This document shows, piece after piece, positions 1 to 64,000 of a stretch of 64,000 nucleotides of DNA; position 1 is the stretch's first letter; each line of letters opens with the position of its first letter. The translations under genes were made by a program, and so were the position numbers. The stretch spans positions 62,001 through 126,000 of the IMG/VR virus record IMGVR_UViG_3300024346_000008, one strand, 5' to 3'. Below the pieces are notes generated by a model that was not told the DNA's origin, did no database searches, and was given only the letters and a program-made list of their open reading frames with translations. This stretch comes from a virus.

Positions 1-65
1 GGCATCCCATAGTATGTGTGTCCGTATATTCCACCGCCGTGGGGATTTTGGATTTCACCTTTCAT
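1..65 (-). CDS. Partial small protein, runs off the window
   Basis: An ATG at 65 opens a minus-strand frame that stays open to the window edge. Only about 21 residues are visible, beginning MKGEIQNPHGGG and rich in Gly, His and Tyr. It starts 20 bases after the previous minus-strand gene ends, which fits the next gene of a compact operon. No strong Shine-Dalgarno sequence is seen. No function can be given, and a chance frame is possible. Confidence 0.4.
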   Translation of the reverse strand, partial: MKGEIQNPHGGGIYGHTYYGM

Positions 66-84
66 AGATATACAATTAACTGAC

Positions 85-273
85 TTACCCTGCGTCATAA
101 ACAATTCTCCTTCGCTGTGTTTGTTCGTATACCATTTCTTCGTAGATTAACATATGCCCCTCGCATGTAGTAGTGACCCAATGATTAACTGATGCTCGTT
201 CTAAACATATAGAACAATAAAGTTCGTTTTTTTCGTAATAATGTTTTAAGTATTCAAGTATACTAGTTGTCAT
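85..273 (-). CDS. Small Cys-containing hypothetical protein (62 aa)
   Basis: A short acidic protein with a CSIC pair near residue 20 followed by a Cys and a His about 15-18 residues later. This could bind one zinc, but the pattern is too loose to name a domain. Its start overlaps the end of the upstream gene by 11 bases, so the two are probably translationally coupled. It is one of a string of very small genes typical of phage early regions. Function unknown. Confidence 0.6.
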   Translation of the reverse strand: MTTSILEYLKHYYEKNELYCSICLERASVNHWVTTTCEGHMLIYEEMVYEQTQRRRIVYDAG

Positions 274-538
274 ACACAGCGTTTGTTGTTTCCTGTGAAC
301 GTCGGTATTCCTTAATAGCGTCCTTCAATGCCACTACTGAATCTTTGTCATCGGTCCTACCGAAGTACCAGCCGTCTGCTGCCTCGGCCAGTAAACTCAA
401 CGCGGTATTGTATGTACGTAGTTTAATAATTTCATCGGCCATTTTATGAATATCAACTGAGCCAACGTGTCCATTCCAATCACGGTCATGTCCTTGCAGC
501 CAGAATTCTTGAAATATGTTTTCTTGGTCTTCGTTCAT
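263..538 (-). CDS. Hypothetical protein (91 aa)
   Basis: A small, charged, probably soluble and mostly helical protein with no signal peptide or membrane segment. Its ATG overlaps the stop of the upstream 47-residue gene as ATGA, and its own end overlaps the next gene, so it sits in a tightly coupled series. I recognise no domain. Coupling on both sides and ordinary composition support a real gene. Confidence 0.65.
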   Translation of the reverse strand: MNEDQENIFQEFWLQGHDRDWNGHVGSVDIHKMADEIIKLRTYNTALSLLAEAADGWYFGRTDDKDSVVALKDAIKEYRRSQETTNAVYDN

Positions 539-678
539 AGATGCTTCTCCTTTTCTATTTTCATGATTATCTTACCTAACCATTCTTTTATTTCTGGACT
601 GAGATTCCATTGGTCAGGTGGAGTATGATGAGCATATTCTAAACAGTATGCGTATGCCGTCGCTTCTTCTTCTGTCAT
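535..678 (-). CDS. Very small protein (47 aa)
   Basis: A minus-strand frame starting MTEEEATAYAYCLEYAHH and ending in a Lys-rich KIEKEKHL. It joins its neighbours with ATGA overlaps at both ends: its ATG overlaps the stop of the RNA methyltransferase gene, and its stop overlaps the start of the 91-residue gene. This exact junction pattern, the acidic helical sequence, and the fact that it fills an otherwise empty gap argue for a real gene. Function unknown. Confidence 0.65.
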   Translation of the reverse strand: MTEEEATAYAYCLEYAHHTPPDQWNLSPEIKEWLGKIIMKIEKEKHL

Positions 679-1307
679 AGTCCCATATCCTTGATGTAAT
701 CCCAGCACACTATCGCCATTGCCGCACTCACATTAAAACTCCGAAGAACACCACGCTGGGGAATACTAATTCTTTCAAACTCATATTCTGGATATCCGTC
801 ACTTGCTACTTGGTCAGTAATAAGTTTTGGAATACCGTGGCTTTCACTACCAAAGATAAACAAAGGTGACGGGCGTTCTTCATATGCCCAACCGAAATCG
901 TTTTCACCGAGCATATACCCACCGTGTTCACACAAAATAACAGAATGTGTTTTATTCAATTCCCGAAGTTCGGCAAGAATGTGTTCGTCAGCGGTCATCG
1001 GGTCATCATAACTATATTGAACGATATTAATATAATTCTCAGCCCCAACCGTGGAACGAGCATCAAACTTTTTGCGTCCAAAGATATAAAAGTTTTCTGC
1101 CCCCAACAAACACGCCGACCGTAGAGCCATTCCTATGTTGAGACATCCGGTTACATTAATCATTCCTACCGAAAATGGAAGTCTATCTACCTTACAAATC
1201 TGCTGATTCTGTTCTAGTGTATTTTCTTTGTATTCATCCCTGACGTTAAACATCCTACTATTGGTATCGGCAATAATTTTCTTATAATTCACCATTGGGT
1301 TTTCCAT
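675..1307 (-). CDS. SpoU/TrmH-family RNA 2'-O-methyltransferase
   Basis: A SPOUT-fold enzyme of 210 residues expected to move a methyl group from S-adenosylmethionine to a ribose 2'-OH of tRNA or rRNA. All three family motifs are visible. Motif 1 is around residues 51-63 (N..G..N.G...R). Motif 2 is residues 150-160 (FIFGSESHGIP). Motif 3 is residues 181-196, with the SFNVSAA stretch that forms the knotted SAM site. The length suits a minimal catalytic domain without an added RNA-binding domain. A GGAG sequence about 10 bases upstream supports the ATG at 1307. The target RNA cannot be told from sequence; host tRNA during infection is the likeliest. Confidence 0.88.
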   Translation of the reverse strand: MENPMVNYKKIIADTNSRMFNVRDEYKENTLEQNQQICKVDRLPFSVGMINVTGCLNIGMALRSACLLGAENFYIFGRKKFDARSTVGAENYINIVQYSYDDPMTADEHILAELRELNKTHSVILCEHGGYMLGENDFGWAYEERPSPLFIFGSESHGIPKLITDQVASDGYPEYEFERISIPQRGVLRSFNVSAAMAIVCWDYIKDMGL

Positions 1308-1308
1308 A

Positions 1309-1629
1309 CTAATTCTCCGTTAATACTTTAAATTTATAATGCCCACCACGGTTACTTTGCTCCCAACAACACATCCAAAACAATCTGTTATCTTGAAGGG
1401 CATTAATAATACTTTCGTTACCAGACCATCCACCTGTAGAAATGTCGTATGTAATTTCATCACGCCCACGAAAATCTTTGGTATTATACTCCATCCATCC
1501 CCAATCCGCCGCCCACCAAATATCCTTTGCAAATTCCATTAAATGAACAAACTTATCCGTGTGCGGCCAAGTCGTAATTTTATCTAATGCGGCATCAGTC
1601 GGATAACCATCATCATCAAGATTTTCCAT
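1309..1629 (-). CDS. Hypothetical Trp-rich protein (106 aa)
   Basis: A soluble, acidic and aromatic protein with about eight Trp residues, including the stretch DIWWAADWGWMEY. There is no signal peptide. Its ATG overlaps the stop of the upstream 57-residue gene as TAATG, and it is followed at once by the RNA methyltransferase. I recognise no domain. The composition is distinctive and should make homologues easy to find. Confidence 0.7.
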   Translation of the reverse strand: MENLDDDGYPTDAALDKITTWPHTDKFVHLMEFAKDIWWAADWGWMEYNTKDFRGRDEITYDISTGGWSGNESIINALQDNRLFWMCCWEQSNRGGHYKFKVLTEN

Positions 1630-1802
1630 TATTCCTCCTTGGCAGGTTCTCGTACTTCAATCACCTGCTTTACAGAAATTTTTCCATATCGCGGGGTAAT
1701 GTAGTAACTGTAGTTATCGTTATATGGGTCTTCCTCAAACTTAATACAAATATCAACAACTACTTGACCTTGATTATAAAACATAATCCACGGAGTATTC
1801 AT
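1629..1802 (-). CDS. Small protein (57 aa)
   Basis: A frame beginning MNTPWIMFYNQGQVVVDI and ending in a charged tail EPAKEE. It is joined to the next gene by a TAATG overlap with an AAGGAGG Shine-Dalgarno-like run inside its last codons. It starts five bases after the upstream gene ends. The alternating hydrophobic and polar residues suggest a small beta-rich fold. Function unknown. Confidence 0.6.
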   Translation of the reverse strand: MNTPWIMFYNQGQVVVDICIKFEEDPYNDNYSYYITPRYGKISVKQVIEVREPAKEE

Positions 1803-1807
1803 ATTAA

Positions 1808-2257
1808 TTAGTATTCTTTAGTAAAGGTTCCAGTATCCAACAAGTCATCCACACAATCTAAACAAAAGTTACTGCCGTTCCACCAATGCCAACAAAATGT
1901 AATAATATGTTTGGTATCTCTATTATAATGATGCCCGATAACGGCGGCGTTCGGTTTCTCACACAACGTGCAATGTCTAATCGGCAAATCTAATTGGTGA
2001 ATATATTCTTTAATACAATTCCTGCACCATGATTTGGACGACCTAATAACAAAATTACTACATACATCTTTATATCCCAACGGATGTGTGCCGGTTTTCT
2101 TTTTTACATATGAACCATAGTTGTCAGGAATTTTGCATTTACAAGAATGACAGCGAGGGGGAACAAAGAATACATACAGTTTCTTTTTCCACGCACGAAG
2201 TTGATATTTTGTCGGAATCCACTTCGGAATTTTAACGGTAATAACTCTAGTATTCAT
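1808..2257 (-). CDS. Multi-zinc-ribbon hypothetical protein (149 aa)
   Basis: The protein has several Cys pairs spaced as zinc knuckles: CHSCKC near residue 36, CRNC near 80, CTLC near 97 and CLDC near 133. It also has His residues that could complete metal sites. The layout resembles two or more treble-clef or ribbon zinc modules. I chose the ATG at 2257 because it overlaps the upstream stop as ATGA; a longer TTG start at 2290 is less likely. Small zinc-ribbon proteins in phages often bind nucleic acid or host proteins, but nothing here fixes the role. Confidence 0.7.
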   Translation of the reverse strand: MNTRVITVKIPKWIPTKYQLRAWKKKLYVFFVPPRCHSCKCKIPDNYGSYVKKKTGTHPLGYKDVCSNFVIRSSKSWCRNCIKEYIHQLDLPIRHCTLCEKPNAAVIGHHYNRDTKHIITFCWHWWNGSNFCLDCVDDLLDTGTFTKEY

Positions 2258-2469
2258 GTAGACTCCCATGCCCAGGTTGAGATTATCCAATCTTCAATAC
2301 AATCTGTTGTGGAATACTTACTATCAACAATATCTTTTCCGAATTTATAGCACATACGTTCATACCAATAATCCCAATATTCTTTTAGGATTTCTTCTTC
2401 TGACAATGTAATGTACATGGGTGTTACATCATGAGAAGAAACTGGTTGAACGTATGTATAATATTTCAT
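2254..2469 (-). CDS. Hypothetical protein (71 aa), first gene of a transcript
   Basis: A small acidic protein, rich in Tyr and Trp, with no recognisable domain. It is the first gene after the promoter at 2504-2532, so it probably heads the transcript covering 1-2469. Its end overlaps the start of the zinc-ribbon gene as ATGA. Confidence 0.65.
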   Translation of the reverse strand: MKYYTYVQPVSSHDVTPMYITLSEEEILKEYWDYWYERMCYKFGKDIVDSKYSTTDCIEDWIISTWAWEST

Positions 2470-2476
2470 TTTTAAG

Positions 2477-2524
2477 AAAAAACCCCCGTGATGAGTATAC
2501 TTAAATATACACTATCACAGGGGG
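2477..2524 (-). terminator. Rho-independent terminator hairpin
   Basis: Read on the minus strand, CCCCC-TGTGAT and ATCAC-GGGGG form a long stem (arms near 2483-2492 and 2514-2524, with further A-T pairing inside), followed by TTTTTT at 2482-2477. This is a good intrinsic terminator for the exported-protein operon ending at 2556. The same bases hold a promoter for the downstream genes. Confidence 0.75.
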
Positions 2525-2532
2525 TTTGTCAA
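2504..2532 (-). promoter_or_regulatory. Sigma70-like promoter inside the terminator hairpin
   Basis: On the minus strand: TTGACA (2532-2527), a 17-base spacer, TATATT (2509-2504), then TAAGTATAC near the expected start site. Both boxes are close to consensus. It would drive the small genes from 2469 leftward. The -10 box lies in the loop side of the terminator stem. Confidence 0.8.
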
Positions 2533-2555
2533 GGGGGTCTTATTATAATGTTATA

Positions 2556-3224
2556 TTACGGTGACCGATAAAAGAATATCCAATTATCGGAAGTTTCCCA
2601 TCTGCCAGGAAATCCTCGTAAAGAAGATATCCAACCGGCCCATTCACATGCACCACGCCCACGCCCGTCCGTCCCAACTGCTTGTGTGTCAGAACATCCA
2701 ATTACATCATTAACATATCTAGTTTTATATTGTTCTTCAAAATCAAATATAGTAGTTAGTGCCGCACATGCCATTACATATGGCGTACATCGTGTCCATG
2801 TAGGAGCAGGAGGCTCGTCTGTATACATCTTGGTTTGCGGCCATCCCTGTGGATATGATTTAATGGTGTTTGTTATTAAAGTGTAATTACATTTCTGGTC
2901 AAGTGGCATTCCATCTCGTAGAATACAAATCATATCGGCCCGTTTCTGCCAATATCCCACGTTCTTACGATATTTCTCGGGAAACTTGTTATAATATCTA
3001 ACACAGACAGAATCACTATACATGTCAGTTCGCATTACCATTGAACTATCTTCATACATAAACATAACACAACGTGCCCCAATAGACATTAACAATCTAG
3101 TTACTTCTAAGGGTTTAACTCGTATAAGTGTATTTGTAGTTAATGTGTTTGCTGTAGCAGAAACTTGTGTGGTTCCCGTGTCCACCGATGCGGCTAACAA
3201 TTGTAATAGTAATATCCACTTCAT
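2556..3224 (-). CDS. Exported hypothetical protein (222 aa)
   Basis: The N-terminus MKWILLLQLLAASVDTG is a short signal peptide. The mature part is hydrophilic with about eight Cys residues, which could form disulfides outside the cytoplasm. It is the last gene of a five-gene exported-protein operon and ends just before the terminator at 2477-2524. I do not recognise the domain. A role at the host cell surface during infection is inferred from export only. Confidence 0.7.
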   Translation of the reverse strand: MKWILLLQLLAASVDTGTTQVSATANTLTTNTLIRVKPLEVTRLLMSIGARCVMFMYEDSSMVMRTDMYSDSVCVRYYNKFPEKYRKNVGYWQKRADMICILRDGMPLDQKCNYTLITNTIKSYPQGWPQTKMYTDEPPAPTWTRCTPYVMACAALTTIFDFEEQYKTRYVNDVIGCSDTQAVGTDGRGRGACEWAGWISSLRGFPGRWETSDNWIFFYRSP

Positions 3225-3228
3225 TGTT

Positions 3229-3564
3229 TTATGGGATTAGTTTAATACAATCAAACCCAACAAACCCATATGACATTCTAAAGTGTGGATAGGTGAGTTT
3301 ATCAATAAATGGTATGCAATATAAATTTTTTTTATATCCTCGTACAATAACTTCAAACGTATCTGTTGGGATACCCTTGAAAATAGTTAACGTGGAATCA
3401 ATTTCCGTATAGGTTAATCTGTAATTCTTATCGTGGATTGTTTTATTCTTATGCTGTACGATAACCATTAAACTATCGTATTGTAATCTATTATAGGAAT
3501 ATACTATCCGAACAGGTTGTGCCGCCAAGGGCATTGCAAATAATAGTAAAAATAGTAATTTCAT
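3229..3564 (-). CDS. Exported small protein (111 aa)
   Basis: The start MKLLFLLLFAMPLAAQP is a clear signal peptide with an AxA-type cleavage site. The ATG at 3564 overlaps the upstream stop as ATGA, which favours it over the TTG at 3579. The mature part alternates beta-type segments and contains DSTLTIFKGIPTDTFEV, similar in flavour to the other 'DST/DTV' exported proteins here. Probably a small beta-sandwich; function unknown. Confidence 0.7.
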   Translation of the reverse strand: MKLLFLLLFAMPLAAQPVRIVYSYNRLQYDSLMVIVQHKNKTIHDKNYRLTYTEIDSTLTIFKGIPTDTFEVIVRGYKKNLYCIPFIDKLTYPHFRMSYGFVGFDCIKLIP

Positions 3565-4631
3565 GGATACCCAATACAAAATACTTCACATAAATTCCAG
3601 CCAGGATTTACTGACCACACACGAACTCTACCAATTTGTATAAATTCATTACGTATTGGTTGCTGCCACATAAATCGTCCAATAGATAATCCAATTAATT
3701 TATCAGCGGCAGTATCTCTATTTAAGATGGTTCCTAAGTGTGTGTCATCTATCCATAACGAAATAGATGCACCGTTGGGATGTACACCGTTTGCTGCCTT
3801 AAACCAAAATCTATATCGGTGCCATTGTTTATCAAATCGCATTAACTTGTCAGAAAATACATTCGTATATCGTGCATCTCCTTGAACGTGATATGAACCC
3901 GGTATATTCCACAACCCTCCACCTATTTTATAAGTATAATAGCTGGTGAGTATTCCATATCCACATACATGCCTATCATCTTCGTCAATTTGTTTTGTTG
4001 GTCCACCATCAGAAAAATAACAAGGTTGTCCTATATCTGCTCGCATTGCCCACGGCCATCCAGCACCAAGAGTTACTCCAAATGCCCCAGAAAGATTGTT
4101 GACTCGTCCCATCAATAATACTACACCAGACCCACCATACACACTTGACCAACTAGTATAGGGTTGTTCTGGTGCTGATGCTTTACATGCCGTTGTATCT
4201 GCCGAAGGTCTATGTAATGCAAATGCACTATCCCATTTAACCCATATTTCTACGTATGCTTCCGGTAATTGTTGTGGGAAATCTAAATCATATCCCATAT
4301 AATATTTGTCACATACCGGAGTTACTGGATTCGGGATAAGTGAATATTGTAATGCGTTACATGTTGGTTCAAACCCAATAATAGGAGATTGTGCATAAAC
4401 CTTACTATTCTTGGTAGTGGACGTAAATGATTCAACCGACGTATACGTGTAATTTTCTTCAAGTATTGGCGGTATTGTAGTAGGAGTTGATACACTTACC
4501 AATGTCGTATCAATTATATTACCCGCTGTTGCAATTACGCTAGATGTACGTGGAGTTACACATGCCGAAAACTGTTGAGCGTGTACGGGTATGGCAAACA
4601 ATGTAACCAACGTAAATATAAATTTCATCAT
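3561..4631 (-). CDS. Exported protein with predicted jelly-roll (ConA-like) domain
   Basis: A signal peptide (MMKFIFTLVTLFAIPVHAQQ) precedes a roughly 330-residue exported protein. The second half reads like a concanavalin A-like or polysaccharide-lyase-type jelly roll: an EIWVKWDS strand, then KQWHRYRFWFKAANG, then SISLWIDDTHLG, then IQIGRVRVWS. This order is typical of LamG or alginate-lyase-like folds. The ATG at 4631 overlaps the upstream stop as TAATG. It might bind or cut a surface polysaccharide. The fold call rests on pattern only, and I see no proven catalytic residues. Confidence 0.65.
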   Translation of the reverse strand: MMKFIFTLVTLFAIPVHAQQFSACVTPRTSSVIATAGNIIDTTLVSVSTPTTIPPILEENYTYTSVESFTSTTKNSKVYAQSPIIGFEPTCNALQYSLIPNPVTPVCDKYYMGYDLDFPQQLPEAYVEIWVKWDSAFALHRPSADTTACKASAPEQPYTSWSSVYGGSGVVLLMGRVNNLSGAFGVTLGAGWPWAMRADIGQPCYFSDGGPTKQIDEDDRHVCGYGILTSYYTYKIGGGLWNIPGSYHVQGDARYTNVFSDKLMRFDKQWHRYRFWFKAANGVHPNGASISLWIDDTHLGTILNRDTAADKLIGLSIGRFMWQQPIRNEFIQIGRVRVWSVNPGWNLCEVFCIGYP

Positions 4632-5257
4632 TACATCAACGAGGAGCATGTCTCTGGTGTGATGGTCCCACCACCAGTTGTTTTCCAGTTAATACACAAC
4701 TTATCTGCTGCCCGTTGCTTTGCTCCCCCAACCCATTTAGTTGCTGTGGGAAGTGCGTTGTAGTATTGAACACACGTTGGAATATCCTTTTCGCGTTGAC
4801 GAAATAATGTGGTTCCATCATTGAATTTTAAAAACGCACAGAACTGAACACTTTGTCCTGCGTTTACTGTAATTGTATCCTTTGGATATAAGTCCAATCC
4901 TATGGGTTGATAATATACATCGGCATTAAAAAAGTAATTTACATTTGCCGGTAAACTTGCCAATCCTCTACGGATAGATACCAACAAAAACCTATAGGTT
5001 GTCGTATCATCGGGAATACTAAATGATACCGTATCAATTGGCTTTGTTCTCCGATACAATACAGGTACAGTATCTCTGGATAGAAACACAGCAACCATTG
5101 TGCTATCTACTACTTGTGTTTGTGTCCAACTAAGTTTGAAGTTAATCTTCTTAGTTGTACTTGACAAAGTAGCAATAGCCAATGGTTGGCGTGGAGTTCT
5201 TGTTTGTGCGTTCAAAGTAGTTGCACAAACAAGCAATAAACTAAATAACCTTTTCAT
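4631..5257 (-). CDS. Exported protein with bacterial Ig-like C-terminal half
   Basis: Signal peptide MKRLFSLLLVCATTLNAQ, then two beta-rich parts. The N-terminal part (about 25-100) resembles a fibronectin/Ig strand pattern. The C-terminal part contains GLDLYPKDTITVNAGQSVQF, a BIG2-like Ig motif common in exported proteins of some environmental phyla. Such domains usually present other modules at the cell surface. It lies inside the exported-protein operon. Confidence 0.65.
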   Translation of the reverse strand: MKRLFSLLLVCATTLNAQTRTPRQPLAIATLSSTTKKINFKLSWTQTQVVDSTMVAVFLSRDTVPVLYRRTKPIDTVSFSIPDDTTTYRFLLVSIRRGLASLPANVNYFFNADVYYQPIGLDLYPKDTITVNAGQSVQFCAFLKFNDGTTLFRQREKDIPTCVQYYNALPTATKWVGGAKQRAADKLCINWKTTGGGTITPETCSSLM

Positions 5258-5274
5258 AAAACACTCCTTATGTA

Positions 5275-5928
5275 TTACTTAACAATTAATGTAATGTAAC
5301 TGTTTGTTCCAACTTTGTATGTGGTCGTTCCATTTTCTTCACGAATAAATAACGAACGATATGCTGCGGAATTATCTATCTCGGATATACTTTTAATAGA
5401 TAATAAGTTTGTAACACTACCCACAGTTGGTGGTGCTTCTGGAAGAACGATGGTATCCACCTTGATTGAATCGGGTGGTGGAGGTGGTCTATCACCACGA
5501 CGAAGAAGCAATGTAGCAACAGCGGGTGAGGTTGAGAGTAATGTTCTACGGACTGACCATACCCGTGATGTTAATGTTACGGTATCGTTCACTAAATTTA
5601 ATTTAATACTTACCGTATCTGCTAATCCGTTTGCCCGTTTTGATGTGGGTAATGGGCCTGTTACTGCGTCAACTACTACTTTAGATGATATCATCGAATG
5701 TAGATAGTATTCTGGTAAACCAAATCCATCATTCGGAGCTTTCCATGTTACACGAATTCTTAATGTGGTATCAGCAACTCCGTTTAATTGTGCTACTACA
5801 GCAAATGCAACCGTTTCGCCTTCTGGTGATGGTGCCGGTGAAAATCCTGGCCCTACGTCTACTGGTTGTGCATCAGAACATCCCATCAATATAAGCGATG
5901 CCATAACCACATACTTCAGATGTTTCAT
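5275..5928 (-). CDS. Predicted lipoprotein (217 aa)
   Basis: The N-terminus ends in the lipobox LMGC, so Cys17 should be lipid-modified and the protein anchored in a membrane. The mature protein has Ig-like stretches, a Pro run (RPPPPPDSIKVDTIVLP) and a final beta-rich region. It is the first gene of the exported operon, 17 bases before the next gene. A phage lipoprotein made in the cell could block superinfection or act in lysis, but this is inference. The sequence shows only lipidation and beta-rich content. Confidence 0.7.
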   Translation of the reverse strand: MKHLKYVVMASLILMGCSDAQPVDVGPGFSPAPSPEGETVAFAVVAQLNGVADTTLRIRVTWKAPNDGFGLPEYYLHSMISSKVVVDAVTGPLPTSKRANGLADTVSIKLNLVNDTVTLTSRVWSVRRTLLSTSPAVATLLLRRGDRPPPPPDSIKVDTIVLPEAPPTVGSVTNLLSIKSISEIDNSAAYRSLFIREENGTTTYKVGTNSYITLIVK

Positions 5929-5982
5929 TACTATTCTCAGTTAACATGAACATAACCATGCTTACCTATAAATAGTAAACTA

Positions 5983-6864
5983 TCATTTTGTAATACCCAC
6001 AGAACACAATTCTTTTTTACCCTTAAACTTACACCACCGACATGCTTCCTTGCTGGGAGTTGCAGTTTGTTCTGTAATATATTCTCCATTGTCAAAGCAT
6101 GTATCAATAAATTTCTGAAATGAGTTCCATGCTTTGTTTACACTTGGGGCACCATTAGACGGTTCAAACTTACTAATCCGTGGAATAACAAAGTCTGTGT
6201 TTTCCATGATGGTGCGTTTCAGAATAATAAACTCGACGGAAATATTCTTTTCATCAACCCCCAACTGCTGTCCAAAGAAACGCTTGTAGAGCAACAACTG
6301 GCCAATCTTCAGTGGATCACTCTTCTGAGATTGCGTCCATCCAGAACGCGAAGTCTTCAAATCATAGAGAACATATTTCTGTGTTGCTTCGTTATATGTT
6401 ACAATGTCGATATATCCAATATACTGAACCCCTTCACGAACTTCCATTTCCAGTGGAAACTCAATACTATGCAACTTAATGTTTGCCACGGGAAAAATCT
6501 TCTTGTAATTATTCTGTAGATACGATAGAATCAAACACCCATGTTCGTAAAATTCCATCAAAGTTTTCTTATCAGCAAGGAAAACCTTTTCACCTTTGTC
6601 GGATACCGTAGTATTTTCCTTGAAAAGATTGAGCAACTTCTCCTTAAATCCATCGTGAAGGTACATCGTCTTTGCCACATTCTCACTTTGGTTATACAAC
6701 ACATCCAACCATTCTTGAATAGTTTCATGCATAGCTGTGCCGAATATGGTATGAATCGAACTATCGTCCAACTTATGACCATCGACATATTTCAACTGCC
6801 ACGACTTTGGGCAGTTTGCCCACATAGTATACTGAGAATACGAGATACGCTTAGTCGATGTCAT
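5983..6864 (-). CDS. PD-(D/E)XK nuclease, Cas4/AddB-like with Fe-S cysteines
   Basis: A 293-residue RecB-family exonuclease domain. Visible nuclease motifs are GTAMHE (H46), GYIDIV (D153), YDLKTS (D168 and K170) and Q189 with the following Tyr. Four cysteines, C18 plus C275, C278 and C287, match the split 4Fe-4S site of Cas4 and AddB enzymes. It probably degrades or trims DNA ends in phage recombination or replication. It overlaps the upstream gene by 14 bases. No CRISPR array or other cas gene is present, so a CRISPR role is unlikely. Confidence 0.88.
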   Translation of the reverse strand: MTSTKRISYSQYTMWANCPKSWQLKYVDGHKLDDSSIHTIFGTAMHETIQEWLDVLYNQSENVAKTMYLHDGFKEKLLNLFKENTTVSDKGEKVFLADKKTLMEFYEHGCLILSYLQNNYKKIFPVANIKLHSIEFPLEMEVREGVQYIGYIDIVTYNEATQKYVLYDLKTSRSGWTQSQKSDPLKIGQLLLYKRFFGQQLGVDEKNISVEFIILKRTIMENTDFVIPRISKFEPSNGAPSVNKAWNSFQKFIDTCFDNGEYITEQTATPSKEACRWCKFKGKKELCSVGITK

Positions 6865-7087
6865 TTAGAATTTTCGTAAAGGTTTTTTGTGTACGTGCGT
6901 TGTATGAATCTACGGGCGTTGTTTTTCCGGCTTCGTCTAGTAAAAGACGAAGAACTTTCATAACGGTATCTAGATCGTTAATTCTATATTCTAGTGGACC
7001 GTAATTTTCCTGTTCAATTAAGATACTCATTTTACCCGTGAATGTCAATCTCAATTCAGGTACAGTTTCTTTCTTTTTGCGTGGCAT
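6851..7087 (-). CDS. Small basic-start protein (78 aa)
   Basis: Starting at the ATG at 7087 gives MPRKKKETVPELRL, a basic leader followed by a helical protein. The longer frame from a GTG at 7168 would sit inside the upstream gene and is less likely. It overlaps the nuclease gene by 14 bases, suggesting coupled translation. No domain is recognised. Confidence 0.6.
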   Translation of the reverse strand: MPRKKKETVPELRLTFTGKMSILIEQENYGPLEYRINDLDTVMKVLRLLLDEAGKTTPVDSYNARTQKTFTKILNDID

Positions 7088-7088
7088 A

Positions 7089-7448
7089 TTAAAAGGGGTT
7101 GATTGTTGGACGACCATTTGCATGCGCATCACACAGTGTCTTATACCATCCACCACCACGAAGGGCACCTACCTCTCCACAGGTTTCGCAAAGTTTATAA
7201 CTTTCTGTTTCCAATCCAAGAATAAACTTATCAAATTCGTCGTGCATTGGCGATGAATAAATACGAAGACCGCCGTACTTTTCCTTTACTTGGTCAATAA
7301 GAATAATAATATCGCTAATCGATTCCAACTTATCAAATGCTTTATTGACTAATCCATGCCATCCAATATCAACAGATGCCAGTGCTTGTTCTCTGGTGTA
7401 TCCCGCTGCATAAAAACTAGCGGGTGAAAACTTCGGGATATGTTTCAT
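7089..7448 (-). CDS. Small zinc-binding hypothetical protein (119 aa)
   Basis: An N-terminal helical half contains the phrase KYGGLRIYSS. A C-terminal metal site is formed by CETCG near residue 87 and a Cys with a nearby His (LCDAHA) near residue 106. This combination is seen in widespread uncharacterised bacterial and phage proteins. It is the first gene after the strong promoter at 7476-7504, so it heads a transcript. Function unknown. Confidence 0.72.
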   Translation of the reverse strand: MKHIPKFSPASFYAAGYTREQALASVDIGWHGLVNKAFDKLESISDIIILIDQVKEKYGGLRIYSSPMHDEFDKFILGLETESYKLCETCGEVGALRGGGWYKTLCDAHANGRPTINPF

Positions 7449-7475
7449 AATTCCTTCCTTATTAAAGTATACTTA

Positions 7476-7504
7476 AATATAATCAATATACCATTAAAAG
7501 TCAA
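7476..7504 (-). promoter_or_regulatory. Sigma70-like promoter
   Basis: On the minus strand: TTGACT (7504-7499), a 17-base spacer, TATATT (7481-7476), then the palindrome AAGTATACTT at the expected start site (7474-7465). It differs at only a few of 29 positions from the promoter at 16936-16964. It would transcribe the zinc-protein, nuclease and downstream genes. Confidence 0.82.
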
Positions 7505-7570
7505 GTGTTTGTGAGAATATATTCTATTTATAGTGGGAAGTATTAATACCTTAATTATACGGAGTAGTTT

Positions 7571-7777
7571 ATGCCTTGGAAATATTATACAGCAATAATG
7601 CCATCTGGTTCGGTTATCGACACGAACTGGTTAAATCAACTAGGCTCCAACGTTTCACATTCCCTTACCGGTGCTCCTTCGGGCAGTTGGAACTTAACGC
7701 AAGTGGTTCCATTATCAAATATTAGTGGTAACGGGAATGGACAAGCACTATTTTACTTTATCTCTGGTTCGTATTAA
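7571..7777 (+). CDS. Lone plus-strand small protein (68 aa)
   Basis: The only convincing plus-strand gene. It has a GGAG Shine-Dalgarno sequence six bases before the ATG and a natural-looking protein rich in Ser, Gly, Asn and aromatics, ending FYFISGSY. It has no signal peptide or membrane helix. The upstream region (7505-7570) holds two 10-base palindromes, at 7515-7524 and 7540-7549. Its stop overlaps the stop of the convergent minus-strand gene within one TTAA. The composition resembles small virion peptides, but that is a guess. Confidence 0.6.
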   Translation: MPWKYYTAIMPSGSVIDTNWLNQLGSNVSHSLTGAPSGSWNLTQVVPLSNISGNGNGQALFYFISGSY

Positions 7778-7992
7778 GCAATAACATCAATCGGGGTATG
7801 CATACTTATTACTTGATTTTCTAATAGCAATATATTTTCTTTTAGAAATTCAATGTTGGGTGGATTTTCAAAATGTTCATAAATAGTATTACTTGCATAT
7901 GTTACCGATATGTGAAACGAAGAGGGAGTATCTTGTCCAATGACATAGGTACTCCCTTTTTCCGTTTTCCCAATTTCTTTAGCGATGAACAT
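7774..7992 (-). CDS. Small hypothetical protein (72 aa)
   Basis: I start it at the ATG at 7992 (MFIAKEIGKTEKG), which overlaps the end of the upstream gene by 14 bases; a GTG at 8034 would lengthen it. The sequence has two beta-type strands followed by a helix. No domain is recognised. It is the last gene before the convergent plus-strand gene. Confidence 0.55.
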   Translation of the reverse strand: MFIAKEIGKTEKGSTYVIGQDTPSSFHISVTYASNTIYEHFENPPNIEFLKENILLLENQVISMHTPIDVIA

Positions 7993-8293
7993 TGAACTTT
8001 TCCCATTCCATTGCATCCAATTCCCACTTACCACTTAAGTGTGGATATAATTCCCAAAACATTCCAGAACGAACACTTGCTAGATATTCATCTGGTGCGT
8101 CAGTTTGTGATTTCAGTTTATTTGAAAGTTCAGTAATTTCTTTCTGAATACTTTCTACCGTTGCCGCCGTGGGTAATCCACTGTATTCACACATTTCCTG
8201 TGGTGTACTGAATGCCCGTTCCCAATTATCTGAGAATGTTTTCTGGTCAACACTCAATGGGCGTTGCTTATCACCTTTACCGTTTTCACTCAT
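7979..8293 (-). CDS. Hypothetical phage protein with 'GKGDKQRP' start (104 aa)
   Basis: Begins MSENGKGDKQRPLSVDQKTF. A 'NGKGD.QRP...F..N...F' opening recurs in many small phage proteins of unknown role. The rest is helical. The ATG at 8293 overlaps the end of the 41-residue upstream gene and is preceded by a GGGG run; the TTG at 8299 is less likely. Confidence 0.7.
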   Translation of the reverse strand: MSENGKGDKQRPLSVDQKTFSDNWERAFSTPQEMCEYSGLPTAATVESIQKEITELSNKLKSQTDAPDEYLASVRSGMFWELYPHLSGKWELDAMEWEKFNVHR

Positions 8294-8411
8294 TTTCAAT
8301 TCCCCAATCTTTAGCGTCTACCCACACAAGTGGATGATAAGGTATATACAGCGGATTCTGTAAAATCTCTTCCATAGTGTAACCCACTGAACTTGATACT
8401 GGATTATTCAT
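8286..8411 (-). CDS. Very small protein (41 aa)
   Basis: A frame MNNPVSSSVGYTMEEILQ ending DAKDWGIENE. Its ATG overlaps the stop of the dCMP deaminase gene as ATGA, and its end overlaps the next gene, so it exactly fills the gap between two coupled genes. Nothing else is known. Confidence 0.55.
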   Translation of the reverse strand: MNNPVSSSVGYTMEEILQNPLYIPYHPLVWVDAKDWGIENE

Positions 8412-8866
8412 GGAGTATCTCCGTAAAATTCAATACTCATTCCTGCTTCAATAAACATACCCACACTACGCATTGCATGTTCGTTCCAACGAGCGTCCTT
8501 TGCGCCGGTACCCATATCATATTCTTCCATAACGATTTTTGTAATACCCGAATTAATAATGGCCCGTGCGCAATCCGCACATGGTGTTCCGCATGTCATA
8601 TACATTGTACATCCCTTCGTAGACACACCAATCCGTGCAGCATTATAAATTGCATTGCGCTCTGCGTGCTCCATCCAATAATACTTTTCAGGACGTTCCT
8701 GTCGTTCAGGCCGATAATCGTCAATTCCTCTAGGGAATGAGTTATATCCCGTGGATACAATTTCATTATCCTTGCCGACAATCACAACACCGATTTGGGT
8801 TGCTTCATCCTTAGACTTTAATTTGACCGTATGTGCTATCGCACGAAAGTATTCTTGCCAGTTCAT
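8408..8866 (-). CDS. cd: dCMP deaminase
   Basis: A zinc enzyme that turns dCMP into dUMP, the precursor of dTMP. The signature is clear: HAE at residues 67-69 (zinc His and proton-shuttle Glu) and PCADC at 95-99 with both zinc Cys residues. The length (152) suits the phage family. The start overlaps the probable gene 62 stop as ATGA. Together with dUTPase at 19992 it feeds dUMP; no thymidylate synthase is in the window. Confidence 0.95.
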   Translation of the reverse strand: MNWQEYFRAIAHTVKLKSKDEATQIGVVIVGKDNEIVSTGYNSFPRGIDDYRPERQERPEKYYWMEHAERNAIYNAARIGVSTKGCTMYMTCGTPCADCARAIINSGITKIVMEEYDMGTGAKDARWNEHAMRSVGMFIEAGMSIEFYGDTP

Positions 8867-9333
8867 AGTTTTGCTTGCTTAAGTTGTTTTTTATCTACGC
8901 CATATTTTTCACAGAGTTCCCGTAACCCATCTTTATTCTGTGTGTAGTAAATTTCTAGATAGGTGATTGCTTCCACCTTTGATACTTGATAGTATTTAGC
9001 AACTAACTCGACCAACCAGTTTTCATACTTCTCATCTTTAGAACCTTTAATGTATTTATTATATTGTTTCCCACGGGGCAATATGTTCGTAAGAAATTGA
9101 TAATGTGCCCTATCGGGAATGTTTGGATACTTCTGTAACGCATTCACGATAGGGGCATAATTTACATTCATCGAAAGAAACCGATGCATCATATATCGGG
9201 AATACTTATATTTCTTTTTATCCGTATCATTCAACCCATCAAAGAATTGTATAGACTGATCCGTTGTTACGGCGTTCAAAAAATCAAATAACTCGTTTCC
9301 TTTTTCAGATACTTCGGCTTTCTTCTTTGGCAT
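8863..9333 (-). CDS. 62: Probable clamp-loader small subunit (gp62-like)
   Basis: A 156-residue helical protein with LFDFLNAVT near residue 15, YSRYMMHRFLSMN near 45 and a Lys-rich C-terminus. This matches the pattern of the small clamp-loader subunit in T4-like environmental phages, where 'R.LS' follows a Tyr-rich helix. Position supports it, because gene 44 is just upstream with two small genes between. gp62 joins gp44 to load the gp45 clamp. Sequence conservation in this family is weak, so confidence is moderate. Confidence 0.68.
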   Translation of the reverse strand: MPKKKAEVSEKGNELFDFLNAVTTDQSIQFFDGLNDTDKKKYKYSRYMMHRFLSMNVNYAPIVNALQKYPNIPDRAHYQFLTNILPRGKQYNKYIKGSKDEKYENWLVELVAKYYQVSKVEAITYLEIYYTQNKDGLRELCEKYGVDKKQLKQAKL

Positions 9334-9339
9334 ATTTAA

Positions 9340-9924
9340 TTACTTTAAGTTTTTGACGGAATCTGCGAGATTATATTCCAATGCTTCTTCTGAACTTAAC
9401 CAGATATCCTGTGGCGGGAGTAACTTTTCCCGAATTATTTTCTCACTCAACTTCGTACACTTACGATAATGAGCAATCATACGCTTAGTAGTCAAATCAA
9501 ACTGTCTCTGTGTAGCGATTAGTTCATGTTCCTTCCCATAAGTTCCTGCTGCCCACTGATGTGAGAGGATAGACGTATTCGGTGTAATCAACCGACATCC
9601 AGGTTCACCAGCAATAAACGTCATGAGTCCAGCACTTGCAATCACACCCAACCCAATCGTATGAATAGGAATACTACTACCCCGCATCACATCAATCAAG
9701 GCAAATGCCGACATTAAATCGCCGCCATAACTGGTAATCATTAGCGTAAGGTTTTCAACCTTATTACTGGTCTGAAAATTACTGTCTAAAATCCACGTAA
9801 TAACATCCTTTGTAGTACTCGTATTAAATTCACTTGCGAAATAATATACGCCGTGATCGGACAATGATGGTGGACGAGTGTCCATCATAAATCCCTGTAA
9901 ATCTGGCATGTTGTTTGAAAACAT
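9340..9924 (-). CDS. clpP: ClpP-like serine protease
   Basis: A 194-residue ClpP/crotonase-fold peptidase. The full triad is visible: Ser97 in VIASAG, His122 in LSHQ and Asp173 in PPQD, followed by the family ending EALEYNLADSV. The oligomerisation and oxyanion elements (YGGD near 66-69) are also present. No ClpX or ClpA is in the window. Phage ClpP-like enzymes often act in capsid maturation, but this one lies among replication genes between the clamp-loader genes. It may work with host Clp ATPases or on its own. Confidence 0.9.
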   Translation of the reverse strand: MFSNNMPDLQGFMMDTRPPSLSDHGVYYFASEFNTSTTKDVITWILDSNFQTSNKVENLTLMITSYGGDLMSAFALIDVMRGSSIPIHTIGLGVIASAGLMTFIAGEPGCRLITPNTSILSHQWAAGTYGKEHELIATQRQFDLTTKRMIAHYRKCTKLSEKIIREKLLPPQDIWLSSEEALEYNLADSVKNLK

Positions 9925-9925
9925 C

Positions 9926-10186
9926 TTACAGTTCTAACTTCAACTGCGACTTCGCCGGAACGTCAGCGGGGTCTGCAATCTTCACAGGCAAGAACTGCTT
10001 GTTAATAAATCCACATGCATTACATGCAAACGTTGGGATGGGAACAATAGCTTCCTTTCCAGTAGGTGATACAAGAGCAGAAACTCTCTTCATCAAAACT
10101 ACTTCCTGGAATGTATAGTTGCCGCAACTTTCGCATGTAACATCCTGTGCGTTACTTAAATCAATATTCATTGGTTGTTTGCTCAT
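9926..10186 (-). CDS. Small zinc-ribbon protein (86 aa)
   Basis: Two knuckles, CESCG near residue 18 and CNACG near residue 55, form one zinc ribbon with beta strands between them. It sits between gene 44 and the ClpP-like gene, ten bases after gene 44. The ribbon suggests binding to nucleic acid or a partner protein; no specific role is known. Confidence 0.75.
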   Translation of the reverse strand: MSKQPMNIDLSNAQDVTCESCGNYTFQEVVLMKRVSALVSPTGKEAIVPIPTFACNACGFINKQFLPVKIADPADVPAKSQLKLEL

Positions 10187-10195
10187 ATTATCTCC

Positions 10196-11122
10196 TCAAC
10201 TTGTTAAAATGGTATGTAATACTGTTATAAAATTAATTTCTTTATCAATCACTTGACTGTCCCACCGGCACCCGTCTCCAATTGCAATGATTGCTTGTGA
10301 AATTTTATTGGGGGCATATTGTTCAACATAATCAAATAATACTCGGTATAATTCGGTAAAGTCTTGAATCTGTGCGTCAGCCACAATCTTTCGAATTTCC
10401 GTAACCTTATCCTTCAAAGTCAAATTACTGGTCAGTGCATCCACGACCTTTAGTTTAACATCCTGTCCAATCAGTTCATCAACACTTACTTGCAGTTTTC
10501 CATCACGGGATTGTAACTGTGCAGTATTAATAATCTTTCTAATATCTGGATAATATACATTAACAATCTGTGCAATCGTCTTCGTATCGTATTCCACATT
10601 CTCATTTTTTAGGATATCTGCCAACTTCTTTGCCACATCCTTCTTACTAGGTGGAGTCAACTTATATACCTGCGTTCGACTCACCAGTGGGTCGATAATT
10701 CGTTCCACATAATTTGCCGTCAAAATAAATCGGGTTGATGCCGCATGAGCTTCCATCATATTACGAAGTGCCGGTTGTGCTTCTCGTCCCAAGAAGTCTG
10801 CCTCATCCAATACAACAATCTTTAAAGGTGCAAATCCAACGGTTGACGCAAATCCCTTAATCTTATCACGAACCGTATCAATGCCACGTTCGTCAGATGC
10901 GTTAATAAACATATAATCACAATCAATGTTCTTAACAAGAATTTTGGCGGCAGTCGTTTTACCAGTTCCAGCAGTTCCGTAAAACAGTAGATGTGGAATA
11001 TCCTGTGTTTGGATGTATTGTTCCAATTTTGCTTTAATTACATCATTACCGATATAGTTTTCAAGAACATCGGGTCTATACTTTTCTGTCCAAATCGTAT
11101 GTTCGTTCACACCTTTCTCCAT
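10196..11122 (-). CDS. 44: Clamp-loader ATPase large subunit (gp44)
   Basis: An AAA+ ATPase of about 308 residues that opens and loads the sliding clamp. Counting from a GTG at 11128, Walker A is GTAGTGKTT (51-59), Walker B is VVLDEAD (105-111), and the arginine finger lies in SRT (150-152), a variant of the usual SRC. The opening WTEKYRP is the standard clamp-loader start. The ATG at 11122 is used here. A GTG at 11110 overlaps the upstream stop as GTGA and has GGAG six bases before it, so it could be the true start. Confidence 0.95.
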   Translation of the reverse strand: MEKGVNEHTIWTEKYRPDVLENYIGNDVIKAKLEQYIQTQDIPHLLFYGTAGTGKTTAAKILVKNIDCDYMFINASDERGIDTVRDKIKGFASTVGFAPLKIVVLDEADFLGREAQPALRNMMEAHAASTRFILTANYVERIIDPLVSRTQVYKLTPPSKKDVAKKLADILKNENVEYDTKTIAQIVNVYYPDIRKIINTAQLQSRDGKLQVSVDELIGQDVKLKVVDALTSNLTLKDKVTEIRKIVADAQIQDFTELYRVLFDYVEQYAPNKISQAIIAIGDGCRWDSQVIDKEINFITVLHTILTS

Positions 11123-12336
11123 AGCCACACTGGCTCGGCAAAAATTTTATTAACAGAGTTATCTACTCTGTCCATTGTATCGTCTGTCCATTCGTTCGGC
11201 GCACTTCCTTGTGTCACGGTTCCTGCTCCAGCACTATTCGGTCGTTTGGACATTTCCATTCCAATTGCACCTAGATATTCAAGACCCAATGATTGTAAAT
11301 GATCGTTCATAGGATTGGTAATCTCTAACCATCGTTTCTGTCCTTTCCCTGATGTAGAAAACACATCAGCAATGTTTATTGCCATAATACCACCGACTCG
11401 CATTGCTGGATAAATATTGGTTAATACTTGATGTAAGAACTTTTCATTCCACTCTTCAATAGACTTATATCGTTTAAAACTCTGAGTATCATCCGTACTA
11501 TAATGTTCTACATTAAAATATGGTGGTGAAGTGAATACTATGTCAAAGTACTCATTATACTCTGAAAAGTCAACCCCTTCCGCGGGTAATTCATAGAAAG
11601 TGGTTCTTTTATCGTTCTCAAAAAAACTACTATGTTTTACATAAAATTCTTTTTGTTTTTCATATAATGGGTGATTATCTGTATTGGGGTCCATACCAAC
11701 ATAATGTTCTGTTGTATTTGCCGCATAGAATCCTGCTAACCTATCTCCCCATCCCATTGAAAAGTCCAATACATTTTTAGATTGAAACATATCGTACAAT
11801 GACTTTGCTACATTTGGTCTGAACTGTGAGCAAGTATATTTCCGTAGATGCAAACATCCTCGCAATGTAGACTTATCAATACGAGGAACTTTTAACGTGA
11901 ACAGTGACCCCATGAGACTCACCATTGTACTCTTAGTTCTCCATGTTTTCTCGGGACCAGGCGAACGATTTGAATTTGCTTTCCAACGATTTTCTTGTTG
12001 AAAATAATTTGATGCGGCATTGCCAGTATTACTTTTTGAAAATAACATTGGGTTGTTTTCAAACAATAAAGAATAATTGGAATTCTTTGTCCGTGAAAAC
12101 CATTCCTGTTCTTTAATCCCTTCGTTCCAACGAACACTTTTTAATTGCATATAACTAGTATACGCATCTTCTTCACTGATATCATTGTAGGGAATGGCGT
12201 ACGTCATGCAAACCGTTGCCATACTTTCTTTGATATCATCTACGGAGAACGTTTTTTTAATATATTGCCATTCGTCCGCACTTATTTCTAAGTACGGAGT
12301 CATGGCTAAAAATTTATCGAAATAATTTTGATACAT
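11107..12336 (-). CDS. DNA methyltransferase (SPPY type)
   Basis: A SAM-dependent DNA methyltransferase with motif I DFSMGWGDRL (191-200) and catalytic motif IV TSPPYF (269-274). SPPY is typical of enzymes that methylate an exocyclic amino group (N4-cytosine or N6-adenine), not carbon 5 of cytosine. The N-terminal 180 residues probably recognise the target. No partner restriction enzyme is visible, so it is an orphan, probably protecting or marking phage DNA. It directly follows the TAGT-like glycosyltransferase gene. Confidence 0.88.
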   Translation of the reverse strand: MYQNYFDKFLAMTPYLEISADEWQYIKKTFSVDDIKESMATVCMTYAIPYNDISEEDAYTSYMQLKSVRWNEGIKEQEWFSRTKNSNYSLLFENNPMLFSKSNTGNAASNYFQQENRWKANSNRSPGPEKTWRTKSTMVSLMGSLFTLKVPRIDKSTLRGCLHLRKYTCSQFRPNVAKSLYDMFQSKNVLDFSMGWGDRLAGFYAANTTEHYVGMDPNTDNHPLYEKQKEFYVKHSSFFENDKRTTFYELPAEGVDFSEYNEYFDIVFTSPPYFNVEHYSTDDTQSFKRYKSIEEWNEKFLHQVLTNIYPAMRVGGIMAINIADVFSTSGKGQKRWLEITNPMNDHLQSLGLEYLGAIGMEMSKRPNSAGAGTVTQGSAPNEWTDDTMDRVDNSVNKIFAEPVWLWRKV

Positions 12337-13587
12337 TTATTCTGTTTCGGTTTCAATATCCACTGAATTAGTACGTTTTACTAGTTTCATATTATATTCA
12401 TTGACCTTTGGTTCTCTAGGAATTCCCTCTTTCAATACCAAATCTTGCTTAAATAACTTAGTATAGGCAATGTGATGATGTGGACGACCATCCTTGTGCA
12501 TTTCATGGGTTAGAGTAACAATTTTTCCCCAATGCTTCTTTAGTTCATCAAACTTTTTCTGATATCCAGAAGTATTGCCACCTTCATAAATGGTATCCGT
12601 GTTTCCACCACGCATGGTACCCGTAGTTTGTTTTCCACTCAATAACGTATTAAAGTTGACTGTGCACAAATCACCAGTGGACAATACTCGTAGAGACAAA
12701 TCGGTATCTTCGTTGTACGTTCCTCTCCACCGTTCTTCTAATCGGGTGTCCAATAATTCAGAATTGATTAGAATGCAACTATATACTCTTGTGTTTTTTA
12801 TAAATTGACTACGACCTGGTTCTGTCGCAGGAACAAATGACATATACTGACATCCAACCAATCCCAAGTTTTCATATCGGTCACTGAAATCTTCCATGAT
12901 TCTGAAAAATACACCGTCTTTAACTTTCTTCTTTAAATTGTTATTCCACCGATAAAATCCAAGAATATTATCATCGACTACCCAATGCTTTTTGTGACCA
13001 TTCTTAACGGCATGATCCCATACAAAATTTCGAACAGGGATACTACCTCTCTTTAATTCACTAAAGTTTTTAGGAAGTTTTATAATCTTCTTCTTGTCTA
13101 CCTTTGCAGCATACGAATCGTATTCTGCGGGTTCCACGCATATATAAAAATCAATTCCCATTTCTTCAAGCGTGTCAATGGTAAAGGTTTTTTCCCATCG
13201 ACCTTTGGTAATTACATATATCGGATACTTTGGGTAAATTTTATGAGTATACGCATACTCATAATCTCTCAATGGATTTTCATTAAGATCATAATGTACA
13301 TAACGACTTGCGTTATTTTCCTTCAAACCAAACGTCTTATATACTATATTACGTTCCATTTGGTTTTTAACAAACACATTGACTATGCACCGTTCCATCA
13401 GATACGGCGACCATACAAATTCGGGCAGATTGAAATAATGTTCGCATTCCAAATCGTACAAATTATGATTTTTATAATCAAATTCATATGAAAGTGTATA
13501 ATCCCAGAAGTCACCTTCAATAAGCGTATTATTTAAAATGTCAGCAACTTTTTCTTTGTGACTTGTGTGGATTTTAATTATTTCCAT
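12337..13587 (-). CDS. TET-associated-type glycosyltransferase (TAGT-like)
   Basis: A 416-residue protein matching the TET-associated glycosyltransferase family as I know it. It has YPIYVITKGRW (121-131), EPAEYDSYA (152-160), GSIPVRNFVWDHA (181-193), the metal-site-like HWVVDDN (201-207), RWRGTYNEDTDLSLR (286-300) and a GGNTD motif. The family is linked to sugars added to oxidised 5-methylcytosine in phage DNA. The next gene is a DNA methyltransferase, which fits DNA modification. No TET dioxygenase is visible here, so the substrate is open. Confidence 0.82.
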   Translation of the reverse strand: MEIIKIHTSHKEKVADILNNTLIEGDFWDYTLSYEFDYKNHNLYDLECEHYFNLPEFVWSPYLMERCIVNVFVKNQMERNIVYKTFGLKENNASRYVHYDLNENPLRDYEYAYTHKIYPKYPIYVITKGRWEKTFTIDTLEEMGIDFYICVEPAEYDSYAAKVDKKKIIKLPKNFSELKRGSIPVRNFVWDHAVKNGHKKHWVVDDNILGFYRWNNNLKKKVKDGVFFRIMEDFSDRYENLGLVGCQYMSFVPATEPGRSQFIKNTRVYSCILINSELLDTRLEERWRGTYNEDTDLSLRVLSTGDLCTVNFNTLLSGKQTTGTMRGGNTDTIYEGGNTSGYQKKFDELKKHWGKIVTLTHEMHKDGRPHHHIAYTKLFKQDLVLKEGIPREPKVNEYNMKLVKRTNSVDIETETE

Positions 13588-13601
13588 ATGTTATACCTGT
13601 A

Positions 13602-14321
13602 TTAAATAGAAATCTGAACCAGATAATACGTTGATGTATATCCGTTTGCATCAAACTTTACGACCGACAATCCCTTTGAACTAATCTGTAAGGTTCCATT
13701 ATTGATTTCCTTATTTGCCATAAGAATTTCACGAAGATAATCGGCAGAGAAACTAATAGGCGCCACCTTTGTAGCTACGTCGGTTGCCACCGTAATAGAA
13801 ATTCTATTGGTGTTATTAGAAGAATGACCAATCACCACTTCGGCAGTCTTATCGTCACCTGAACTCATCACCGTAAATGTTTCCACATCATTCAACGCAC
13901 CCTTTGCCTTCACGAATGTACCAACGAACTTATCATCCAATAGAATAGTAAAATCTACCGCTGGAAGTTTCTTTAACTCCGGTACTGCGGGAATGACAGT
14001 TGCATCAGCAAGTACAAACGTTGCCTTCGTGGAGTTATCCGTCAGATTCAACCCCGTCATCTTACCATTAGCAACACTGGCATTGACTGTAATATTTTCG
14101 TCCAGTACACCTAGAATCGACCGAAGTTTCTTGGTGTCGTATACGCCGAATTCACCTTCGGGAAACTTAATCTGCTCTGCCGTAATTTCAACAAGAACAT
14201 TCTTGTCAGCGGAAATAGTACGCACGGAGAGATTGTCACCGTCTGACTTCAAGGTAACACTCTCACACGAACCACCCAAATTATACTTACTAATAAACTT
14301 TTCTAGCTTTGACTTTTCCAT
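13602..14321 (-). CDS. 45: Sliding clamp (gp45)
   Basis: A 239-residue DNA polymerase processivity factor of the T4 gp45/PCNA type, expected to form a ring around DNA. It opens MEKSKLEKFISKYNL and has the repeated beta-alpha-beta pattern of clamp domains. EGEFGVYDTKKLRSIL lies near 75-90, and the C-terminal strand runs into YYLVQISI. It lies upstream of genes 44 and 62 on the same strand, the usual T4 order with added genes between. Confidence 0.92.
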   Translation of the reverse strand: MEKSKLEKFISKYNLGGSCESVTLKSDGDNLSVRTISADKNVLVEITAEQIKFPEGEFGVYDTKKLRSILGVLDENITVNASVANGKMTGLNLTDNSTKATFVLADATVIPAVPELKKLPAVDFTILLDDKFVGTFVKAKGALNDVETFTVMSSGDDKTAEVVIGHSSNNTNRISITVATDVATKVAPISFSADYLREILMANKEINNGTLQISSKGLSVVKFDANGYTSTYYLVQISI

Positions 14322-14340
14322 AACCGTTACCTATTAATTG

Positions 14341-14697
14341 TTAATATTGTGTATCTTCATACCACATTTTTGACAGTTTCCCGTCCGTAAATCTTGCAAA
14401 ATAATCACGCCATACATTGTTGCTATGCATACTCTTATAGAACATAATATCCCCGTGGTAATCTGTCAAGTACTCACGACGATAACTTCCTTCTATTCTC
14501 TGTAGATGCCCTTTAAACATATATCCTTCATCTGTTATCCATTCGTTATCCCACCGTTCTTCGTACAATTCACCGTTGGCGGTAATAACATACTTAGCCA
14601 GTGCATTTTCAAGTGACTTAGTTTGGTACCATTCATCGGTAATCTCGGTATTACCGGGGAGTATTTGTTCTATTCTAATTTCATCAAACATGCCCAT
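14341..14697 (-). CDS. Hypothetical phage protein (118 aa)
   Basis: Begins MGMFDEIRIEQ, an opening shared by many small phage proteins ('MGMFD.I'), followed by a YQTKSLENALAKY helix and a Trp/Tyr-rich C-terminal half. A GGAG sequence before the ATG at 14697 supports the start. It is probably soluble. Role unknown. Confidence 0.75.
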   Translation of the reverse strand: MGMFDEIRIEQILPGNTEITDEWYQTKSLENALAKYVITANGELYEERWDNEWITDEGYMFKGHLQRIEGSYRREYLTDYHGDIMFYKSMHSNNVWRDYFARFTDGKLSKMWYEDTQY

Positions 14698-14700
14698 AAA

Positions 14701-15207
14701 CTATCTCCATTTATTAATATTGATGCGTAGTCTTTCCCAATTGAAATGGGGTCCTGGATCAATTTTTCTTCCTCTGGGAATTGCAATATCAGAATGTCCA
14801 ATAATTACTTTCGATGTAGAATCATTATATCGTGATTGTAATTGCTTTATAAGCCATCCCGCACTATTATATTGTTTTTCTGTATATGCTTCTGGTGGGT
14901 CATTTTGTAAACAAATACCAATACTATATTTATTTAATCGAAACATTCCCTTATAATAGGAAATACCTGCGTGTGAGGCTTCATACTTGGGATCGATTAA
15001 TTTAATGATAGTACCGTCGCGTTGAATATAATAATGATAACTATTTCTTTTTTTAATTAATGTTCGCCGTGTCGATTTATATGAACCACCATCATCATAA
15101 TGTAATACAATATAATTAGTGGCACCTCTTACTGTTTTCTTTACAGGTAATGGCTTATTTAATAATGTTGGTGCCAACAATTGTGCAATCAATAACATTT
15201 TTAGCAT
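14701..15207 (-). CDS. N-acetylmuramoyl-L-alanine amidase (endolysin)
   Basis: An Amidase_2-type zinc hydrolase that cuts the bond between muramic acid and the peptide stem of peptidoglycan. Zinc ligands are visible as H36 (VLHYDD), H138 (GHSD) and D150 in RKIDPGPHF, matching the AmiD-like arrangement. The N-terminus MLKMLLIAQLLAPTLL is hydrophobic, so export by the host (signal or signal-anchor type) is likely. An AGGAG site six bases before the ATG confirms the start. No adjacent holin is recognised. Confidence 0.9.
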   Translation of the reverse strand: MLKMLLIAQLLAPTLLNKPLPVKKTVRGATNYIVLHYDDGGSYKSTRRTLIKKRNSYHYYIQRDGTIIKLIDPKYEASHAGISYYKGMFRLNKYSIGICLQNDPPEAYTEKQYNSAGWLIKQLQSRYNDSTSKVIIGHSDIAIPRGRKIDPGPHFNWERLRININKWR

Positions 15208-15224
15208 ATATTTCTCCTATAAGC

Positions 15225-15344
15225 GGCACCAGGGGAGTCGAACCCCGCATAGATTTCTCTAAGTCCTTGGCTAGCATAGTGTGGTCATAACATTGGGGTA
15301 GCAACCCGTCCACTCCTACCGTCGTCCCGCCCGACTGTGGTGCC
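15225..15344 (-). ncRNA. tRNA-like RNA element, non-canonical
   Basis: Read on the minus strand, GGCACCA (15344-15338) pairs perfectly with TGGTGCC (15231-15225) as a seven-base acceptor stem. A D-arm GTCG/CGAC starts two bases after the first acceptor strand. A T-arm GGGG-TTCGACT-CCCC sits just before the 3' acceptor strand. TAGA-GAAA-TCTA forms a variable-arm-like hairpin. The whole is 120 bases, far longer than a normal tRNA. The only anticodon-like loop is TTGCTAC (anticodon GCT, serine), held by just three G-C pairs. No CCA is encoded. It could be a decayed tRNA, one with an insertion, or a tRNA mimic. Confidence 0.6.
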
Positions 15345-15350
15345 AAAATA

Positions 15351-15686
15351 TTAATTTTTGGGACGATTTAACATCTTTGATAGTTCACTTTGAAACAATG
15401 GTACTACCTTTTGAAGAATACCCTCTACAAAGTCAATCTGTGAGGCACGATATAAATTCTCATCAAATATAACAGAAATATTAATTTTACTAGCAAACGA
15501 GTTGGGGTCAAACACTCTCTCAGCTCTATAATCAAACTTCTTTTTTACTTCTCTATTTAAGTTCTCCCAACGAGCGGATAGTTCATCACGTTCTTTGGTC
15601 AACTTAGTATTATTTTCTTTGAGTAAGGCATTTTGGGCAAGTGCCCGTTCTAATTTTTCCCATATGAAATTGGTTTCTTGTCCCAT
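15351..15686 (-). CDS. Coiled-coil hypothetical protein (111 aa)
   Basis: Residues about 8-50 form a heptad-like helix (LERALAQNALLKENN and following charged repeats), consistent with a coiled coil. The C-terminal half looks globular. The start overlaps the ligase stop as TAATG. Nothing identifies a function. Confidence 0.6.
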   Translation of the reverse strand: MGQETNFIWEKLERALAQNALLKENNTKLTKERDELSARWENLNREVKKKFDYRAERVFDPNSFASKINISVIFDENLYRASQIDFVEGILQKVVPLFQSELSKMLNRPKN

Positions 15687-16786
15687 TAAAACTCTCCTGG
15701 AAAACGGATAGACACCCCGACCGGAAAGATCGGGATGTTATCACGGCTCAGTTCTTGATAGCGAACCGTCAAATATTTACCTACCAATTCCTTACGAGTG
15801 TTGAATAGTTCCGCTCGATTGCTCTGAGTGCCTTCTGGACGGCAATTGAAACGGTTACCGTCATCTGTTTCCAAGATGAAAATAGCAAGCCCTGCATCAG
15901 AGCCAGCACCATCAACAACATCAACAATACGATATTCTGCATCGACAAAATCCTTGAGTTTAAGTAGTGAATACGAACGCTTACCAATTTCATATTCCAT
16001 CGACGGATTACGAATCATGGTTCCTTCAAATCCTTCTGACACAAATTGTGTATGCTGTTTATAGACTTCGGTTTCATCCATACACTCCACCGTCTTAACC
16101 ATAACTACATTTGGTGGGGCGTTATGCATAAGATCAATAATAATCTGCTGACGCATAGCATATGGAAGTTCATTGTCCACGATATCATATACATGATACA
16201 TGAGTAGAGGTGACAGTTCTGGACGATACTTTTTGATAGCCTTCATGCTTTCCTGCAACAACTGATTATTGGGAAGCATCAGTTCACCATCAAGAATAAA
16301 TCCACCCGTATCAAACCGAAGGTGCTGAATCACTTCGGGGATAATTTCTTTGTTGCCCCGACTCCGTGCTTCTGTACCGTTGAACAACATACGCATACCA
16401 TTCAACTTGGGTTGAATATAGGACGGCCATTCCACCTTGTTCATATGATCCTTGAACTTGTGCGCCAACATCGGCATAGGCCAGCTATCTACCTTCTCAC
16501 CTTCCCGATAGAATCCCTTATCCAACTGCTTCTTGATAATAGCATCGAACTCAAAGAACGCCTGTTCTTCACTGTTACGTTCGTTTGCCCGTCCAATGTT
16601 TGTTGGTGCGGCAAAGTACGGTTCAGACGTTTGCTTCTTGGTTTCACGGCCCGTCTTGGTCAACTGATACCATTCGGTCTGTGTGTAGAAATTGGTATCG
16701 TCTTGAAGGATATGCAACCGCCAGAACTTACGGTTACCGGCCTTGTTTTCAGAAATGAGCAGGTCACTACTTTTAATGATTTTCAT
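15686..16786 (-). CDS. ATP-dependent DNA ligase with WGR-like N-terminal domain
   Basis: Seals nicks in DNA. The nucleotidyltransferase motifs are clear: motif I YIQPKLNG with the adenylated Lys near residue 127, then ARSRGNK, FILDGELM, GFEGTMIRNP and LLKLKDF; an OB-fold region ends the protein. Residues about 15-95 (FWRLHIL, then EWYQLTKTGRETKKQT, then FDAIIKKQLDKGF) resemble a WGR domain. The ATG at 16786 is used because the upstream bases encode the small Cys-rich gene; a longer frame from 16846 overlaps it. Confidence 0.92.
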   Translation of the reverse strand: MKIIKSSDLLISENKAGNRKFWRLHILQDDTNFYTQTEWYQLTKTGRETKKQTSEPYFAAPTNIGRANERNSEEQAFFEFDAIIKKQLDKGFYREGEKVDSWPMPMLAHKFKDHMNKVEWPSYIQPKLNGMRMLFNGTEARSRGNKEIIPEVIQHLRFDTGGFILDGELMLPNNQLLQESMKAIKKYRPELSPLLMYHVYDIVDNELPYAMRQQIIIDLMHNAPPNVVMVKTVECMDETEVYKQHTQFVSEGFEGTMIRNPSMEYEIGKRSYSLLKLKDFVDAEYRIVDVVDGAGSDAGLAIFILETDDGNRFNCRPEGTQSNRAELFNTRKELVGKYLTVRYQELSRDNIPIFPVGVSIRFPGEF

Positions 16787-16787
16787 A

Positions 16788-16907
16788 TTAGTTGTTAGAT
16801 TTGCAGGAACACATGCCCTGACACTTCGGGCAATCACATTCACCATAGGAATAGGCCGTACAGCGGCCTGACAACATCTGGAAGTACTTCATACAGTATT
16901 TACACAT
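16788..16907 (-). CDS. Very small Cys-rich protein (39 aa)
   Basis: A 39-residue frame with nine Cys residues, including CKYC at the start and CDCPKC and CSC near the end, as expected for a tiny zinc protein. A GAGGT Shine-Dalgarno sequence lies at the right distance before the ATG at 16907, and the promoter at 16936-16964 is just upstream. Its stop is one base before the ligase ATG. Role unknown. Confidence 0.7.
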   Translation of the reverse strand: MCKYCMKYFQMLSGRCTAYSYGECDCPKCQGMCSCKSNN

Positions 16908-16935
16908 ATTTTGACCTCGGTTGTGGTATACTAGT

Positions 16936-16964
16936 AATATAATCAATCATACCCAAAAAGTCAA
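16936..16964 (-). promoter_or_regulatory. Sigma70-like promoter
   Basis: On the minus strand: TTGACT (16964-16959), 17-base spacer, TATATT (16941-16936), followed by ACTAGTATAC. It is nearly the same as the promoter at 7476-7504, including ATTGAT just before the -10 box. It should start the Cys-rich/ligase transcript. Confidence 0.82.
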
Positions 16965-16977
16965 GGGGTATTATACA

Positions 16978-17436
16978 TTATTTATTGGATTTAACATATG
17001 CCCCTAGTACAAAGGTAGCGGCAATTAATACCATATTTTTCAATATATATTGACCTTCTAATGTTAATATAAATGGGAAGTATATAAACATTCTTTCTGG
17101 GAAAATGATTAATGGCATCCATGCTCCTATCATTTGCGTCCACAATAGGAACAAGGTAGTGCGTTGAAATATATTACATAGAAATCCTATCCCAATCAAT
17201 GTTTCCCAGACGGCAAGTATTTTAATACTAATATACGATGGAATCATTCCAAAGGTAAGTACATTAATAGTATCAGTTGCTAATGATTCGGCAGGAGATA
17301 CGTTCGGGAAAAACTTCAAGAACCCAAACCAAAAGAATACAATACCAAGAGATATACGCAAGGTATCTAACGCATATCTCTTAAACAACGGTATTAAGTA
17401 TTGGTCTAATTTAGAAGGAAAAGAAGTCAGTCGCAT
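16978..17436 (-). CDS. DoxX-like integral membrane protein (152 aa)
   Basis: Four hydrophobic segments are visible: near residues 25-42, 68-92, 98-118 and 130-148. The phrase SLGIVFFWFGFLKFFP near the first helix is typical of the DoxX/DUF417 group of four-helix membrane proteins. Its ATG at 17436 overlaps the end of the polymerase gene by 26 bases; longer starts would lie deeper in the polymerase gene. Such proteins are rare in phages. It could alter host respiration or redox state, or act in lysis; none of this is shown. Confidence 0.7.
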   Translation of the reverse strand: MRLTSFPSKLDQYLIPLFKRYALDTLRISLGIVFFWFGFLKFFPNVSPAESLATDTINVLTFGMIPSYISIKILAVWETLIGIGFLCNIFQRTTLFLLWTQMIGAWMPLIIFPERMFIYFPFILTLEGQYILKNMVLIAATFVLGAYVKSNK

Positions 17437-19936
17437 TCTGGTTAATTTCTGTTGGGATATTTCCCCACTTAAGAGCAGTATAAAAGTCATCCAACTTATT
17501 CCGCAATTCATTTTCAAATAACGCATCGGTATCAATATACTCCGTAATCATATCCACAATTTGCGGAGGGTCTTGATATCCCTTAATTGCCAATGCATCA
17601 ATGTGCAAAGGATTATCCTTCAGATACACATATTTAATCTTTGCGCCATCGGCAATGGGTTCATATCGTGTTTGAATATTGAAATGCGTCAACAATCTGT
17701 TATACACAATTGCTGCCTTAATATGTGCAGGAGTTCCCTTCTTGAATCTATTAATACCACCGCCGCCCTCACCTGCGGCAAATTGACTAATATTATTTGC
17801 TGAAGTATTTCGTGCCACTTCCAAATAATGACGAGTTTTAATAGATGTTTTCAACGCAAGAATCTTATCATCTAATTCTTGCTTATCTACTCTACCCAAA
17901 ATATCCTTCAACATTTGTGTCATGAACTCCCGAAATGCTTTAGGAAACGATGATCTTACGACATCCAATCCCTTTACAACGAGTTTACTGACATTCTGGC
18001 GGGTTTCCAAGTCATATACCTTATCCAACGCATATCGTTTCTTGGCGACCCAGAATCCCGTCTTGGCGACACTTTCTCCCTTAATGTGGAACTTATGACT
18101 ATCACAATTGAACATACGCTTTGCCATAGAATTATAAAATGTATTCAACGTACTTTCCATTTCATAGGCAATATTAATCGTAGAAGTAAGGTCATCTGTA
18201 CTTCCTTCAACAAACAATGGTTTTGCTGGGAAGTATACCGAGTCAGTGTCAACATATACACAATGATCTTTCTGTTCACCCGTTGCCTTTTCATACTTCT
18301 TATTGATAAACTTTGCAGTAGTCTTAATTACATCTTGTCCCGTCAAAGTTACTGCTGCAGCATTGTCAACGTCATAGAAACGGAATACGGGCAATCCCAA
18401 CACACCATACAATGAATTCAAGAAAATCTTCTGAATGTGCTGACGCTGGTCGTAATATGCTGCTTGGACCTTATCACCTTCATTTGTATACTTCTTCATA
18501 AGATTCTTATATTCTACACGTTTGGCAAACCATTCTTCTAATACCTCTGGAATGATTCCTTTGGCAGTCGTAGTGTATAATACACCGTTAGATGCAATCG
18601 TAAGATTATTTTCTGTTAGGAAATTAACAAATGCGTCATATTCCAATTCCACCGTCGTATCATTACCCATTTCTTGTACAACATAGGCAACAATTTCTTT
18701 ACGGAAATGTTTTTCCATATCAAAGTTCAAGACCTTAGCAATCTTGGTTTCTGGACTGATATTGAGGCTCATAATAATCGATGGATATAGCGATTGTAAG
18801 TCCAATGAATAAATCCAATCATACAATCCAGGTACAGGTTCTTGAACATATGCCCCCGCAAACCCTTCTTCTCCACGATCCAATGCCTCCATCTTTTCCT
18901 TGCTATCCTTTGGTTTATCGGTCACGATAATTCCCTTACGATGTAGATAGGTAACGATAGTTCCTTCAAGGAATCTGGAACTCATACCATAATCCTCATA
19001 CGGCACATGTCCAATGTGACAAATACCACGCACCAAATCGATCAGATTCAGTTTCTTATCTAGATCAACAATAATGCGCACGTCCTGTAAGTTATACTCA
19101 ATGAATTTATCCAAATCATCTCGGAACAAATCATCAAGAGAACCTTCGTAGTCTACCTTGCCCATACCCACTTCCAATCGTCCAATCGTATCAAGACGAT
19201 AGTTGGGTTGTTGGGTATATGTGAACTTCTTATACAGGTCCAAATAATCCAACGACGATACGCCAGCAATTTTATATCGTTCCATGCGTTCAGAATACTT
19301 TACTCGACCAATAGGACTCAATCGATTTGCCGTACCTTTTCCACATACTTGACGAATACGATTATACAGATAGGGCACATCAAATCCGTTACTGTTCCAT
19401 CCACTGATAATGGTTGGACAGATTTGTTCATATGAATTAATAAACTTATGGAGTAGGTCTACCTCATCGGCACAAAAGTGTACGGTTGCTTCGTCCGATT
19501 CACGGTCAGTATACAACTGGCGTTTATCCAACACAAAGACTTCATACTTCTTTACAAGAGGATCATATAACGCAATCGATGTAATTTCATTGTTTGGATT
19601 CTCAGTATTGGGAATGCCATTTTCCATTGACACCTCAATGTCAAAGAATAATGTGATATTTCCCTCAGACGAGGTATCTTCGTTTAGATATAAATCAGTT
19701 AGTACGCGAGTTTCCTTTGGAAGATCGCTCTCAAATACATTAGGATTTCCACGAATGAAACGTCTCGTTTTACTGAGGCGTTCTCCCGTCATACTGATAT
19801 ATTTACCCTTGGGGTCACGAACATATGCGTAATTAAAGTCGGAGAGCGGGAGTGTAATAAGTCCCTGTGCATCATCCCAAATATAAACTGTTTGTTCGTC
19901 GGACGTTGAATCGATAAAAATATTTTGATACGCCAT
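17411..19936 (-). CDS. 43: Family B replicative DNA polymerase (gp43)
   Basis: An 841-residue polymerase with an intact proofreading exonuclease. Exo I is FFDIE (D99, E101), Exo II is GWNSNGFD (N181, D186) and Exo III is YNLQD (Y281, D285). Polymerase motif A is SLDLQSLYPS (378-386 region), motif B is KIFLNSLYG (503-511) and motif C is YVDTDS (561-566). All catalytic Asp residues are present. It is driven by its own promoter at 19967-19995. It copies the phage genome with the gp45 clamp. Confidence 0.97.
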   Translation of the reverse strand: MAYQNIFIDSTSDEQTVYIWDDAQGLITLPLSDFNYAYVRDPKGKYISMTGERLSKTRRFIRGNPNVFESDLPKETRVLTDLYLNEDTSSEGNITLFFDIEVSMENGIPNTENPNNEITSIALYDPLVKKYEVFVLDKRQLYTDRESDEATVHFCADEVDLLHKFINSYEQICPTIISGWNSNGFDVPYLYNRIRQVCGKGTANRLSPIGRVKYSERMERYKIAGVSSLDYLDLYKKFTYTQQPNYRLDTIGRLEVGMGKVDYEGSLDDLFRDDLDKFIEYNLQDVRIIVDLDKKLNLIDLVRGICHIGHVPYEDYGMSSRFLEGTIVTYLHRKGIIVTDKPKDSKEKMEALDRGEEGFAGAYVQEPVPGLYDWIYSLDLQSLYPSIIMSLNISPETKIAKVLNFDMEKHFRKEIVAYVVQEMGNDTTVELEYDAFVNFLTENNLTIASNGVLYTTTAKGIIPEVLEEWFAKRVEYKNLMKKYTNEGDKVQAAYYDQRQHIQKIFLNSLYGVLGLPVFRFYDVDNAAAVTLTGQDVIKTTAKFINKKYEKATGEQKDHCVYVDTDSVYFPAKPLFVEGSTDDLTSTINIAYEMESTLNTFYNSMAKRMFNCDSHKFHIKGESVAKTGFWVAKKRYALDKVYDLETRQNVSKLVVKGLDVVRSSFPKAFREFMTQMLKDILGRVDKQELDDKILALKTSIKTRHYLEVARNTSANNISQFAAGEGGGGINRFKKGTPAHIKAAIVYNRLLTHFNIQTRYEPIADGAKIKYVYLKDNPLHIDALAIKGYQDPPQIVDMITEYIDTDALFENELRNKLDDFYTALKWGNIPTEINQNATDFFSF

Positions 19937-19966
19937 GTAACCTCTTAAATGAGAAGAACTATCTTA

Positions 19967-19995
19967 AGTATATATCACCACGGTACTTATGTCAA
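19967..19995 (-). promoter_or_regulatory. Sigma70-like promoter for gene 43
   Basis: On the minus strand: TTGACA (19995-19990), 17-base spacer, TATACT (19972-19967), about 30 bases before the polymerase ATG. Its -35 box overlaps the end of the dUTPase gene. Confidence 0.8.
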
Positions 19996-20411
19996 GTCCC
20001 TGTGGAACCAAATCCACCAGTTCCTCGTTCGTCCGCCGACACTAATTCATCTACTTCTTCGACTTTGAAGTTTACGGTGGGGATGAGAATAAGTTGTGCA
20101 ATCTTTTCTCCAACCATAATACGTTCATATCCATCCGTGGAGTTATGTAAGGCAATCATTATTTCTCCGATATATCCATTATCAATTACACCGGCCACCA
20201 CGAATAAATTTCGTTTAGTAGCAACTGATGAACGGTCCCGAAGCAATCCACCATATCCCTCTGGGAACTGGATGGCAATGCCTGTAGATACTAACTTTGT
20301 CTGTCCTGCCATCAAAACCACTTCCTCGGAGGCATACAAATCATACCCCAAATCACCTGCATGTGCCTTATGTGGCAATACTGAGTTTTCTGATAACCTT
20401 TTAGCTTTCAT
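19992..20411 (-). CDS. dut: dUTP pyrophosphatase (dUTPase)
   Basis: A trimeric-type dUTPase that splits dUTP into dUMP and pyrophosphate, keeping uracil out of DNA. Family motifs are visible: AGDLGYDLYA near residue 18, GLLRDRSS near 55, GVIDNGYIGEI near 75 and the C-terminal P-loop-like RGTGGFGSTG. The length of 139 is normal. It follows the thioredoxin gene directly. Confidence 0.96.
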   Translation of the reverse strand: MKAKRLSENSVLPHKAHAGDLGYDLYASEEVVLMAGQTKLVSTGIAIQFPEGYGGLLRDRSSVATKRNLFVVAGVIDNGYIGEIMIALHNSTDGYERIMVGEKIAQLILIPTVNFKVEEVDELVSADERGTGGFGSTGT

Positions 20412-20789
20412 TTATACTGTCTCCTGAAGTTTCTTTAGTGTTTCGTACATAGCATCCTGAATAAATCCTTTCATAGTTTCCTCGTCTCCACCGCCAACTT
20501 TTTCAATTATTTGTTGACTACGACAAAATACCTTGAAATGTGGGACTCCTTGAATTCCCCATGTTTCATTACAATAAATTTTTTGTTTTTCTGGCGCCCA
20601 TGCATTTATCTTAAAGAATTGAATATGTGCGCCTTTTTCTTTATAAAAATTAGCAACCGTTTCGTAGTTCGGCATCGTTGCCTTACATGGCCCACACGTT
20701 TCTCCATAAAACATAATAACATACATATCATTATATGTTTCTAATGAAACTCCGTTGGTCATTTCTTTCATGGTAATTTCAGTAACCAT
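20412..20789 (-). CDS. Thioredoxin-like protein (125 aa)
   Basis: A thioredoxin fold with the active site CGPC at residues 32-35 and the cis-Pro segment GVPHF near residue 85. There is no signal peptide, so it works in the cytoplasm. It lies just downstream of a Vsr-like nuclease and near the ribonucleotide reductase, so supplying electrons to the reductase is likely. A GAGG site supports the start. Confidence 0.9.
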   Translation of the reverse strand: MVTEITMKEMTNGVSLETYNDMYVIMFYGETCGPCKATMPNYETVANFYKEKGAHIQFFKINAWAPEKQKIYCNETWGIQGVPHFKVFCRSQQIIEKVGGGDEETMKGFIQDAMYETLKKLQETV

Positions 20790-20796
20790 ATTTTCC

Positions 20797-21174
20797 TCAC
20801 TTAATATAACGTTTTAATGCTGCTTTTATATCCTTAATATTATTATTAATTTCATGTTCCCAGAAATATAATACTTTATAACCCAGTTGTTCCAACTCAC
20901 GCTTTCGTTTTTCGTCACGTTTCCAAATTTCTGCTGCAGTTTTTTTCTTTCCACGATTGTAATAATCTGCGGAATATCTGGCTGGATTACAGTGCCAATA
21001 ATCTCCGTAACATTCTATAATATACTTCCCATCAATCAAAAAGTCAACATTGTAATTATTAATTGAAGTTTGTGATTCATATGGAAGATTCATTGAATGC
21101 AATAAACTCATGATTTTTTGTTCAATTGCATTCAACGAACTTTTTTCCTTTTTTACTTCCTTTTTACGCCCCAT
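20797..21174 (-). CDS. Vsr/DUF559-like endonuclease
   Basis: A small restriction-enzyme-fold nuclease: NNYNVDFLIDGKYIIECYGDYWHC has the D...E.xGDYWH core of very-short-patch-repair and related enzymes, followed by RDEKRKRELEQLGYKVLYFWEHEI, the usual C-terminal helix and strand. The ATG at 21174 overlaps the upstream thioredoxin gene by 11 bases. It sits between two thioredoxin genes as if inserted there. It could be a repair nuclease or a homing-type element. Confidence 0.8.
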   Translation of the reverse strand: MGRKKEVKKEKSSLNAIEQKIMSLLHSMNLPYESQTSINNYNVDFLIDGKYIIECYGDYWHCNPARYSADYYNRGKKKTAAEIWKRDEKRKRELEQLGYKVLYFWEHEINNNIKDIKAALKRYIK

Positions 21175-21433
21175 CTCTCGCTGCATTAATGGCGGCAATA
21201 TACTTTTGTTTTGCTTGTACTCCTACAAATTTTTCAATTAGTACATTATCCTTTTCAATGATAACGGTGGGAACGGTTCGAATAGAATATAACTGTGCAA
21301 TAGACGGCTTCTCTTCTACGTCGATGGAAATAAATGTTGCATCGGGAGTCATGTCCTCTAGCTCCCGAAATACAGGAGCTAGAGCCTTACATGGACCACA
21401 CCACGGTGCGCTGAATTTAGTGATAGTAATCAT
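21164..21433 (-). CDS. Thioredoxin (89 aa)
   Basis: A compact thioredoxin with WCGPC at residues 11-15 and the cis-Pro segment RTVPTVII. Its ATG overlaps the stop of the ribonucleotide reductase gene as ATGA, so the two are made together. It probably re-reduces the reductase's C-terminal cysteines. Confidence 0.93.
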   Translation of the reverse strand: MITITKFSAPWCGPCKALAPVFRELEDMTPDATFISIDVEEKPSIAQLYSIRTVPTVIIEKDNVLIEKFVGVQAKQKYIAAINAARDGA

Positions 21434-23280
21434 ACGACTTCACACCCGCCGCCACCACAGGCAACTTCACCCGATAAATCAGTTGCATCATCTAATTCAA
21501 CAACCTGACTTAAATCAATGTTATGCAGGTTATTTACCAACTGGTCATACTCTTCTTTAGTGCAATCGGTAAAAGGAGCTTGAATATAAGAGCCACCATC
21601 ATAGGGCAGAACACTTAACGCGGTAAAATTTTCCTTATTCGCCCACATCCATTCTCCGACTTCTTCCCATTCATTTGGTTTAATCGTAACGGTAACAGAT
21701 ACGTTGTTCTTATTTTCGCCCTTACGATGACCGGGCTTCACCCATTCCTTCCATACCTTACTGACACGGGCAAGAAGGTCTAGTGCGGTTTCCTGACGAG
21801 TTACAGCCCCTACTGGAGCCTTCTGTGGAACAGAGATAACAGCCTGTTGATTTGGCTTGAAGTATTCATCTTCCAATAGTTCTGGATGATTGATTAGTAA
21901 ATACGTATAAATGCTTTCGTTCTTACCCACGCGGATACGACGAATATAATAATCATTGTGCCACGCATGAATGCCCGACGAGGAACCTAACACTAGTGAC
22001 GAAGTACCACTAGGCTTGACGGTTGTTGTACGAGCGGCCTTATTGATACCAATCATTCCAGCAACTCGTTCGTTCTCTGCCTTCACCACATTTGCTGCTT
22101 CCTTCATATCCAACTTCAATACTACCCCAGACGCAATACCCGTCATACCGACACCAATCAATGCCTCACGTTCGGTGGTACGTTTCCAGATATCACGAAG
22201 ATAATGGAAATTGGTATAACTTGCCTGCAACGTTCCGATAAATGCCGCTGCCTTTGCACGGGCGTTATAATCGTCTTGGTCAATAATATCCGATGCATTA
22301 ATTTCACAGAGATTACAGAACTGGAACGGACGAAGTGAAATTTCAGCACATGGATTCAATCCCCATGCCGCATCATTCGTAAAGAAGAATCCGGGTTCAC
22401 CAGAACCACTCAATTCAATCTTCTTCCACAAGTCAAGGAAGATTTCCTTTTCAATCTTATGACGAACAATCACCGCAGAATTATTTGCACGACCACGCTG
22501 TGCTTCATTCTCCCACCAGTTGCCGAACTTACAGGTTAGCATATCGTCGTCGTCCAAATCAAACAACGCAATCATTGCCGACCGACGAATACCACCAGAC
22601 AATACTGCATCTGCGATATAACACATAATGTCATGCACTTCCAGTGTGGTGAGTTGTTCACCATTATTCTTACGGTCCAATACCTTTTGAATATTGTGAA
22701 GGCAATCCTTCAACGGTTCAGCGCCTGGCGCCTTCCCGCCGGCCGTAATCAACATTGCACCCTTTGGACGAATGTCACGGAAATCAAACAACGGATATGC
22801 TTTGCCCTTCATATATGCGGTCACCAACACCTTCACGGCGTCCGCCCATCCTTCGATGCTATCCGCAACAAGGTAACGACGAGACTTAGTAGGCTTATTA
22901 ATTTCTGGGAGTTTTTCTACGTGCTGACGTTGCACGGAATACCCGACACCAGTTCCCGACAACAATAGGAACATAATTTCACTGAATGCATCACTATGGT
23001 CTACGGGAAGAAAGCAACAATTGTATAAACGAGTATTGTTTAAATCAACTGGCTTTCCCGCAAACTGTAAGGAACGCATTGACGGGAGAATTTTCTTATC
23101 ATATACAAATTTATATGCGGCATCAATTTCCTCTTTTAACTGAGGGAACTTCTCTAGATGCATGTTTTTGTTTCTATCAACTAACTCTGTCCACGTTTCT
23201 CTACGTTGCTTGTCTGGTACGTACTTTGAGTATTTCATAAAAGTCGTAATGTCCGACAATAATTTTGATTCTAGCTGCAT
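21430..23280 (-). CDS. nrdJ: B12-dependent ribonucleotide reductase (class II, monomeric)
   Basis: Makes deoxyribonucleotides using adenosylcobalamin. The layout matches the monomeric RTPR type: NCCFLPVD near residue 90, LSGTGVGYSVQ near 115, the active-site NPCAEISL with FCNLCEIN just after, and a C-terminal redox pair in ACGGGGCEVV. At 616 residues it is somewhat shorter than the best-known bacterial enzyme. The ATG at 23280 is chosen over a TTG at 23289 that lies on top of the GGAG site. It needs no separate small subunit but depends on host B12. Confidence 0.93.
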   Translation of the reverse strand: MQLESKLLSDITTFMKYSKYVPDKQRRETWTELVDRNKNMHLEKFPQLKEEIDAAYKFVYDKKILPSMRSLQFAGKPVDLNNTRLYNCCFLPVDHSDAFSEIMFLLLSGTGVGYSVQRQHVEKLPEINKPTKSRRYLVADSIEGWADAVKVLVTAYMKGKAYPLFDFRDIRPKGAMLITAGGKAPGAEPLKDCLHNIQKVLDRKNNGEQLTTLEVHDIMCYIADAVLSGGIRRSAMIALFDLDDDDMLTCKFGNWWENEAQRGRANNSAVIVRHKIEKEIFLDLWKKIELSGSGEPGFFFTNDAAWGLNPCAEISLRPFQFCNLCEINASDIIDQDDYNARAKAAAFIGTLQASYTNFHYLRDIWKRTTEREALIGVGMTGIASGVVLKLDMKEAANVVKAENERVAGMIGINKAARTTTVKPSGTSSLVLGSSSGIHAWHNDYYIRRIRVGKNESIYTYLLINHPELLEDEYFKPNQQAVISVPQKAPVGAVTRQETALDLLARVSKVWKEWVKPGHRKGENKNNVSVTVTIKPNEWEEVGEWMWANKENFTALSVLPYDGGSYIQAPFTDCTKEEYDQLVNNLHNIDLSQVVELDDATDLSGEVACGGGGCEVV

Positions 23281-23330
23281 TTCGGGCAATCTCCGAGCGG
23301 TTTAGGTTCATTGGTTCTAATAATTATCAC

Positions 23331-24716
23331 TCACTCTTCTGAAAAATCATCGTGGAGTTCAGATAATTTCTTTGCAAGAGTCTTTTTCAACATACCTTCT
23401 CCCGCCTGCATTTGCTTCTTCAACAGAATGCCCTTGGAAGAATTTTCATCATAAATTTCAATCTTTCCAAGACCAGTGTTCATATATACGGGCAACGTAA
23501 CACCATCAACACCGAATCGATTCTTCATAACGTGCGCACGGCCCGTGTGATTTGCTTTATCTTCCAGTTTCCGCGACAATGAAATCACCAAGTCGGCGGT
23601 CATAATTTTCTGATAGGATTCAGCAATCTTATCGGCCTGAATAACTTCATCTTGAATACTACTGCGTTGGGTCTGTGAAGCAGTCCAACATGGAATTCCC
23701 ATTTCACCAGACATACCACGAATTTCTTCGTAGATTGCTCCAAGTTCTTGGTGTCGAGCGTCAACACGATCCACTGATCGCATAAGGTCTGCGTAATCAA
23801 TCAACATCAAATCGGGCTTCAGTTTATTACTGATCAGATGGTCAATGTGTGCCCGAATGGTATGAACCGTAATAGAACGTGCTGGATAATACTTAATGAT
23901 AATATCACCCGTTACACCCTCTACTGCGTCACGAACCATCTGAGGATGCTGTGGAACATTTCCAGGTTCAATACCAGTAAAGATGGTATCATATCGAAGT
24001 CCAACATAATTCTCGTTCAACTCCAAGGTATAATACACCACACGTTTTCCGGCCTTTGCTGCGTTTGCTCCAAGTGTAGCAAGTGCCCAACTCTTACCAA
24101 TACCAGACGGTGCGGCAATAACACCCAGTTCACCAGCACCCAATCCACCGCCAATCAATTGGTCAATAGAATCCCATCCCGTAGGAACTACGATACGAGA
24201 AGTACCAGATAGTCGAATACCAATATCCTCTCTCCAATTATGACCAATATTACGAGGTTGACCAGCCTTCATTGCCCCATCAATCAAACTCTTAATTTCA
24301 CCATACTGTCCCATCTGCAGCAAATCGACAGAACGAATAATAGCAGATTTAATTGCTTGATTTTTTGCAAAGTCTAGAAAACTATCACGAATATATTCCA
24401 AATCATCGTCATTCTTTCGTTGGAATGCCGCTCTCAACTGGTCTTTAATGGCAATCTTTAACACATCATCATTAACCACATCCAACTTCACCTTAAATAC
24501 TTCTAGCGTGGGTAACGCCTTATAATCGGCAAAATAATCTATGGTCGTATCAACAATCCACTGACCCGCATTGGATTCAAAGAATTTAGGATTTAATACA
24601 TCAAGTGATTGCTGTAAAAATTCCGTGGACGACAACAAACTCGCCAATACTTTCGCCTGAAATGTTGGTCCGTATTTTGCGAGATTGTCTACTATCGTAT
24701 CATGCTGTGTTGTCAT
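23331..24716 (-). CDS. 41: Replicative DNA helicase (gp41/DnaB family)
   Basis: A 461-residue RecA-fold helicase with an N-terminal helical domain (about 1-150), then Walker A APSGIGKS (202-209) and Walker B LMLIDYADL near 305. The start overlaps the end of the 5' exonuclease gene by 17 bases. It should form a hexamer that unwinds DNA ahead of gp43. No gp61-like primase is seen in this window. Confidence 0.93.
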   Translation of the reverse strand: MTTQHDTIVDNLAKYGPTFQAKVLASLLSSTEFLQQSLDVLNPKFFESNAGQWIVDTTIDYFADYKALPTLEVFKVKLDVVNDDVLKIAIKDQLRAAFQRKNDDDLEYIRDSFLDFAKNQAIKSAIIRSVDLLQMGQYGEIKSLIDGAMKAGQPRNIGHNWREDIGIRLSGTSRIVVPTGWDSIDQLIGGGLGAGELGVIAAPSGIGKSWALATLGANAAKAGKRVVYYTLELNENYVGLRYDTIFTGIEPGNVPQHPQMVRDAVEGVTGDIIIKYYPARSITVHTIRAHIDHLISNKLKPDLMLIDYADLMRSVDRVDARHQELGAIYEEIRGMSGEMGIPCWTASQTQRSSIQDEVIQADKIAESYQKIMTADLVISLSRKLEDKANHTGRAHVMKNRFGVDGVTLPVYMNTGLGKIEIYDENSSKGILLKKQMQAGEGMLKKTLAKKLSELHDDFSEE

Positions 24717-25752
24717 TATTAAATCTGCTAAGAGGAATAAAATTCTGCGATAACCAACTATCGTAGTTGGGGAATGCTTGTAGTAATCTAGACTTCATCA
24801 TCAACTTTGTCAAGTCTACCTTCCGCAATGAGGCTTGTGTCGTCTGGAATCTATTGACTACCTTCATTTTAGCATCAATCGACATGATACTTTCGTGGAG
24901 ATTCATTAATGTAATATTTCGTTCAACTATATCTTCATTATTCAGAATATTCTCAATCATCTTGGGAACCTTCTTTATATTTGCATATTTATTGCGAATC
25001 ATGTCTACCGAAATTTCTGCTGTTGGGTCTGCAATTTCTGGTACATACTTTTTCAAGGTAGCTTCCCCAACACCCTTCACTCCATCAATATTATCACTCT
25101 TATCACCATTTAAGGCACGGAAGAAGTGAAAGTGTTTTGGATGAATACCGTAATCTTCCAAAATTACTTGGTCACTAAATGTTTTCTTCTTGATAGGATT
25201 ATATACCTTAATATTTTCTGAGGCAAGTTGGAAGAAATCCTTGTCGGTGGAATAAATAATACTATCTCCACCTTCCGCAGTAACCAACTGCGATAGATAT
25301 GCAATCACATCATCTGCTTCTACATTGTCTAATGCAAAAATAGTAACGGGCAAACATTCCAGCATTTCAACCAGCGACACCAACTGCCATTTCATATTTT
25401 CTTTTTCTTGTTCGTCCGTCGTTAGATCATAACTCCGATTCAATCGAACCGGAGGTTTGCGATTTGCCTTATACTGCGGGTAAATCTTTCTACGACTTTG
25501 GCTCCCACCCTTTCCATCAAAAACAATGATGGTCCGGGTGGGCTTGAACGTGCGAATAGCAAGTCCCAAACTCTTAAAGAATCCAATCATACCACCGATG
25601 TGATTGCCATCTTCATCCATTGAAGGAACTGCTGAATATGATCGGATGAATAGGTTCATAGCATCAACCAACAATACCCGACTGTTATATGTCATGCCTT
25701 GCGGGTCTTCTTCAAACTTCATATTGTGAAAAATATCTTGCAGATTAGCCAT
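24700..25752 (-). CDS. 5'-3' exonuclease (FEN/PIN-type, RNase H role)
   Basis: A flap-endonuclease-like enzyme that removes RNA primers from lagging-strand fragments. The visible metal-site segments are LLVDAMNLFIRSYSA, VFDGKGGSQSRRKIYPQYKANR (in part), VEADDVIAY and STDKDFFQL, followed by the helix-hairpin-helix DNKSDN-like GDKSDNIDGVKGVGEATL. The ATG at 25752 overlaps the upstream stop; a longer frame from 25818 is unlikely. It lies between the helicase and UvsX genes. Confidence 0.92.
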   Translation of the reverse strand: MANLQDIFHNMKFEEDPQGMTYNSRVLLVDAMNLFIRSYSAVPSMDEDGNHIGGMIGFFKSLGLAIRTFKPTRTIIVFDGKGGSQSRRKIYPQYKANRKPPVRLNRSYDLTTDEQEKENMKWQLVSLVEMLECLPVTIFALDNVEADDVIAYLSQLVTAEGGDSIIYSTDKDFFQLASENIKVYNPIKKKTFSDQVILEDYGIHPKHFHFFRALNGDKSDNIDGVKGVGEATLKKYVPEIADPTAEISVDMIRNKYANIKKVPKMIENILNNEDIVERNITLMNLHESIMSIDAKMKVVNRFQTTQASLRKVDLTKLMMKSRLLQAFPNYDSWLSQNFIPLSRFNNDNTA

Positions 25753-26056
25753 GTAGGATTTCTTTATTGGTTGTTGTAATAGTAGGCGGACAGTTACGAG
25801 TATGTGTTTGTGTGCCACCAGTTGTCCATGTGCCCATCAAGTTTGGTGGATTAACTGTGTAGGTGTGCACAACCTCCCCGTCACGCTTTAAGGGTCCGGT
25901 GGGTTTCAACTGAACCTGAGACTCTGTTTGCATTAACAACCGACGAAGTTCTAATTCGAAATCGTCGCGGTACTGCCCAATAGTGGCGGAGCTACTGTCC
26001 CATGACTTATCATACGCAGACAATGCAATCTGTACAATATCTTCTGGATTATTCAT
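25745..26056 (-). CDS. Hypothetical protein (103 aa)
   Basis: An acidic helical first half is followed by a Thr- and Pro-rich tail (PTGPLKRDGEVVHTYTVNPP, then TTGGTQTHT). It overlaps uvsX by 8 bases upstream and the exonuclease gene downstream, so it is coupled to recombination genes. No domain is recognised. Confidence 0.65.
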   Translation of the reverse strand: MNNPEDIVQIALSAYDKSWDSSSATIGQYRDDFELELRRLLMQTESQVQLKPTGPLKRDGEVVHTYTVNPPNLMGTWTTGGTQTHTRNCPPTITTTNKEILHG

Positions 26057-27191
26057 CTTCAGTTGCCGCCATAATACTTACATCTTCAGGATCAAATTCA
26101 CTCTGATACTTCATAATCAGTGAATCACAAATCTCACTGTAGAGTACTTGCTTCCGAATAGGATCTGCATCTAAGAACCCTTGAAAGTCCTTGGATTGAA
26201 ACTTCGTTTCTTCTCCCGTAATAGGATCGACATACGCATACCATGCGCCGGCCTGCTTGATCATTTTGTTTTCCTTCAACACCTTCAACCAACTACCCAA
26301 ATCGTCAATACCACGATTAAAGTAAATTTCAAATTCTGCCGTGCGATGCGGCGGTCCAAGACGATTCTTGACAACATTTGCCTTCACCTTCACACCAATC
26401 ACATCACCACTGGAATTACTAATCTTACCGAGCAACGACAATCGAAGACGAGTTGATGCATGGAACGCAATTGCCTTACCACCCGAAGTCGTCCACGGAT
26501 CAGAGAATGCCATTGCATTCATCTTCTGACGAAGCTGATTGGTGAACACCAGTGCAATCCGTTCACGGCCCAACAATCCCGTAATCTTACGCATTGCCTT
26601 ACTGATAATAATTGCCTTATCAGTTGCATATCCATCCTTCCCGAAGTCTGCTTCCATTTCCTTCTTGGTGGATGCGGCAGCAACGGAGTCTACCACGATG
26701 GTAACCAACTTATCCCGTTTCTTGGGGTCTTTACGCACTTCTTCAATAATGGTCGTAATTGCATCGAAGATTTCTTCAACCGTCTGCAACTGGACATATA
26801 CCAACTTATTCATATCGATGCCGACTGCCTTAAAGAACTCCGCATTGACTGCGGTTTCGGTGTCAATAAGAACCCCTACCCCACCCCTTTTCTGCGTGTT
26901 TGCAATCATCTGTGCCCCTATTAGCGACTTACCAGACCCCTCCAACCCAGTAAGTTCGGTAATACGTCCAACAGCAATTCCCCCGTTCGGACGGTTACTA
27001 ATTGCCACATCCAACATGGTTGCGCCCGTTGAAATGAAATCAGTAAAATCGGTTGGCGTTGATTCTCGTCCATCAAGGAAGAAAGCAACTTGGTCACTAT
27101 CTTTGTTCATCTTATTCAAGGAGATTGCAATAAGTTGTGCCAACTCATCACGATCTGGTTCTTGAATAACCTTCTTATCTGTTTTTGCCAT
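26049..27191 (-). CDS. uvsX: UvsX/RecA-family recombinase
   Basis: A 380-residue strand-exchange ATPase. Walker A is GLEGSGKS (82-89) and Walker B lies in VTIVVDSVAAAS; the RLSLLGK and NRLGPPHRTAEF segments are RecA-core regions. It has an acidic C-terminus. An AGGA site precedes the ATG, and the promoter at 27235-27263 with a palindromic operator-like site is directly upstream. It drives recombination-dependent replication with gp32. Confidence 0.93.
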   Translation of the reverse strand: MAKTDKKVIQEPDRDELAQLIAISLNKMNKDSDQVAFFLDGRESTPTDFTDFISTGATMLDVAISNRPNGGIAVGRITELTGLEGSGKSLIGAQMIANTQKRGGVGVLIDTETAVNAEFFKAVGIDMNKLVYVQLQTVEEIFDAITTIIEEVRKDPKKRDKLVTIVVDSVAAASTKKEMEADFGKDGYATDKAIIISKAMRKITGLLGRERIALVFTNQLRQKMNAMAFSDPWTTSGGKAIAFHASTRLRLSLLGKISNSSGDVIGVKVKANVVKNRLGPPHRTAEFEIYFNRGIDDLGSWLKVLKENKMIKQAGAWYAYVDPITGEETKFQSKDFQGFLDADPIRKQVLYSEICDSLIMKYQSEFDPEDVSIMAATEDE

Positions 27192-27219
27192 AATAGTTTC
27201 CTATAGTATAATAACGTGA

Positions 27220-27249
27220 ATGACCCACTATGTAAATATAGTGGGTCAT
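27220..27249. promoter_or_regulatory. Palindromic operator-like site at the uvsX promoter
   Basis: A perfect 12-base inverted repeat, ATGACCCACTAT (27220-27231) and ATAGTGGGTCAT (27238-27249), with a 6-base centre. The -10 box (27235-27240) lies over the centre and the inner end of one arm. There is no T run after it on either strand, so it is a poor terminator and a good operator candidate. Its core matches the site at 28113-28136 at 19 of 22 positions. Confidence 0.7.
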
Positions 27250-27263
27250 CCAAGTAAAGTCAA
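27235..27263 (-). promoter_or_regulatory. Sigma70-like promoter for uvsX
   Basis: On the minus strand: TTGACT (27263-27258), 17-base spacer, TATATT (27240-27235), about 45 bases before the uvsX ATG. The -10 box is covered by the inverted repeat at 27220-27249. Confidence 0.8.
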
Positions 27264-27269
27264 GTGATG

Positions 27270-28064
27270 TTAGTTAAATACTTCGTCAAACTCGTCAATC
27301 ATATCCTTGACTGACGTTGACTTAAGTTCTGCTGACTTAGCTGCCGTGGGTGAGGTGGGCTTTGTAGTAACTTCTTCCTTCACTGGAGCAGCAGTGGGAG
27401 GAGTCTTGGCCGAATCTGGGTCGAGGTATCGTTCCAGAGCAACCTTCAATTCTTCGTATGAGGGTTCCTTGAAAATTGAACGAATGTCGGGCTGATCGGT
27501 GAGAAGCTTCTGAATCTTATCTGCAGAATCCGCAAGTGGCGTCTGATTCGGCTTAGGACGAACCATCGTCTTTGCAAAGTTGGTGTCACTCTTTTCCTGC
27601 GGGATATATTCTACCACAATGTCACGGCCGTTCTGTACGTCAGTGATATCGCCGTAATCGGGGTCAGAGATAATAGACAACAGTTCGGTATATACAATCT
27701 TACCAAACGACATGAAACGAACGCCCTTATCTTCTTCACCACGAACAATGATCGGAACGAATGTACGAAGCTTTGGACGGAACGGACGTGCCTGCTGCCA
27801 ATCATCCTTAGAACCACCTGCCTGCAGTGCGTCTGCAAATTCTACGATGGGGTCACGGTTGCCGTTTGAGGTAGGAGAAAGATGCGTCTTATTACCGAGA
27901 TAATGAAAATATAGTTCAACGAACGGATTTTCCTTGTTATCCTTCCACGGAACAATACGAATAACCGTCTTACCTTCCGTGGGCTTCCATAGCGCATCGC
28001 TACGGTCGTTCTGACGAGTGAACTGGTTGAGCTTAGACTTGAGTGCTGAAATGTTAATTCCCAT
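27270..28064 (-). CDS. 32: Single-stranded DNA-binding protein (gp32)
   Basis: A T4 gp32-type protein that coats single-stranded DNA and coordinates the replisome. It starts MGINISALKSKLNQF, has the core strands TVIRIVPWKDN and FVPIIVRGEEDKGVRFMSFG, then a Pro/Ala/Thr linker and the acidic tail DMIDEFDEVFN used for partner binding. No zinc-binding Cys set is seen, unlike T4 itself. The AGAGGT site fixes the ATG at 28064, making 264 residues; a longer GTG start at 28118 lies in the promoter leader. Confidence 0.92.
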   Translation of the reverse strand: MGINISALKSKLNQFTRQNDRSDALWKPTEGKTVIRIVPWKDNKENPFVELYFHYLGNKTHLSPTSNGNRDPIVEFADALQAGGSKDDWQQARPFRPKLRTFVPIIVRGEEDKGVRFMSFGKIVYTELLSIISDPDYGDITDVQNGRDIVVEYIPQEKSDTNFAKTMVRPKPNQTPLADSADKIQKLLTDQPDIRSIFKEPSYEELKVALERYLDPDSAKTPPTAAPVKEEVTTKPTSPTAAKSAELKSTSVKDMIDEFDEVFN

Positions 28065-28112
28065 ACGTGTGTACCTCTTAGAGTTTAGAATGTTTTGTTT
28101 AGTGAGTGTATT

Positions 28113-28136
28113 GCCCACTTTGTAAAGGTAGTGGGC
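28113..28136. promoter_or_regulatory. Palindromic operator-like site at the gene 32 promoter
   Basis: Inverted repeat GCCCACT (28113-28119) and AGTGGGC (28130-28136) around the -10 box. The core, CCCACT-N10-AGTGGG, is shared with the site at the uvsX promoter, including the inner TGTAAA. One regulator may bind both. Confidence 0.65.
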
Positions 28137-28153
28137 GAACCTTAGTTTGTCAA
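28125..28153 (-). promoter_or_regulatory. Sigma70-like promoter for gene 32
   Basis: On the minus strand: TTGACA (28153-28148), 17-base spacer, TACCTT (28130-28125). The -35 box is consensus and the -10 box weak, as expected where an activator or repressor acts. It is about 60 bases before the gene 32 ATG. Confidence 0.7.
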
Positions 28154-28163
28154 GGGGGTATTA

Positions 28164-28571
28164 TTATAATTCTATGATATCGGATAATTTAGTATTAACT
28201 ACTTTAAGTTTACCGTATGCGGTAACCAATACAGAATTTTTTAATTCATCCCAATTAATTCGAAATGATTTATCTAACACGCCATTGTTTTTCAATTCAA
28301 TCAATTTATTAATTGCATTAATTGTGTAAATTGTATTTGTTTGTTTTTTTCTATGCACAGAAATTGTTGACGCAGGTGGTAATACATTTGAATGTGTTTT
28401 TGTAATATTATATGTTAATACCAATTGATTAGCATCTTCTATATTTTCTAATAGATATAATTTATTAAATACTAATACATACGAATTTTTTATAATATCA
28501 ATGGTGGCGTCTAACTCATCTACGGATGTGAACGTACACAGTAATTGCGTTTCAGTATTCATATATAACAT
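28164..28571 (-). CDS. Conserved T4-like hypothetical protein (135 aa)
   Basis: An alpha/beta protein with IYTINAINKLIELKNNGVLDK and INWDELKNSVLV, a pattern I associate with a small protein encoded beside gene 32 in T4-like environmental phages. There is no signal peptide or catalytic motif. It has its own promoter at 28599-28627. Two ATG codons, at 28571 and 28562, could be the start. Confidence 0.75.
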   Translation of the reverse strand: MLYMNTETQLLCTFTSVDELDATIDIIKNSYVLVFNKLYLLENIEDANQLVLTYNITKTHSNVLPPASTISVHRKKQTNTIYTINAINKLIELKNNGVLDKSFRINWDELKNSVLVTAYGKLKVVNTKLSDIIEL

Positions 28572-28598
28572 CCATTAAGGGTATAACAGTATTAATAA

Positions 28599-28627
28599 AT
28601 ATTATAAATAAACGTCAAACGACCGTC
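28599..28627 (-). promoter_or_regulatory. Sigma70-like promoter
   Basis: On the minus strand: TTGACG (28627-28622), 17-base spacer, TATAAT (28604-28599), about 30 bases before the gene at 28571. The -35 sequence is repeated: CGTCAAAC occurs at 28611-28618 and 28622-28629, so a second, closer -35-like box exists. Confidence 0.75.
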
Positions 28628-28641
28628 AAACAATAGATATT

Positions 28642-29508
28642 TTACTCCGAAATTGCTCTTCCTTTCAACATCTCCCAATCTTTCTCTGGACGGTCGATTG
28701 TAATATTTCTTGTCCATGCCGCATCTAATACCGGAGTGGGTACATTAAGTTCTCGCGCTACATGACGAATTGCTGAAATATCTTTGGGAAAACACGTACC
28801 GCCAAATCCATTATGACCGTCTGGTCCTGGTACTTGCCAGTGCGATTTACCCATACGAGAATCTTCTCGTACTGTATGTTGCATGGTTTGCCAATCAACT
28901 CCAAGTGCATTAGCAATATTTTCCATTTCATTTGCAAATGCTACCTTGGTGGCAAGAAATGTATTACATACATACTTATACAATTCAGCTTCTTTTGCAC
29001 TCACAACCTGTGCATATTTAACGGAGTTTACAACACTTTTAATTTCGTCTAGCACATCGTGTACCGCACCATCAAACTGTCGGCCGGCACAATGTCCCAA
29101 TAACATAACGTCTTGATTTAAATAATCATTTTTATAATTTGCTTCCGTTAAAAACTCCGGATTAAACATTATAGCATGTCGTGACGGATTTGTTTCTTGT
29201 AATCTATTGGTCGTATTAGGTGGCACCGTGGACTTGATAATTATTATCTTTGGAATCTCACTTTTACAAATATCGTTTACTACCGATTCAACAATAGATG
29301 TATCACATTCACCAGTAGATTTCATTGGCGTTGGAACGGCAACATATATTAGATCGACCAACCCTACCAATTCTTGTAGAGATTTACATGACGGATTTGT
29401 TGCGGGATTTAAATCAAATGTATGCACTGTTCGATGCTTTAAGGTATATGCATTTAATACAGCACCGCCAACATATCCTAACCCAACTATTCCTATTGTA
29501 AAACTCAT
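28642..29508 (-). CDS. UDP-glucose/nucleotide-sugar 6-dehydrogenase, short form
   Basis: Oxidises a nucleotide sugar (UDP-glucose to UDP-glucuronate in the best-known case) with NAD. The Rossmann start GIVGLGYVGGAV (6-17), VAVPTPM near 57-62, FNPEFLTE near 115-122 and catalytic C239 in GGTCFPKD are intact. It is only 288 residues, so it lacks the usual C-terminal UDP-binding domain. It could supply sugars to the glycosyltransferase cluster at 42878-50472. Its ATG overlaps the upstream gene as ATGA. Confidence 0.9.
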   Translation of the reverse strand: MSFTIGIVGLGYVGGAVLNAYTLKHRTVHTFDLNPATNPSCKSLQELVGLVDLIYVAVPTPMKSTGECDTSIVESVVNDICKSEIPKIIIIKSTVPPNTTNRLQETNPSRHAIMFNPEFLTEANYKNDYLNQDVMLLGHCAGRQFDGAVHDVLDEIKSVVNSVKYAQVVSAKEAELYKYVCNTFLATKVAFANEMENIANALGVDWQTMQHTVREDSRMGKSHWQVPGPDGHNGFGGTCFPKDISAIRHVARELNVPTPVLDAAWTRNITIDRPEKDWEMLKGRAISE

Positions 29509-30797
29509 AACCTTATCTCCTTAATATTATTGTATGTAGTTCCAGAATACACACGTACTGGGAATTTTTTGTTTTCTTCTAAAATATCTTGTATCTGATG
29601 CAGGATATTGATGTCCATAGTTTGCATATCCAACAGTATACTGTCATATGTATACAACACCAAATGATTTGTTGTATTTTTTATGAGATTAATAATACGA
29701 GTTAATTTTGGAAGTGTTCTCACCATTTCTAATGATTGTACATAATAATTAAACAGTTTATTTGCACTGGGCGTGTCCACATTTACCGTGATGCCACTTG
29801 GTAGTGTTATCGAAGTTGCAGACGTATATTGTTTTCTATGTTGATGAATCTTTTCAAACAATTCAAAATTATAGGTTTCGGTACTTGAGCCATACATGAC
29901 TTCAAAGGTTCGTCGTTTACTTTCCGTATACATGTCTTCGGTAATGTCCGACGTATTAAAGTAGACCTTCGCAAGTTCGGTATGAATGGATTGTTCACTG
30001 GGTAATATTACTCCCAGTTCATTTGCCATCAATCTTAGATGATATGCTTCAAAGTCCATTTGTACCAGTGACCCAGACGGATATCTACTAATGAAACTAT
30101 CACGGGAACCATCCGACTTATTTAATGCGGCAAAGTTTATCCCTCCAAATCTATTACTCGGACGACCTGTAGCAGTGTATGGATTATATTCTGTATACAC
30201 CATATTATCTTTGAACGCACGTTTTGCATCGGATGAAAAATGTTGTGATAATAATGTTCTGTCTACGCACAGTCCCGCAGATTCAATATCCTTCAATGTA
30301 GACAACAATTCGTACATATACTCGTATTGTGACGGATCATATAATGAAAAGTATAAAATAAATTTATGTAGTATCGTATTATACTTTTCACCAATTGAAC
30401 CCCATGTTGTTAATGGAATAATTCTATTTACGTGACGCATATTGTGAAACATGTTGTGTGTTTCACGAATATACGAGGTAAATATATCTTCTAATGGTGG
30501 GATGGTCATTTGATGAATATACGCAATTGCTGATACGTCCATACATGGTGTATTCATTACTTTACTGTTTGCCGTAAAACACAGTGCATTTCCAACCGGC
30601 ACTTCAAATTGCGGCGCATCATCATGTGAAATGGATACAGTAAAACTTTCACCGTCCATGAATGTTATGCACATGCACAACAATTCATTTTCCATAACAT
30701 GGTAATATACATCACGAAAAATCGGGGTGCAAATATGCACTTCCCGATCCATTCGTAGCTTCAACTCGTTATATTGTTCGTAACTATTAATAACCAT
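29505..30797 (-). CDS. Divergent family A DNA polymerase-like protein
   Basis: A 430-residue protein whose second half follows the Pol I palm and fingers: TATGRPSN (208-215) for the T-G-R segment, motif A QMDFEAYHLRL (246-256, D248), motif B KRRTFEVMYG (294-303), NYYVQSLEMV (350-359) for the QGxAAD helix, and motif C as TYDSILLD (383-390, D385) in place of V-H-D-E. Both metal-binding Asp residues are kept. The first 170 residues may be a degenerate exonuclease-like domain. It coexists with gp43. A repair, primer-extension or replication role is possible. Confidence 0.72.
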   Translation of the reverse strand: MVINSYEQYNELKLRMDREVHICTPIFRDVYYHVMENELLCMCITFMDGESFTVSISHDDAPQFEVPVGNALCFTANSKVMNTPCMDVSAIAYIHQMTIPPLEDIFTSYIRETHNMFHNMRHVNRIIPLTTWGSIGEKYNTILHKFILYFSLYDPSQYEYMYELLSTLKDIESAGLCVDRTLLSQHFSSDAKRAFKDNMVYTEYNPYTATGRPSNRFGGINFAALNKSDGSRDSFISRYPSGSLVQMDFEAYHLRLMANELGVILPSEQSIHTELAKVYFNTSDITEDMYTESKRRTFEVMYGSSTETYNFELFEKIHQHRKQYTSATSITLPSGITVNVDTPSANKLFNYYVQSLEMVRTLPKLTRIINLIKNTTNHLVLYTYDSILLDMQTMDINILHQIQDILEENKKFPVRVYSGTTYNNIKEIRL

Positions 30798-31205
30798 TTA
30801 TACCTCTTCGGCGAACCAATACTCCAGATAACTTGTAATATACTTCAAGAGGCCACCAAAAGTCAAGTCCACCTCTGATACAACTGTACGATTAGTATCT
30901 TCTACTCCGTACACATATATTCCATTATTTTTTTGAAATGTCTGTTTTTTCCCCACAATTTGCCATTTTATTTTTGCCGTAACAAACCGTGGATTTTCTG
31001 TAAATTCTTCATATTGACTATTATCTACCTCAACAATAAAATTTTTATCGGTAACTTGTCGTACAAAATATCGTATAATAAATCCATTCTTCGCATCGGG
31101 CTGGGTAACAATAGGTAATGACTGTGTAGGCATTTCATCTAAAATACGAGTTAACCGTTGTTCATCGGTTTTATAAAGTTTCTGTAATAATGTCGTATCT
31201 ATCAT
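30798..31205 (-). CDS. Conserved hypothetical protein next to baseplate genes (135 aa)
   Basis: A soluble alpha/beta protein with FIVEVDNSQYEEFTENPRFVT and a beta-rich centre. A similar pattern occurs in a T4-like environmental-phage protein of unknown role encoded near tail genes. Its ATG overlaps the stop of the large baseplate gene as ATGA, so it is probably made with the structural proteins. Confidence 0.68.
   Translation of the reverse strand: MIDTTLLQKLYKTDEQRLTRILDEMPTQSLPIVTQPDAKNGFIIRYFVRQVTDKNFIVEVDNSQYEEFTENPRFVTAKIKWQIVGKKQTFQKNNGIYVYGVEDTNRTVVSEVDLTFGGLLKYITSYLEYWFAEEV
30837..30866 (-). promoter_or_regulatory. Possible promoter within a gene
   Basis: On the minus strand: TTGACT (30866-30861), an 18-base spacer, TATATT (30842-30837), about 40 bases before the family A-like polymerase ATG. 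Both boxes match the other promoters, but the site lies inside the upstream gene and the spacer is one base longer. Confidence 0.5.
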
Positions 31206-34200
31206 GGCAATGTCTGTGTTGCGGTGGGTATGGCACTAAACTCACTCTTTGCAATAGCTTCTTTCCATTTTTTCCCAAGATAATTAAATCGTGCATGTAT
31301 TTTGGTAGTCCAACCGTCAGTACCGATATTATCTTCAATGCTGATTATTTGGAATGCCCCAAACGCTTTATAGAACGTAGGAATTCTATCAATCCAAAAT
31401 AATTCTCCTACACGTAATCCAGAAACGCCCGGCATAGTTAAATCTGCACTAATACTTAATGCACCAGGTGACGCACCAAACGCATTTGCATCTGCTCCGT
31501 TAGCGGTGTCGGCCATAGCAGCAACCATGTACTCAGGAAACACTTCTATATATCTGAATAAACTTTGTAATCCAAAAAATTCTCGTTGTTTATCTTCGAT
31601 TGTTTTATTAATTTCTTGTAATTTTGCAGTTGATTGATTTAATAACGATTGTTGTTTTGCACACTCATTACACTGCGCATCGGTTGGTCGATTTGCAGCA
31701 GTAGCTGCTTCGTTGGTAGGACCGGTAGTTGGGTCGGGGATTACTACCGCATTCCATTCTATGTGGATGTGGTTACCTGGAGCAACATTAAACTCATCAC
31801 GAATTTCATATCCATTGTATGTAAAGTTACGAGCACTTGCGCCGGTCTTTCCCCAATATTGTAATATTTGTTCAGCATTTGTGGGATTGTGTACTGGTAT
31901 ATCTATAGCTTGATTCGTATAATGTGCAGAACCATTCGAATGTACTCCAACCTCATTATATCCCTTTTCTCCAAATATGTTATTCTGCGTTACCTTAAAT
32001 TCATTTGCGTGAAGGACTCCCTTAGCGTCTGGTAGGTTAGTCCATGTTGCCGCTTTAGCAATATACGCATTTATATCTGTCCGTACTTGGTCCACTGTCT
32101 TTGGTGCAGCGCCCGGTACTGGGTCACGAGTATCGCCATACTTTCCACTTGTAAGTGGAATACATTTATTACATATGTCGTTATTCTTGTCAAGATATCC
32201 CTTCGCCAATGTTTGTACTGCTGCCAAATCTGTATTTTTATCGAACGTCACCGCTGCTAAATCTGTACCATTTGCTTTATTTGAAGTACCGGCAGTTTGT
32301 GCAGTTGTTTGTGTATTTGCGTCACCACATATTCCGTTTGCTTTTAACATGGCGTCACGTTCAGTTTTTGGTAGTACCGTCAAATCTGGTCCTTGTACAA
32401 ACGCACTATATCTTTTATTGTCGCCCGTGCCTACCGTGCCCATCAATGAAGTAATTGCAAACATTTCGCGCATTGCATCGTATGGACTAGATATTTTTGG
32501 AGATTTTGCATAATCAACATCTTCTGCCTTCACCGGTGCGTTAGCAGCAACTGTTTCTGCTTTTATTTCTTCAGTGGTCTTACCGGTATTTGCTACATTT
32601 TGCATATCGGCAGGTTGCACTAATCCCAATGTAGCAATTTGCGAGAACATTAATTTCGGTAACGACAAATCTACCGAACAATCAATTAGTTCCGATCCCA
32701 CCAACTGCCCAAGTTCATTTACTCGTACATATTTGTTGAATACATGAACGTCATTTATAAACTTAGACACCGCTCTATCTGAACTATCACGGAAGTTAGA
32801 ATCCACCACCATATAACTATATGGATGTCCCGAGCCGGTTATTGGATGAGCAATATCCAACGTTAATTGCCAATAGTTTAACGTTGCGGCATTCATACGT
32901 TCTAATAAATTCGTAATACCACGCAGTATGGTATTACCGCTCAGCATACTTTCTATGATGGCTTTATGATTTAACCATACTCCTGCACTTAATAATCCCC
33001 GGTCTTTCTTATCAGCAACGTCCTTAACCTTGGAAATAGAGTTTTCAAATAATGTTTTCCCAGCGGTATCTTCGGTGGGGTCACCGTTATAAAATCGTTT
33101 TGTTTGGTCATTTTTTGCATAAAATATGCCATCCGATCCCGGTGGTTTATATTGTGGATTCTTTTCTGCTGCTTGTGCTGCTTTTTCATTCACAATAATC
33201 ATAGTACCAGGATTAACCGACCGCAAAAATTCATTCATACCAACAAAAGATTCCATTGGATCGTCAATATATGGTTTTTTGCCTAAGTTGGTATTTGATC
33301 GATTTTCATCGGTTGCATAGGGTAATAATATTCCAAGTTTATCCAATTCAGATTGTTGTAATACGGATGAGAAAATAGATTTAATGTCTTTATTTATTAT
33401 TACATTAACAAAAAATCTCCATGTCACAAAGTATGCATCTTCAGTAAATCCATCAGAGTTTTGATTGACATTTGGGTTCGGGTCAGTTGGCGTAGGTTCT
33501 CCTGCCGTTTTATTTCCATGTGGAATAAATTGTACGTGACTTTTCCACTCTCCATTACCGTTCATGGTATTATCTAATGTGGTTTTAAAATTTTTACCTC
33601 CCGTCGTAGTATCAGAAAAATATGAAAATACACTATTAGTATCACGGGAACAAAAATATCTTGCCGATGGGTCTTTTGCAGGAGTTACGGTATTTTTTGT
33701 GGAGTATGCCCACGCATCTTCTGATGGTCCTACAATTTTTACCGTGCAATTAAATGACCCATCAGAATTGGATTTAACACTAAAATTTGCAACTCGACCA
33801 AACATCCACATATATTGGCCTTCTGATTTGTACGCATACTCATTAAGAATTTCTTCCAACCCAATTTGATTCATGGACAACTTTGCAAGCAACTGCTTTA
33901 ATTTAGGTCTATCGTGCCACGGAAACAAATAATCGGCAACGTTTGCACGTTCACCAATGCTCGGTGATAATTCTGGTGCAAACTGTTGCCCCCATTCCAA
34001 TACCATCCCCACACCAGGTACTAAAAATGTTTTATGTAATGTTTCCAATTGAGATAACGACGGCACCGAAATTTCTAATTGTCCATGTGCCAACAACCCA
34101 TTTTTATTTAGTCCAATAGTTACTTTCGTAATACCGGGCGGCGGAATTCGTATAAACTCGTTAGTACTAAATGTGTTAGCTTTCAAATCAAATATACGAG

Positions 34201-34522
34201 AATTCATTACATTTTTGTTCGATGCATATACGCGTGCATTAGTACCTTTTTCAGTGTACGTATACCCGACTAATGGCATATCTCCATCAACCGATGAATA
34301 TATATCCTCATATTTTACATCTTCATTAAACGCATGTAACCCCAACGTAAATCCAATATTACCGTCACCCATATCGATTTTACTTAAATCAAGTGTCGTT
34401 GTTGCTTTTATGAACGGCATGGCAACTTGTACGGTATTATTTAATTCAGACCGTGCATCTAAAATACGTCGTATATTTTTATTTATAACTTTGTAGTCAA
34501 AAGACCCTTTATCGTGTGCCAT
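31202..34522 (-). CDS. Large baseplate protein with embedded M15-like peptidase domain
   Basis: At 1106 residues this is the largest baseplate-region protein. The first 250 residues have phage tail features (GVGMVLEWGQQ, NVADYLFPWHD). Around residues 835-925 lies a domain resembling zinc D,D-peptidases of the M15/hedgehog type: HSNGSAHYTNQAIDI (His and Asp ligands) and GNHIHIEW (His ligand). A coiled stretch (about 945-985) and a final beta domain follow. In this position a cell-wall peptidase could open peptidoglycan during infection, like the lysozyme part of T4 gp5. The structural role comes from context. Confidence 0.75.
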   Translation of the reverse strand: MAHDKGSFDYKVINKNIRRILDARSELNNTVQVAMPFIKATTTLDLSKIDMGDGNIGFTLGLHAFNEDVKYEDIYSSVDGDMPLVGYTYTEKGTNARVYASNKNVMNSRIFDLKANTFSTNEFIRIPPPGITKVTIGLNKNGLLAHGQLEISVPSLSQLETLHKTFLVPGVGMVLEWGQQFAPELSPSIGERANVADYLFPWHDRPKLKQLLAKLSMNQIGLEEILNEYAYKSEGQYMWMFGRVANFSVKSNSDGSFNCTVKIVGPSEDAWAYSTKNTVTPAKDPSARYFCSRDTNSVFSYFSDTTTGGKNFKTTLDNTMNGNGEWKSHVQFIPHGNKTAGEPTPTDPNPNVNQNSDGFTEDAYFVTWRFFVNVIINKDIKSIFSSVLQQSELDKLGILLPYATDENRSNTNLGKKPYIDDPMESFVGMNEFLRSVNPGTMIIVNEKAAQAAEKNPQYKPPGSDGIFYAKNDQTKRFYNGDPTEDTAGKTLFENSISKVKDVADKKDRGLLSAGVWLNHKAIIESMLSGNTILRGITNLLERMNAATLNYWQLTLDIAHPITGSGHPYSYMVVDSNFRDSSDRAVSKFINDVHVFNKYVRVNELGQLVGSELIDCSVDLSLPKLMFSQIATLGLVQPADMQNVANTGKTTEEIKAETVAANAPVKAEDVDYAKSPKISSPYDAMREMFAITSLMGTVGTGDNKRYSAFVQGPDLTVLPKTERDAMLKANGICGDANTQTTAQTAGTSNKANGTDLAAVTFDKNTDLAAVQTLAKGYLDKNNDICNKCIPLTSGKYGDTRDPVPGAAPKTVDQVRTDINAYIAKAATWTNLPDAKGVLHANEFKVTQNNIFGEKGYNEVGVHSNGSAHYTNQAIDIPVHNPTNAEQILQYWGKTGASARNFTYNGYEIRDEFNVAPGNHIHIEWNAVVIPDPTTGPTNEAATAANRPTDAQCNECAKQQSLLNQSTAKLQEINKTIEDKQREFFGLQSLFRYIEVFPEYMVAAMADTANGADANAFGASPGALSISADLTMPGVSGLRVGELFWIDRIPTFYKAFGAFQIISIEDNIGTDGWTTKIHARFNYLGKKWKEAIAKSEFSAIPTATQTLP

Positions 34523-34528
34523 ATGCGT

Positions 34529-34792
34529 TTAATAGTTTTGAGGTATAGTAATAACTGTTCCCGGTTTAATAAATATAGACCCATTAAGTCCATTGTTCGC
34601 ATTTGCAATAACATACCACAAAGTTGCCGACCCCAAATATTTGTATGCAAGTGTATCCCATCTATCACCCATACGTGCTTTATATGTATATTCTACTTGG
34701 TCTTCTATGGGGTCAACAGGTATTGCGGAGGAATAATATCGTTTCCCTTCGTCGGTTCTTTTTACAATAATATTACGTTGGTATTTTAGCAT
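34529..34792 (-). CDS. 53: LysM-like baseplate wedge protein (gp53-like)
   Basis: An 87-residue protein with a LysM fold from about residue 38: MGDRWDTLAYKYLGSATLWY followed by PGTVITIP. Short LysM-type proteins at this position in T4-like phages correspond to gp53, which joins baseplate wedges. Here LysM probably makes protein contacts instead of binding peptidoglycan. Confidence 0.75.
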   Translation of the reverse strand: MLKYQRNIIVKRTDEGKRYYSSAIPVDPIEDQVEYTYKARMGDRWDTLAYKYLGSATLWYVIANANNGLNGSIFIKPGTVITIPQNY

Positions 34793-34800
34793 AGTTTATA

Positions 34801-36543
34801 TCACGGGTCAATGGGACGGCCGGCTTCATCAATTCTTTCTCCGGCGGAAATTCTTTCTGCAATAGTTCGTGAGTCTTCATAAGTTACACCCAGACGGCTA
34901 TCTACCTCAACCTCGATTGCGGCAGCAGCCATTGGCGCATCTTCTTTGGAGTTTGTTGTTTTACTTTTCGGGGCAGGAACTGGAATTGTTGGGGAGAATC
35001 CTTTCATAGGCGTTCCTGGAGTACCGTCCGTATTAATACCACCATCCGTTATTCCATAGAATGGTGAATCGGCAATTCGTGTTGCCTTTTCTATCAAGAT
35101 AAATTTAATATCCATTTGTGCTGCAATTGGTACTTGTTTTCCAGTATCAAGTTCCCATGATTCAGAAAGTTCAGTAAAATTAGTACTTAGACTAGTAACA
35201 TATCCAGGTTGATTTACGTAAACATTACCGATAGTCAATCGTGTAATATTAGGTTGCATAATTCCTTGATTAAATCCATACGGAAATACCAATCCAGTTA
35301 AATAGTTAATACGTCTCCACACTATATCCAGTTCATCTCTGGAAAATGCAACAATTCCAAGTTTAAATGAAATTTCTCGTTGAACTCCGACATAGTTAAC
35401 AAATTTTTCCATACGACCAATATATTGATATGCTTTATACTCAGGTGTAGCAGATTGTTGTAAATCTTTAATATATGCTCTAAACTGTACTGGTGAATCT
35501 TTACCCATTGCAAATGAAACTACAATTGCATCTTCAAATGTATGATTAATTGGTTTATATGCTTCTTGTACTTTAGCAAACTTAGAATTTATTTCTTTAT
35601 TGGATGGGTCTTTAATATATGAAAGTTTTTTATTTTTTTTATTCGGTGTACGAGTTACAATGGATGTTCGTGGCCCATCTTTTGCATCGCCTGGGTCTGA
35701 CCGTGTTAATCCATCTGGGGACTCAAAATATTTAATAAACGGTACGGTGTCGAATTCATTTTTAAAAAACTTTGTATATTCTGTGTGGTAAATAGTATTG
35801 GCAACAACTGTCGCATTAACAATACTATTTAATTCGGGCCGTGATTGCTTCCATCCAGATGAATTTGCCGGTGTACCATATCCAAACTTATCGCCAATAT
35901 TTCTTTTTTGAAGTGGACTAAATGCGGATAGCGTTCCCAGTGCAGTTCCTACAATACTTGATACCGCACTAGTTAGTCTGCTGGTCAATGCCCCCAAGAT
36001 ACTTCTTGAACCGGTAACTTTATCAGGACCGGTTTTTCCAGAAATTTTTTGTTGTAAATATTGACTGACGAATGTTGGATCGGGTTTTTTATACAAATTA
36101 TTATATGTTGAAACTTGTAGTTGACCCAATTTTCTAACATTTTCGTATGATGTATCTGTTTTTCCTGCCAATTCATTTAATGGACGCAAGTTTCGTTTAA
36201 CATGTAAAAACGGTACTGCGTTTGCCACTACAAATGCTGGATTCAATGCTCTAGTAAGTTCAAACGTATTTCCCGTTTGTAGTAATTGTTGTTTGGCAAG
36301 AAATAATAATCCAGGTTTACTTAGTTGAAATAACGTTAATCGTTTTACGTCTTGAATCGTACTTTGTACTGGTAATGAACGATCTTCATATTTCGTCCAA
36401 TATCCTTTGCCCGGTGCACGAACAATTAATGGTGCATCTGCTTTTCCATTACTAGCAATACCATTATCAAATTTTGATGTTGAGCCGGCATATAGTTTAT
36501 TAACATTTTCGTTAAACCGTTGTTCCAGATTCTTAAATGCCAT
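34801..36543 (-). CDS. Baseplate/tail structural protein (580 aa)
   Basis: A large soluble protein. The C-terminal 250 residues have the pattern of a tail-tube-initiator or hub-type protein: VNYVGVQREISFKLGIVAFS, then WRRINYLTGLVFPYGF, then VPIAAQMDIKFILIEK. The N-terminal half is basic and possibly extended. It lies between gp53-like and tape-measure genes, where T4-like phages encode baseplate proteins such as gp48/gp54. I cannot say which. Confidence 0.65.
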   Translation of the reverse strand: MAFKNLEQRFNENVNKLYAGSTSKFDNGIASNGKADAPLIVRAPGKGYWTKYEDRSLPVQSTIQDVKRLTLFQLSKPGLLFLAKQQLLQTGNTFELTRALNPAFVVANAVPFLHVKRNLRPLNELAGKTDTSYENVRKLGQLQVSTYNNLYKKPDPTFVSQYLQQKISGKTGPDKVTGSRSILGALTSRLTSAVSSIVGTALGTLSAFSPLQKRNIGDKFGYGTPANSSGWKQSRPELNSIVNATVVANTIYHTEYTKFFKNEFDTVPFIKYFESPDGLTRSDPGDAKDGPRTSIVTRTPNKKNKKLSYIKDPSNKEINSKFAKVQEAYKPINHTFEDAIVVSFAMGKDSPVQFRAYIKDLQQSATPEYKAYQYIGRMEKFVNYVGVQREISFKLGIVAFSRDELDIVWRRINYLTGLVFPYGFNQGIMQPNITRLTIGNVYVNQPGYVTSLSTNFTELSESWELDTGKQVPIAAQMDIKFILIEKATRIADSPFYGITDGGINTDGTPGTPMKGFSPTIPVPAPKSKTTNSKEDAPMAAAAIEVEVDSRLGVTYEDSRTIAERISAGERIDEAGRPIDP

Positions 36544-36564
36544 GAATAATTCTCAGTACAGAGT

Positions 36565-39411
36565 TTAACGGGATTGTGTACCGAACACACCAACCGTCAT
36601 TGCTGCATCGTTAACGTTAACTAACAGTTTCCCAACCTTGGTACCATCCATATTTACTTGGATGTTGGAAAGTGCGGTAATAAAGTTACTAAGTTTTTGG
36701 TCTAACTTTTGTTCTATTCCCGATGTATTCACGGAAATGTTTTGGTTACCTTCTTGGGAGCCTCCCATCATACCCGACAGCATAGGAAGTCGAGACATTA
36801 ATCCACTCATTTCTGGCATCATTGCTCCCATTGCAGATGCAACCGGCGTGGCTTTCTTTCCAAATAATCCACCCAATTTACCTAATGCACTACCTCCCAA
36901 TTTACCTAATACACTACCTCCCAATTTACCTAATGCACTACCTATTAATTTACTAGGACCACCGGCAATTGAACTTAATGCACCACCTATCAATGGAATT
37001 TTCTTGAGTAGTGGTGCTGCTAAGGAACCTAACATGCCCATCGGACCACCTGCAAGACCGCCGAGTAAGTTACTACCAATACCACCTAATCCCACCTTTC
37101 CGAGTAAGTTTCCAGCAAGGCCTTTCAATCCCCCGCCACTTAGTAATCCCGTAGCTTTTCCAAGTAAATTACCAGCAAGTCCTTTTGGAATAAATTTATC
37201 AAATAATTTATTTGCTATACCGGAACCAGTTAACCCACCGGCTGCCGACCCTAGCACTCCACCTAGAGGTCCACCGGCAAGTGTACCACCGGCGCCACCA
37301 AGGAGATTTCCAAGCAATCCTCCCCCAGTAGAAGTTAGGCCCTTACCAATTCCTCTAAGCACACTATTACTGTTTTTATACTCATCATACCCATCCAGTG
37401 CTCCCCCGATGGCCGATCCAAGTGCTGGGATTGGTTTGGCTATTTTTGTTACCATTGAAGTTACACCGGGGAGTTTTCCCAATACTCGACTTCCCAGTGC
37501 TTTAATAGACATGTCGGTTAAAGTATCCGCATTAAGTTTATTAAGGAACGGCAATCCTAACTTTTTCACCATATCGGCATTTATTACGAATTCGCCGTTG
37601 GACAATCGTGTCGGAATACTATCACTTTTACCCGTACCAGGACCTGTTACAAGTCCACCGGATGCCTTTTTTACTGGAGGAGTTGTTAGTTGACCTCTTA
37701 AGACCGCCTCGTCTGCCAATCTTTGGTTATAACGATCTCCTGAAGTTGCGTGTGGTGCAAATTGAGGAAGTCTGTCTATTCCCGATTCCATCCCCCTAAA
37801 CGGATTACTTGGTCCAATGTTTCCCGGACTAAGTTGTTGTAAACGGTATATATTATTTAATTGTTGTTGTTGGCGGTCACGTTCTTTCACGGCCTCCAAC
37901 CCCGCAATCATCCCCGCCTCAGGCCCCATCATGGCCATATTGGTCATGGTTTCTGGCACCATTGCTTTGTTTACCAATGATGTAGCACCTGCGTAGTCTC
38001 CCCCTATTGCGGCTGTCTTGGCTGCTTCTTTAAGTTTTTTCTGTTCCTCAAACGAATCGGCGGTAAACTTTGCGACGATGGCTGCAATTGCTAAAATTGC
38101 CGCTCCAATTAGTCCTGCAGGAGTTAAGAATGCAAGCGCACTTGCTATTGTACCACCAACACTAAGAACAGTAGCTATTGTAGATAAAGAACCGGCTATT
38201 AATCCTAGTGGAACTGCCAATACCATAACTGCTGTTAAAATATGATTCAATAAACTATTAGTTTCTACTTCAGGTGGAACTGCATTTTCGTCTGGTGTTT
38301 TTCCCGCCAATCGTTGCATATCGGCCATCGATATACCAAATGCACCAGATAACGCCAATTGCTCCGACCGACGCAGTTTAGTGATATCTTTTCCAGTGGC
38401 AGCAAGTTGGGAACGAAGTTCGTTGAATAATGCACCCGTATCACCACTTTCTGCAAGTTGTGCCAAGGAATTGGTATCTAAATTGAATCCCATTGCCCCC
38501 AGTTCCGATGTCTTTTCTAGAAATCCTTCAAAGTCCCCGATGATACTATCGCCAATTTGATCTACTTTACCAAGGTCTACGCCAATTTTCTTTGCATCGG
38601 CTGCAGCACGGGCAAACGAATCGGCAAATCGTAATCCATTCCGTGCCATTAAGTCCGAATATTTTCCGATAGCTTCCATTGCCACAGATGCCGACAATCC
38701 CTTTTCTTGGAATCGTGCCATGAACTGCGATTGTACGTCAGATACTTTACTTAAATCACCCATCGTTTGTGTAACCAATGCACGACGGGCAGTAACTAAT
38801 TGCTGTACTGAAATTCCATTAGTTTTTGCAAATTCTGCTAATGTTTTTCCCGTATCTGCATTTATAGTCCCAAATTCTTTTTGAAGTGTAGAAGTTGCTG
38901 CTCGGATTTCGGTGGGAGTGGCCGGTTGTTTTATGTCGGATACTCCTGCTCTGGATGCTTTTAGTTGATCAGTAGCTTGTAACAATTCCTTCTTTGCATT
39001 GTCAAAATTACCAGTAATTAATTCACCAAGTGCTGAACCGACTGTATTAGAAACGTCACCTAACCCCGTAGTAAGGTCTAACGAGTTAAATGATTCTACT
39101 ATACTTTGTACACTGCCGATAAATGCGTCCGCTTGAATTTGTGCTGCAGTAGCAAGATTTACTCCGAACTGTTTTTGCGTTTCCGTCAACGTAGAAGTAA
39201 GTTTTTCTAGGTTTTTATTGAATCCTGTAAATTTTGCAGTAAGATTATCGAGACTTTTAGCTAAACTAGGTGTGCCACTTCCACCACTTCCACCACTTCC
39301 ACCACTTCCACCGTTCGTTCCCAGTGCCGCAGTATTGGTGGCAAGGTTTGTGGACAACGTGGTTAATGCACTTGTTAAACTTGCAAAATCAGCAGATGTT
39401 GGAGGTGCCAT
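36565..39411 (-). CDS. Tail tape-measure protein (948 aa)
   Basis: The long helical and hydrophobic sequence, the central membrane-like segments (about 385-450) and the C-terminal GGLVTGPGTGKSDSIPTRLS followed by NGEFVINADMV are typical of tape-measure proteins. A linker of four GGS units sits near residues 34-46. A Gly/Leu-rich repeat region (LLGKLGG-type units, about 690-850) is also present. It should set tail length and be ejected with the DNA. Confidence 0.88.
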   Translation of the reverse strand: MAPPTSADFASLTSALTTLSTNLATNTAALGTNGGSGGSGGSGGSGTPSLAKSLDNLTAKFTGFNKNLEKLTSTLTETQKQFGVNLATAAQIQADAFIGSVQSIVESFNSLDLTTGLGDVSNTVGSALGELITGNFDNAKKELLQATDQLKASRAGVSDIKQPATPTEIRAATSTLQKEFGTINADTGKTLAEFAKTNGISVQQLVTARRALVTQTMGDLSKVSDVQSQFMARFQEKGLSASVAMEAIGKYSDLMARNGLRFADSFARAAADAKKIGVDLGKVDQIGDSIIGDFEGFLEKTSELGAMGFNLDTNSLAQLAESGDTGALFNELRSQLAATGKDITKLRRSEQLALSGAFGISMADMQRLAGKTPDENAVPPEVETNSLLNHILTAVMVLAVPLGLIAGSLSTIATVLSVGGTIASALAFLTPAGLIGAAILAIAAIVAKFTADSFEEQKKLKEAAKTAAIGGDYAGATSLVNKAMVPETMTNMAMMGPEAGMIAGLEAVKERDRQQQQLNNIYRLQQLSPGNIGPSNPFRGMESGIDRLPQFAPHATSGDRYNQRLADEAVLRGQLTTPPVKKASGGLVTGPGTGKSDSIPTRLSNGEFVINADMVKKLGLPFLNKLNADTLTDMSIKALGSRVLGKLPGVTSMVTKIAKPIPALGSAIGGALDGYDEYKNSNSVLRGIGKGLTSTGGGLLGNLLGGAGGTLAGGPLGGVLGSAAGGLTGSGIANKLFDKFIPKGLAGNLLGKATGLLSGGGLKGLAGNLLGKVGLGGIGSNLLGGLAGGPMGMLGSLAAPLLKKIPLIGGALSSIAGGPSKLIGSALGKLGGSVLGKLGGSALGKLGGLFGKKATPVASAMGAMMPEMSGLMSRLPMLSGMMGGSQEGNQNISVNTSGIEQKLDQKLSNFITALSNIQVNMDGTKVGKLLVNVNDAAMTVGVFGTQSR

Positions 39412-39415
39412 TTAG

Positions 39416-39787
39416 TTACTCAACTAAAGCGTGATAGGTTGCAATAAACAATGTCGTAACGTTACCACTGGGAACGGTTACTAACGGAGAACCAGACAGT
39501 GCAATTCCCTTATATGCTCTACGACTTTCTAATCGTGCCATCGGTGCACCCGAGACTGCATTGCCTTTGAACATTAAATCCCCGACCAAGGTTGCCAATG
39601 GCATGCCGGATACCGAGGTTCCTTTATATAATTTATTACCGACGACGGTATATAACGGAGCACCAGAAATAGCCGACCCTTTAAATGCCCGTCGATCACC
39701 CACTAAGGTAATCAACGGACTGCCGGATACGGCCATTCCTTTGTATGCTCTATCATTTTCTTGTAAAAGATGTCGAAGTAGTATCAT
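39416..39787 (-). CDS. Protein made of five 19-residue repeats (123 aa)
   Basis: After about 13 residues the protein is five near-repeats of 19-20 residues with the consensus AYKG.AVSG.PL.TLVGD, followed by a short C-terminal strand. The constant glycine and hydrophobic spacing suggests a small beta-solenoid or prism. It lies between the tape-measure gene and the small gene after gp26, and its ATG overlaps the upstream stop as ATGA. A tail or hub component is likely from position. I do not recognise the family. Confidence 0.7.
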   Translation of the reverse strand: MILLRHLLQENDRAYKGMAVSGSPLITLVGDRRAFKGSAISGAPLYTVVGNKLYKGTSVSGMPLATLVGDLMFKGNAVSGAPMARLESRRAYKGIALSGSPLVTVPSGNVTTLFIATYHALVE

Positions 39788-39990
39788 CGTTTATTTGCTT
39801 TTTCAAATTGTTTAGTTTCTTCTTCTTTCAATTTTCCAAACTCTTTAATGTAAAAATTTCGAAGATAAACCGGCATTTGGTATAAATCCATTACACTAAA
39901 TGCACCTTTTGAATAATGCGCAACAATCATGATGTTTCGTAACAAATCAATTTTATACTCGGGCGTCAGGCCAAAAGAAGTTAACGCCAA
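39784..39990 (-). CDS. Small protein after gp26, possible tape-measure chaperone (68 aa)
   Basis: A helical protein with NIMIVAHYSKGAFSV and MPVYLRNFYIKEFGKL, ending in a charged helix. A protein of this size and pattern follows gp26 in T4-like environmental phages. Its position just before the tape-measure gene is where tail-assembly chaperones lie. The start is uncertain: a TTG at 39990 overlaps gp26 by 38 bases, and an ATG near 39930 would give about 48 residues. Confidence 0.6.
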   Translation of the reverse strand: MALTSFGLTPEYKIDLLRNIMIVAHYSKGAFSVMDLYQMPVYLRNFYIKEFGKLKEEETKQFEKANKR

Positions 39991-40726
39991 TCGGCAACCT
40001 CACCGTTTGCTCAGTTCCACATGTACATTCCACTGATACATTGAAATTGATATCGGGTACTTTGGTTCGATATTGTTCACGAAGATATCGGGCATCTTTA
40101 ACTAATAAATTATCCACAAATGCCCAAATCTTTGCTTTCGACATATCTCCGTTTACCGACTTAATCATTGCCTTTAACCGAGAGGTACTTTCTGATTCTA
40201 CGTCAGAACTAATTTTCTTCAATGCCTTCAGTTCTTTATCGATTGTCAATTCATCGCCGCGGGTTAACAACTTTAACGCCACTTCTGCTTTTGATAGCGG
40301 AAGTATTAATGTAAATTCACTACTTTCCGTTGTTTCCGGTGAATTTTCTGTTTCTAATTCTGATAAGTTTATTACCTGTTCTACCGTACTATTACATGAC
40401 GGACATTCTAATGATACTTCATAATCCTTTCCATATCCAAGAATACGTGCGGCAATCATTACTGCATTTAAATCACCTAAGTACAAGTCTGCCGCTTTCA
40501 CCCCCTTTGTGGCAATTAAAGCGTCAATCAATCGATCCAATACGACACCCTTTTGAATTAAGTTCTGTGAAGTCAAAATATCTTCATGTTTTGCCGTCAT
40601 GTATCGTAATTCAATTTGCCCACTTCTCAGTGGACTATCTTCGGGATAAAATAATCCCTTTGATGGCAAATCAATTGTTTCTGTTGGAAATACATCTACT
40701 GTTTCTGTAACTGGTTGGTCTGTCAT
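39953..40726 (-). CDS. 26: Baseplate hub protein (gp26-like, T4_baseplate family)
   Basis: The opening IDLPSKGLFYPEDSPLRSG, then MTAKHEDILTSQNLI, GDLNAVMIAARILGYG and a zinc site formed by CPSC (about 108-111) and CTCG (near 240) are the family pattern. GAGAGG precedes the ATG. In T4, gp26 is part of the baseplate hub. Confidence 0.88.
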   Translation of the reverse strand: MTDQPVTETVDVFPTETIDLPSKGLFYPEDSPLRSGQIELRYMTAKHEDILTSQNLIQKGVVLDRLIDALIATKGVKAADLYLGDLNAVMIAARILGYGKDYEVSLECPSCNSTVEQVINLSELETENSPETTESSEFTLILPLSKAEVALKLLTRGDELTIDKELKALKKISSDVESESTSRLKAMIKSVNGDMSKAKIWAFVDNLLVKDARYLREQYRTKVPDINFNVSVECTCGTEQTVRLPIGVNFFWPDARV

Positions 40727-40762
40727 AAAACCTCTCGGATAAAAGTATACTCACTATACATA

Positions 40763-42646
40763 TCAATCTTCTATATTTTCTATCTCAAACTGTTGACGAT
40801 AATCCATATTAATTCGTTTTACAAACTCTTTAAACATGGATTTACTACGTTCGGGGGTAACTAATGCTCCATCAACAATCATATCTGCGGTTGCTTGCTT
40901 TTCTTTTAAGGTATCCCGCATGTTTTCATCCACTGTACCTTCACACATCATATAATACACTTGGACTTGACCCTTTTGTCCAATACGATGGGTACGGTCT
41001 TCTGCTTGTTCATGTTCCGCAGGCAACCAGCCCATGTCGATAAAGACCACCGTATCAATTGCTTTTTGTAATCCGTCAATGCCCATACCTGCGGCACGTA
41101 AACTAAACAATCCTACCTTTGCTTCCCCAGAGATTAGTTTATCAATTGATGTTTGCCGTACAGTTCTGTTCATTTCACCAGTTAATAATGCTGCTTTATC
41201 TCCATAGTGTTCTGTTAACAATTTTAACGGTTTTATATAGCAACTGAAGACCAATATGGACCTATCATTATCAATGAACTCGTCAATCATTTCAATTAAT
41301 CGTGGTAATTTCTTTTCGATTAAGAATCCCTGCAATTTCGGCATATGTTGAATCGACGGGCGTCCATCCATCTTCCATTTCCCAAACATTTCTTTCAACA
41401 GTTTGTTATATTCACCTTTTTCGTCCTTGGTGAGTTCCACATATAAATCGTTACGTTGCTTATTTGGTAATTCTTTCAATACTTGGTCTTTTTTTCGTCG
41501 AATTACTAAATCTTTTGTACGATCATGTAAATCTTGTAGATTCATGGGTGCCGCACCTTTCCATCCACCATATCGTTGGGTAAAATGAAAGAAGTTATTG
41601 AATCGTTCTTTATCTAAGAAGTTCAATAAGGCAAACGCTTCAATAGGACGGGACATTACAGGAGTGCCCGTCAAGAAAATTGTATATTTTGTTTTTATTC
41701 CGGGGTACTTTCGTCGTTCTTTCCACGATCCCAAAATACTCTTCGCCCGAATGGTTTGTCGGTTCTTTAAATAGGTTGCTTCGTCACACACTAACAAATC
41801 AAAGTTTTGGTCACGTAACCAATGATTGTTTTTGGCAACGGCATCATAATGCGTGATATGAAATTGGTGGTCAAGGTGTCCATCATAGGTTTTACTATCC
41901 CAGATCGTTGCATCCTTTCCAGTGAATTTTTTGACCTCGCGTTGCCAGTTGACGACCACGCTAAGGGGACATACAATAAGGGTCTTCAAGTTATGTAGTT
42001 GGGCATAAGCAATGGCCTGTACGGTCTTGCCAAGACCAGGAGCGTCGGCAATTAGACACCTTCCACCTGCTCTATCGACAAACTGCACACCCACTTTTTG
42101 ATAACCATACAGGTTTAATTTTAATCCTGGTACCGTGAATGTGGTATCTTCTTGTTCACGGATTTCGTCCAAATCTTCCCGTCGTTCTTGTAATTTCCCT
42201 AACAGTTTTTCTGCAGAACTTGACAAGATTGCATTGGGAAATGTTTTCATCATTTTGGGCAACTGTACCGAAGGAAATTCCCATCGTTTATCGTCCCCGT
42301 TCCATTTTCGTCCATCAATTTCGTACTTAAATTGTGCCAGTAATGTTTTATCATACGGCATGACAACGTAGGCCGTTTTTGCATCCTTTAAATGAATGTT
42401 AATTGGGCCGGTTTGTACTTCTTGGGTTGTCTGTGGGATATGTGACAGTTTAGTGCGAGGCAATGATAAGTCACTTATGTCCGCATCAAGTAATGCCCGC
42501 TTAGATGCTTCTACCCAAACTGCGGGCAATCCTGGTGTGGAGGTGATCCATTGTAAATACTGCGGGGCAGACCGTCTTACATTTCCTAACGTCTGCCCCG
42601 TGTATTTACCCCACGTAAAAATTACTTCGTCTAACGACGGATGCAT
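40763..42646 (-). CDS. SNF2/SMARCAL1-like helicase with extra N-terminal domains
   Basis: A 627-residue superfamily 2 ATPase: Walker A DAPGLGKT (201-208), DEAT box in LVCDEATYLKN (285-294), LTGTPV and the C-terminal AEDRTHRIGQ. Before it lies a HARP-like region (about 86-140, VMPYDKTLLAQFKYEI and KRWEFP), as in annealing helicases of the SMARCAL1 group. The first 40 residues (FTWGKYTGQTLGNV, then APQYLQWI) resemble the small C-terminal domain of exodeoxyribonuclease X-type proteins. It probably remodels replication forks, as UvsW does in T4. Confidence 0.9.
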   Translation of the reverse strand: MHPSLDEVIFTWGKYTGQTLGNVRRSAPQYLQWITSTPGLPAVWVEASKRALLDADISDLSLPRTKLSHIPQTTQEVQTGPINIHLKDAKTAYVVMPYDKTLLAQFKYEIDGRKWNGDDKRWEFPSVQLPKMMKTFPNAILSSSAEKLLGKLQERREDLDEIREQEDTTFTVPGLKLNLYGYQKVGVQFVDRAGGRCLIADAPGLGKTVQAIAYAQLHNLKTLIVCPLSVVVNWQREVKKFTGKDATIWDSKTYDGHLDHQFHITHYDAVAKNNHWLRDQNFDLLVCDEATYLKNRQTIRAKSILGSWKERRKYPGIKTKYTIFLTGTPVMSRPIEAFALLNFLDKERFNNFFHFTQRYGGWKGAAPMNLQDLHDRTKDLVIRRKKDQVLKELPNKQRNDLYVELTKDEKGEYNKLLKEMFGKWKMDGRPSIQHMPKLQGFLIEKKLPRLIEMIDEFIDNDRSILVFSCYIKPLKLLTEHYGDKAALLTGEMNRTVRQTSIDKLISGEAKVGLFSLRAAGMGIDGLQKAIDTVVFIDMGWLPAEHEQAEDRTHRIGQKGQVQVYYMMCEGTVDENMRDTLKEKQATADMIVDGALVTPERSKSMFKEFVKRINMDYRQQFEIENIED

Positions 42647-42885
42647 TACGCGTCAGTGGGTTCCGTAAGTTCTTCTTCGGTTTTTGGACGAACATATACC
42701 ATACGTTCCATATCCAACTTCCAACCCGCCTCGGGGGTTAATCGAAGAATCTGCATCATTTGTGAATTTGATTCTTGAATCTGCTGCAGTAGTTCTTGTT
42801 GAAACTTTCGTAACAACTGATTGTTTGTTTGAATCAGTTGCTGTAGTGCCAAGGGTACTTCTAATGTTATTTCTGTGTTACTCAT
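42646..42885 (-). CDS. Small Gln-rich helical protein (79 aa)
   Basis: A helical, Gln/Leu-rich first half (LALQQLIQTNNQLLRKF) that could be a coiled coil, then GWKLDMERMVYVRPK and an acidic tail. Its stop overlaps the helicase ATG as TAATG. Role unknown. Confidence 0.6.
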   Translation of the reverse strand: MSNTEITLEVPLALQQLIQTNNQLLRKFQQELLQQIQESNSQMMQILRLTPEAGWKLDMERMVYVRPKTEEELTEPTDA

Positions 42886-43852
42886 ATAATCCTCGTATGT
42901 TTACTTTATTGTCAATCCACTCAAATGTTTTTTTAATCCCTTCGATCAATGGATAATTCGGTTCCCATTTAAGTAGTTGCCGAATTAATTTATTATCGGA
43001 CGATCTTCCCCGAACTCCCAACGGACCATTGATATGTTTAACACTTAACTGCTTTCCAGAAATTTTCATAATTAAATACGCAAGATCATTGATAGAAATC
43101 ATTTCTTCTGATCCAATATTAATCGGTTGCTTTATATCAGATTGCATCAATTTGATTATACCAGTTATGCATTCATCAATGTATAAAAATGATCTAGTTT
43201 GATTGCCGTCTCCCCAAATTTCAATAGTACCTTTATCTGTTGCCATTGAAATTTTTCTACATAATGCTGCAGGAGCTTTTTCTTTTCCACCATCCCACGT
43301 TCCTTCTGGACCATAAATATTATGAAATCGTGCGATCCGACATTCTATACCATAATTTTTATTGTATGCCATGTACAATCGTTCACTAAATATTTTTTCC
43401 CAACCATATTCACTGTCCGGATGTGCAGGGTATGCAGAACTTTCCTCGCAGTTGGGATTTGCTGAATCTAGTTGGTTTTCCTCTGGATATATACAGGCCG
43501 ACGATGCAAAAAATACTCGTTTAACATTTGCTAATACCATTGCTTGTAGTATATTAATATTTATTAACGAAGAGTTTGACATTATATCTGCATCATGTAC
43601 TCCAGTAAATATATAGTTTGCACCACCCATATCCGCCGCTAGTTGATATATTTCATCAATATCGGATGTTATTAATCTAACAACATCCGTTTGATTGCGT
43701 AAGTCCACAATCGTAAATTTATTTGCATTTGTAGTAGAAAATTCTGGATATTTGATATCTGCTCCGATGACATAGTGCCCTGCCTCTCGCAAACGTGTAA
43801 CCAGATGCGATCCTATAAAACCACCTGCCCCACATACTAATATTTTTTTCAT
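42878..43852 (-). CDS. GDP-mannose 3,5-epimerase-like SDR enzyme
   Basis: An extended short-chain dehydrogenase that should convert GDP-mannose to GDP-L-galactose or a similar sugar. It has the NAD-binding GAGGFIGSH, AADMGGANYIFTG, SSACIYPEENQ, the catalytic YGWEK (Tyr149, Lys153) and RIARFHNIYGPEGTW, all close to the plant-type epimerase pattern. The ATG at 43852 is preferred over a TTG at 43864. It is the last sugar gene of the cluster and would supply an activated sugar to the transferases. Confidence 0.9.
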   Translation of the reverse strand: MKKILVCGAGGFIGSHLVTRLREAGHYVIGADIKYPEFSTTNANKFTIVDLRNQTDVVRLITSDIDEIYQLAADMGGANYIFTGVHDADIMSNSSLININILQAMVLANVKRVFFASSACIYPEENQLDSANPNCEESSAYPAHPDSEYGWEKIFSERLYMAYNKNYGIECRIARFHNIYGPEGTWDGGKEKAPAALCRKISMATDKGTIEIWGDGNQTRSFLYIDECITGIIKLMQSDIKQPINIGSEEMISINDLAYLIMKISGKQLSVKHINGPLGVRGRSSDNKLIRQLLKWEPNYPLIEGIKKTFEWIDNKVNIRGLYE

Positions 43853-43857
43853 GGCAA

Positions 43858-44601
43858 TTACCAATATAAAATTATATTGTCTCCGGTAACAGGTACCTCA
43901 TTCATTTCATGACAAGATATTTGTTGTTTAAACTCTACTCTAGATAAACAATCTACGTCATAATAATGGCAGATATTATTATATGTTATATATCCATTCT
44001 TAGAATTTTTTAAAATTTTATCGATGTATGTTTGCTGTATATTACTGGAACATTCCGAAAATGCGTAGTTGCTTATAACAAGATCATATTGATCTACTTC
44101 TAGTTCATCTATGACAGAATATACTACCGTATCATTTTCACCGATATAACGTTTAGACAAATTCAAAGGTTCTTGTAAATCAACTAACTTATATGAGAGT
44201 GGTTTCCATATTTCATTAATCAATTTACATTGTCCCCCATACCCACCGCCAATTTCTATAATTTTTAATCCATCAAGCGATCCAAATAATTGTTCTAATT
44301 CCAATGCAACTTTTAAATATCGCATAGTACTTGGACATATCTGTGAAAACTCTTCGTCATAATCTACCAATGATGGAAATCCCACCAAATCATTTCGTTT
44401 AGATAGTTCTAAACGCTCCGTGGTAAAATTAGAAGCAGCTTTAATCCAATCTATATAAGATTTTCCAATATCTACACTAACGTGTTCTAAAATAGCCGTA
44501 TACACCGAACTTTGTCTAAACCTACGGAATGTTTCGTCATCCGTTGCTGCCTGTTGGCAAAAATTCTTGTAATCATCATAATCACTTATACTTGTTTTCA
44601 T
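43858..44601 (-). CDS. Putative sugar O-methyltransferase
   Basis: A SAM-dependent enzyme with the nucleotide motif KIIEIGGGYGGQC near residue 115, LVDLQEPL, and ISNYAFSECS further on. The arrangement matches putative sugar O-methyltransferases found in polysaccharide clusters. The ATG at 44601 overlaps the upstream fucosyltransferase stop as ATGA. It would cap or modify a sugar in the glycan. Confidence 0.82.
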   Translation of the reverse strand: MKTSISDYDDYKNFCQQAATDDETFRRFRQSSVYTAILEHVSVDIGKSYIDWIKAASNFTTERLELSKRNDLVGFPSLVDYDEEFSQICPSTMRYLKVALELEQLFGSLDGLKIIEIGGGYGGQCKLINEIWKPLSYKLVDLQEPLNLSKRYIGENDTVVYSVIDELEVDQYDLVISNYAFSECSSNIQQTYIDKILKNSKNGYITYNNICHYYDVDCLSRVEFKQQISCHEMNEVPVTGDNIILYW

Positions 44602-45395
44602 AGTTGAATCCAATTGTTACAGTAAATGTCAGTTGTGTCAAAGTGCGAGTATGCGGGGCCAAACCATATTTTTGGGGCAATTACTATTTTATCTGGGTTA
44701 TTGTTTAACCATGCACCCCACCAACTAAACGTACTGTTGGCTATGATATTGTGATCAGACATACTCAGTAAACACATATCAACGCCCTGTTCATTTGACG
44801 TATAATACGCAGTGGGGATATTTAAATTTGTCTTACACCACTCAATATCATCAGAAATAACAATAAACTGAGGGTTCATATTTTCAAAATATTCTACGGC
44901 AGATGCATAATATGTAGGTGAACATAGTGGATGGTGATTTGGTAAATCTACATAATCCCCTCGGCGCACATGTATTGATACTATCGGCCGATCTTTATTA
45001 AGGGATGATATAATGGTAGTTGCTTTTTCAATTATATCATTTTTAAATGTAAATTCTTTTCTAATAAGATCTGAGCAGTGGGTAAAATATTTTTCTGTTT
45101 GGAAATATCCATCGAAATCCATGTTATCCGCAACTTTTTTAAAAAAGAATCTGTCAAAGTGAAATTGCTCTTCAACATATTTTTTATTAGTATGTATTCC
45201 CGCTTCATGGTAAAAATGAGATAATTTGATGTCAAATATATTTCGTATGGAGAAATTATTATGTGACTTACTATCAATATCCTCATCTATTATAACTCTG
45301 TATCCATGCTTATCGCCAACTCCTATTAACATAGCATATTGAAACATTTGGTTTCCCAATCTTCCTTTGCGTCCAAGAACGTTCATGGTTATCAT
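44598..45395 (-). CDS. Alpha-1,2-fucosyltransferase-like enzyme (GT11)
   Basis: A GT11 enzyme expected to move fucose (or L-galactose, its close analogue) from a GDP-sugar to a glycan. It has the N-terminal GRLGNQMFQYA, the donor-site motif HVRRGDY near residue 146, and the late motif STFSWWGAWLN. It starts with an ATGA overlap to the FkbM gene and a GGAG site. The GDP-mannose epimerase two genes on could supply its GDP-sugar. Confidence 0.93.
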   Translation of the reverse strand: MITMNVLGRKGRLGNQMFQYAMLIGVGDKHGYRVIIDEDIDSKSHNNFSIRNIFDIKLSHFYHEAGIHTNKKYVEEQFHFDRFFFKKVADNMDFDGYFQTEKYFTHCSDLIRKEFTFKNDIIEKATTIISSLNKDRPIVSIHVRRGDYVDLPNHHPLCSPTYYASAVEYFENMNPQFIVISDDIEWCKTNLNIPTAYYTSNEQGVDMCLLSMSDHNIIANSTFSWWGAWLNNNPDKIVIAPKIWFGPAYSHFDTTDIYCNNWIQL

Positions 45396-46153
45396 AATAA
45401 CTCCAATTGTATATTAGTTGTCGGAACAAACAAAAAATCACAGTCACTTACTTGTGTAATTGCATATCCCAATTCAAGTAACATAGAAAATTTAGCTGAC
45501 GTAGAATCTATACTAACTTTTCCAAAATGATCATCCCAATTTTCCAACATGATCACCGGTTTACATTTTCTAATTGTATTATATGCACCGAGTATAACAT
45601 TTTGTTCATATCCTTCAACGTCTAACTTAATAAAATCCAATTTATCAAAATTAAACATTTCATCGATAGAAACAAGTTCTATCGGAACTCTTTCATCTTC
45701 AGATAAATCAGTTCCTCCAAAATGTAGAGGTATTCCTAGCGGATTATTTATCAGTCCGGCCCCACCAATATTATGCGAAGGAATAAATCCAAAAGAATCA
45801 AATGATTTTTTATCACTTAGACCACAAGTGTATACTGTTACATTATCACAGTTATTAATCTGTAAATTTTCTTGTAATAATTGCGCAGACGGTTTTAATG
45901 GTTCAAAACAATGTACATGCTTTGCTAATTTTGAAAAAAATATTGTATGTGTTCCTATGTGAGCACCCCCTTCTAATACAATAGAATCTTTATTAATATA
46001 TTTTGCAAACGTTTGATGGTTGTGAAGTTCCCAAGAAACTCCTCTTTGTACAACGTCACTGATAATATCACCCTTGAAAGTTTTAAAAAACGCAGAACTT
46101 CCATTACAGTAATTTTTAACTTCGGCTATTTGTTCAGATATTTCATATTTCAT
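45392..46153 (-). CDS. FkbM-family methyltransferase
   Basis: A SAM-dependent methyltransferase with VLEGGAHIGTHT (motif I), CFEPLKPS, and DFIKLDVEGYE, the FkbM hallmark. Members methylate sugar or polyketide hydroxyls. The ATG at 46153 overlaps the upstream stop as ATGA. It is the second methyltransferase in the sugar cluster. Confidence 0.9.
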   Translation of the reverse strand: MKYEISEQIAEVKNYCNGSSAFFKTFKGDIISDVVQRGVSWELHNHQTFAKYINKDSIVLEGGAHIGTHTIFFSKLAKHVHCFEPLKPSAQLLQENLQINNCDNVTVYTCGLSDKKSFDSFGFIPSHNIGGAGLINNPLGIPLHFGGTDLSEDERVPIELVSIDEMFNFDKLDFIKLDVEGYEQNVILGAYNTIRKCKPVIMLENWDDHFGKVSIDSTSAKFSMLLELGYAITQVSDCDFLFVPTTNIQLELL

Positions 46154-47640
46154 ATTTCGTTTATCCATTTTGTATATGAGTTAATTAACACATCTTGATA
46201 ATTTTCATATTGCTGTGTTATACTTGAGTGGGAAGGTCGTTGATTAGCTACCAATGGTAATACGGTGTATATATTATGTGAAAGTTGCCTCTGAAGAGCT
46301 AGATAGTGTTGATCAATTGCAAAATATTTTTTCCAATCAAAATTTAAAATTGTATCATAAAAACGGTTCGAGACAATGTATGCGTGTGCACAAAATGCAC
46401 CAGTTAATATTCCTAAATGTGGACTACATTGTATAATAGGTGATATTGCATTTGCCCCCAAGAATAACATATCCCATTTTGGAAGATATGATAACTCCGC
46501 TGCAGCCCTATCCAATATTGGTAACAATCTATTATCAATAAACTTGCAATCATCTTCCAACACCAACACACTATCCCAATTATTATCTTTTGCTCTTTTA
46601 ATGGCTTCTAAATGAGACATAGAACATCCGAACCTAGACTTGGCAACTTTAATGTCTATTTCAGTAAAAATGTTATTACTTTCGTTAATCAGTTGTTCTA
46701 CAACAGAATCTTCGGGAACGTGTGCATTTATTCTTGAAACAGAAATTGGAAGATTTTTAATCTCATGTTTAATCTCCACGTTTCTATCTTCTCTATGTTC
46801 TAAATTTAAATAAAATCCGTTTGACACTATATCAGTGAATGTTTGAACTTCAAATTTTGTGTTAAACTTATAGTTGTATTGGTATATTAAACTATTTGGG
46901 GAAAAATTTTTTAAATCATCTATATCAATAGTTTCCCCGCACAAATATCTGGTAGCTAATGCATATGGATTATATTCAATCAATTGCTCTACATCGTAAT
47001 AATCTACTCGTGCGACAGTATTTATTGCATTTATAAAACACGGTGACACTGGATAAAAATAGTGCGGTCTATCTACTATATCTACCGTTGATGCGTTTGG
47101 AACAAATATTTTACCATAATATTTAAAGTATCCGCTGTTTGGTACTGATTCAAAACAATGTTCCCCGTTTGGTATTTTAAATAAATGTGCGTAGGAGTCT
47201 CTAGTCCACATATGGACTTGACTGAAAAATCTTTCTTCTAGGCCAATTTGTTCTATATTACAACTTTTTTTCTGACGATTTAATCCTTTAAATAAATCTA
47301 ATACACCATCGTCATCAACTTCATATAAATATTTTAAATCAAAGTCTGTTGTAAAAATGGCGTTATCTGGTAAGACTAAATTATATTGGTCATTAACAAA
47401 ATAGTCTTCGATATTAATGTCTATATCCGAAACTTTGATGAAATTGATATATGAAAAATCGTTTCTAAATTTAAATGTTACATCACGGTGAACCCAATTT
47501 TCATGTTCTTCATCATCATATAGTATTGTTATTTTAACGGGAATGTGTGATTGACTAAAGTAAAAAAACGTTTCAAGTAGTGCTCTTGCTTGAAGATCCC
47601 TGTTTTTGGTCAATATTATTAAATTAATTATTTTTTTCAT
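46150..47640 (-). CDS. Two-domain glycosyltransferase with GT25-like C-terminus
   Basis: The first half (about 1-270) starts NLIILTKNRD like an A-type transferase and is otherwise unrecognised. The second half (about 275-496) is GT25-like: FYLNLEHREDR, RFGCSMSHLEAIKRA, the donor-site SVLVLEDDCKF and LTGAFCAHAYIVS. GT25 enzymes add galactose or glucose in lipopolysaccharide-type glycans. Its ATG overlaps the upstream stop as ATGA. Confidence 0.85.
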   Translation of the reverse strand: MKKIINLIILTKNRDLQARALLETFFYFSQSHIPVKITILYDDEEHENWVHRDVTFKFRNDFSYINFIKVSDIDINIEDYFVNDQYNLVLPDNAIFTTDFDLKYLYEVDDDGVLDLFKGLNRQKKSCNIEQIGLEERFFSQVHMWTRDSYAHLFKIPNGEHCFESVPNSGYFKYYGKIFVPNASTVDIVDRPHYFYPVSPCFINAINTVARVDYYDVEQLIEYNPYALATRYLCGETIDIDDLKNFSPNSLIYQYNYKFNTKFEVQTFTDIVSNGFYLNLEHREDRNVEIKHEIKNLPISVSRINAHVPEDSVVEQLINESNNIFTEIDIKVAKSRFGCSMSHLEAIKRAKDNNWDSVLVLEDDCKFIDNRLLPILDRAAAELSYLPKWDMLFLGANAISPIIQCSPHLGILTGAFCAHAYIVSNRFYDTILNFDWKKYFAIDQHYLALQRQLSHNIYTVLPLVANQRPSHSSITQQYENYQDVLINSYTKWINEI

Positions 47641-48290
47641 AACGTATTATATTGAGTTTTAATTTGATGAAACTGCTCTGTTGACAAGTATTGCAGAGGT
47701 TTGTGATATCCCAAGGTTCCTAGTTGGAAAATTGTTTCCACACTAAACTGTGAGGCGACATCACGAGGCGCCAATTTTCCAATATTGAAGTCGTGCATTT
47801 TCTCACAGAAAAAAACATCTTCGCCTTTATTATATTCCCATTTGAATCGGTTAAGTACTTCTAACATTATTTCTGGAGTTCTTAGTGATAACCCACCGTT
47901 ACAACAAAATGGATAATATACTGGATGGTTTGTAGGTAACGGTGCCCCAACAAAATCATATTCATAAAATTCTTCAATCCCATTTCGTAAGAGGCCACTG
48001 TCTCTTTGAAATATTAAAATTTTATCGTAGTTGGTAAAATGTTTCCAAAAAAATTGTCCATCTTCGTGCGTTAATAACATATTATATCCATGCACAGTAT
48101 TATCCATCAAAGTTACAGGTAATACATTTACATTCGGTAATAAAGAAGAATACTGGTTGATATATTTATCATCAGTGAATATAAAATATTCAGTATTTTC
48201 TGGTAGATGTGGTACGTGGTTCTGAAACGTACTTACCATATCTTCGAAAAAACGTGTTTCTACGATTGCTGCACATAATTTAACTGTCAT
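47637..48290 (-). CDS. DUF5672-type putative glycosyltransferase
   Basis: A 217-residue protein with KILIFQRDSGLLRNG, YDFVGAPL, CCNGGLSLRTPEIML and GEDVFFCEKM, the pattern of the DUF5672 family found in glycan clusters. The Asp-rich and GGLSLR motifs suggest a nucleotide-sugar site. It is coupled to both neighbours by ATGA overlaps. Confidence 0.82.
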   Translation of the reverse strand: MTVKLCAAIVETRFFEDMVSTFQNHVPHLPENTEYFIFTDDKYINQYSSLLPNVNVLPVTLMDNTVHGYNMLLTHEDGQFFWKHFTNYDKILIFQRDSGLLRNGIEEFYEYDFVGAPLPTNHPVYYPFCCNGGLSLRTPEIMLEVLNRFKWEYNKGEDVFFCEKMHDFNIGKLAPRDVASQFSVETIFQLGTLGYHKPLQYLSTEQFHQIKTQYNTL

Positions 48291-49219
48291 AAATATGAAA
48301 TATCTGGTCTTCCGGTTCTTGCTCGGTCAGATACCTCTTTGGTTTTAAAATTTATCCCCGCATATTTTTCATATTGTTCAATAGTTCGTTCACTTCCAAT
48401 TCCATAAATTCCCATTGGAATTTCATTTGTTTGCATCAAAAGACTTTCTACTCTTTTAATACTTATATTTTGTAAATGACCCATTTCTCGATAATTGTCA
48501 TCTGAATAAACTTTTCTGTATGCTCGGTCATGTTTATGATATGCCATATTTTGTCTTGTAGCATAATGATTATATCCATGTGTAAAAGATCGAACCGCCA
48601 AGGTAATTTCTTCACCTAGAAAAAACATATCTGGGTCATACGGAACATCTCGTATCCATTTACTAGGCCCAAATAAATTACATGCGGTTAAAAAACTATT
48701 TAATTCAGGTTGTTCTATATTATCTCTGACATCAAACATCTGCAACAATAAACTTCCATAAAACTCCGTTGCTCTAGGAACTGCTCGCTTGGAAGAATCT
48801 CCCGCCCATTCATTGTTACCGTCTGGTGGGTTCCACTGAGATGCTGCACACGATAACAGTGCCTTACTATCGTTCGTTTGATAAAATTGATCAATTAAAA
48901 TTTCATCCCAATTCTTAATCACAGACATGTGTGAATCAATTAACCAAAAAAATTTTTCATCTGTGCGTAGTTCAAACGCTAAACTTCTTGCCCAACACGC
49001 TCCCTTTGATTCTTTTGCTGGAACTTTTATTACTTTCATATTTACACCAAATGAAGGAAGTTTATCAACTTCTTCATCGCCACGTTGCCAACAAATACCT
49101 AACGTAATATTTTCCGGGTACTTGGCATTTTTGACAATCGACTCAATTGTATATGAAAGTAATGGATCACGGTAACTTGCTATATTTACAAATATTTTAT
49201 TAGTTGATTGATCTATCAT
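48287..49219 (-). CDS. GlcNAc-transferase-like protein, second copy (310 aa)
   Basis: Matches the 'Glycosyltransferase (GlcNAc)' family that includes Skp1 hydroxyproline GlcNAc-transferase: IFVNIASYRDPLLSYTI, LGICWQRG, SKGACWARSLA, FFWLIDSHM (metal DxH site) and a late MAYHKH. The ATG at 49219 overlaps the paralogue's stop as ATGA. It may attach GlcNAc to a protein or glycan acceptor. Confidence 0.85.
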   Translation of the reverse strand: MIDQSTNKIFVNIASYRDPLLSYTIESIVKNAKYPENITLGICWQRGDEEVDKLPSFGVNMKVIKVPAKESKGACWARSLAFELRTDEKFFWLIDSHMSVIKNWDEILIDQFYQTNDSKALLSCAASQWNPPDGNNEWAGDSSKRAVPRATEFYGSLLLQMFDVRDNIEQPELNSFLTACNLFGPSKWIRDVPYDPDMFFLGEEITLAVRSFTHGYNHYATRQNMAYHKHDRAYRKVYSDDNYREMGHLQNISIKRVESLLMQTNEIPMGIYGIGSERTIEQYEKYAGINFKTKEVSDRARTGRPDISYL

Positions 49220-50472
49220 ATTGGTAATATCCTTTCCATACGGTTTATCCATCCTTTTGATTTTGAATGGGGCCAGAATATATATTTGTAAGGTTTTTTA
49301 ATTGTATTAAATTCTCTCCAAATTTTAATATATTCTTGACTATTTGTTTTTAATTGCTGTATTTCATCTTCCGATACATCTTTCCGATATAATTCCATTC
49401 CATCAATATCTTCAAACGCTGTTACCCATACATCGTAATCATTTTCTGGCACTTCGTTAAATCCAATATCAATACAATGTTTAAAAATCGTAAGCCACGA
49501 CTTTTCGTATTCCTCTTCTACAGAATACTGCGGATTTGGGGGTAATTTATTATCAAGTGTATATTGTTGAACTGCTCGTTTTTTAAATGAGATTCCGGCA
49601 TATTTTTCATATTCATTCAATGTTCTGATAGTACCGAATCCATATTTCCCAAAGTCTATATTCTGAACTTCGCCATCCATACCAAACAATGTTCTATTTC
49701 GTAAATGTGATGTTTTGTTTAGTTCACCCCACGTTGGATCATCGTCCCATTGCTTAGTTCTTCCTTTTCGTGTATATTCATGCCACGCTATAATTTTGTG
49801 TGGATGGAATAAGTCATATCCATGAGTATATGCTCGTGCAGCAATTGATATTTCTTCTCCATGAAAATAATATTTAGGATCGTGCTGAACTTCGTTTGCA
49901 AATTGACCAAGTGTAAATGCAAAATGCGCAGAATAAAATCTTGCGGGAATTGGGCAGTCCAATTCAGCGTAGTTGTCAATACTGGATGGTAGAAAAAATA
50001 CCGCACCTTCTGGAATGAATCTATCAAAATTCATTTTCCATGGCGTTGCTTCTCTACCAGCGGGGTCATTTTCTGGATTAAATGATGATATATAACTGGT
50101 TAGTAAAGGCTTGGCATATCCTTTTTGCTGAAGTTGCTTTACCATAGTAATACATTCTACGTCCCAGTTTTTTATAAATCTATGGTGGGAGTCTAGTTGT
50201 AATGTATATTTTTCATTATTATATAACTGCTGTATCTTATTTCGTGCCCAACAGGCCCCTTTAGATTCTGTAAATGGGATATCTAATATTTTGAATCTAG
50301 GGTCATCCGCAAATTCTTTTAGTGAATCCCACGTATCGTCAACAGAATGTTGCCACGCAATTCCAAATATTAAATTTTTTGGATATTTTGCGTTACTTAA
50401 ACAATCCTTTATCGTTGGAATTAATTGTGGATCACGATATGATGCAATTTGAATAAAAATTGTATTTTTCAT
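49216..50472 (-). CDS. GlcNAc-transferase-like protein, first copy (418 aa)
   Basis: A paralogue of the next gene with an extra C-terminal region of about 100 residues. Shared blocks are IFIQIASYRDPQLIPTI, FGIAWQHS, SKGACWARNKI, YTLQLDSHHRF and IIAWHEY. The known family relative modifies hydroxyproline in Skp1. It lies 45 bases downstream of the Thr/Pro-repeat virion gene and opens the sugar cluster. The extra C-terminal part could choose the acceptor. Confidence 0.87.
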   Translation of the reverse strand: MKNTIFIQIASYRDPQLIPTIKDCLSNAKYPKNLIFGIAWQHSVDDTWDSLKEFADDPRFKILDIPFTESKGACWARNKIQQLYNNEKYTLQLDSHHRFIKNWDVECITMVKQLQQKGYAKPLLTSYISSFNPENDPAGREATPWKMNFDRFIPEGAVFFLPSSIDNYAELDCPIPARFYSAHFAFTLGQFANEVQHDPKYYFHGEEISIAARAYTHGYDLFHPHKIIAWHEYTRKGRTKQWDDDPTWGELNKTSHLRNRTLFGMDGEVQNIDFGKYGFGTIRTLNEYEKYAGISFKKRAVQQYTLDNKLPPNPQYSVEEEYEKSWLTIFKHCIDIGFNEVPENDYDVWVTAFEDIDGMELYRKDVSEDEIQQLKTNSQEYIKIWREFNTIKKPYKYIFWPHSKSKGWINRMERILPI

Positions 50473-50517
50473 TTATATAACCTTTTATACTAGTGGAAGT
50501 GATTAATATTTAATCTA

Positions 50518-51480
50518 TTAACAACCGTGTGGACATTGTGAATATCCAAATTGAGGACTATCGCATGCTTCACCTTGATACGCTGATACCTCAAAGCACG
50601 GTGCCAACTCACCCAATTCCGGTTGCACTGTACAACATAATGTAATAAGTGGAATTGTATTAGTTGGTGTGTTAGTTGGTGTATTTGTTGGTGTTGGTGT
50701 GTTAGTTGGCGTATTTAGTGGCGTATTTGTTGGCGTATTTGTTGGCGTATTTTGTGGTGTATTTGTTGGCGTATTTGTCGGTGTATTTGATAGAGTTGGC
50801 GTATTAGTTGGTGTATTAGTTGGCGTTGCCGCTAACGGTGTATTAGTTGGCGTTGCCGCTAACGGTGTATTAGTTGGTGTCCGTGTTGGCGTATTGGTTG
50901 GTGTTGCTGCTAATGGCGTATTTGTTGGTGTTGCTGCTAATGGCGTATTTGTTGGTGTTCGTGTTGGGGTATTGGTTGGCGTATTAGTTGGCGTATTGGT
51001 TGGTGTTGCTCCTGGCGGAGTATTTGTTGGTGTATTTGTCGGCGTTGGTGTATTGGTTGGCGTATTAGTTGGCGTTGCCGCTAACGGTGTATTAGTTGGT
51101 GTTGGCGTATTTGTTGGTGTTCGTGTTGGCGTTGCCGTTGGTGTTGCTGTTGGTGTTGATGTTGGTGTTGGCGTAGCTGTTGGTGTTGCTGTTGGTGTTG
51201 CCGTTGGTGTTGCTGTTGGTGTTGATGTGGGTGTTGATGTTGGTGCGGGTACATAACACAAAAAATAATTGCGTGTTTTTGCTGCAATTAATGTATAATT
51301 TACTTCGGTATATCCACTTGGGCACGACGAGGATGCAATTCCCGCTACACCTGGTTGCCCATATGATGCGGTTAGTGCATAGGCAGGTATCAAGCTTGAA
51401 CTGTCGATGGCATTTACCCGACTTGCTGTTGCTGCATAGGAACTAGTAGATGGAATACCAAATGGAAAAAATATACTCAT
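50518..51480 (-). CDS. Thr/Pro-repeat (mucin-like) probable virion protein (320 aa)
   Basis: Three parts are visible: an N-terminal segment (1-80) with [17 protein letters not shown], shared with small neighbours; about 200 residues of TPTNTPT/TPTAT/PLAATP repeats; and a Cys-rich C-terminal knob (about 285-320) with six or more Cys. The repeats would form a stiff, extended, hydroxyl-rich stalk like a mucin. No signal peptide is seen, so surface display on the virion, not export, is likely. It lies next to tail-fibre genes and just upstream of the sugar cluster, so Thr O-glycosylation is an attractive but untested idea. Confidence 0.72.
50660..51250 (-). repeat. 12-base-period coding minisatellite
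   Basis: The Thr/Pro region is built of near-repeats of GTATTGGTTGGC-type units (plus strand; four codons each), interrupted by longer units with GCCGCTAACGG. Such arrays can gain or lose units by slippage, so the stalk length may vary between phages. The repeat also creates long false frames on the plus strand. Confidence 0.85.
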
Positions 51481-51665
51481 ACGAACCCAATCCCCGAAGC
51501 AGAAACTGTTCTTGCTGCGGGACCAGTTGGTCCCACATACGTAATTGAAAATTGTGCAAGTGATGCAGATGCAGGTGTTGGACCCAATAAAGTAGTTGCA
51601 TAACTTGCACTCACTGCATATGAACTACTAAATGGTATACCCAACGGGAAAAAACGAATCGTCAT
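51477..51665 (-). CDS. Small paralogue of the Thr/Pro protein's N-terminus (62 aa)
   Basis: Begins [20 protein letters not shown], clearly related to the start of the gene at 50518-51480 ([17 protein letters not shown]). It then has a short Ala/Ser/Gly-rich part. Its stop overlaps the next ATG as ATGA. This leader may be an attachment peptide for tail-fibre or spike assembly. Confidence 0.65.
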
Positions 51666-51674
51666 ATAAATACT

Positions 51675-51917
51675 CTAATCAAAATTACAAATTTCAACAT
51701 ACCCATCCCCTATTCCTGCTTTTAATATTTCATATTGCGCTGCCGTTATTATACACACACTTTTTCCCCGTGACCCTGATTGTGGGAATAATACGATTCC
51801 TGCTGTAGATGCGGATACGACCGATTTAATAAAACTTGCCGAAATTGCGCAAGATGCGGTCACTGCATAGGATGCGGTATATAACGACCCCGAACCAAAT
51901 GGATACACTGATAACAT
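51675..51917 (-). CDS. Small virion peptide with shared leader (80 aa)
   Basis: Begins MLSVYPFGSGSLYTASYAVTA, a third version of the leader seen in the two following genes, followed by AQYEILKAGIGDG and two Cys residues. The SYAVTAS pattern also occurs in the large fibres. A structural role is inferred from the shared leader and position. Confidence 0.62.
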   Translation of the reverse strand: MLSVYPFGSGSLYTASYAVTASCAISASFIKSVVSASTAGIVLFPQSGSRGKSVCIITAAQYEILKAGIGDGYVEICNFD

Positions 51918-51918
51918 G

Positions 51919-52767
51919 TTAATTTTCTACTGATAGTACGTGAATTGATGCCGTCATATTTTGTGCTCCACCGGCAGTTGCCATACTTTGAAATATATAG
52001 TATAGTTCATTTGTTCCTTTCGGGACTGTTAATGAACTTAATATTGTGCCCATGTCCGATAAATTTGCTCCAATAATTTTTGGAATAAAATATGTTGTTT
52101 CACTTCCTGTAATAATTGCATCAACAATCAACGATTTCATTTGCGATTCCGTTACAAATGACCTATTTTTTTCGGTTGCATCATTGATAGAAGTAGGCGT
52201 ACTATACAATCGTACACGTGCCGCAGTTGCCGTTGCATTTAATGACGCACTTACTAATAAGTAGGTCTTTGGAATTGTAGTATTAACAATTGACCCACTA
52301 AGTATTTGTCCCACACTTAAATTTCCTGTAATATTTGGTAATGATATTCTATTACTCGTACTTATTACTGAATCTTCCAACAAATATGTGTTGAATGTTA
52401 GATTTGGATATTGCCCCGACCCCGTATTATCTACCCGATAATAGGTCAGTTTTGTATTAGCAGGAGTTACTACCCCGTACATCACAGGATCAATCGTATA
52501 GGTACCGACGCTCATTGTAAAATCACCAATCAATGCCACTGAGCTTGAAATATTTGTATTACCAAAATTTCTACTTTGTTCACCCGAATTATTGAGACTA
52601 TCTAACGTATCATATAATCGAACTCTGCATGGGAAATTTGTTTGAATATTAAGCAATGCATAAGCAGACCCCAACTCCACAGACCCCGAACCAATAATAT
52701 CAGTTTGTGTGGTTGTTGATTGTCTGACTAATTTAGCGCCTAATTTAATGTATTCTTTTAATCCCAT
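51919..52767 (-). CDS. Tail-fibre-region protein with two related halves (282 aa)
   Basis: Residues about 35-70 (YALLNIQTNFPCRVRLYDT, then SRNF) resemble residues about 167-205 (YLLVSASLNATATAARVRLY, then NRSF), so the protein seems to hold an internal duplication of a beta-rich unit. The rest is Ser/Thr-rich. It is probably a virion adaptor or fibre protein from its position. Confidence 0.68.
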   Translation of the reverse strand: MGLKEYIKLGAKLVRQSTTTQTDIIGSGSVELGSAYALLNIQTNFPCRVRLYDTLDSLNNSGEQSRNFGNTNISSSVALIGDFTMSVGTYTIDPVMYGVVTPANTKLTYYRVDNTGSGQYPNLTFNTYLLEDSVISTSNRISLPNITGNLSVGQILSGSIVNTTIPKTYLLVSASLNATATAARVRLYSTPTSINDATEKNRSFVTESQMKSLIVDAIITGSETTYFIPKIIGANLSDMGTILSSLTVPKGTNELYYIFQSMATAGGAQNMTASIHVLSVEN

Positions 52768-52814
52768 ATATAATCAGTATAAGTTCTTTAGTATAACTAG
52801 TTCACAGTTATGTT

Positions 52815-53024
52815 TTAATACGTGGTTGTTACCCATGCCGATCCATTCCAAAATTTTACAGGTTTTGTAACCCATGCTGCGCCTGTCCATACTTTCATAG
52901 GCTTTGCCACAAATGCTGCTCCTGTCCAGACTTTAATTTGTCCGGTGGTTCCGCCAGCATCCGCAAGTGAAATGTCAAAGGTACCCGTACCATTATCGCG
53001 GAGTTGAATGTCAAAGACTGCCAT
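52815..53024 (-). CDS. Small 'WTG' repeat protein (69 aa)
   Basis: After a beta-type opening, the C-terminal half is three near-repeats of about 13 residues with the consensus KVWTGAAWVTKP. Such short Trp/Gly repeats occur in phage tail proteins. It lies between two fibre genes. Confidence 0.65.
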   Translation of the reverse strand: MAVFDIQLRDNGTGTFDISLADAGGTTGQIKVWTGAAFVAKPMKVWTGAAWVTKPVKFWNGSAWVTTTY

Positions 53025-53027
53025 AAA

Positions 53028-54998
53028 TTATGCCGCACTACCAGTGGCCGACCGACCAATTAATACACTACTTTCCTGTGCTTCTGTATATACCATACCA
53101 ACCTTATCATACCACGGAATATTATATGTTCCGTTTCCTGCTCGCGAGGCAGTCCCAATCACTAAATTGTTTGCATCATCGTGCGCAGTAATTACTACCG
53201 TTCCACCGCCACTATTGGTAATAGTGCCCGCAATTGAAGACGTAATAGCATGATAAGTTGCCATCATATACGATTGAAAAATTGCACCGTTGGTGGTACT
53301 TACTTGTAAATTCGTATCATACCGATAATTTCGGGCAGTTTCAATATCTAACCGATTCGTATCTGGGTCTGTTGGCCACCGTTTCATATCATCTCGGGCC
53401 CGTGCAAACATAACAGAGGGTGATATTTCTGCCACACTTTGGTAGATGAAATTGTAGAATGGACGAAATCCCGCTCCTTCACCTTCTCCTGCTTGCACTT
53501 CTCCGAGAAATGCTGCACCAATTGTTCCTGCTGCTGTGCCAAATGGCATTAAAATTAATTGATATCCTGCACCGGTTAACCAATAATTAGTTTCGGGAAT
53601 AATGGGTGTAGTGGTACTTGCTAATTGAACACGCATACCTACCGTAGTCGTAGTCCATCCCGTAACATATGGCGTAATTCCCCAAATTGTCGTATGGTTG
53701 TGGACCCCATCACCATCCGGATGTATATCACTACTATAATTTAAATATAATAACGCGGACATATTGGATGGAATTGTTCCCAGTGTTGTTCCCGTTGCAA
53801 ACCAATCTACAACCAGTTCACTCTCCTTTCCTCTTGCTAATGTCATTCCTGCAACACCGCCAACACCACCCGCATCAATTCTACGCATATGTGTTACTGC
53901 TCCTGCGCGAGGGCTTGCGGCAGCATGCGCATATACACGACTTGCTTGACTTCCTACACGGAAATCAACGCTCATTGCTCCCGACCCTGCGTATGCCGCT
54001 AAAATACCCGATTGTTCTAAGGTAATTGTGCCCGGTTCTTGAATATTGAATTTACGAGAAAATCGTGATTTGTCATTAGTCGTTGAACCTCCACTTAATC
54101 CAGATTCGTCCGTAACAACAACTTGTATACTATTCATAACTCGGGTACTAGTACTATGGTTATATTCATAGGTTACGACCAATACCCCAGAAAAACATGG
54201 CGTTGGTCGTGCGGTTGCCAATGTACATCTTGCTTGTATACTCTGTGCCGCCGCCGTGGAAAACGAGCCCGAAATTGAATCAATTCTCCGATAGGAAATG
54301 TCGGTGTTTAGTGTTGATGCATATGTTAAATCTGCAAACGTGGTAGTTCCACCGTCATATGATACATCCAAGGTAGAGGTAGTAACCACGGAGGCACCAG
54401 TATGTACCAACATTTCAAAAAATATACTTCGGTACACTTTGCTTGCTTCGGGCAGAAATGTATTTAACGCAGGAATTTGACTTGCTAATCCACCGACGTT
54501 CGCATATGCATTTGTTAACGCACCGTTGTTTCCGTCTATAGGTATTTTAACCGTTTTAATACGAGTGGTTGCGGCACTATCATCGTATTCATAGGTAATA
54601 ATAATTTTAGCAGAAGCATTTTGTGTTACGTTTCCTGTGTTTGTTATACCTACGGTGACCGTTTGACTTGTGCCTGTGAAGTTTGTTTGGAAATATGCGG
54701 TGGCGTCACGCAAAAAATGAAAACTTTGATTTTCACCACTATTCGTAATAGTTTGTGTGACCGTGTTTGCACTAACCGCAACTGCACCAATTTGCACGTT
54801 GGTTAATATTGCGGTTGTACTTGCTGCGGCAGCGCCACCATCTTGCGAAGAAAAATCAACAATAACACTGCGAAATGTTCTGCTGGTTGTTTCGGGAATA
54901 TTCACGGTTATTGCGGTAAATGTTCGCAATGTTGCAGATGCCACTGATGCTGTACTTAATGGAAACGCATATTCAATTGTTTTAGTTCGTAATGCCAT
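53028..54998 (-). CDS. Large tail-fibre/spike protein (656 aa)
   Basis: A Thr/Ser/Ala-rich, beta-type protein with two related strand-rich sections in the first half (IIITYEYDDSAATTRIKTVK and VVTYEYNHSTSTRVMNSIQV), then a more globular C-terminal half with His and Trp residues (VHNHTTIWGITPYVTGW). There is no signal peptide. The position and composition suit a virion surface protein; receptor-binding is inferred. Confidence 0.7.
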   Translation of the reverse strand: MALRTKTIEYAFPLSTASVASATLRTFTAITVNIPETTSRTFRSVIVDFSSQDGGAAAASTTAILTNVQIGAVAVSANTVTQTITNSGENQSFHFLRDATAYFQTNFTGTSQTVTVGITNTGNVTQNASAKIIITYEYDDSAATTRIKTVKIPIDGNNGALTNAYANVGGLASQIPALNTFLPEASKVYRSIFFEMLVHTGASVVTTSTLDVSYDGGTTTFADLTYASTLNTDISYRRIDSISGSFSTAAAQSIQARCTLATARPTPCFSGVLVVTYEYNHSTSTRVMNSIQVVVTDESGLSGGSTTNDKSRFSRKFNIQEPGTITLEQSGILAAYAGSGAMSVDFRVGSQASRVYAHAAASPRAGAVTHMRRIDAGGVGGVAGMTLARGKESELVVDWFATGTTLGTIPSNMSALLYLNYSSDIHPDGDGVHNHTTIWGITPYVTGWTTTTVGMRVQLASTTTPIIPETNYWLTGAGYQLILMPFGTAAGTIGAAFLGEVQAGEGEGAGFRPFYNFIYQSVAEISPSVMFARARDDMKRWPTDPDTNRLDIETARNYRYDTNLQVSTTNGAIFQSYMMATYHAITSSIAGTITNSGGGTVVITAHDDANNLVIGTASRAGNGTYNIPWYDKVGMVYTEAQESSVLIGRSATGSAA

Positions 54999-55013
54999 AG
55001 ATAAATCCCGATA

Positions 55014-55190
55014 TTATAAGGTATCTCTTCGTACTACTTTAATAATGAATTGTGGAACTTCGGTATCCTCGTAGGTGATAATAATTTTCCATAATTCATC
55101 TTCTATATAATCTCTAAACAGTATTGGTGTTGCTGGTGTCAACATTGCTTCATCTACCAACTCCCCAATTTTTTGTGCAAGTAAGCTCAT
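55014..55190 (-). CDS. Small protein between fibre genes (58 aa)
   Basis: A frame starting MSLLAQKIGELVDEAM and ending FIIKVVRRDTL, acidic then basic, with ITYEDTE in the middle. It fits exactly between two fibre genes on the same strand. The sequence looks like a real small alpha/beta protein. Function unknown. Confidence 0.6.
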   Translation of the reverse strand: MSLLAQKIGELVDEAMLTPATPILFRDYIEDELWKIIITYEDTEVPQFIIKVVRRDTL

Positions 55191-55202
55191 ATATGTGTCC
55201 TA

Positions 55203-57470
55203 TTAATTAGTATCCACCCACAAGTCATTGACTGATGGACTTGCAGGAGCAGTTGTTCCAACGGTAAGTTTTAATGTTGACGGGCTGAAATGTGTTAACG
55301 CTCCAGTAAACGACCCCGTAACCGAACCCGTTACCGATGATGCACTCACACTACCGTTCACGGTTAATGTATTTTGTAAATTTGTCGTAACTCCAATTCC
55401 CACATTTCCACTAGCACTAATAAACATTCGTGTGGTACTATCACTACTTGGTCCACCAGCAAACAATCGCACGTTAGATGACGCAATCGGTGATGCGTTT
55501 CCAAGATGTAATTCACCAACACTTGATGTAAGATACAAGTATCCATCACTTGGTCCACCCACCAATCCACCATTGTACGTGGTACTATTGATACCCATGT
55601 TAATATAGTTACCAAAATCTGTGGTAATATCATTACCCGCTACGAAGTCGGCACTTGCATTATTTCCAGCATTTACATTATTGATTTTTACTTCAAAGAA
55701 ATTATTAATTGAACCCGTGATTGCTAATGGAGTTAATATTGAACTAGAGATTAATAAAGATCCTGTAATAATTGCACTTCCACTAAATGGAAATCCATTA
55801 CCAGACGCACCACCCACAGATGCGGTCGTGAATATTTTATTGGTGGCCGTATTTAATACTAATACTTTATTAGCAGATGTTGTGTCGGTTACATTTACTA
55901 ATTGAACATGTGAACCGGTAATGATAGAGGCAGAAACTATCGGGGCGATTACACTAACACCGGCAATGACGTTGCCATCGGCCGTTATTCCACTGGCTTG
56001 AATGTCGCCACCCGAAATCGCTTCATTTACTTGAAGAATGGTTATACTGTCAACCGCAACAGATACACTACTTGTTCCAAATAACGACCCCGTAAATATT
56101 CCAGTAAATGAACCTGTAAACGAACCAGTATTAATTTGAGATGAACTACTCACTACTCCCTCTGTATTTAATTCTTTCTTCACGCCATCCAAGAAATGAG
56201 CCGAACCAGTGTCCAACGTAATTGTTCCAGTGGATGTTATCGTACCACCAGTTAAACCATCTCCCGCAACTAATGATGTTATACCACTGCCGGGGGCACT
56301 TGGTGCATAAGATGCACTTAAAGCATAACTTGCAGTGGTAGCAAATGAAGCACTAGTGGCAGTCGTTGCACTTCCGCTAAGCGATCCCGTAATTCCCGCA
56401 GTCACCGTCAACGACCCCGTGATTACTGTATTCCCATTGACTTGTAATTTTGGACTTCCCGCAGTAATTGTTGGAATTTTACCAATTCCAATATAACTTG
56501 ACGTATAGAATAAATCACCAGACCCGGTACCAAATATTATCGTACCATCAGACAATGCCTCAAATACAGGATTACCGTCTGATTTAACTGCTGCTAGTAA
56601 TGTTCCTGTTAAATTATCATCGACACTAAACAACTCTCCCGATTTTCCAATTACTCTAAACACCACTGAACCTGTCGAAGACCCGGTGATAAGTAACGAT
56701 CCTGTAATAATAGCACTTCCACTATACGGGAATGCGGCAGCCGTTGGTGCAAAGGACGCAGAGATAGCAACTGACGCTGATTGTGCCCAACTTGCCGTAC
56801 CAAACGTGGAACCACTATGCGTTCCAATAAACGACCCCGTAAAGGAGCCGGTGAACGGCGCCGTTAAGGACGTAAATTGCGTCGAACTAGAAATAACACC
56901 TACTTGCATTGGCGCAAAGGACGCAGAGATAGCAACTGACGCTGATTGTGCCCAACTTCCTGTTCCGGTAAGAGTGCCAATAAACGACCCCGTGAATGAC
57001 CCCGTGTTGATTTGTGCGGAACTACTAACTATACCCGTGGGCAATCCTGTAGGTAATATATACGACGATGTGGTAGCAACACTACTTGTACCAAATAATG
57101 ACCCCGTAATACCCCCAGAATTCATTTGCAATGATCCTGTGATAAATACACTACCACTAATATCTAAATCCGTAGTAGGATTTGCTTTATCTATACCAAT
57201 ACGACTACCAGTGACGACGAGGGTATTTTTATTAAATGACCCCATCACGACTCTATCATCACTAAAGACTTCTAGTATGGGTAATCCTGAAATATCATTG
57301 ACGCTCATCAATGACCCAGATAAGCTATCCGTAATACCAAACAGTGATCCCGAATTACCATAGAACGCAATACTACCCGACGTTTCTACCTGTAGTCGGA
57401 TAGTATTTGCTGCGGAGCCACTGAATTGGATGGATGCACTACCTGGGGTAATTAATATATTATTTGGCAC
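55203..57470 (-). CDS. Long repetitive tail-fibre protein (755 aa)
   Basis: Built of repeated modules such as INTGSFTGSFIGTLTGT and SASVAISASFAP, plus SYALSASYAP segments, shared with the giant fibre at 60762-64000. The start is a GTG at 57470 with AGGA six bases before it. It ends VGTTAPASPSVNDLWVDTN, a typical phage fibre C-terminal segment. It is probably a long extended fibre shaft. Confidence 0.8.
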   Translation of the reverse strand: MPNNILITPGSASIQFSGSAANTIRLQVETSGSIAFYGNSGSLFGITDSLSGSLMSVNDISGLPILEVFSDDRVVMGSFNKNTLVVTGSRIGIDKANPTTDLDISGSVFITGSLQMNSGGITGSLFGTSSVATTSSYILPTGLPTGIVSSSAQINTGSFTGSFIGTLTGTGSWAQSASVAISASFAPMQVGVISSSTQFTSLTAPFTGSFTGSFIGTHSGSTFGTASWAQSASVAISASFAPTAAAFPYSGSAIITGSLLITGSSTGSVVFRVIGKSGELFSVDDNLTGTLLAAVKSDGNPVFEALSDGTIIFGTGSGDLFYTSSYIGIGKIPTITAGSPKLQVNGNTVITGSLTVTAGITGSLSGSATTATSASFATTASYALSASYAPSAPGSGITSLVAGDGLTGGTITSTGTITLDTGSAHFLDGVKKELNTEGVVSSSSQINTGSFTGSFTGIFTGSLFGTSSVSVAVDSITILQVNEAISGGDIQASGITADGNVIAGVSVIAPIVSASIITGSHVQLVNVTDTTSANKVLVLNTATNKIFTTASVGGASGNGFPFSGSAIITGSLLISSSILTPLAITGSINNFFEVKINNVNAGNNASADFVAGNDITTDFGNYINMGINSTTYNGGLVGGPSDGYLYLTSSVGELHLGNASPIASSNVRLFAGGPSSDSTTRMFISASGNVGIGVTTNLQNTLTVNGSVSASSVTGSVTGSFTGALTHFSPSTLKLTVGTTAPASPSVNDLWVDTN

Positions 57471-57537
57471 TCATATTCCTCGTAAAAGTCACGTATATAT
57501 ACATATCAGATATACCCACAAATGTCCTTAAAATACA

Positions 57538-57852
57538 CTACGGTTCTGGCGTTGGCTCAGGTGTTGGTTCTGGTGTCGGCGTTGGCGTTGGTTCCGGAGT
57601 CGGTTCTGGCGTTGGAGTTGGTTCCGGTGTTGGTTCTGGTAGATATTCTAATCCCAACGCGTCACATAATTCATCTTCATCCCATGTTGCCTTACCCTTT
57701 ACAACGGCAGCAGCAATTAACGCAGTATCCGATAAATTTGCTTGTGCTTGTAATTGTCCTACATCCGGTACATCGGTATAATAAATAACTTGCACCGCAT
57801 CGGAATTGACATTTTTACTATAATACATTAGGTACTTTAAAAATGTTGGCAT
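57538..57852 (-). CDS. Small protein with Pro-Glu-Thr repeat tail (104 aa)
   Basis: A folded part of about 70 residues ending LCDALGLEYLPEPT is followed by a C-terminal tail of PEPT/PTPE repeats of about 33 residues. The tail would be stiff and extended, like a short version of the Thr/Pro stalk. It sits among lectin-like and fibre genes. Role unknown. Confidence 0.68.
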   Translation of the reverse strand: MPTFLKYLMYYSKNVNSDAVQVIYYTDVPDVGQLQAQANLSDTALIAAAVVKGKATWDEDELCDALGLEYLPEPTPEPTPTPEPTPEPTPTPTPEPTPEPTPEP

Positions 57853-57901
57853 GATATGTCTCTACAAATAAAAGGTTGATACTGACTTATATAAATATTC
57901 T

Positions 57902-58660
57902 TTAAATTCCGAACCGTGACCGTTGTGCGTTAAAATTTTGAAGGATTTCTTGTGGGGACAGACCTCTGTTGTATATAGATACATTCGACAATCTTCCCGT
58001 AAAATAATTTCCAGCAGTATTACGACCAATATTTAAATTATCGGATTGAGTGCCGTATGGTGCACTTTTTGTTATAGTGCCTTGGTCAAGTACACCATTT
58101 ATATAAATTTGTATATCATTTAAATTTGTGGTAGTTGTATTTGTGGTATATACGACGGTGACATGTTTCCAGATATCTGCCAGAGTCATTACCGTTGAAT
58201 TACTTGAATATCTAGTACAACATACGCCTGATGCACCATTTTTAATTTCTGCCTTAAGTGCACTCGCGCTATCAAACAGACTAGGAAACCCCCATCCCCA
58301 TCCACCGGATGTACATCCTTTACTTAAAATATATTGAACATTAAGATTAACGAAGCCGGTCTGAGGCCCTACCCATGCACTTGTTGTAAATGTTGTATTA
58401 GTAAAATCAAATGTCGTGGGATTTTGTATATTTATATACTGAGTTCCTACTGGAGAATTTTCGGCTACTCCTGCAAATTGCAAACTTATCCCAGGTGCAC
58501 TATTATAAACGGTAATATTATTAAGTAAACTTCCACTAGTATTATTTCCACTCAAATCTGTCCATGTGGTACTACCACTAACATATGATTTAGTATTTGC
58601 CGCATCAAGATATACTACTAATCCATCGGTGACTATTTTTGGAGAATGAATAAACGCCAT
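57902..58660 (-). CDS. LamG-like lectin-domain virion protein (252 aa)
   Basis: The opening HSPKIVTDGLVVYLDAAN and GSTTWTDLSGN is a common start of phage LamG/ConA-like jelly-roll proteins, and the end IYNRGLSPQEILQNFNAQR is their usual last strand and helix. It has two neighbouring Cys (VCCTR). It probably binds a surface sugar. It is one of three related genes here. Confidence 0.82.
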   Translation of the reverse strand: MAFIHSPKIVTDGLVVYLDAANTKSYVSGSTTWTDLSGNNTSGSLLNNITVYNSAPGISLQFAGVAENSPVGTQYINIQNPTTFDFTNTTFTTSAWVGPQTGFVNLNVQYILSKGCTSGGWGWGFPSLFDSASALKAEIKNGASGVCCTRYSSNSTVMTLADIWKHVTVVYTTNTTTTNLNDIQIYINGVLDQGTITKSAPYGTQSDNLNIGRNTAGNYFTGRLSNVSIYNRGLSPQEILQNFNAQRSRFGI

Positions 58661-58663
58661 ATA

Positions 58664-59374
58664 TTATACTCCAAATCTGCCGCGAGTGGCGTTAAAGTTT
58701 TGAAGAACTTCGTCGGGAGAAAGTGCTTTATTATAAATTTTTACATTATAAATACTACCACTTAGATACGCGGTTGCGTTGCCTCGTTGACCTATAAAAA
58801 ATGTGTTTGCGTTCACGGTTGCCGCAATAAGGAACGAAGACGCACCTTTATTTGGTGCAGCTATTCCATTAAGATACATTTGATATGTTGATATACCATC
58901 AAACGTTGCGGTCACATGATATATACTTCCAGTGGGTATATTTGCTACTGAATAGTTTACGGGGACGCTCCCTACACTATTCAGTACATAAAATATTCTT
59001 TCTGAATCGGTTGCTATAGCCAATCCCAATTGTACATTTCGTGAACCCGAAGTATATGCTATAATTCTACGGTATGTCGTTGTTAATGCAGACGCAGGAG
59101 TGTCTGTTTTCACCATACACTCCAGTGTAAACGAAGGTGCATTATTAAGTGCAGTTGGATATGAAACATTTACAAAGTCATTCGTTCCATCAAATACAAT
59201 ACTACCACCATTTTCCCCACTAAAGGTTGGTCCGTTTGTTAAACTTCCACTATTATTATTTCCACTTAAATCTGTCCATGTGGTACTACCACTAACATAC
59301 GACTTCCGATTGGCGGCATCTAATGCAAGCACTAATCCATCGGTGACTATTTTGGGACTATATGATGTAGACAT
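58664..59374 (-). CDS. LamG-like lectin-domain virion protein (236 aa)
   Basis: A paralogue of the next gene, with the same opening (SPKIVTDGLVLALDAAN) and closing (VLQNFNATRGRFGV) segments but a different middle, as expected when sugar specificity changes. It starts four bases before the upstream gene region ends. It probably forms part of the tail-tip receptor-binding set. Confidence 0.82.
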   Translation of the reverse strand: MSTSYSPKIVTDGLVLALDAANRKSYVSGSTTWTDLSGNNNSGSLTNGPTFSGENGGSIVFDGTNDFVNVSYPTALNNAPSFTLECMVKTDTPASALTTTYRRIIAYTSGSRNVQLGLAIATDSERIFYVLNSVGSVPVNYSVANIPTGSIYHVTATFDGISTYQMYLNGIAAPNKGASSFLIAATVNANTFFIGQRGNATAYLSGSIYNVKIYNKALSPDEVLQNFNATRGRFGV

Positions 59375-59375
59375 A

Positions 59376-60017
59376 TTATTGACTTCCTTCTATAAGTTTT
59401 CCAACAGGATTTTGTGAAATAATACATAATGATGTTGCATTCGTGGTAGGTATATCTGCTGCAATAAAGTTATCCCCACGGGTTGCACGAACGTTGTCAG
59501 CAATATACATTACCCCAGGTTGCCCAGAAGTATGTGTATTATCCACTATTGATGTGATAAATTGTTTATTTTTATATACAGAAATTACATTTCCAGTTGC
59601 ACGTATTGTTAGTACATCACCCACTGCACTTACCACCCATGTACCGGAGGCCACTTTAACAAACGTACCATTTCCATCACACCGAAGTATTCCTGAATAA
59701 CTTGTATTGAATCCATCAATAGATAATATATATCCCGTAAATCCTACGCCCATTCTAACGCCTGCACCAATGTAATCAAACGCTCCGCGTGTAGTTAAGG
59801 TAAGTGTTGCTTCTTGGTTTGGAGGAAATGTAATTATTTGTGGGTCTACAAAGTTATAACCAGCATTGGTACTAAGTCCCGCCGTATTAGATATAACTTG
59901 TAGAGAAACCCATCCGGCTGCACTAGACGTGAGATAGTTTGACCCTAAATTACCATTTGCTCTATTAAAATTATCAATAAATACATTGGCAGATGCCATA
60001 CTTGCGGATACTGGCAT
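59376..60017 (-). CDS. Beta-sandwich protein in lectin array (213 aa)
   Basis: Begins with DNFNRANGNLGSNY, an opening shared with ConA-like or carbohydrate-binding beta-sandwich domains, followed by GAGVRMGVGFTGYILSIDG and VISVYKNKQFITSIV strands. It lies between LamG-like genes. A sugar-binding or structural role is inferred. Confidence 0.65.
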   Translation of the reverse strand: MPVSASMASANVFIDNFNRANGNLGSNYLTSSAAGWVSLQVISNTAGLSTNAGYNFVDPQIITFPPNQEATLTLTTRGAFDYIGAGVRMGVGFTGYILSIDGFNTSYSGILRCDGNGTFVKVASGTWVVSAVGDVLTIRATGNVISVYKNKQFITSIVDNTHTSGQPGVMYIADNVRATRGDNFIAADIPTTNATSLCIISQNPVGKLIEGSQ

Positions 60018-60043
60018 CTTATTTTACCTTTATAAAAAACATG

Positions 60044-60760
60044 TTATAATCCAAACCGTGCACGGGTGGCGTTATAATTAGCAAGAACTTCTGTTGCACT
60101 CAATGTTCTATTGTATATATGCGCCATATACATACGAAAGGGCGGTGCATTCGGTTGTGCAACATTTCCCCCGATTAAATAATCATTGGGAATATTTGCC
60201 GCGGCATATGTACCACCAGTAGCGTTTGTTCCCACAGATGACCCATTTCTATAAAAAGTTAAAGTGGTTCCATTATATGTCATCATATAATACTGATAAG
60301 TGCTTACTATCCAACTATTTGACGCGCCGGCTTCAGGTGAACCACCACCGGTTTTCATCGTTGCCGCAGCTTGAGTTGTTGATGTTGACCCTTGATATAT
60401 TAATCCTGCCACATTAGTTCCACCAACATTTATGCTAGATGATAATATAAATACGGGGCCTGTTCCACTGGTACCCGTTGGGTATAACCAAATACCCATA
60501 CTAAATGCGCTACCAACGGTAACGCTTCCGGCTACTCCTGTGCATGCATCGGGTTTTGTGGTAAACGCCAAGCCACCACGCGCGTCCGTTGTATAATTAC
60601 TACTGGACATTAATCCATTTGCTCCTCTACCCGTCAAGTCTTTTGCTGTTAGTGTCGATACACCAGACCGATATGAAAAACTGTTTGCCATATCAATTGA
60701 CATGATTAATCCATCATTAATTAAATTACCCGTTGGACGACTTCCTGCATATATTGTCAT
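60044..60760 (-). CDS. LamG-like lectin-domain virion protein (238 aa)
   Basis: A third, more diverged member of the LamG-like set: it ends VLANYNATRARFGL like the others and has FSMGIWLYPTG and TLTFYRNGSSVG strands, but its opening differs. It probably recognises a different sugar or serves as a second binding module. Confidence 0.8.
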   Translation of the reverse strand: MTIYAGSRPTGNLINDGLIMSIDMANSFSYRSGVSTLTAKDLTGRGANGLMSSSNYTTDARGGLAFTTKPDACTGVAGSVTVGSAFSMGIWLYPTGTSGTGPVFILSSSINVGGTNVAGLIYQGSTSTTQAAATMKTGGGSPEAGASNSWIVSTYQYYMMTYNGTTLTFYRNGSSVGTNATGGTYAAANIPNDYLIGGNVAQPNAPPFRMYMAHIYNRTLSATEVLANYNATRARFGL

Positions 60761-60761
60761 A

Positions 60762-63700
60762 TTATTCTACCGTTTGTAATGTGTCTACGTCTTTACGTGT
60801 TGCTTGTACAAAGTAAAAGCAATCAATTGGGGTATTTGAATTAATAACTACGGTATTATTTTCAATGTTTTGTACATATAATATTTGTTGTGTACCAATT
60901 GGCGTTAATTGTACCGTAATACTATCTGCATCTACTAACCATTCCCATTCTTCTGGTAATTGGATAATATTATTTTTTGTTAACCGTCCCCGCACATATA
61001 CGCCATGTTCTGGACCTTCCAATACACCGTAGATAAGTTTCTTGCCTAACAATATTTGATGGTCAATTTTGAAACTCTTGGTCGTAGCTTGAAATGCTCC
61101 GAGTATTGTTGCCGACCCTGTGATATTTAATGCGTTACTGCCCGTAATGGTTAATGACCCCGTGATGATGGCGTTTCCAGTATATGGGAACGTTGACCCA
61201 ATACTGGACGTAGTAAAGATTTTTCCGGTAGCAGTTTCTAATACCAATACACTATTTGCATTAGTGGTATTGGATATACTTACTAAATTGACATTGGATG
61301 CGGTGATACTACCATTTGTAGCGTTAAGACTGCCCGATACCGTGAGGTTATTACTAAAGTTACCAGACCCCGATACATCAAAATTATAGTTTGGCGTAAC
61401 AATGTTAATACCAACTTTTGCTACCGATGGTGATTGTGAACCAGTAAATTGAACTGCTACATTGTTATACGAGCCGGTGGCAAATATAATTCCGCCAATA
61501 TTAATAGAATCGGTTATGTTACGAGGTAAACCAATACTGTTACCCACAACGATATTGTTTGACCCCATACTATCTACTGAATTAACTACATATCCCGACG
61601 AGTCTCCTATTAATATTGAATATGAGGCACTAACTGCATTATTTCCGGCACGTTTTCCTAAAAATGTTGAATAACGTGCGTTACTTGCACCAAATCCTGC
61701 CCGCAGTCCAATAAAGGTTGAACCGGTTGCGTCCGTGGCAAGTTCACCGGCACGTTCACCAATAAATGTTGAATTACTTGCTCTACTTGCACTAAATCCT
61801 GTCCGCAGTCCAATAAAGGTTGAGTTGTATGGATCAGTGGCGTTCTGACCGGCACTTGCCCCCACAAATGTTGATAATGATGCGGATATTGCCTTATATC
61901 CTGCAAAAGACCCTAAAAATGTTGAAGTATCTGCTTTACTTGCACTAAACCCAGCACTGTCACCAACAAAGGTTGAATTGAATGCAGATCGTGCTGCGAA
62001 GCCTGCTTGGTCACCAATAAATACGACATTGTATGCCCCCGACGCAGAGTATCCCGCTTGATATCCTAGTAAATTTGAATTATTAAAGTTACCCGGGTCA
62101 CCTGCTCCTGCTTCAGACCCGATAAAATTAGAATTAGATGCATTGCGGCCGCCCTGCGTTCCTGCAAGATATCCAATCATGACAGAATCGTTTGATGCAA
62201 CTGCGTCATATGCTACTTGATATCCAATGTATACACTATTATATGAACCGTTACGAGCGGCGGTGGTTCCTATAAATGTTGAATAATCACAATCAAACGA
62301 TGCCGTTCCTGCGCCGAATCCTAAATATGATGCGGAAATTCCAGGTCTACCTATCCCAGAATTTGCTGTTATTAATGAACTTGACGCCCCGGCGGCAAAG
62401 GGATAACTGGATGATATTGCATTACTTGCCCAACTACTCGTACCGAACAATGAACTAGTAATTCCGCCACCGATAACCGTGATACCACTACCCGTCACCG
62501 TCAATGACCCACTAATGACTGCTGCACCAACAAACGGGAATGTAGTTGCCGTCACCCCCGTTAATCCGGTACCATCCCCCTTGAATGACCCCGTAAAGGA
62601 GCCAGTGAATGGGTCACTTAGTGTAGTAAATTGTTGTGAACTAGAGACAACTCCAGCAGGTAATGTTGCAATTGCACTTAATGCGTAGGATGCAGTTGTG
62701 GCAAACGAACTGGATATTGCATTACTTGCCCAACTACTCGTACCGAACAATGATGCGGTAATATTATTGGTGGAGAAGACTTTATTGGTTGCCGTTTCTA
62801 ATACTAAAAGCGTATTTGGACCAGGAGTACCAGAAAGTACTAAGTTCACATTTGATGCGGTAACACTGCCCGAAATATTCAACGACCCACTAATGACTAC
62901 TGGACCCACCGTTGTTTGACTGCCCGTAGTGTATAATGACCCCGATACATCTAATCCATTTGGAAAATTAATATATCCCGTAAAAGATGACGCGGTTGCT
63001 GCCGTGGTGGCAAAGGATGCAGTTGGTGGCGTAAAGGTAATAGACGTTGCTGCGGATGCCGTGGTAGCAAATGAAGATGATACTACATTACTTGCCCAAC
63101 TACTCGTACCAAATACTGACCCACTAAATATACCAATAAACGACCCTGTGAACGATCCTGTATTAATTTGCGAAGAACTGGAAACCACTCCCGCAGGTAA
63201 TGTTACATTTGCACTTAATGCATAACTTGATGTAGTGGCAAATGAGGAGGAGATTGCGTTACTGGCCCAACTGGCTGTTCCAAACGCAGACCCACTATGA
63301 ATGCCAATGAACGACCCTGTAAACGAGCCGGTATTAATTTGTGCAGAACTAGAAACCGTACCCGTTGGTAAGAACGCAATAACTTGTGCAGAACTACTGA
63401 CAATGTTTGCAGGAACATTACTTAGTCCTGTGTAGGATACTTGTCCAGAACTGGATACCGTTCCAGCGGGCAATCCCGATGGAAGTACATAAGATGCTGA
63501 TGTTGCCCAACTACTTGTTCCCGTCAAGGTACCTACAAACGAACCACTAAACGAACCTGTATTGATTTGGGTAGAACTACTAACCAATCCTTCAGGTATT
63601 CCAGTGAGCGATGTCCATGCAGTTGACCCCGTAGCCATCGTGGGTGCCCATGAGGCAGATATTGCAAATGATGCAGTGGTTGCCCAACTAGACGTACCTA

Positions 63701-64000
63701 TTAATGTTCCCGTAAACGAACCGCTAAACGACCCCGTATTGATTTGTACAGAACTACTAACTAACCCCTCCGGTATACCGGTAAGACTTGTCCATGTAGT
63801 TGACCCTGTGGCTTGTGTTGGTGCCCATGACGCAGATAACGCCGAGACTGCAAAGGATGAGGTGGTGGCAAATGAACTGGATATTGCGTTACTTGCCCAA
63901 CTTGCGGTCCCTATTAAGGTTCCAATGATTTGGTTGGTGACATTCAACGAACCTGTTATACCGTAAGACCCTGTGAGTTGTTTGCTGTTAATCCATATAC
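60762..64000 (-). CDS. Giant tail fibre, partial, with YadA-like repeats and chaperone-like tail
   Basis: At least 1061 residues are visible, and the frame stays open past the TTG at 63947 to the window edge, so the 5' end is missing. The N-terminal half repeats modules like QINTGSFTGSF and SSFATTASYALSA. A region of about ten units like NSTFIGERAGELA resembles the head of trimeric YadA-type adhesins. The last 125 residues (KSFKIDHQILLGKKLIYGVL, GPEHGVYVRGRL, TVQLTPIGTQQ) match a common fibre C-terminal domain, possibly a trimerisation or chaperone domain. It is probably a long trimeric fibre. Confidence 0.85.
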   Translation of the reverse strand, partial: IWINSKQLTGSYGITGSLNVTNQIIGTLIGTASWASNAISSSFATTSSFAVSALSASWAPTQATGSTTWTSLTGIPEGLVSSSVQINTGSFSGSFTGTLIGTSSWATTASFAISASWAPTMATGSTAWTSLTGIPEGLVSSSTQINTGSFSGSFVGTLTGTSSWATSASYVLPSGLPAGTVSSSGQVSYTGLSNVPANIVSSSAQVIAFLPTGTVSSSAQINTGSFTGSFIGIHSGSAFGTASWASNAISSSFATTSSYALSANVTLPAGVVSSSSQINTGSFTGSFIGIFSGSVFGTSSWASNVVSSSFATTASAATSITFTPPTASFATTAATASSFTGYINFPNGLDVSGSLYTTGSQTTVGPVVISGSLNISGSVTASNVNLVLSGTPGPNTLLVLETATNKVFSTNNITASLFGTSSWASNAISSSFATTASYALSAIATLPAGVVSSSQQFTTLSDPFTGSFTGSFKGDGTGLTGVTATTFPFVGAAVISGSLTVTGSGITVIGGGITSSLFGTSSWASNAISSSYPFAAGASSSLITANSGIGRPGISASYLGFGAGTASFDCDYSTFIGTTAARNGSYNSVYIGYQVAYDAVASNDSVMIGYLAGTQGGRNASNSNFIGSEAGAGDPGNFNNSNLLGYQAGYSASGAYNVVFIGDQAGFAARSAFNSTFVGDSAGFSASKADTSTFLGSFAGYKAISASLSTFVGASAGQNATDPYNSTFIGLRTGFSASRASNSTFIGERAGELATDATGSTFIGLRAGFGASNARYSTFLGKRAGNNAVSASYSILIGDSSGYVVNSVDSMGSNNIVVGNSIGLPRNITDSINIGGIIFATGSYNNVAVQFTGSQSPSVAKVGINIVTPNYNFDVSGSGNFSNNLTVSGSLNATNGSITASNVNLVSISNTTNANSVLVLETATGKIFTTSSIGSTFPYTGNAIITGSLTITGSNALNITGSATILGAFQATTKSFKIDHQILLGKKLIYGVLEGPEHGVYVRGRLTKNNIIQLPEEWEWLVDADSITVQLTPIGTQQILYVQNIENNTVVINSNTPIDCFYFVQATRKDVDTLQTVE
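61490..62290 (-). repeat. Coding repeats of the YadA-head type
   Basis: About ten diverged units of 22-26 codons with the pattern NSTFIG..AG..A in the giant fibre gene. In YadA-type adhesins this pattern makes a left-handed beta roll in a trimer. Unit sequences differ, so the array is old, not recently expanded. Confidence 0.7.

Follow-up and report, generated by a model that had tools for sequence, protein, structure and literature searches.

A thumbless relative of the family A DNA polymerases, divPolA1, was named by Yutin et al. (2024, Virol J 21:200; PMC11348598) from 14 phages including Flavobacterium phage immuto. As published, it has a truncated thumb, an inactive exonuclease domain and conserved catalytic residues, it occurs in addition to a regular DNA polymerase (DNAP), and its gene lies in a replication neighbourhood. 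Involvement in replication is the only function proposed in the published text, whose wording does not discuss substituted dNTP-site residues (PMC11348598). The same source describes divPolA2 (barbavirus, vibriophage type; AUR84708) as another second, thumbless phage PolA without 3′–5′ exonuclease, which has a different N-terminal domain and different motifs and a variable gene context (PMC11348598).

We analysed a stretch of 64,000 nt, hereafter the window, which comprises positions 62,001–126,000 of the IMG/VR record IMGVR_UViG_3300024346_000008. The ORF at 29505–30797 (minus strand) encodes a protein of 430 aa that belongs to the published divPolA1 and is not a new kind, as every divPolA1 character that could be tested is present: homology to immuto (tblastn against MW353175-7, E 1e-36, 70% of the query covered), a second, regular DNAP, a truncated thumb, replaced exonuclease residues, retained palm residues and downstream replication genes. 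The immuto protein nests among the family in a palm tree that includes only six full-length PolAs and whose support values were not relied on. Membership of divPolA2 was also considered and was rejected (hhalign probability 0.1% against AUR84708). An earlier sequence-only reading had proposed a second, divergent family A polymerase alongside an intact gp43, and this is now borne out by structure, profile alignment, family conservation and the co-occurrence of a replicase in 15 of 16 long records.

Fold and active site of the 430-aa protein

Searches of PHROG, Pfam and the PDB with the single sequence were weak, and family profiles were needed. The Pfam profile PF00476, which the sequence-only reading had named as a check, does match the lone sequence (E 2.1e-6), and its score of 27.3 bits lies below the curated cut-off of 34.3, which some relatives reach; no PDB chain gave a credible score for the lone query. 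The profile of the relatives matches Klenow (E 1e-7), and hhalign of the family against full-length PolAs gave an E-value of 3.5e-18 across residues 196–422 and placed all of the Pol I core residues, so that D248, K294, F298, Y302, N350, Q354 and D385 correspond to D705, K758, F762, Y766, N845, Q849 and D882 of Pol I. From the family and profile alignments and the PolA panel, motif A (DFEAYHLRL, D248–L256) lies at 30030–30056, motif B (the O helix, Y290–G303) at 29889–29930 and motif C (Y384-D385-S386 to D390) at 29628–29648, all on the minus strand. H253 of motif A takes the steric-gate position of E710, and in motif B K294, F298 and Y302 are kept and Y290 replaces R754. The three motifs are thus as first described (QMDFEAYHLRL, KRRTFEVMYG and TYDSILLD), with D248 and D385 as the metal Asp residues; a TATGRPSN block upstream of them, which resembles TATGRLSS of Pol I, had been overlooked. 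A chance motif match is ruled out by the fold, the profile and the family conservation.

The AlphaFold2 model of the protein, for which 58 family members were the input (mean pLDDT 93.6, pTM 0.91), contains a Pol I-type palm, and in this palm both metal Asp residues of motifs A and C are placed by the model and the profile alignment. The outcome that the sequence-only reading had named as refuting it, a predicted structure lacking a polymerase palm, thus did not occur. Foldseek against the PDB returned family A polymerases on top (Pol theta, Pol nu, Klenow and the apicoplast Pol; for Klenow 1kfd, E 1.2e-15 and TMq 0.75), and against a viral library it returned full-length phage PolAs. Judged by its predicted fold, the identity of the ORF as a genuine family A polymerase is well supported. 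The N-terminal domain (residues 1–158; 30324–30797, minus strand) was modelled separately with a pLDDT of 94.1 and is predicted to be a shortened DEDD 3′–5′ exonuclease-like fold without the catalytic DxE; its best Foldseek matches are nearly all DEDD exonucleases (RRP6, RNase D, WRN and the Klenow exonuclease domain), at weak E-values of 0.003–0.08. The former description of the N-terminal half as unlike Pol I therefore went too far. Because the DxE of exonuclease motif I (D355, E357) aligns with P25 and F27, a placement that comes from a global alignment with low column confidence and concerns motif I only, proofreading has very probably been lost. The thumb slot (residues 172–212; 30162–30284, minus strand) could be delimited from the alignments and family lengths: 39 residues separate E172, the Glu of IExxG, from R212, the Arg of TGR, and since 22–40 residues in all relatives fill a slot that holds 126 in E. 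coli Pol I, the thumb is gone. Its helices are absent from the AlphaFold2 model as well.

Conservation was scored over 62 non-redundant family members. D248, K294, Y302 and D385 are invariant (62/62), as are the equivalents of Lys758, Phe762, Tyr766 and Gln849. The site nevertheless departs from the canonical Pol I active site, in that E710, R754, H881 and E883 are H253, Y290, Y384 and S386 in the window protein, and the changes of E710 to His, R754 to Tyr and H881 to Tyr are found in 62/62 members; across the family, either Ser or Ala follows the Asp of motif C. Six full-length PolAs retain Glu, Arg and His at the first three positions, and Ser, Ala or Gln also occur in them after the motif C Asp, so Ser is not special there. 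Hence, where YDS in place of HDE had been called unusual, this holds for the Tyr (Y384) and does not hold for the Ser, a residue that phage PolAs commonly have at this place (for example HDS in CRP-3 and Troll). The real oddities of the protein are Y384, H253, Y290 and the absent thumb. The dN/dS of the gene against its relatives is 0.10–0.13 (about 0.12), which indicates that it evolves under purifying selection. Because E710 and R754, with which Pol I contacts the dNTP, are replaced in all members, the activity of the predicted polymerase could be weak or of another kind.

Distribution and gene neighbourhood

Relatives are encoded in at least 582 stretches of environmental virus contigs according to a profile scan, and a protein-level scan of IMG/VR gave 22 relatives at 45–100% identity; the recovered full-length ORFs are nearly all about 410–450 aa. 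Most of the contigs that carry relatives are fragments, and absences therefore carry little weight. Among 50,697 phage records, divPolA1 occurs only in immuto (four records), Microcystis phage Mel-JY01 and the uncultured 484-kb phage LR756508, compared with 2,613 records matched by gp43 of the window phage. A cellular or prophage origin was rejected, since among 84,980 genomes only two Bacteroidota MAG contigs match, one of them partial, and these are probably phage contigs in bins. In the Mel-JY01 record (PP395634.1), the gene annotated ‘DNA polymerase I’ (55792–56832) matches a 5′–3′ exonuclease, and the true PolA-like gene nearby (50397–51623) is annotated hypothetical.

The family B replicase gp43 is encoded at 17411–19936 (minus strand; phrog_262, E 5e-189) with the motifs DIE, SLYPS and DTDS intact. 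The sequence-only reading had placed the polymerase beside a complete gp43; the completeness stands and the adjacency does not, as gp43 is about 9.6 kb away. A regular replicase accompanies divPolA1 in 15 of the 16 long records (PolB in 14, a full-length PolA of 778 aa in immuto), and the sole record without one is a 99-kb fragment. Immuto (NC_055915.1), which is T4-like by gp20, gp23 and its tail genes, carries this full-length PolA and no family B polymerase, and represents a replicase exchange in which divPolA1 was kept. In LR756508.1, PolB matches are divided between two ORFs, one of 1022 aa and one of 625 aa, with about 4 kb between them (260623–266900), and gp43 is apparently split there.

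Downstream of the polymerase, and likewise on the minus strand, are the genes of the single-strand DNA-binding protein gp32 (27270–28118; PF08804, phrog_1192), the recombinase UvsX (26049–27191; PF00154, phrog_97), a 5′–3′ exonuclease (FEN) that resembles the 5′ nuclease domain of Pol I (24700–25818; PF02739, PF01367) and a DnaB/gp41-type replicative helicase (23331–24716; phrog_19). An ATP-dependent DNA ligase (15686–16846; phrog_114) and a gp45-like sliding clamp (13602–14321; phrog_223) are encoded on the same strand, and the window phage encodes both clamp loader subunits. The order polymerase, 28164-type gene (named after its position in the window), gp32, uvsX, FEN and helicase is conserved throughout the family, with all of these genes in one direction, and in loci with enough flank gp32 is retained in 45/48, uvsX in 43/45 and FEN in 40/44. 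Pairwise polymerase distances correlate with those of UvsX (Mantel r 0.67), gp32 (0.88), FEN (0.87) and helicase (0.84), the highest of 999 permuted values being <0.2, and for this reason divPolA1 appears to be inherited together with the replication module. A T4 gp61-type primase (phrog_47) was found in 10 of the 16 divPolA1 records, including immuto, Mel-JY01 and the 484-kb phage. The six records where phrog_47 was not found include fragments and the window phage's own record, which may be incomplete. The window also holds a match to beta-glucosyl-HMC-alpha-glucosyltransferase (phrog_842) at 12337–13587 (minus strand), adjoined by a weak DNA methyltransferase match at 11107–12336, and DNA base modification is possible in this phage.

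The 28164-type gene (28164–28571, minus strand), downstream of divPolA1, encodes a protein of 135 aa with an invariant HRKK..NT.Y..N block and with no functional match in Pfam or PHROG; its counterpart in immuto is gp002. It accompanies the polymerase in 66/66 loci with enough flank, always between divPolA1 and gp32, and the phage records that contain it are exactly the six with divPolA1. In a reverse scan from this gene, 43 of the 47 loci having 3 kb upstream contained the polymerase; of the other four, one has it further upstream and three are on short contigs. These counts make the small protein a candidate partner. In the window, a short UDP-glucose dehydrogenase-like protein is encoded between the two genes (28642–29508, minus strand); this insert occurs in 16 loci only and was not found at the loci of other relatives. 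Just upstream of the polymerase, another conserved protein of 135 aa (30798–31205, minus strand; 64/68 loci) has its stop abutting the polymerase start, and its gene overlaps by 4 bases the end of a large gene, which is probably a tail gene. This spacing suggests a coupling of divPolA1 to late rather than replication genes; the polymerase may lie at the end of a tail-like operon and be expressed late. The large gene (31202–34522, minus strand; 1106 aa) has a peptidase M15-like signature, SxxHYxxxAxDI ... HIHIEW, toward its C-terminal half, and its product is perhaps a tail-associated cell-wall hydrolase.

Possible roles of a thumbless second polymerase

Our main reading, to which we give a probability of about 0.5, is that divPolA1 is an accessory, template-directed polymerase of low processivity that fills gaps together with gp32, UvsX and the 5′ nuclease. 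The protein combines a dead, shortened 3′–5′ exonuclease domain with an intact palm and intact fingers. Lacking a thumb, it would act distributively, with only a few nucleotides added each time it binds, and because of this it would be suited to filling short gaps and not to copying the genome. Such gaps would lie on gp32-coated DNA, and filling would follow the removal of RNA or damaged DNA by the 5′ nuclease of the cluster and precede sealing by ligase, so that divPolA1, 5′ nuclease and ligase would amount to a Pol I split into separate genes. It could also act at recombination intermediates made by UvsX, and the processes served would be Okazaki maturation and recombination or repair. The conserved, co-directional gene cluster, the gene history shared with the replication genes, and the ligase and clamp of the genome speak for this role. 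T4 achieves Okazaki maturation without a divPolA1-like enzyme, which counts against it, as do the replaced dNTP contacts and the spacing that points to late genes. From the computed fold, the conserved Asp, Lys and Tyr residues, the loss of thumb and proofreading site, the purifying selection and the coexistence with a full replicase we infer a role in which repair, gap filling and bypass are not separated by any of these computations.

The main rival, which we consider possible and clearly less probable, is a specialised recombination or lesion-bypass polymerase that extends UvsX D-loops or copies across damage at which gp43 stops; distorted primer ends would be tolerated by an active site that is open for want of a thumb and by the missing proofreading. 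The absence of both exonuclease site and thumb, the neighbours gp32 and UvsX, and structural matches to Pol theta and Pol nu, which act in end joining and bypass, are consistent with it, although Klenow matches too and gap filling fits the context equally well. The losses at the E710, R754 and E883 positions and of the thumb could instead mean that the protein has little or no catalytic activity and plays a structural part, as a subunit of the replisome or one that binds DNA. If it were dead, however, some of the metal Asp and the Lys758, Phe762, Tyr766 and Gln849 equivalents should have been lost, and all of them are invariant in 62 relatives; we regard this reading as unlikely. His at the steric gate and Ser or Ala in motif C, changes partly shared with single-subunit RNA polymerases, might point to an rNTP polymerase that makes or extends RNA-containing primers in place of a primase. 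His is still bulky, however, and because most divPolA1 genomes also carry the T4-type primase (10/16 records), primer synthesis is highly improbable and primase replacement was rejected. Least credible of all is divPolA1 as the main replicase: its published context looks more like a replication locus than the context of the regular DNAP does (PMC11348598), but the window has an intact gp43, clamp and clamp loader, processive synthesis is improbable for an enzyme that lacks a thumb, and the regular DNAP in 15/16 long records led us to reject it.

A bolder extension of the gap-filling reading is that divPolA1 is a two-part enzyme, in which the 28164-type protein would bind the polymerase and stand in for its lost thumb or provide processivity, so that the two would form a split family A polymerase for short-patch synthesis. 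The idea comes from the constant linkage of the small gene (66/66 loci) and its occurrence in the phage collection only with divPolA1; a plainer reading is that a single phage clade simply has the two among its core genes, and we think the two-part enzyme distinctly unlikely.

To the published description of divPolA1 the present analysis adds how large the family is, which substitutions are invariant in it, that the gene is under purifying selection, that a primase co-occurs and that a 135-aa gene is linked to it. Since a second polymerase is maintained by purifying selection in a common, little-cultured group of T4-like phages, the textbook picture of the T4 replisome, in which gp43 carries out all synthesis, may fail for a large share of the T4-like phages in nature. 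Moreover, divPolA1 would be a natural minimal family A polymerase, with His at the gate, Tyr for Arg754 and the thumb lost, whose activity, sugar selectivity and processivity are open to direct test, and the always-linked small gene provides a concrete candidate partner for it.

Comparison with known polymerases

The closest described system is immuto gp001, a homologue of about 430–440 aa in which the thumb is likewise truncated, the exonuclease residues are replaced and the palm catalytic residues are kept; in both phages there is a second DNAP in the genome and the same replication genes lie downstream. The two proteins are only about 27% identical, and the window phage pairs divPolA1 with gp43, whereas immuto pairs it with a full-length PolA. 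With Klenow of E. coli Pol I, the window protein shares the fold (TMq 0.75), the domain order and the equivalents of D705, K758, F762, Y766, N845, Q849 and D882, but it is thumbless, its fingers are shortened and its exonuclease domain is short and dead. It further differs from E. coli Pol I in the changes of E710 to H, R754 to Y, H881 to Y and E883 to S, and in that the 5′ nuclease is not fused to it but is a separate gene nearby. Among other phages, Rhodothermus phage RM378 has a split polymerase. Phage T7 gp5 and the full-length phage PolAs have thumb and exonuclease domains and act as replicases; the window protein has the family A palm in common with them, and where the full-length phage PolAs keep the standard dNTP-site residues Glu and Arg, it has H253 and Y290.
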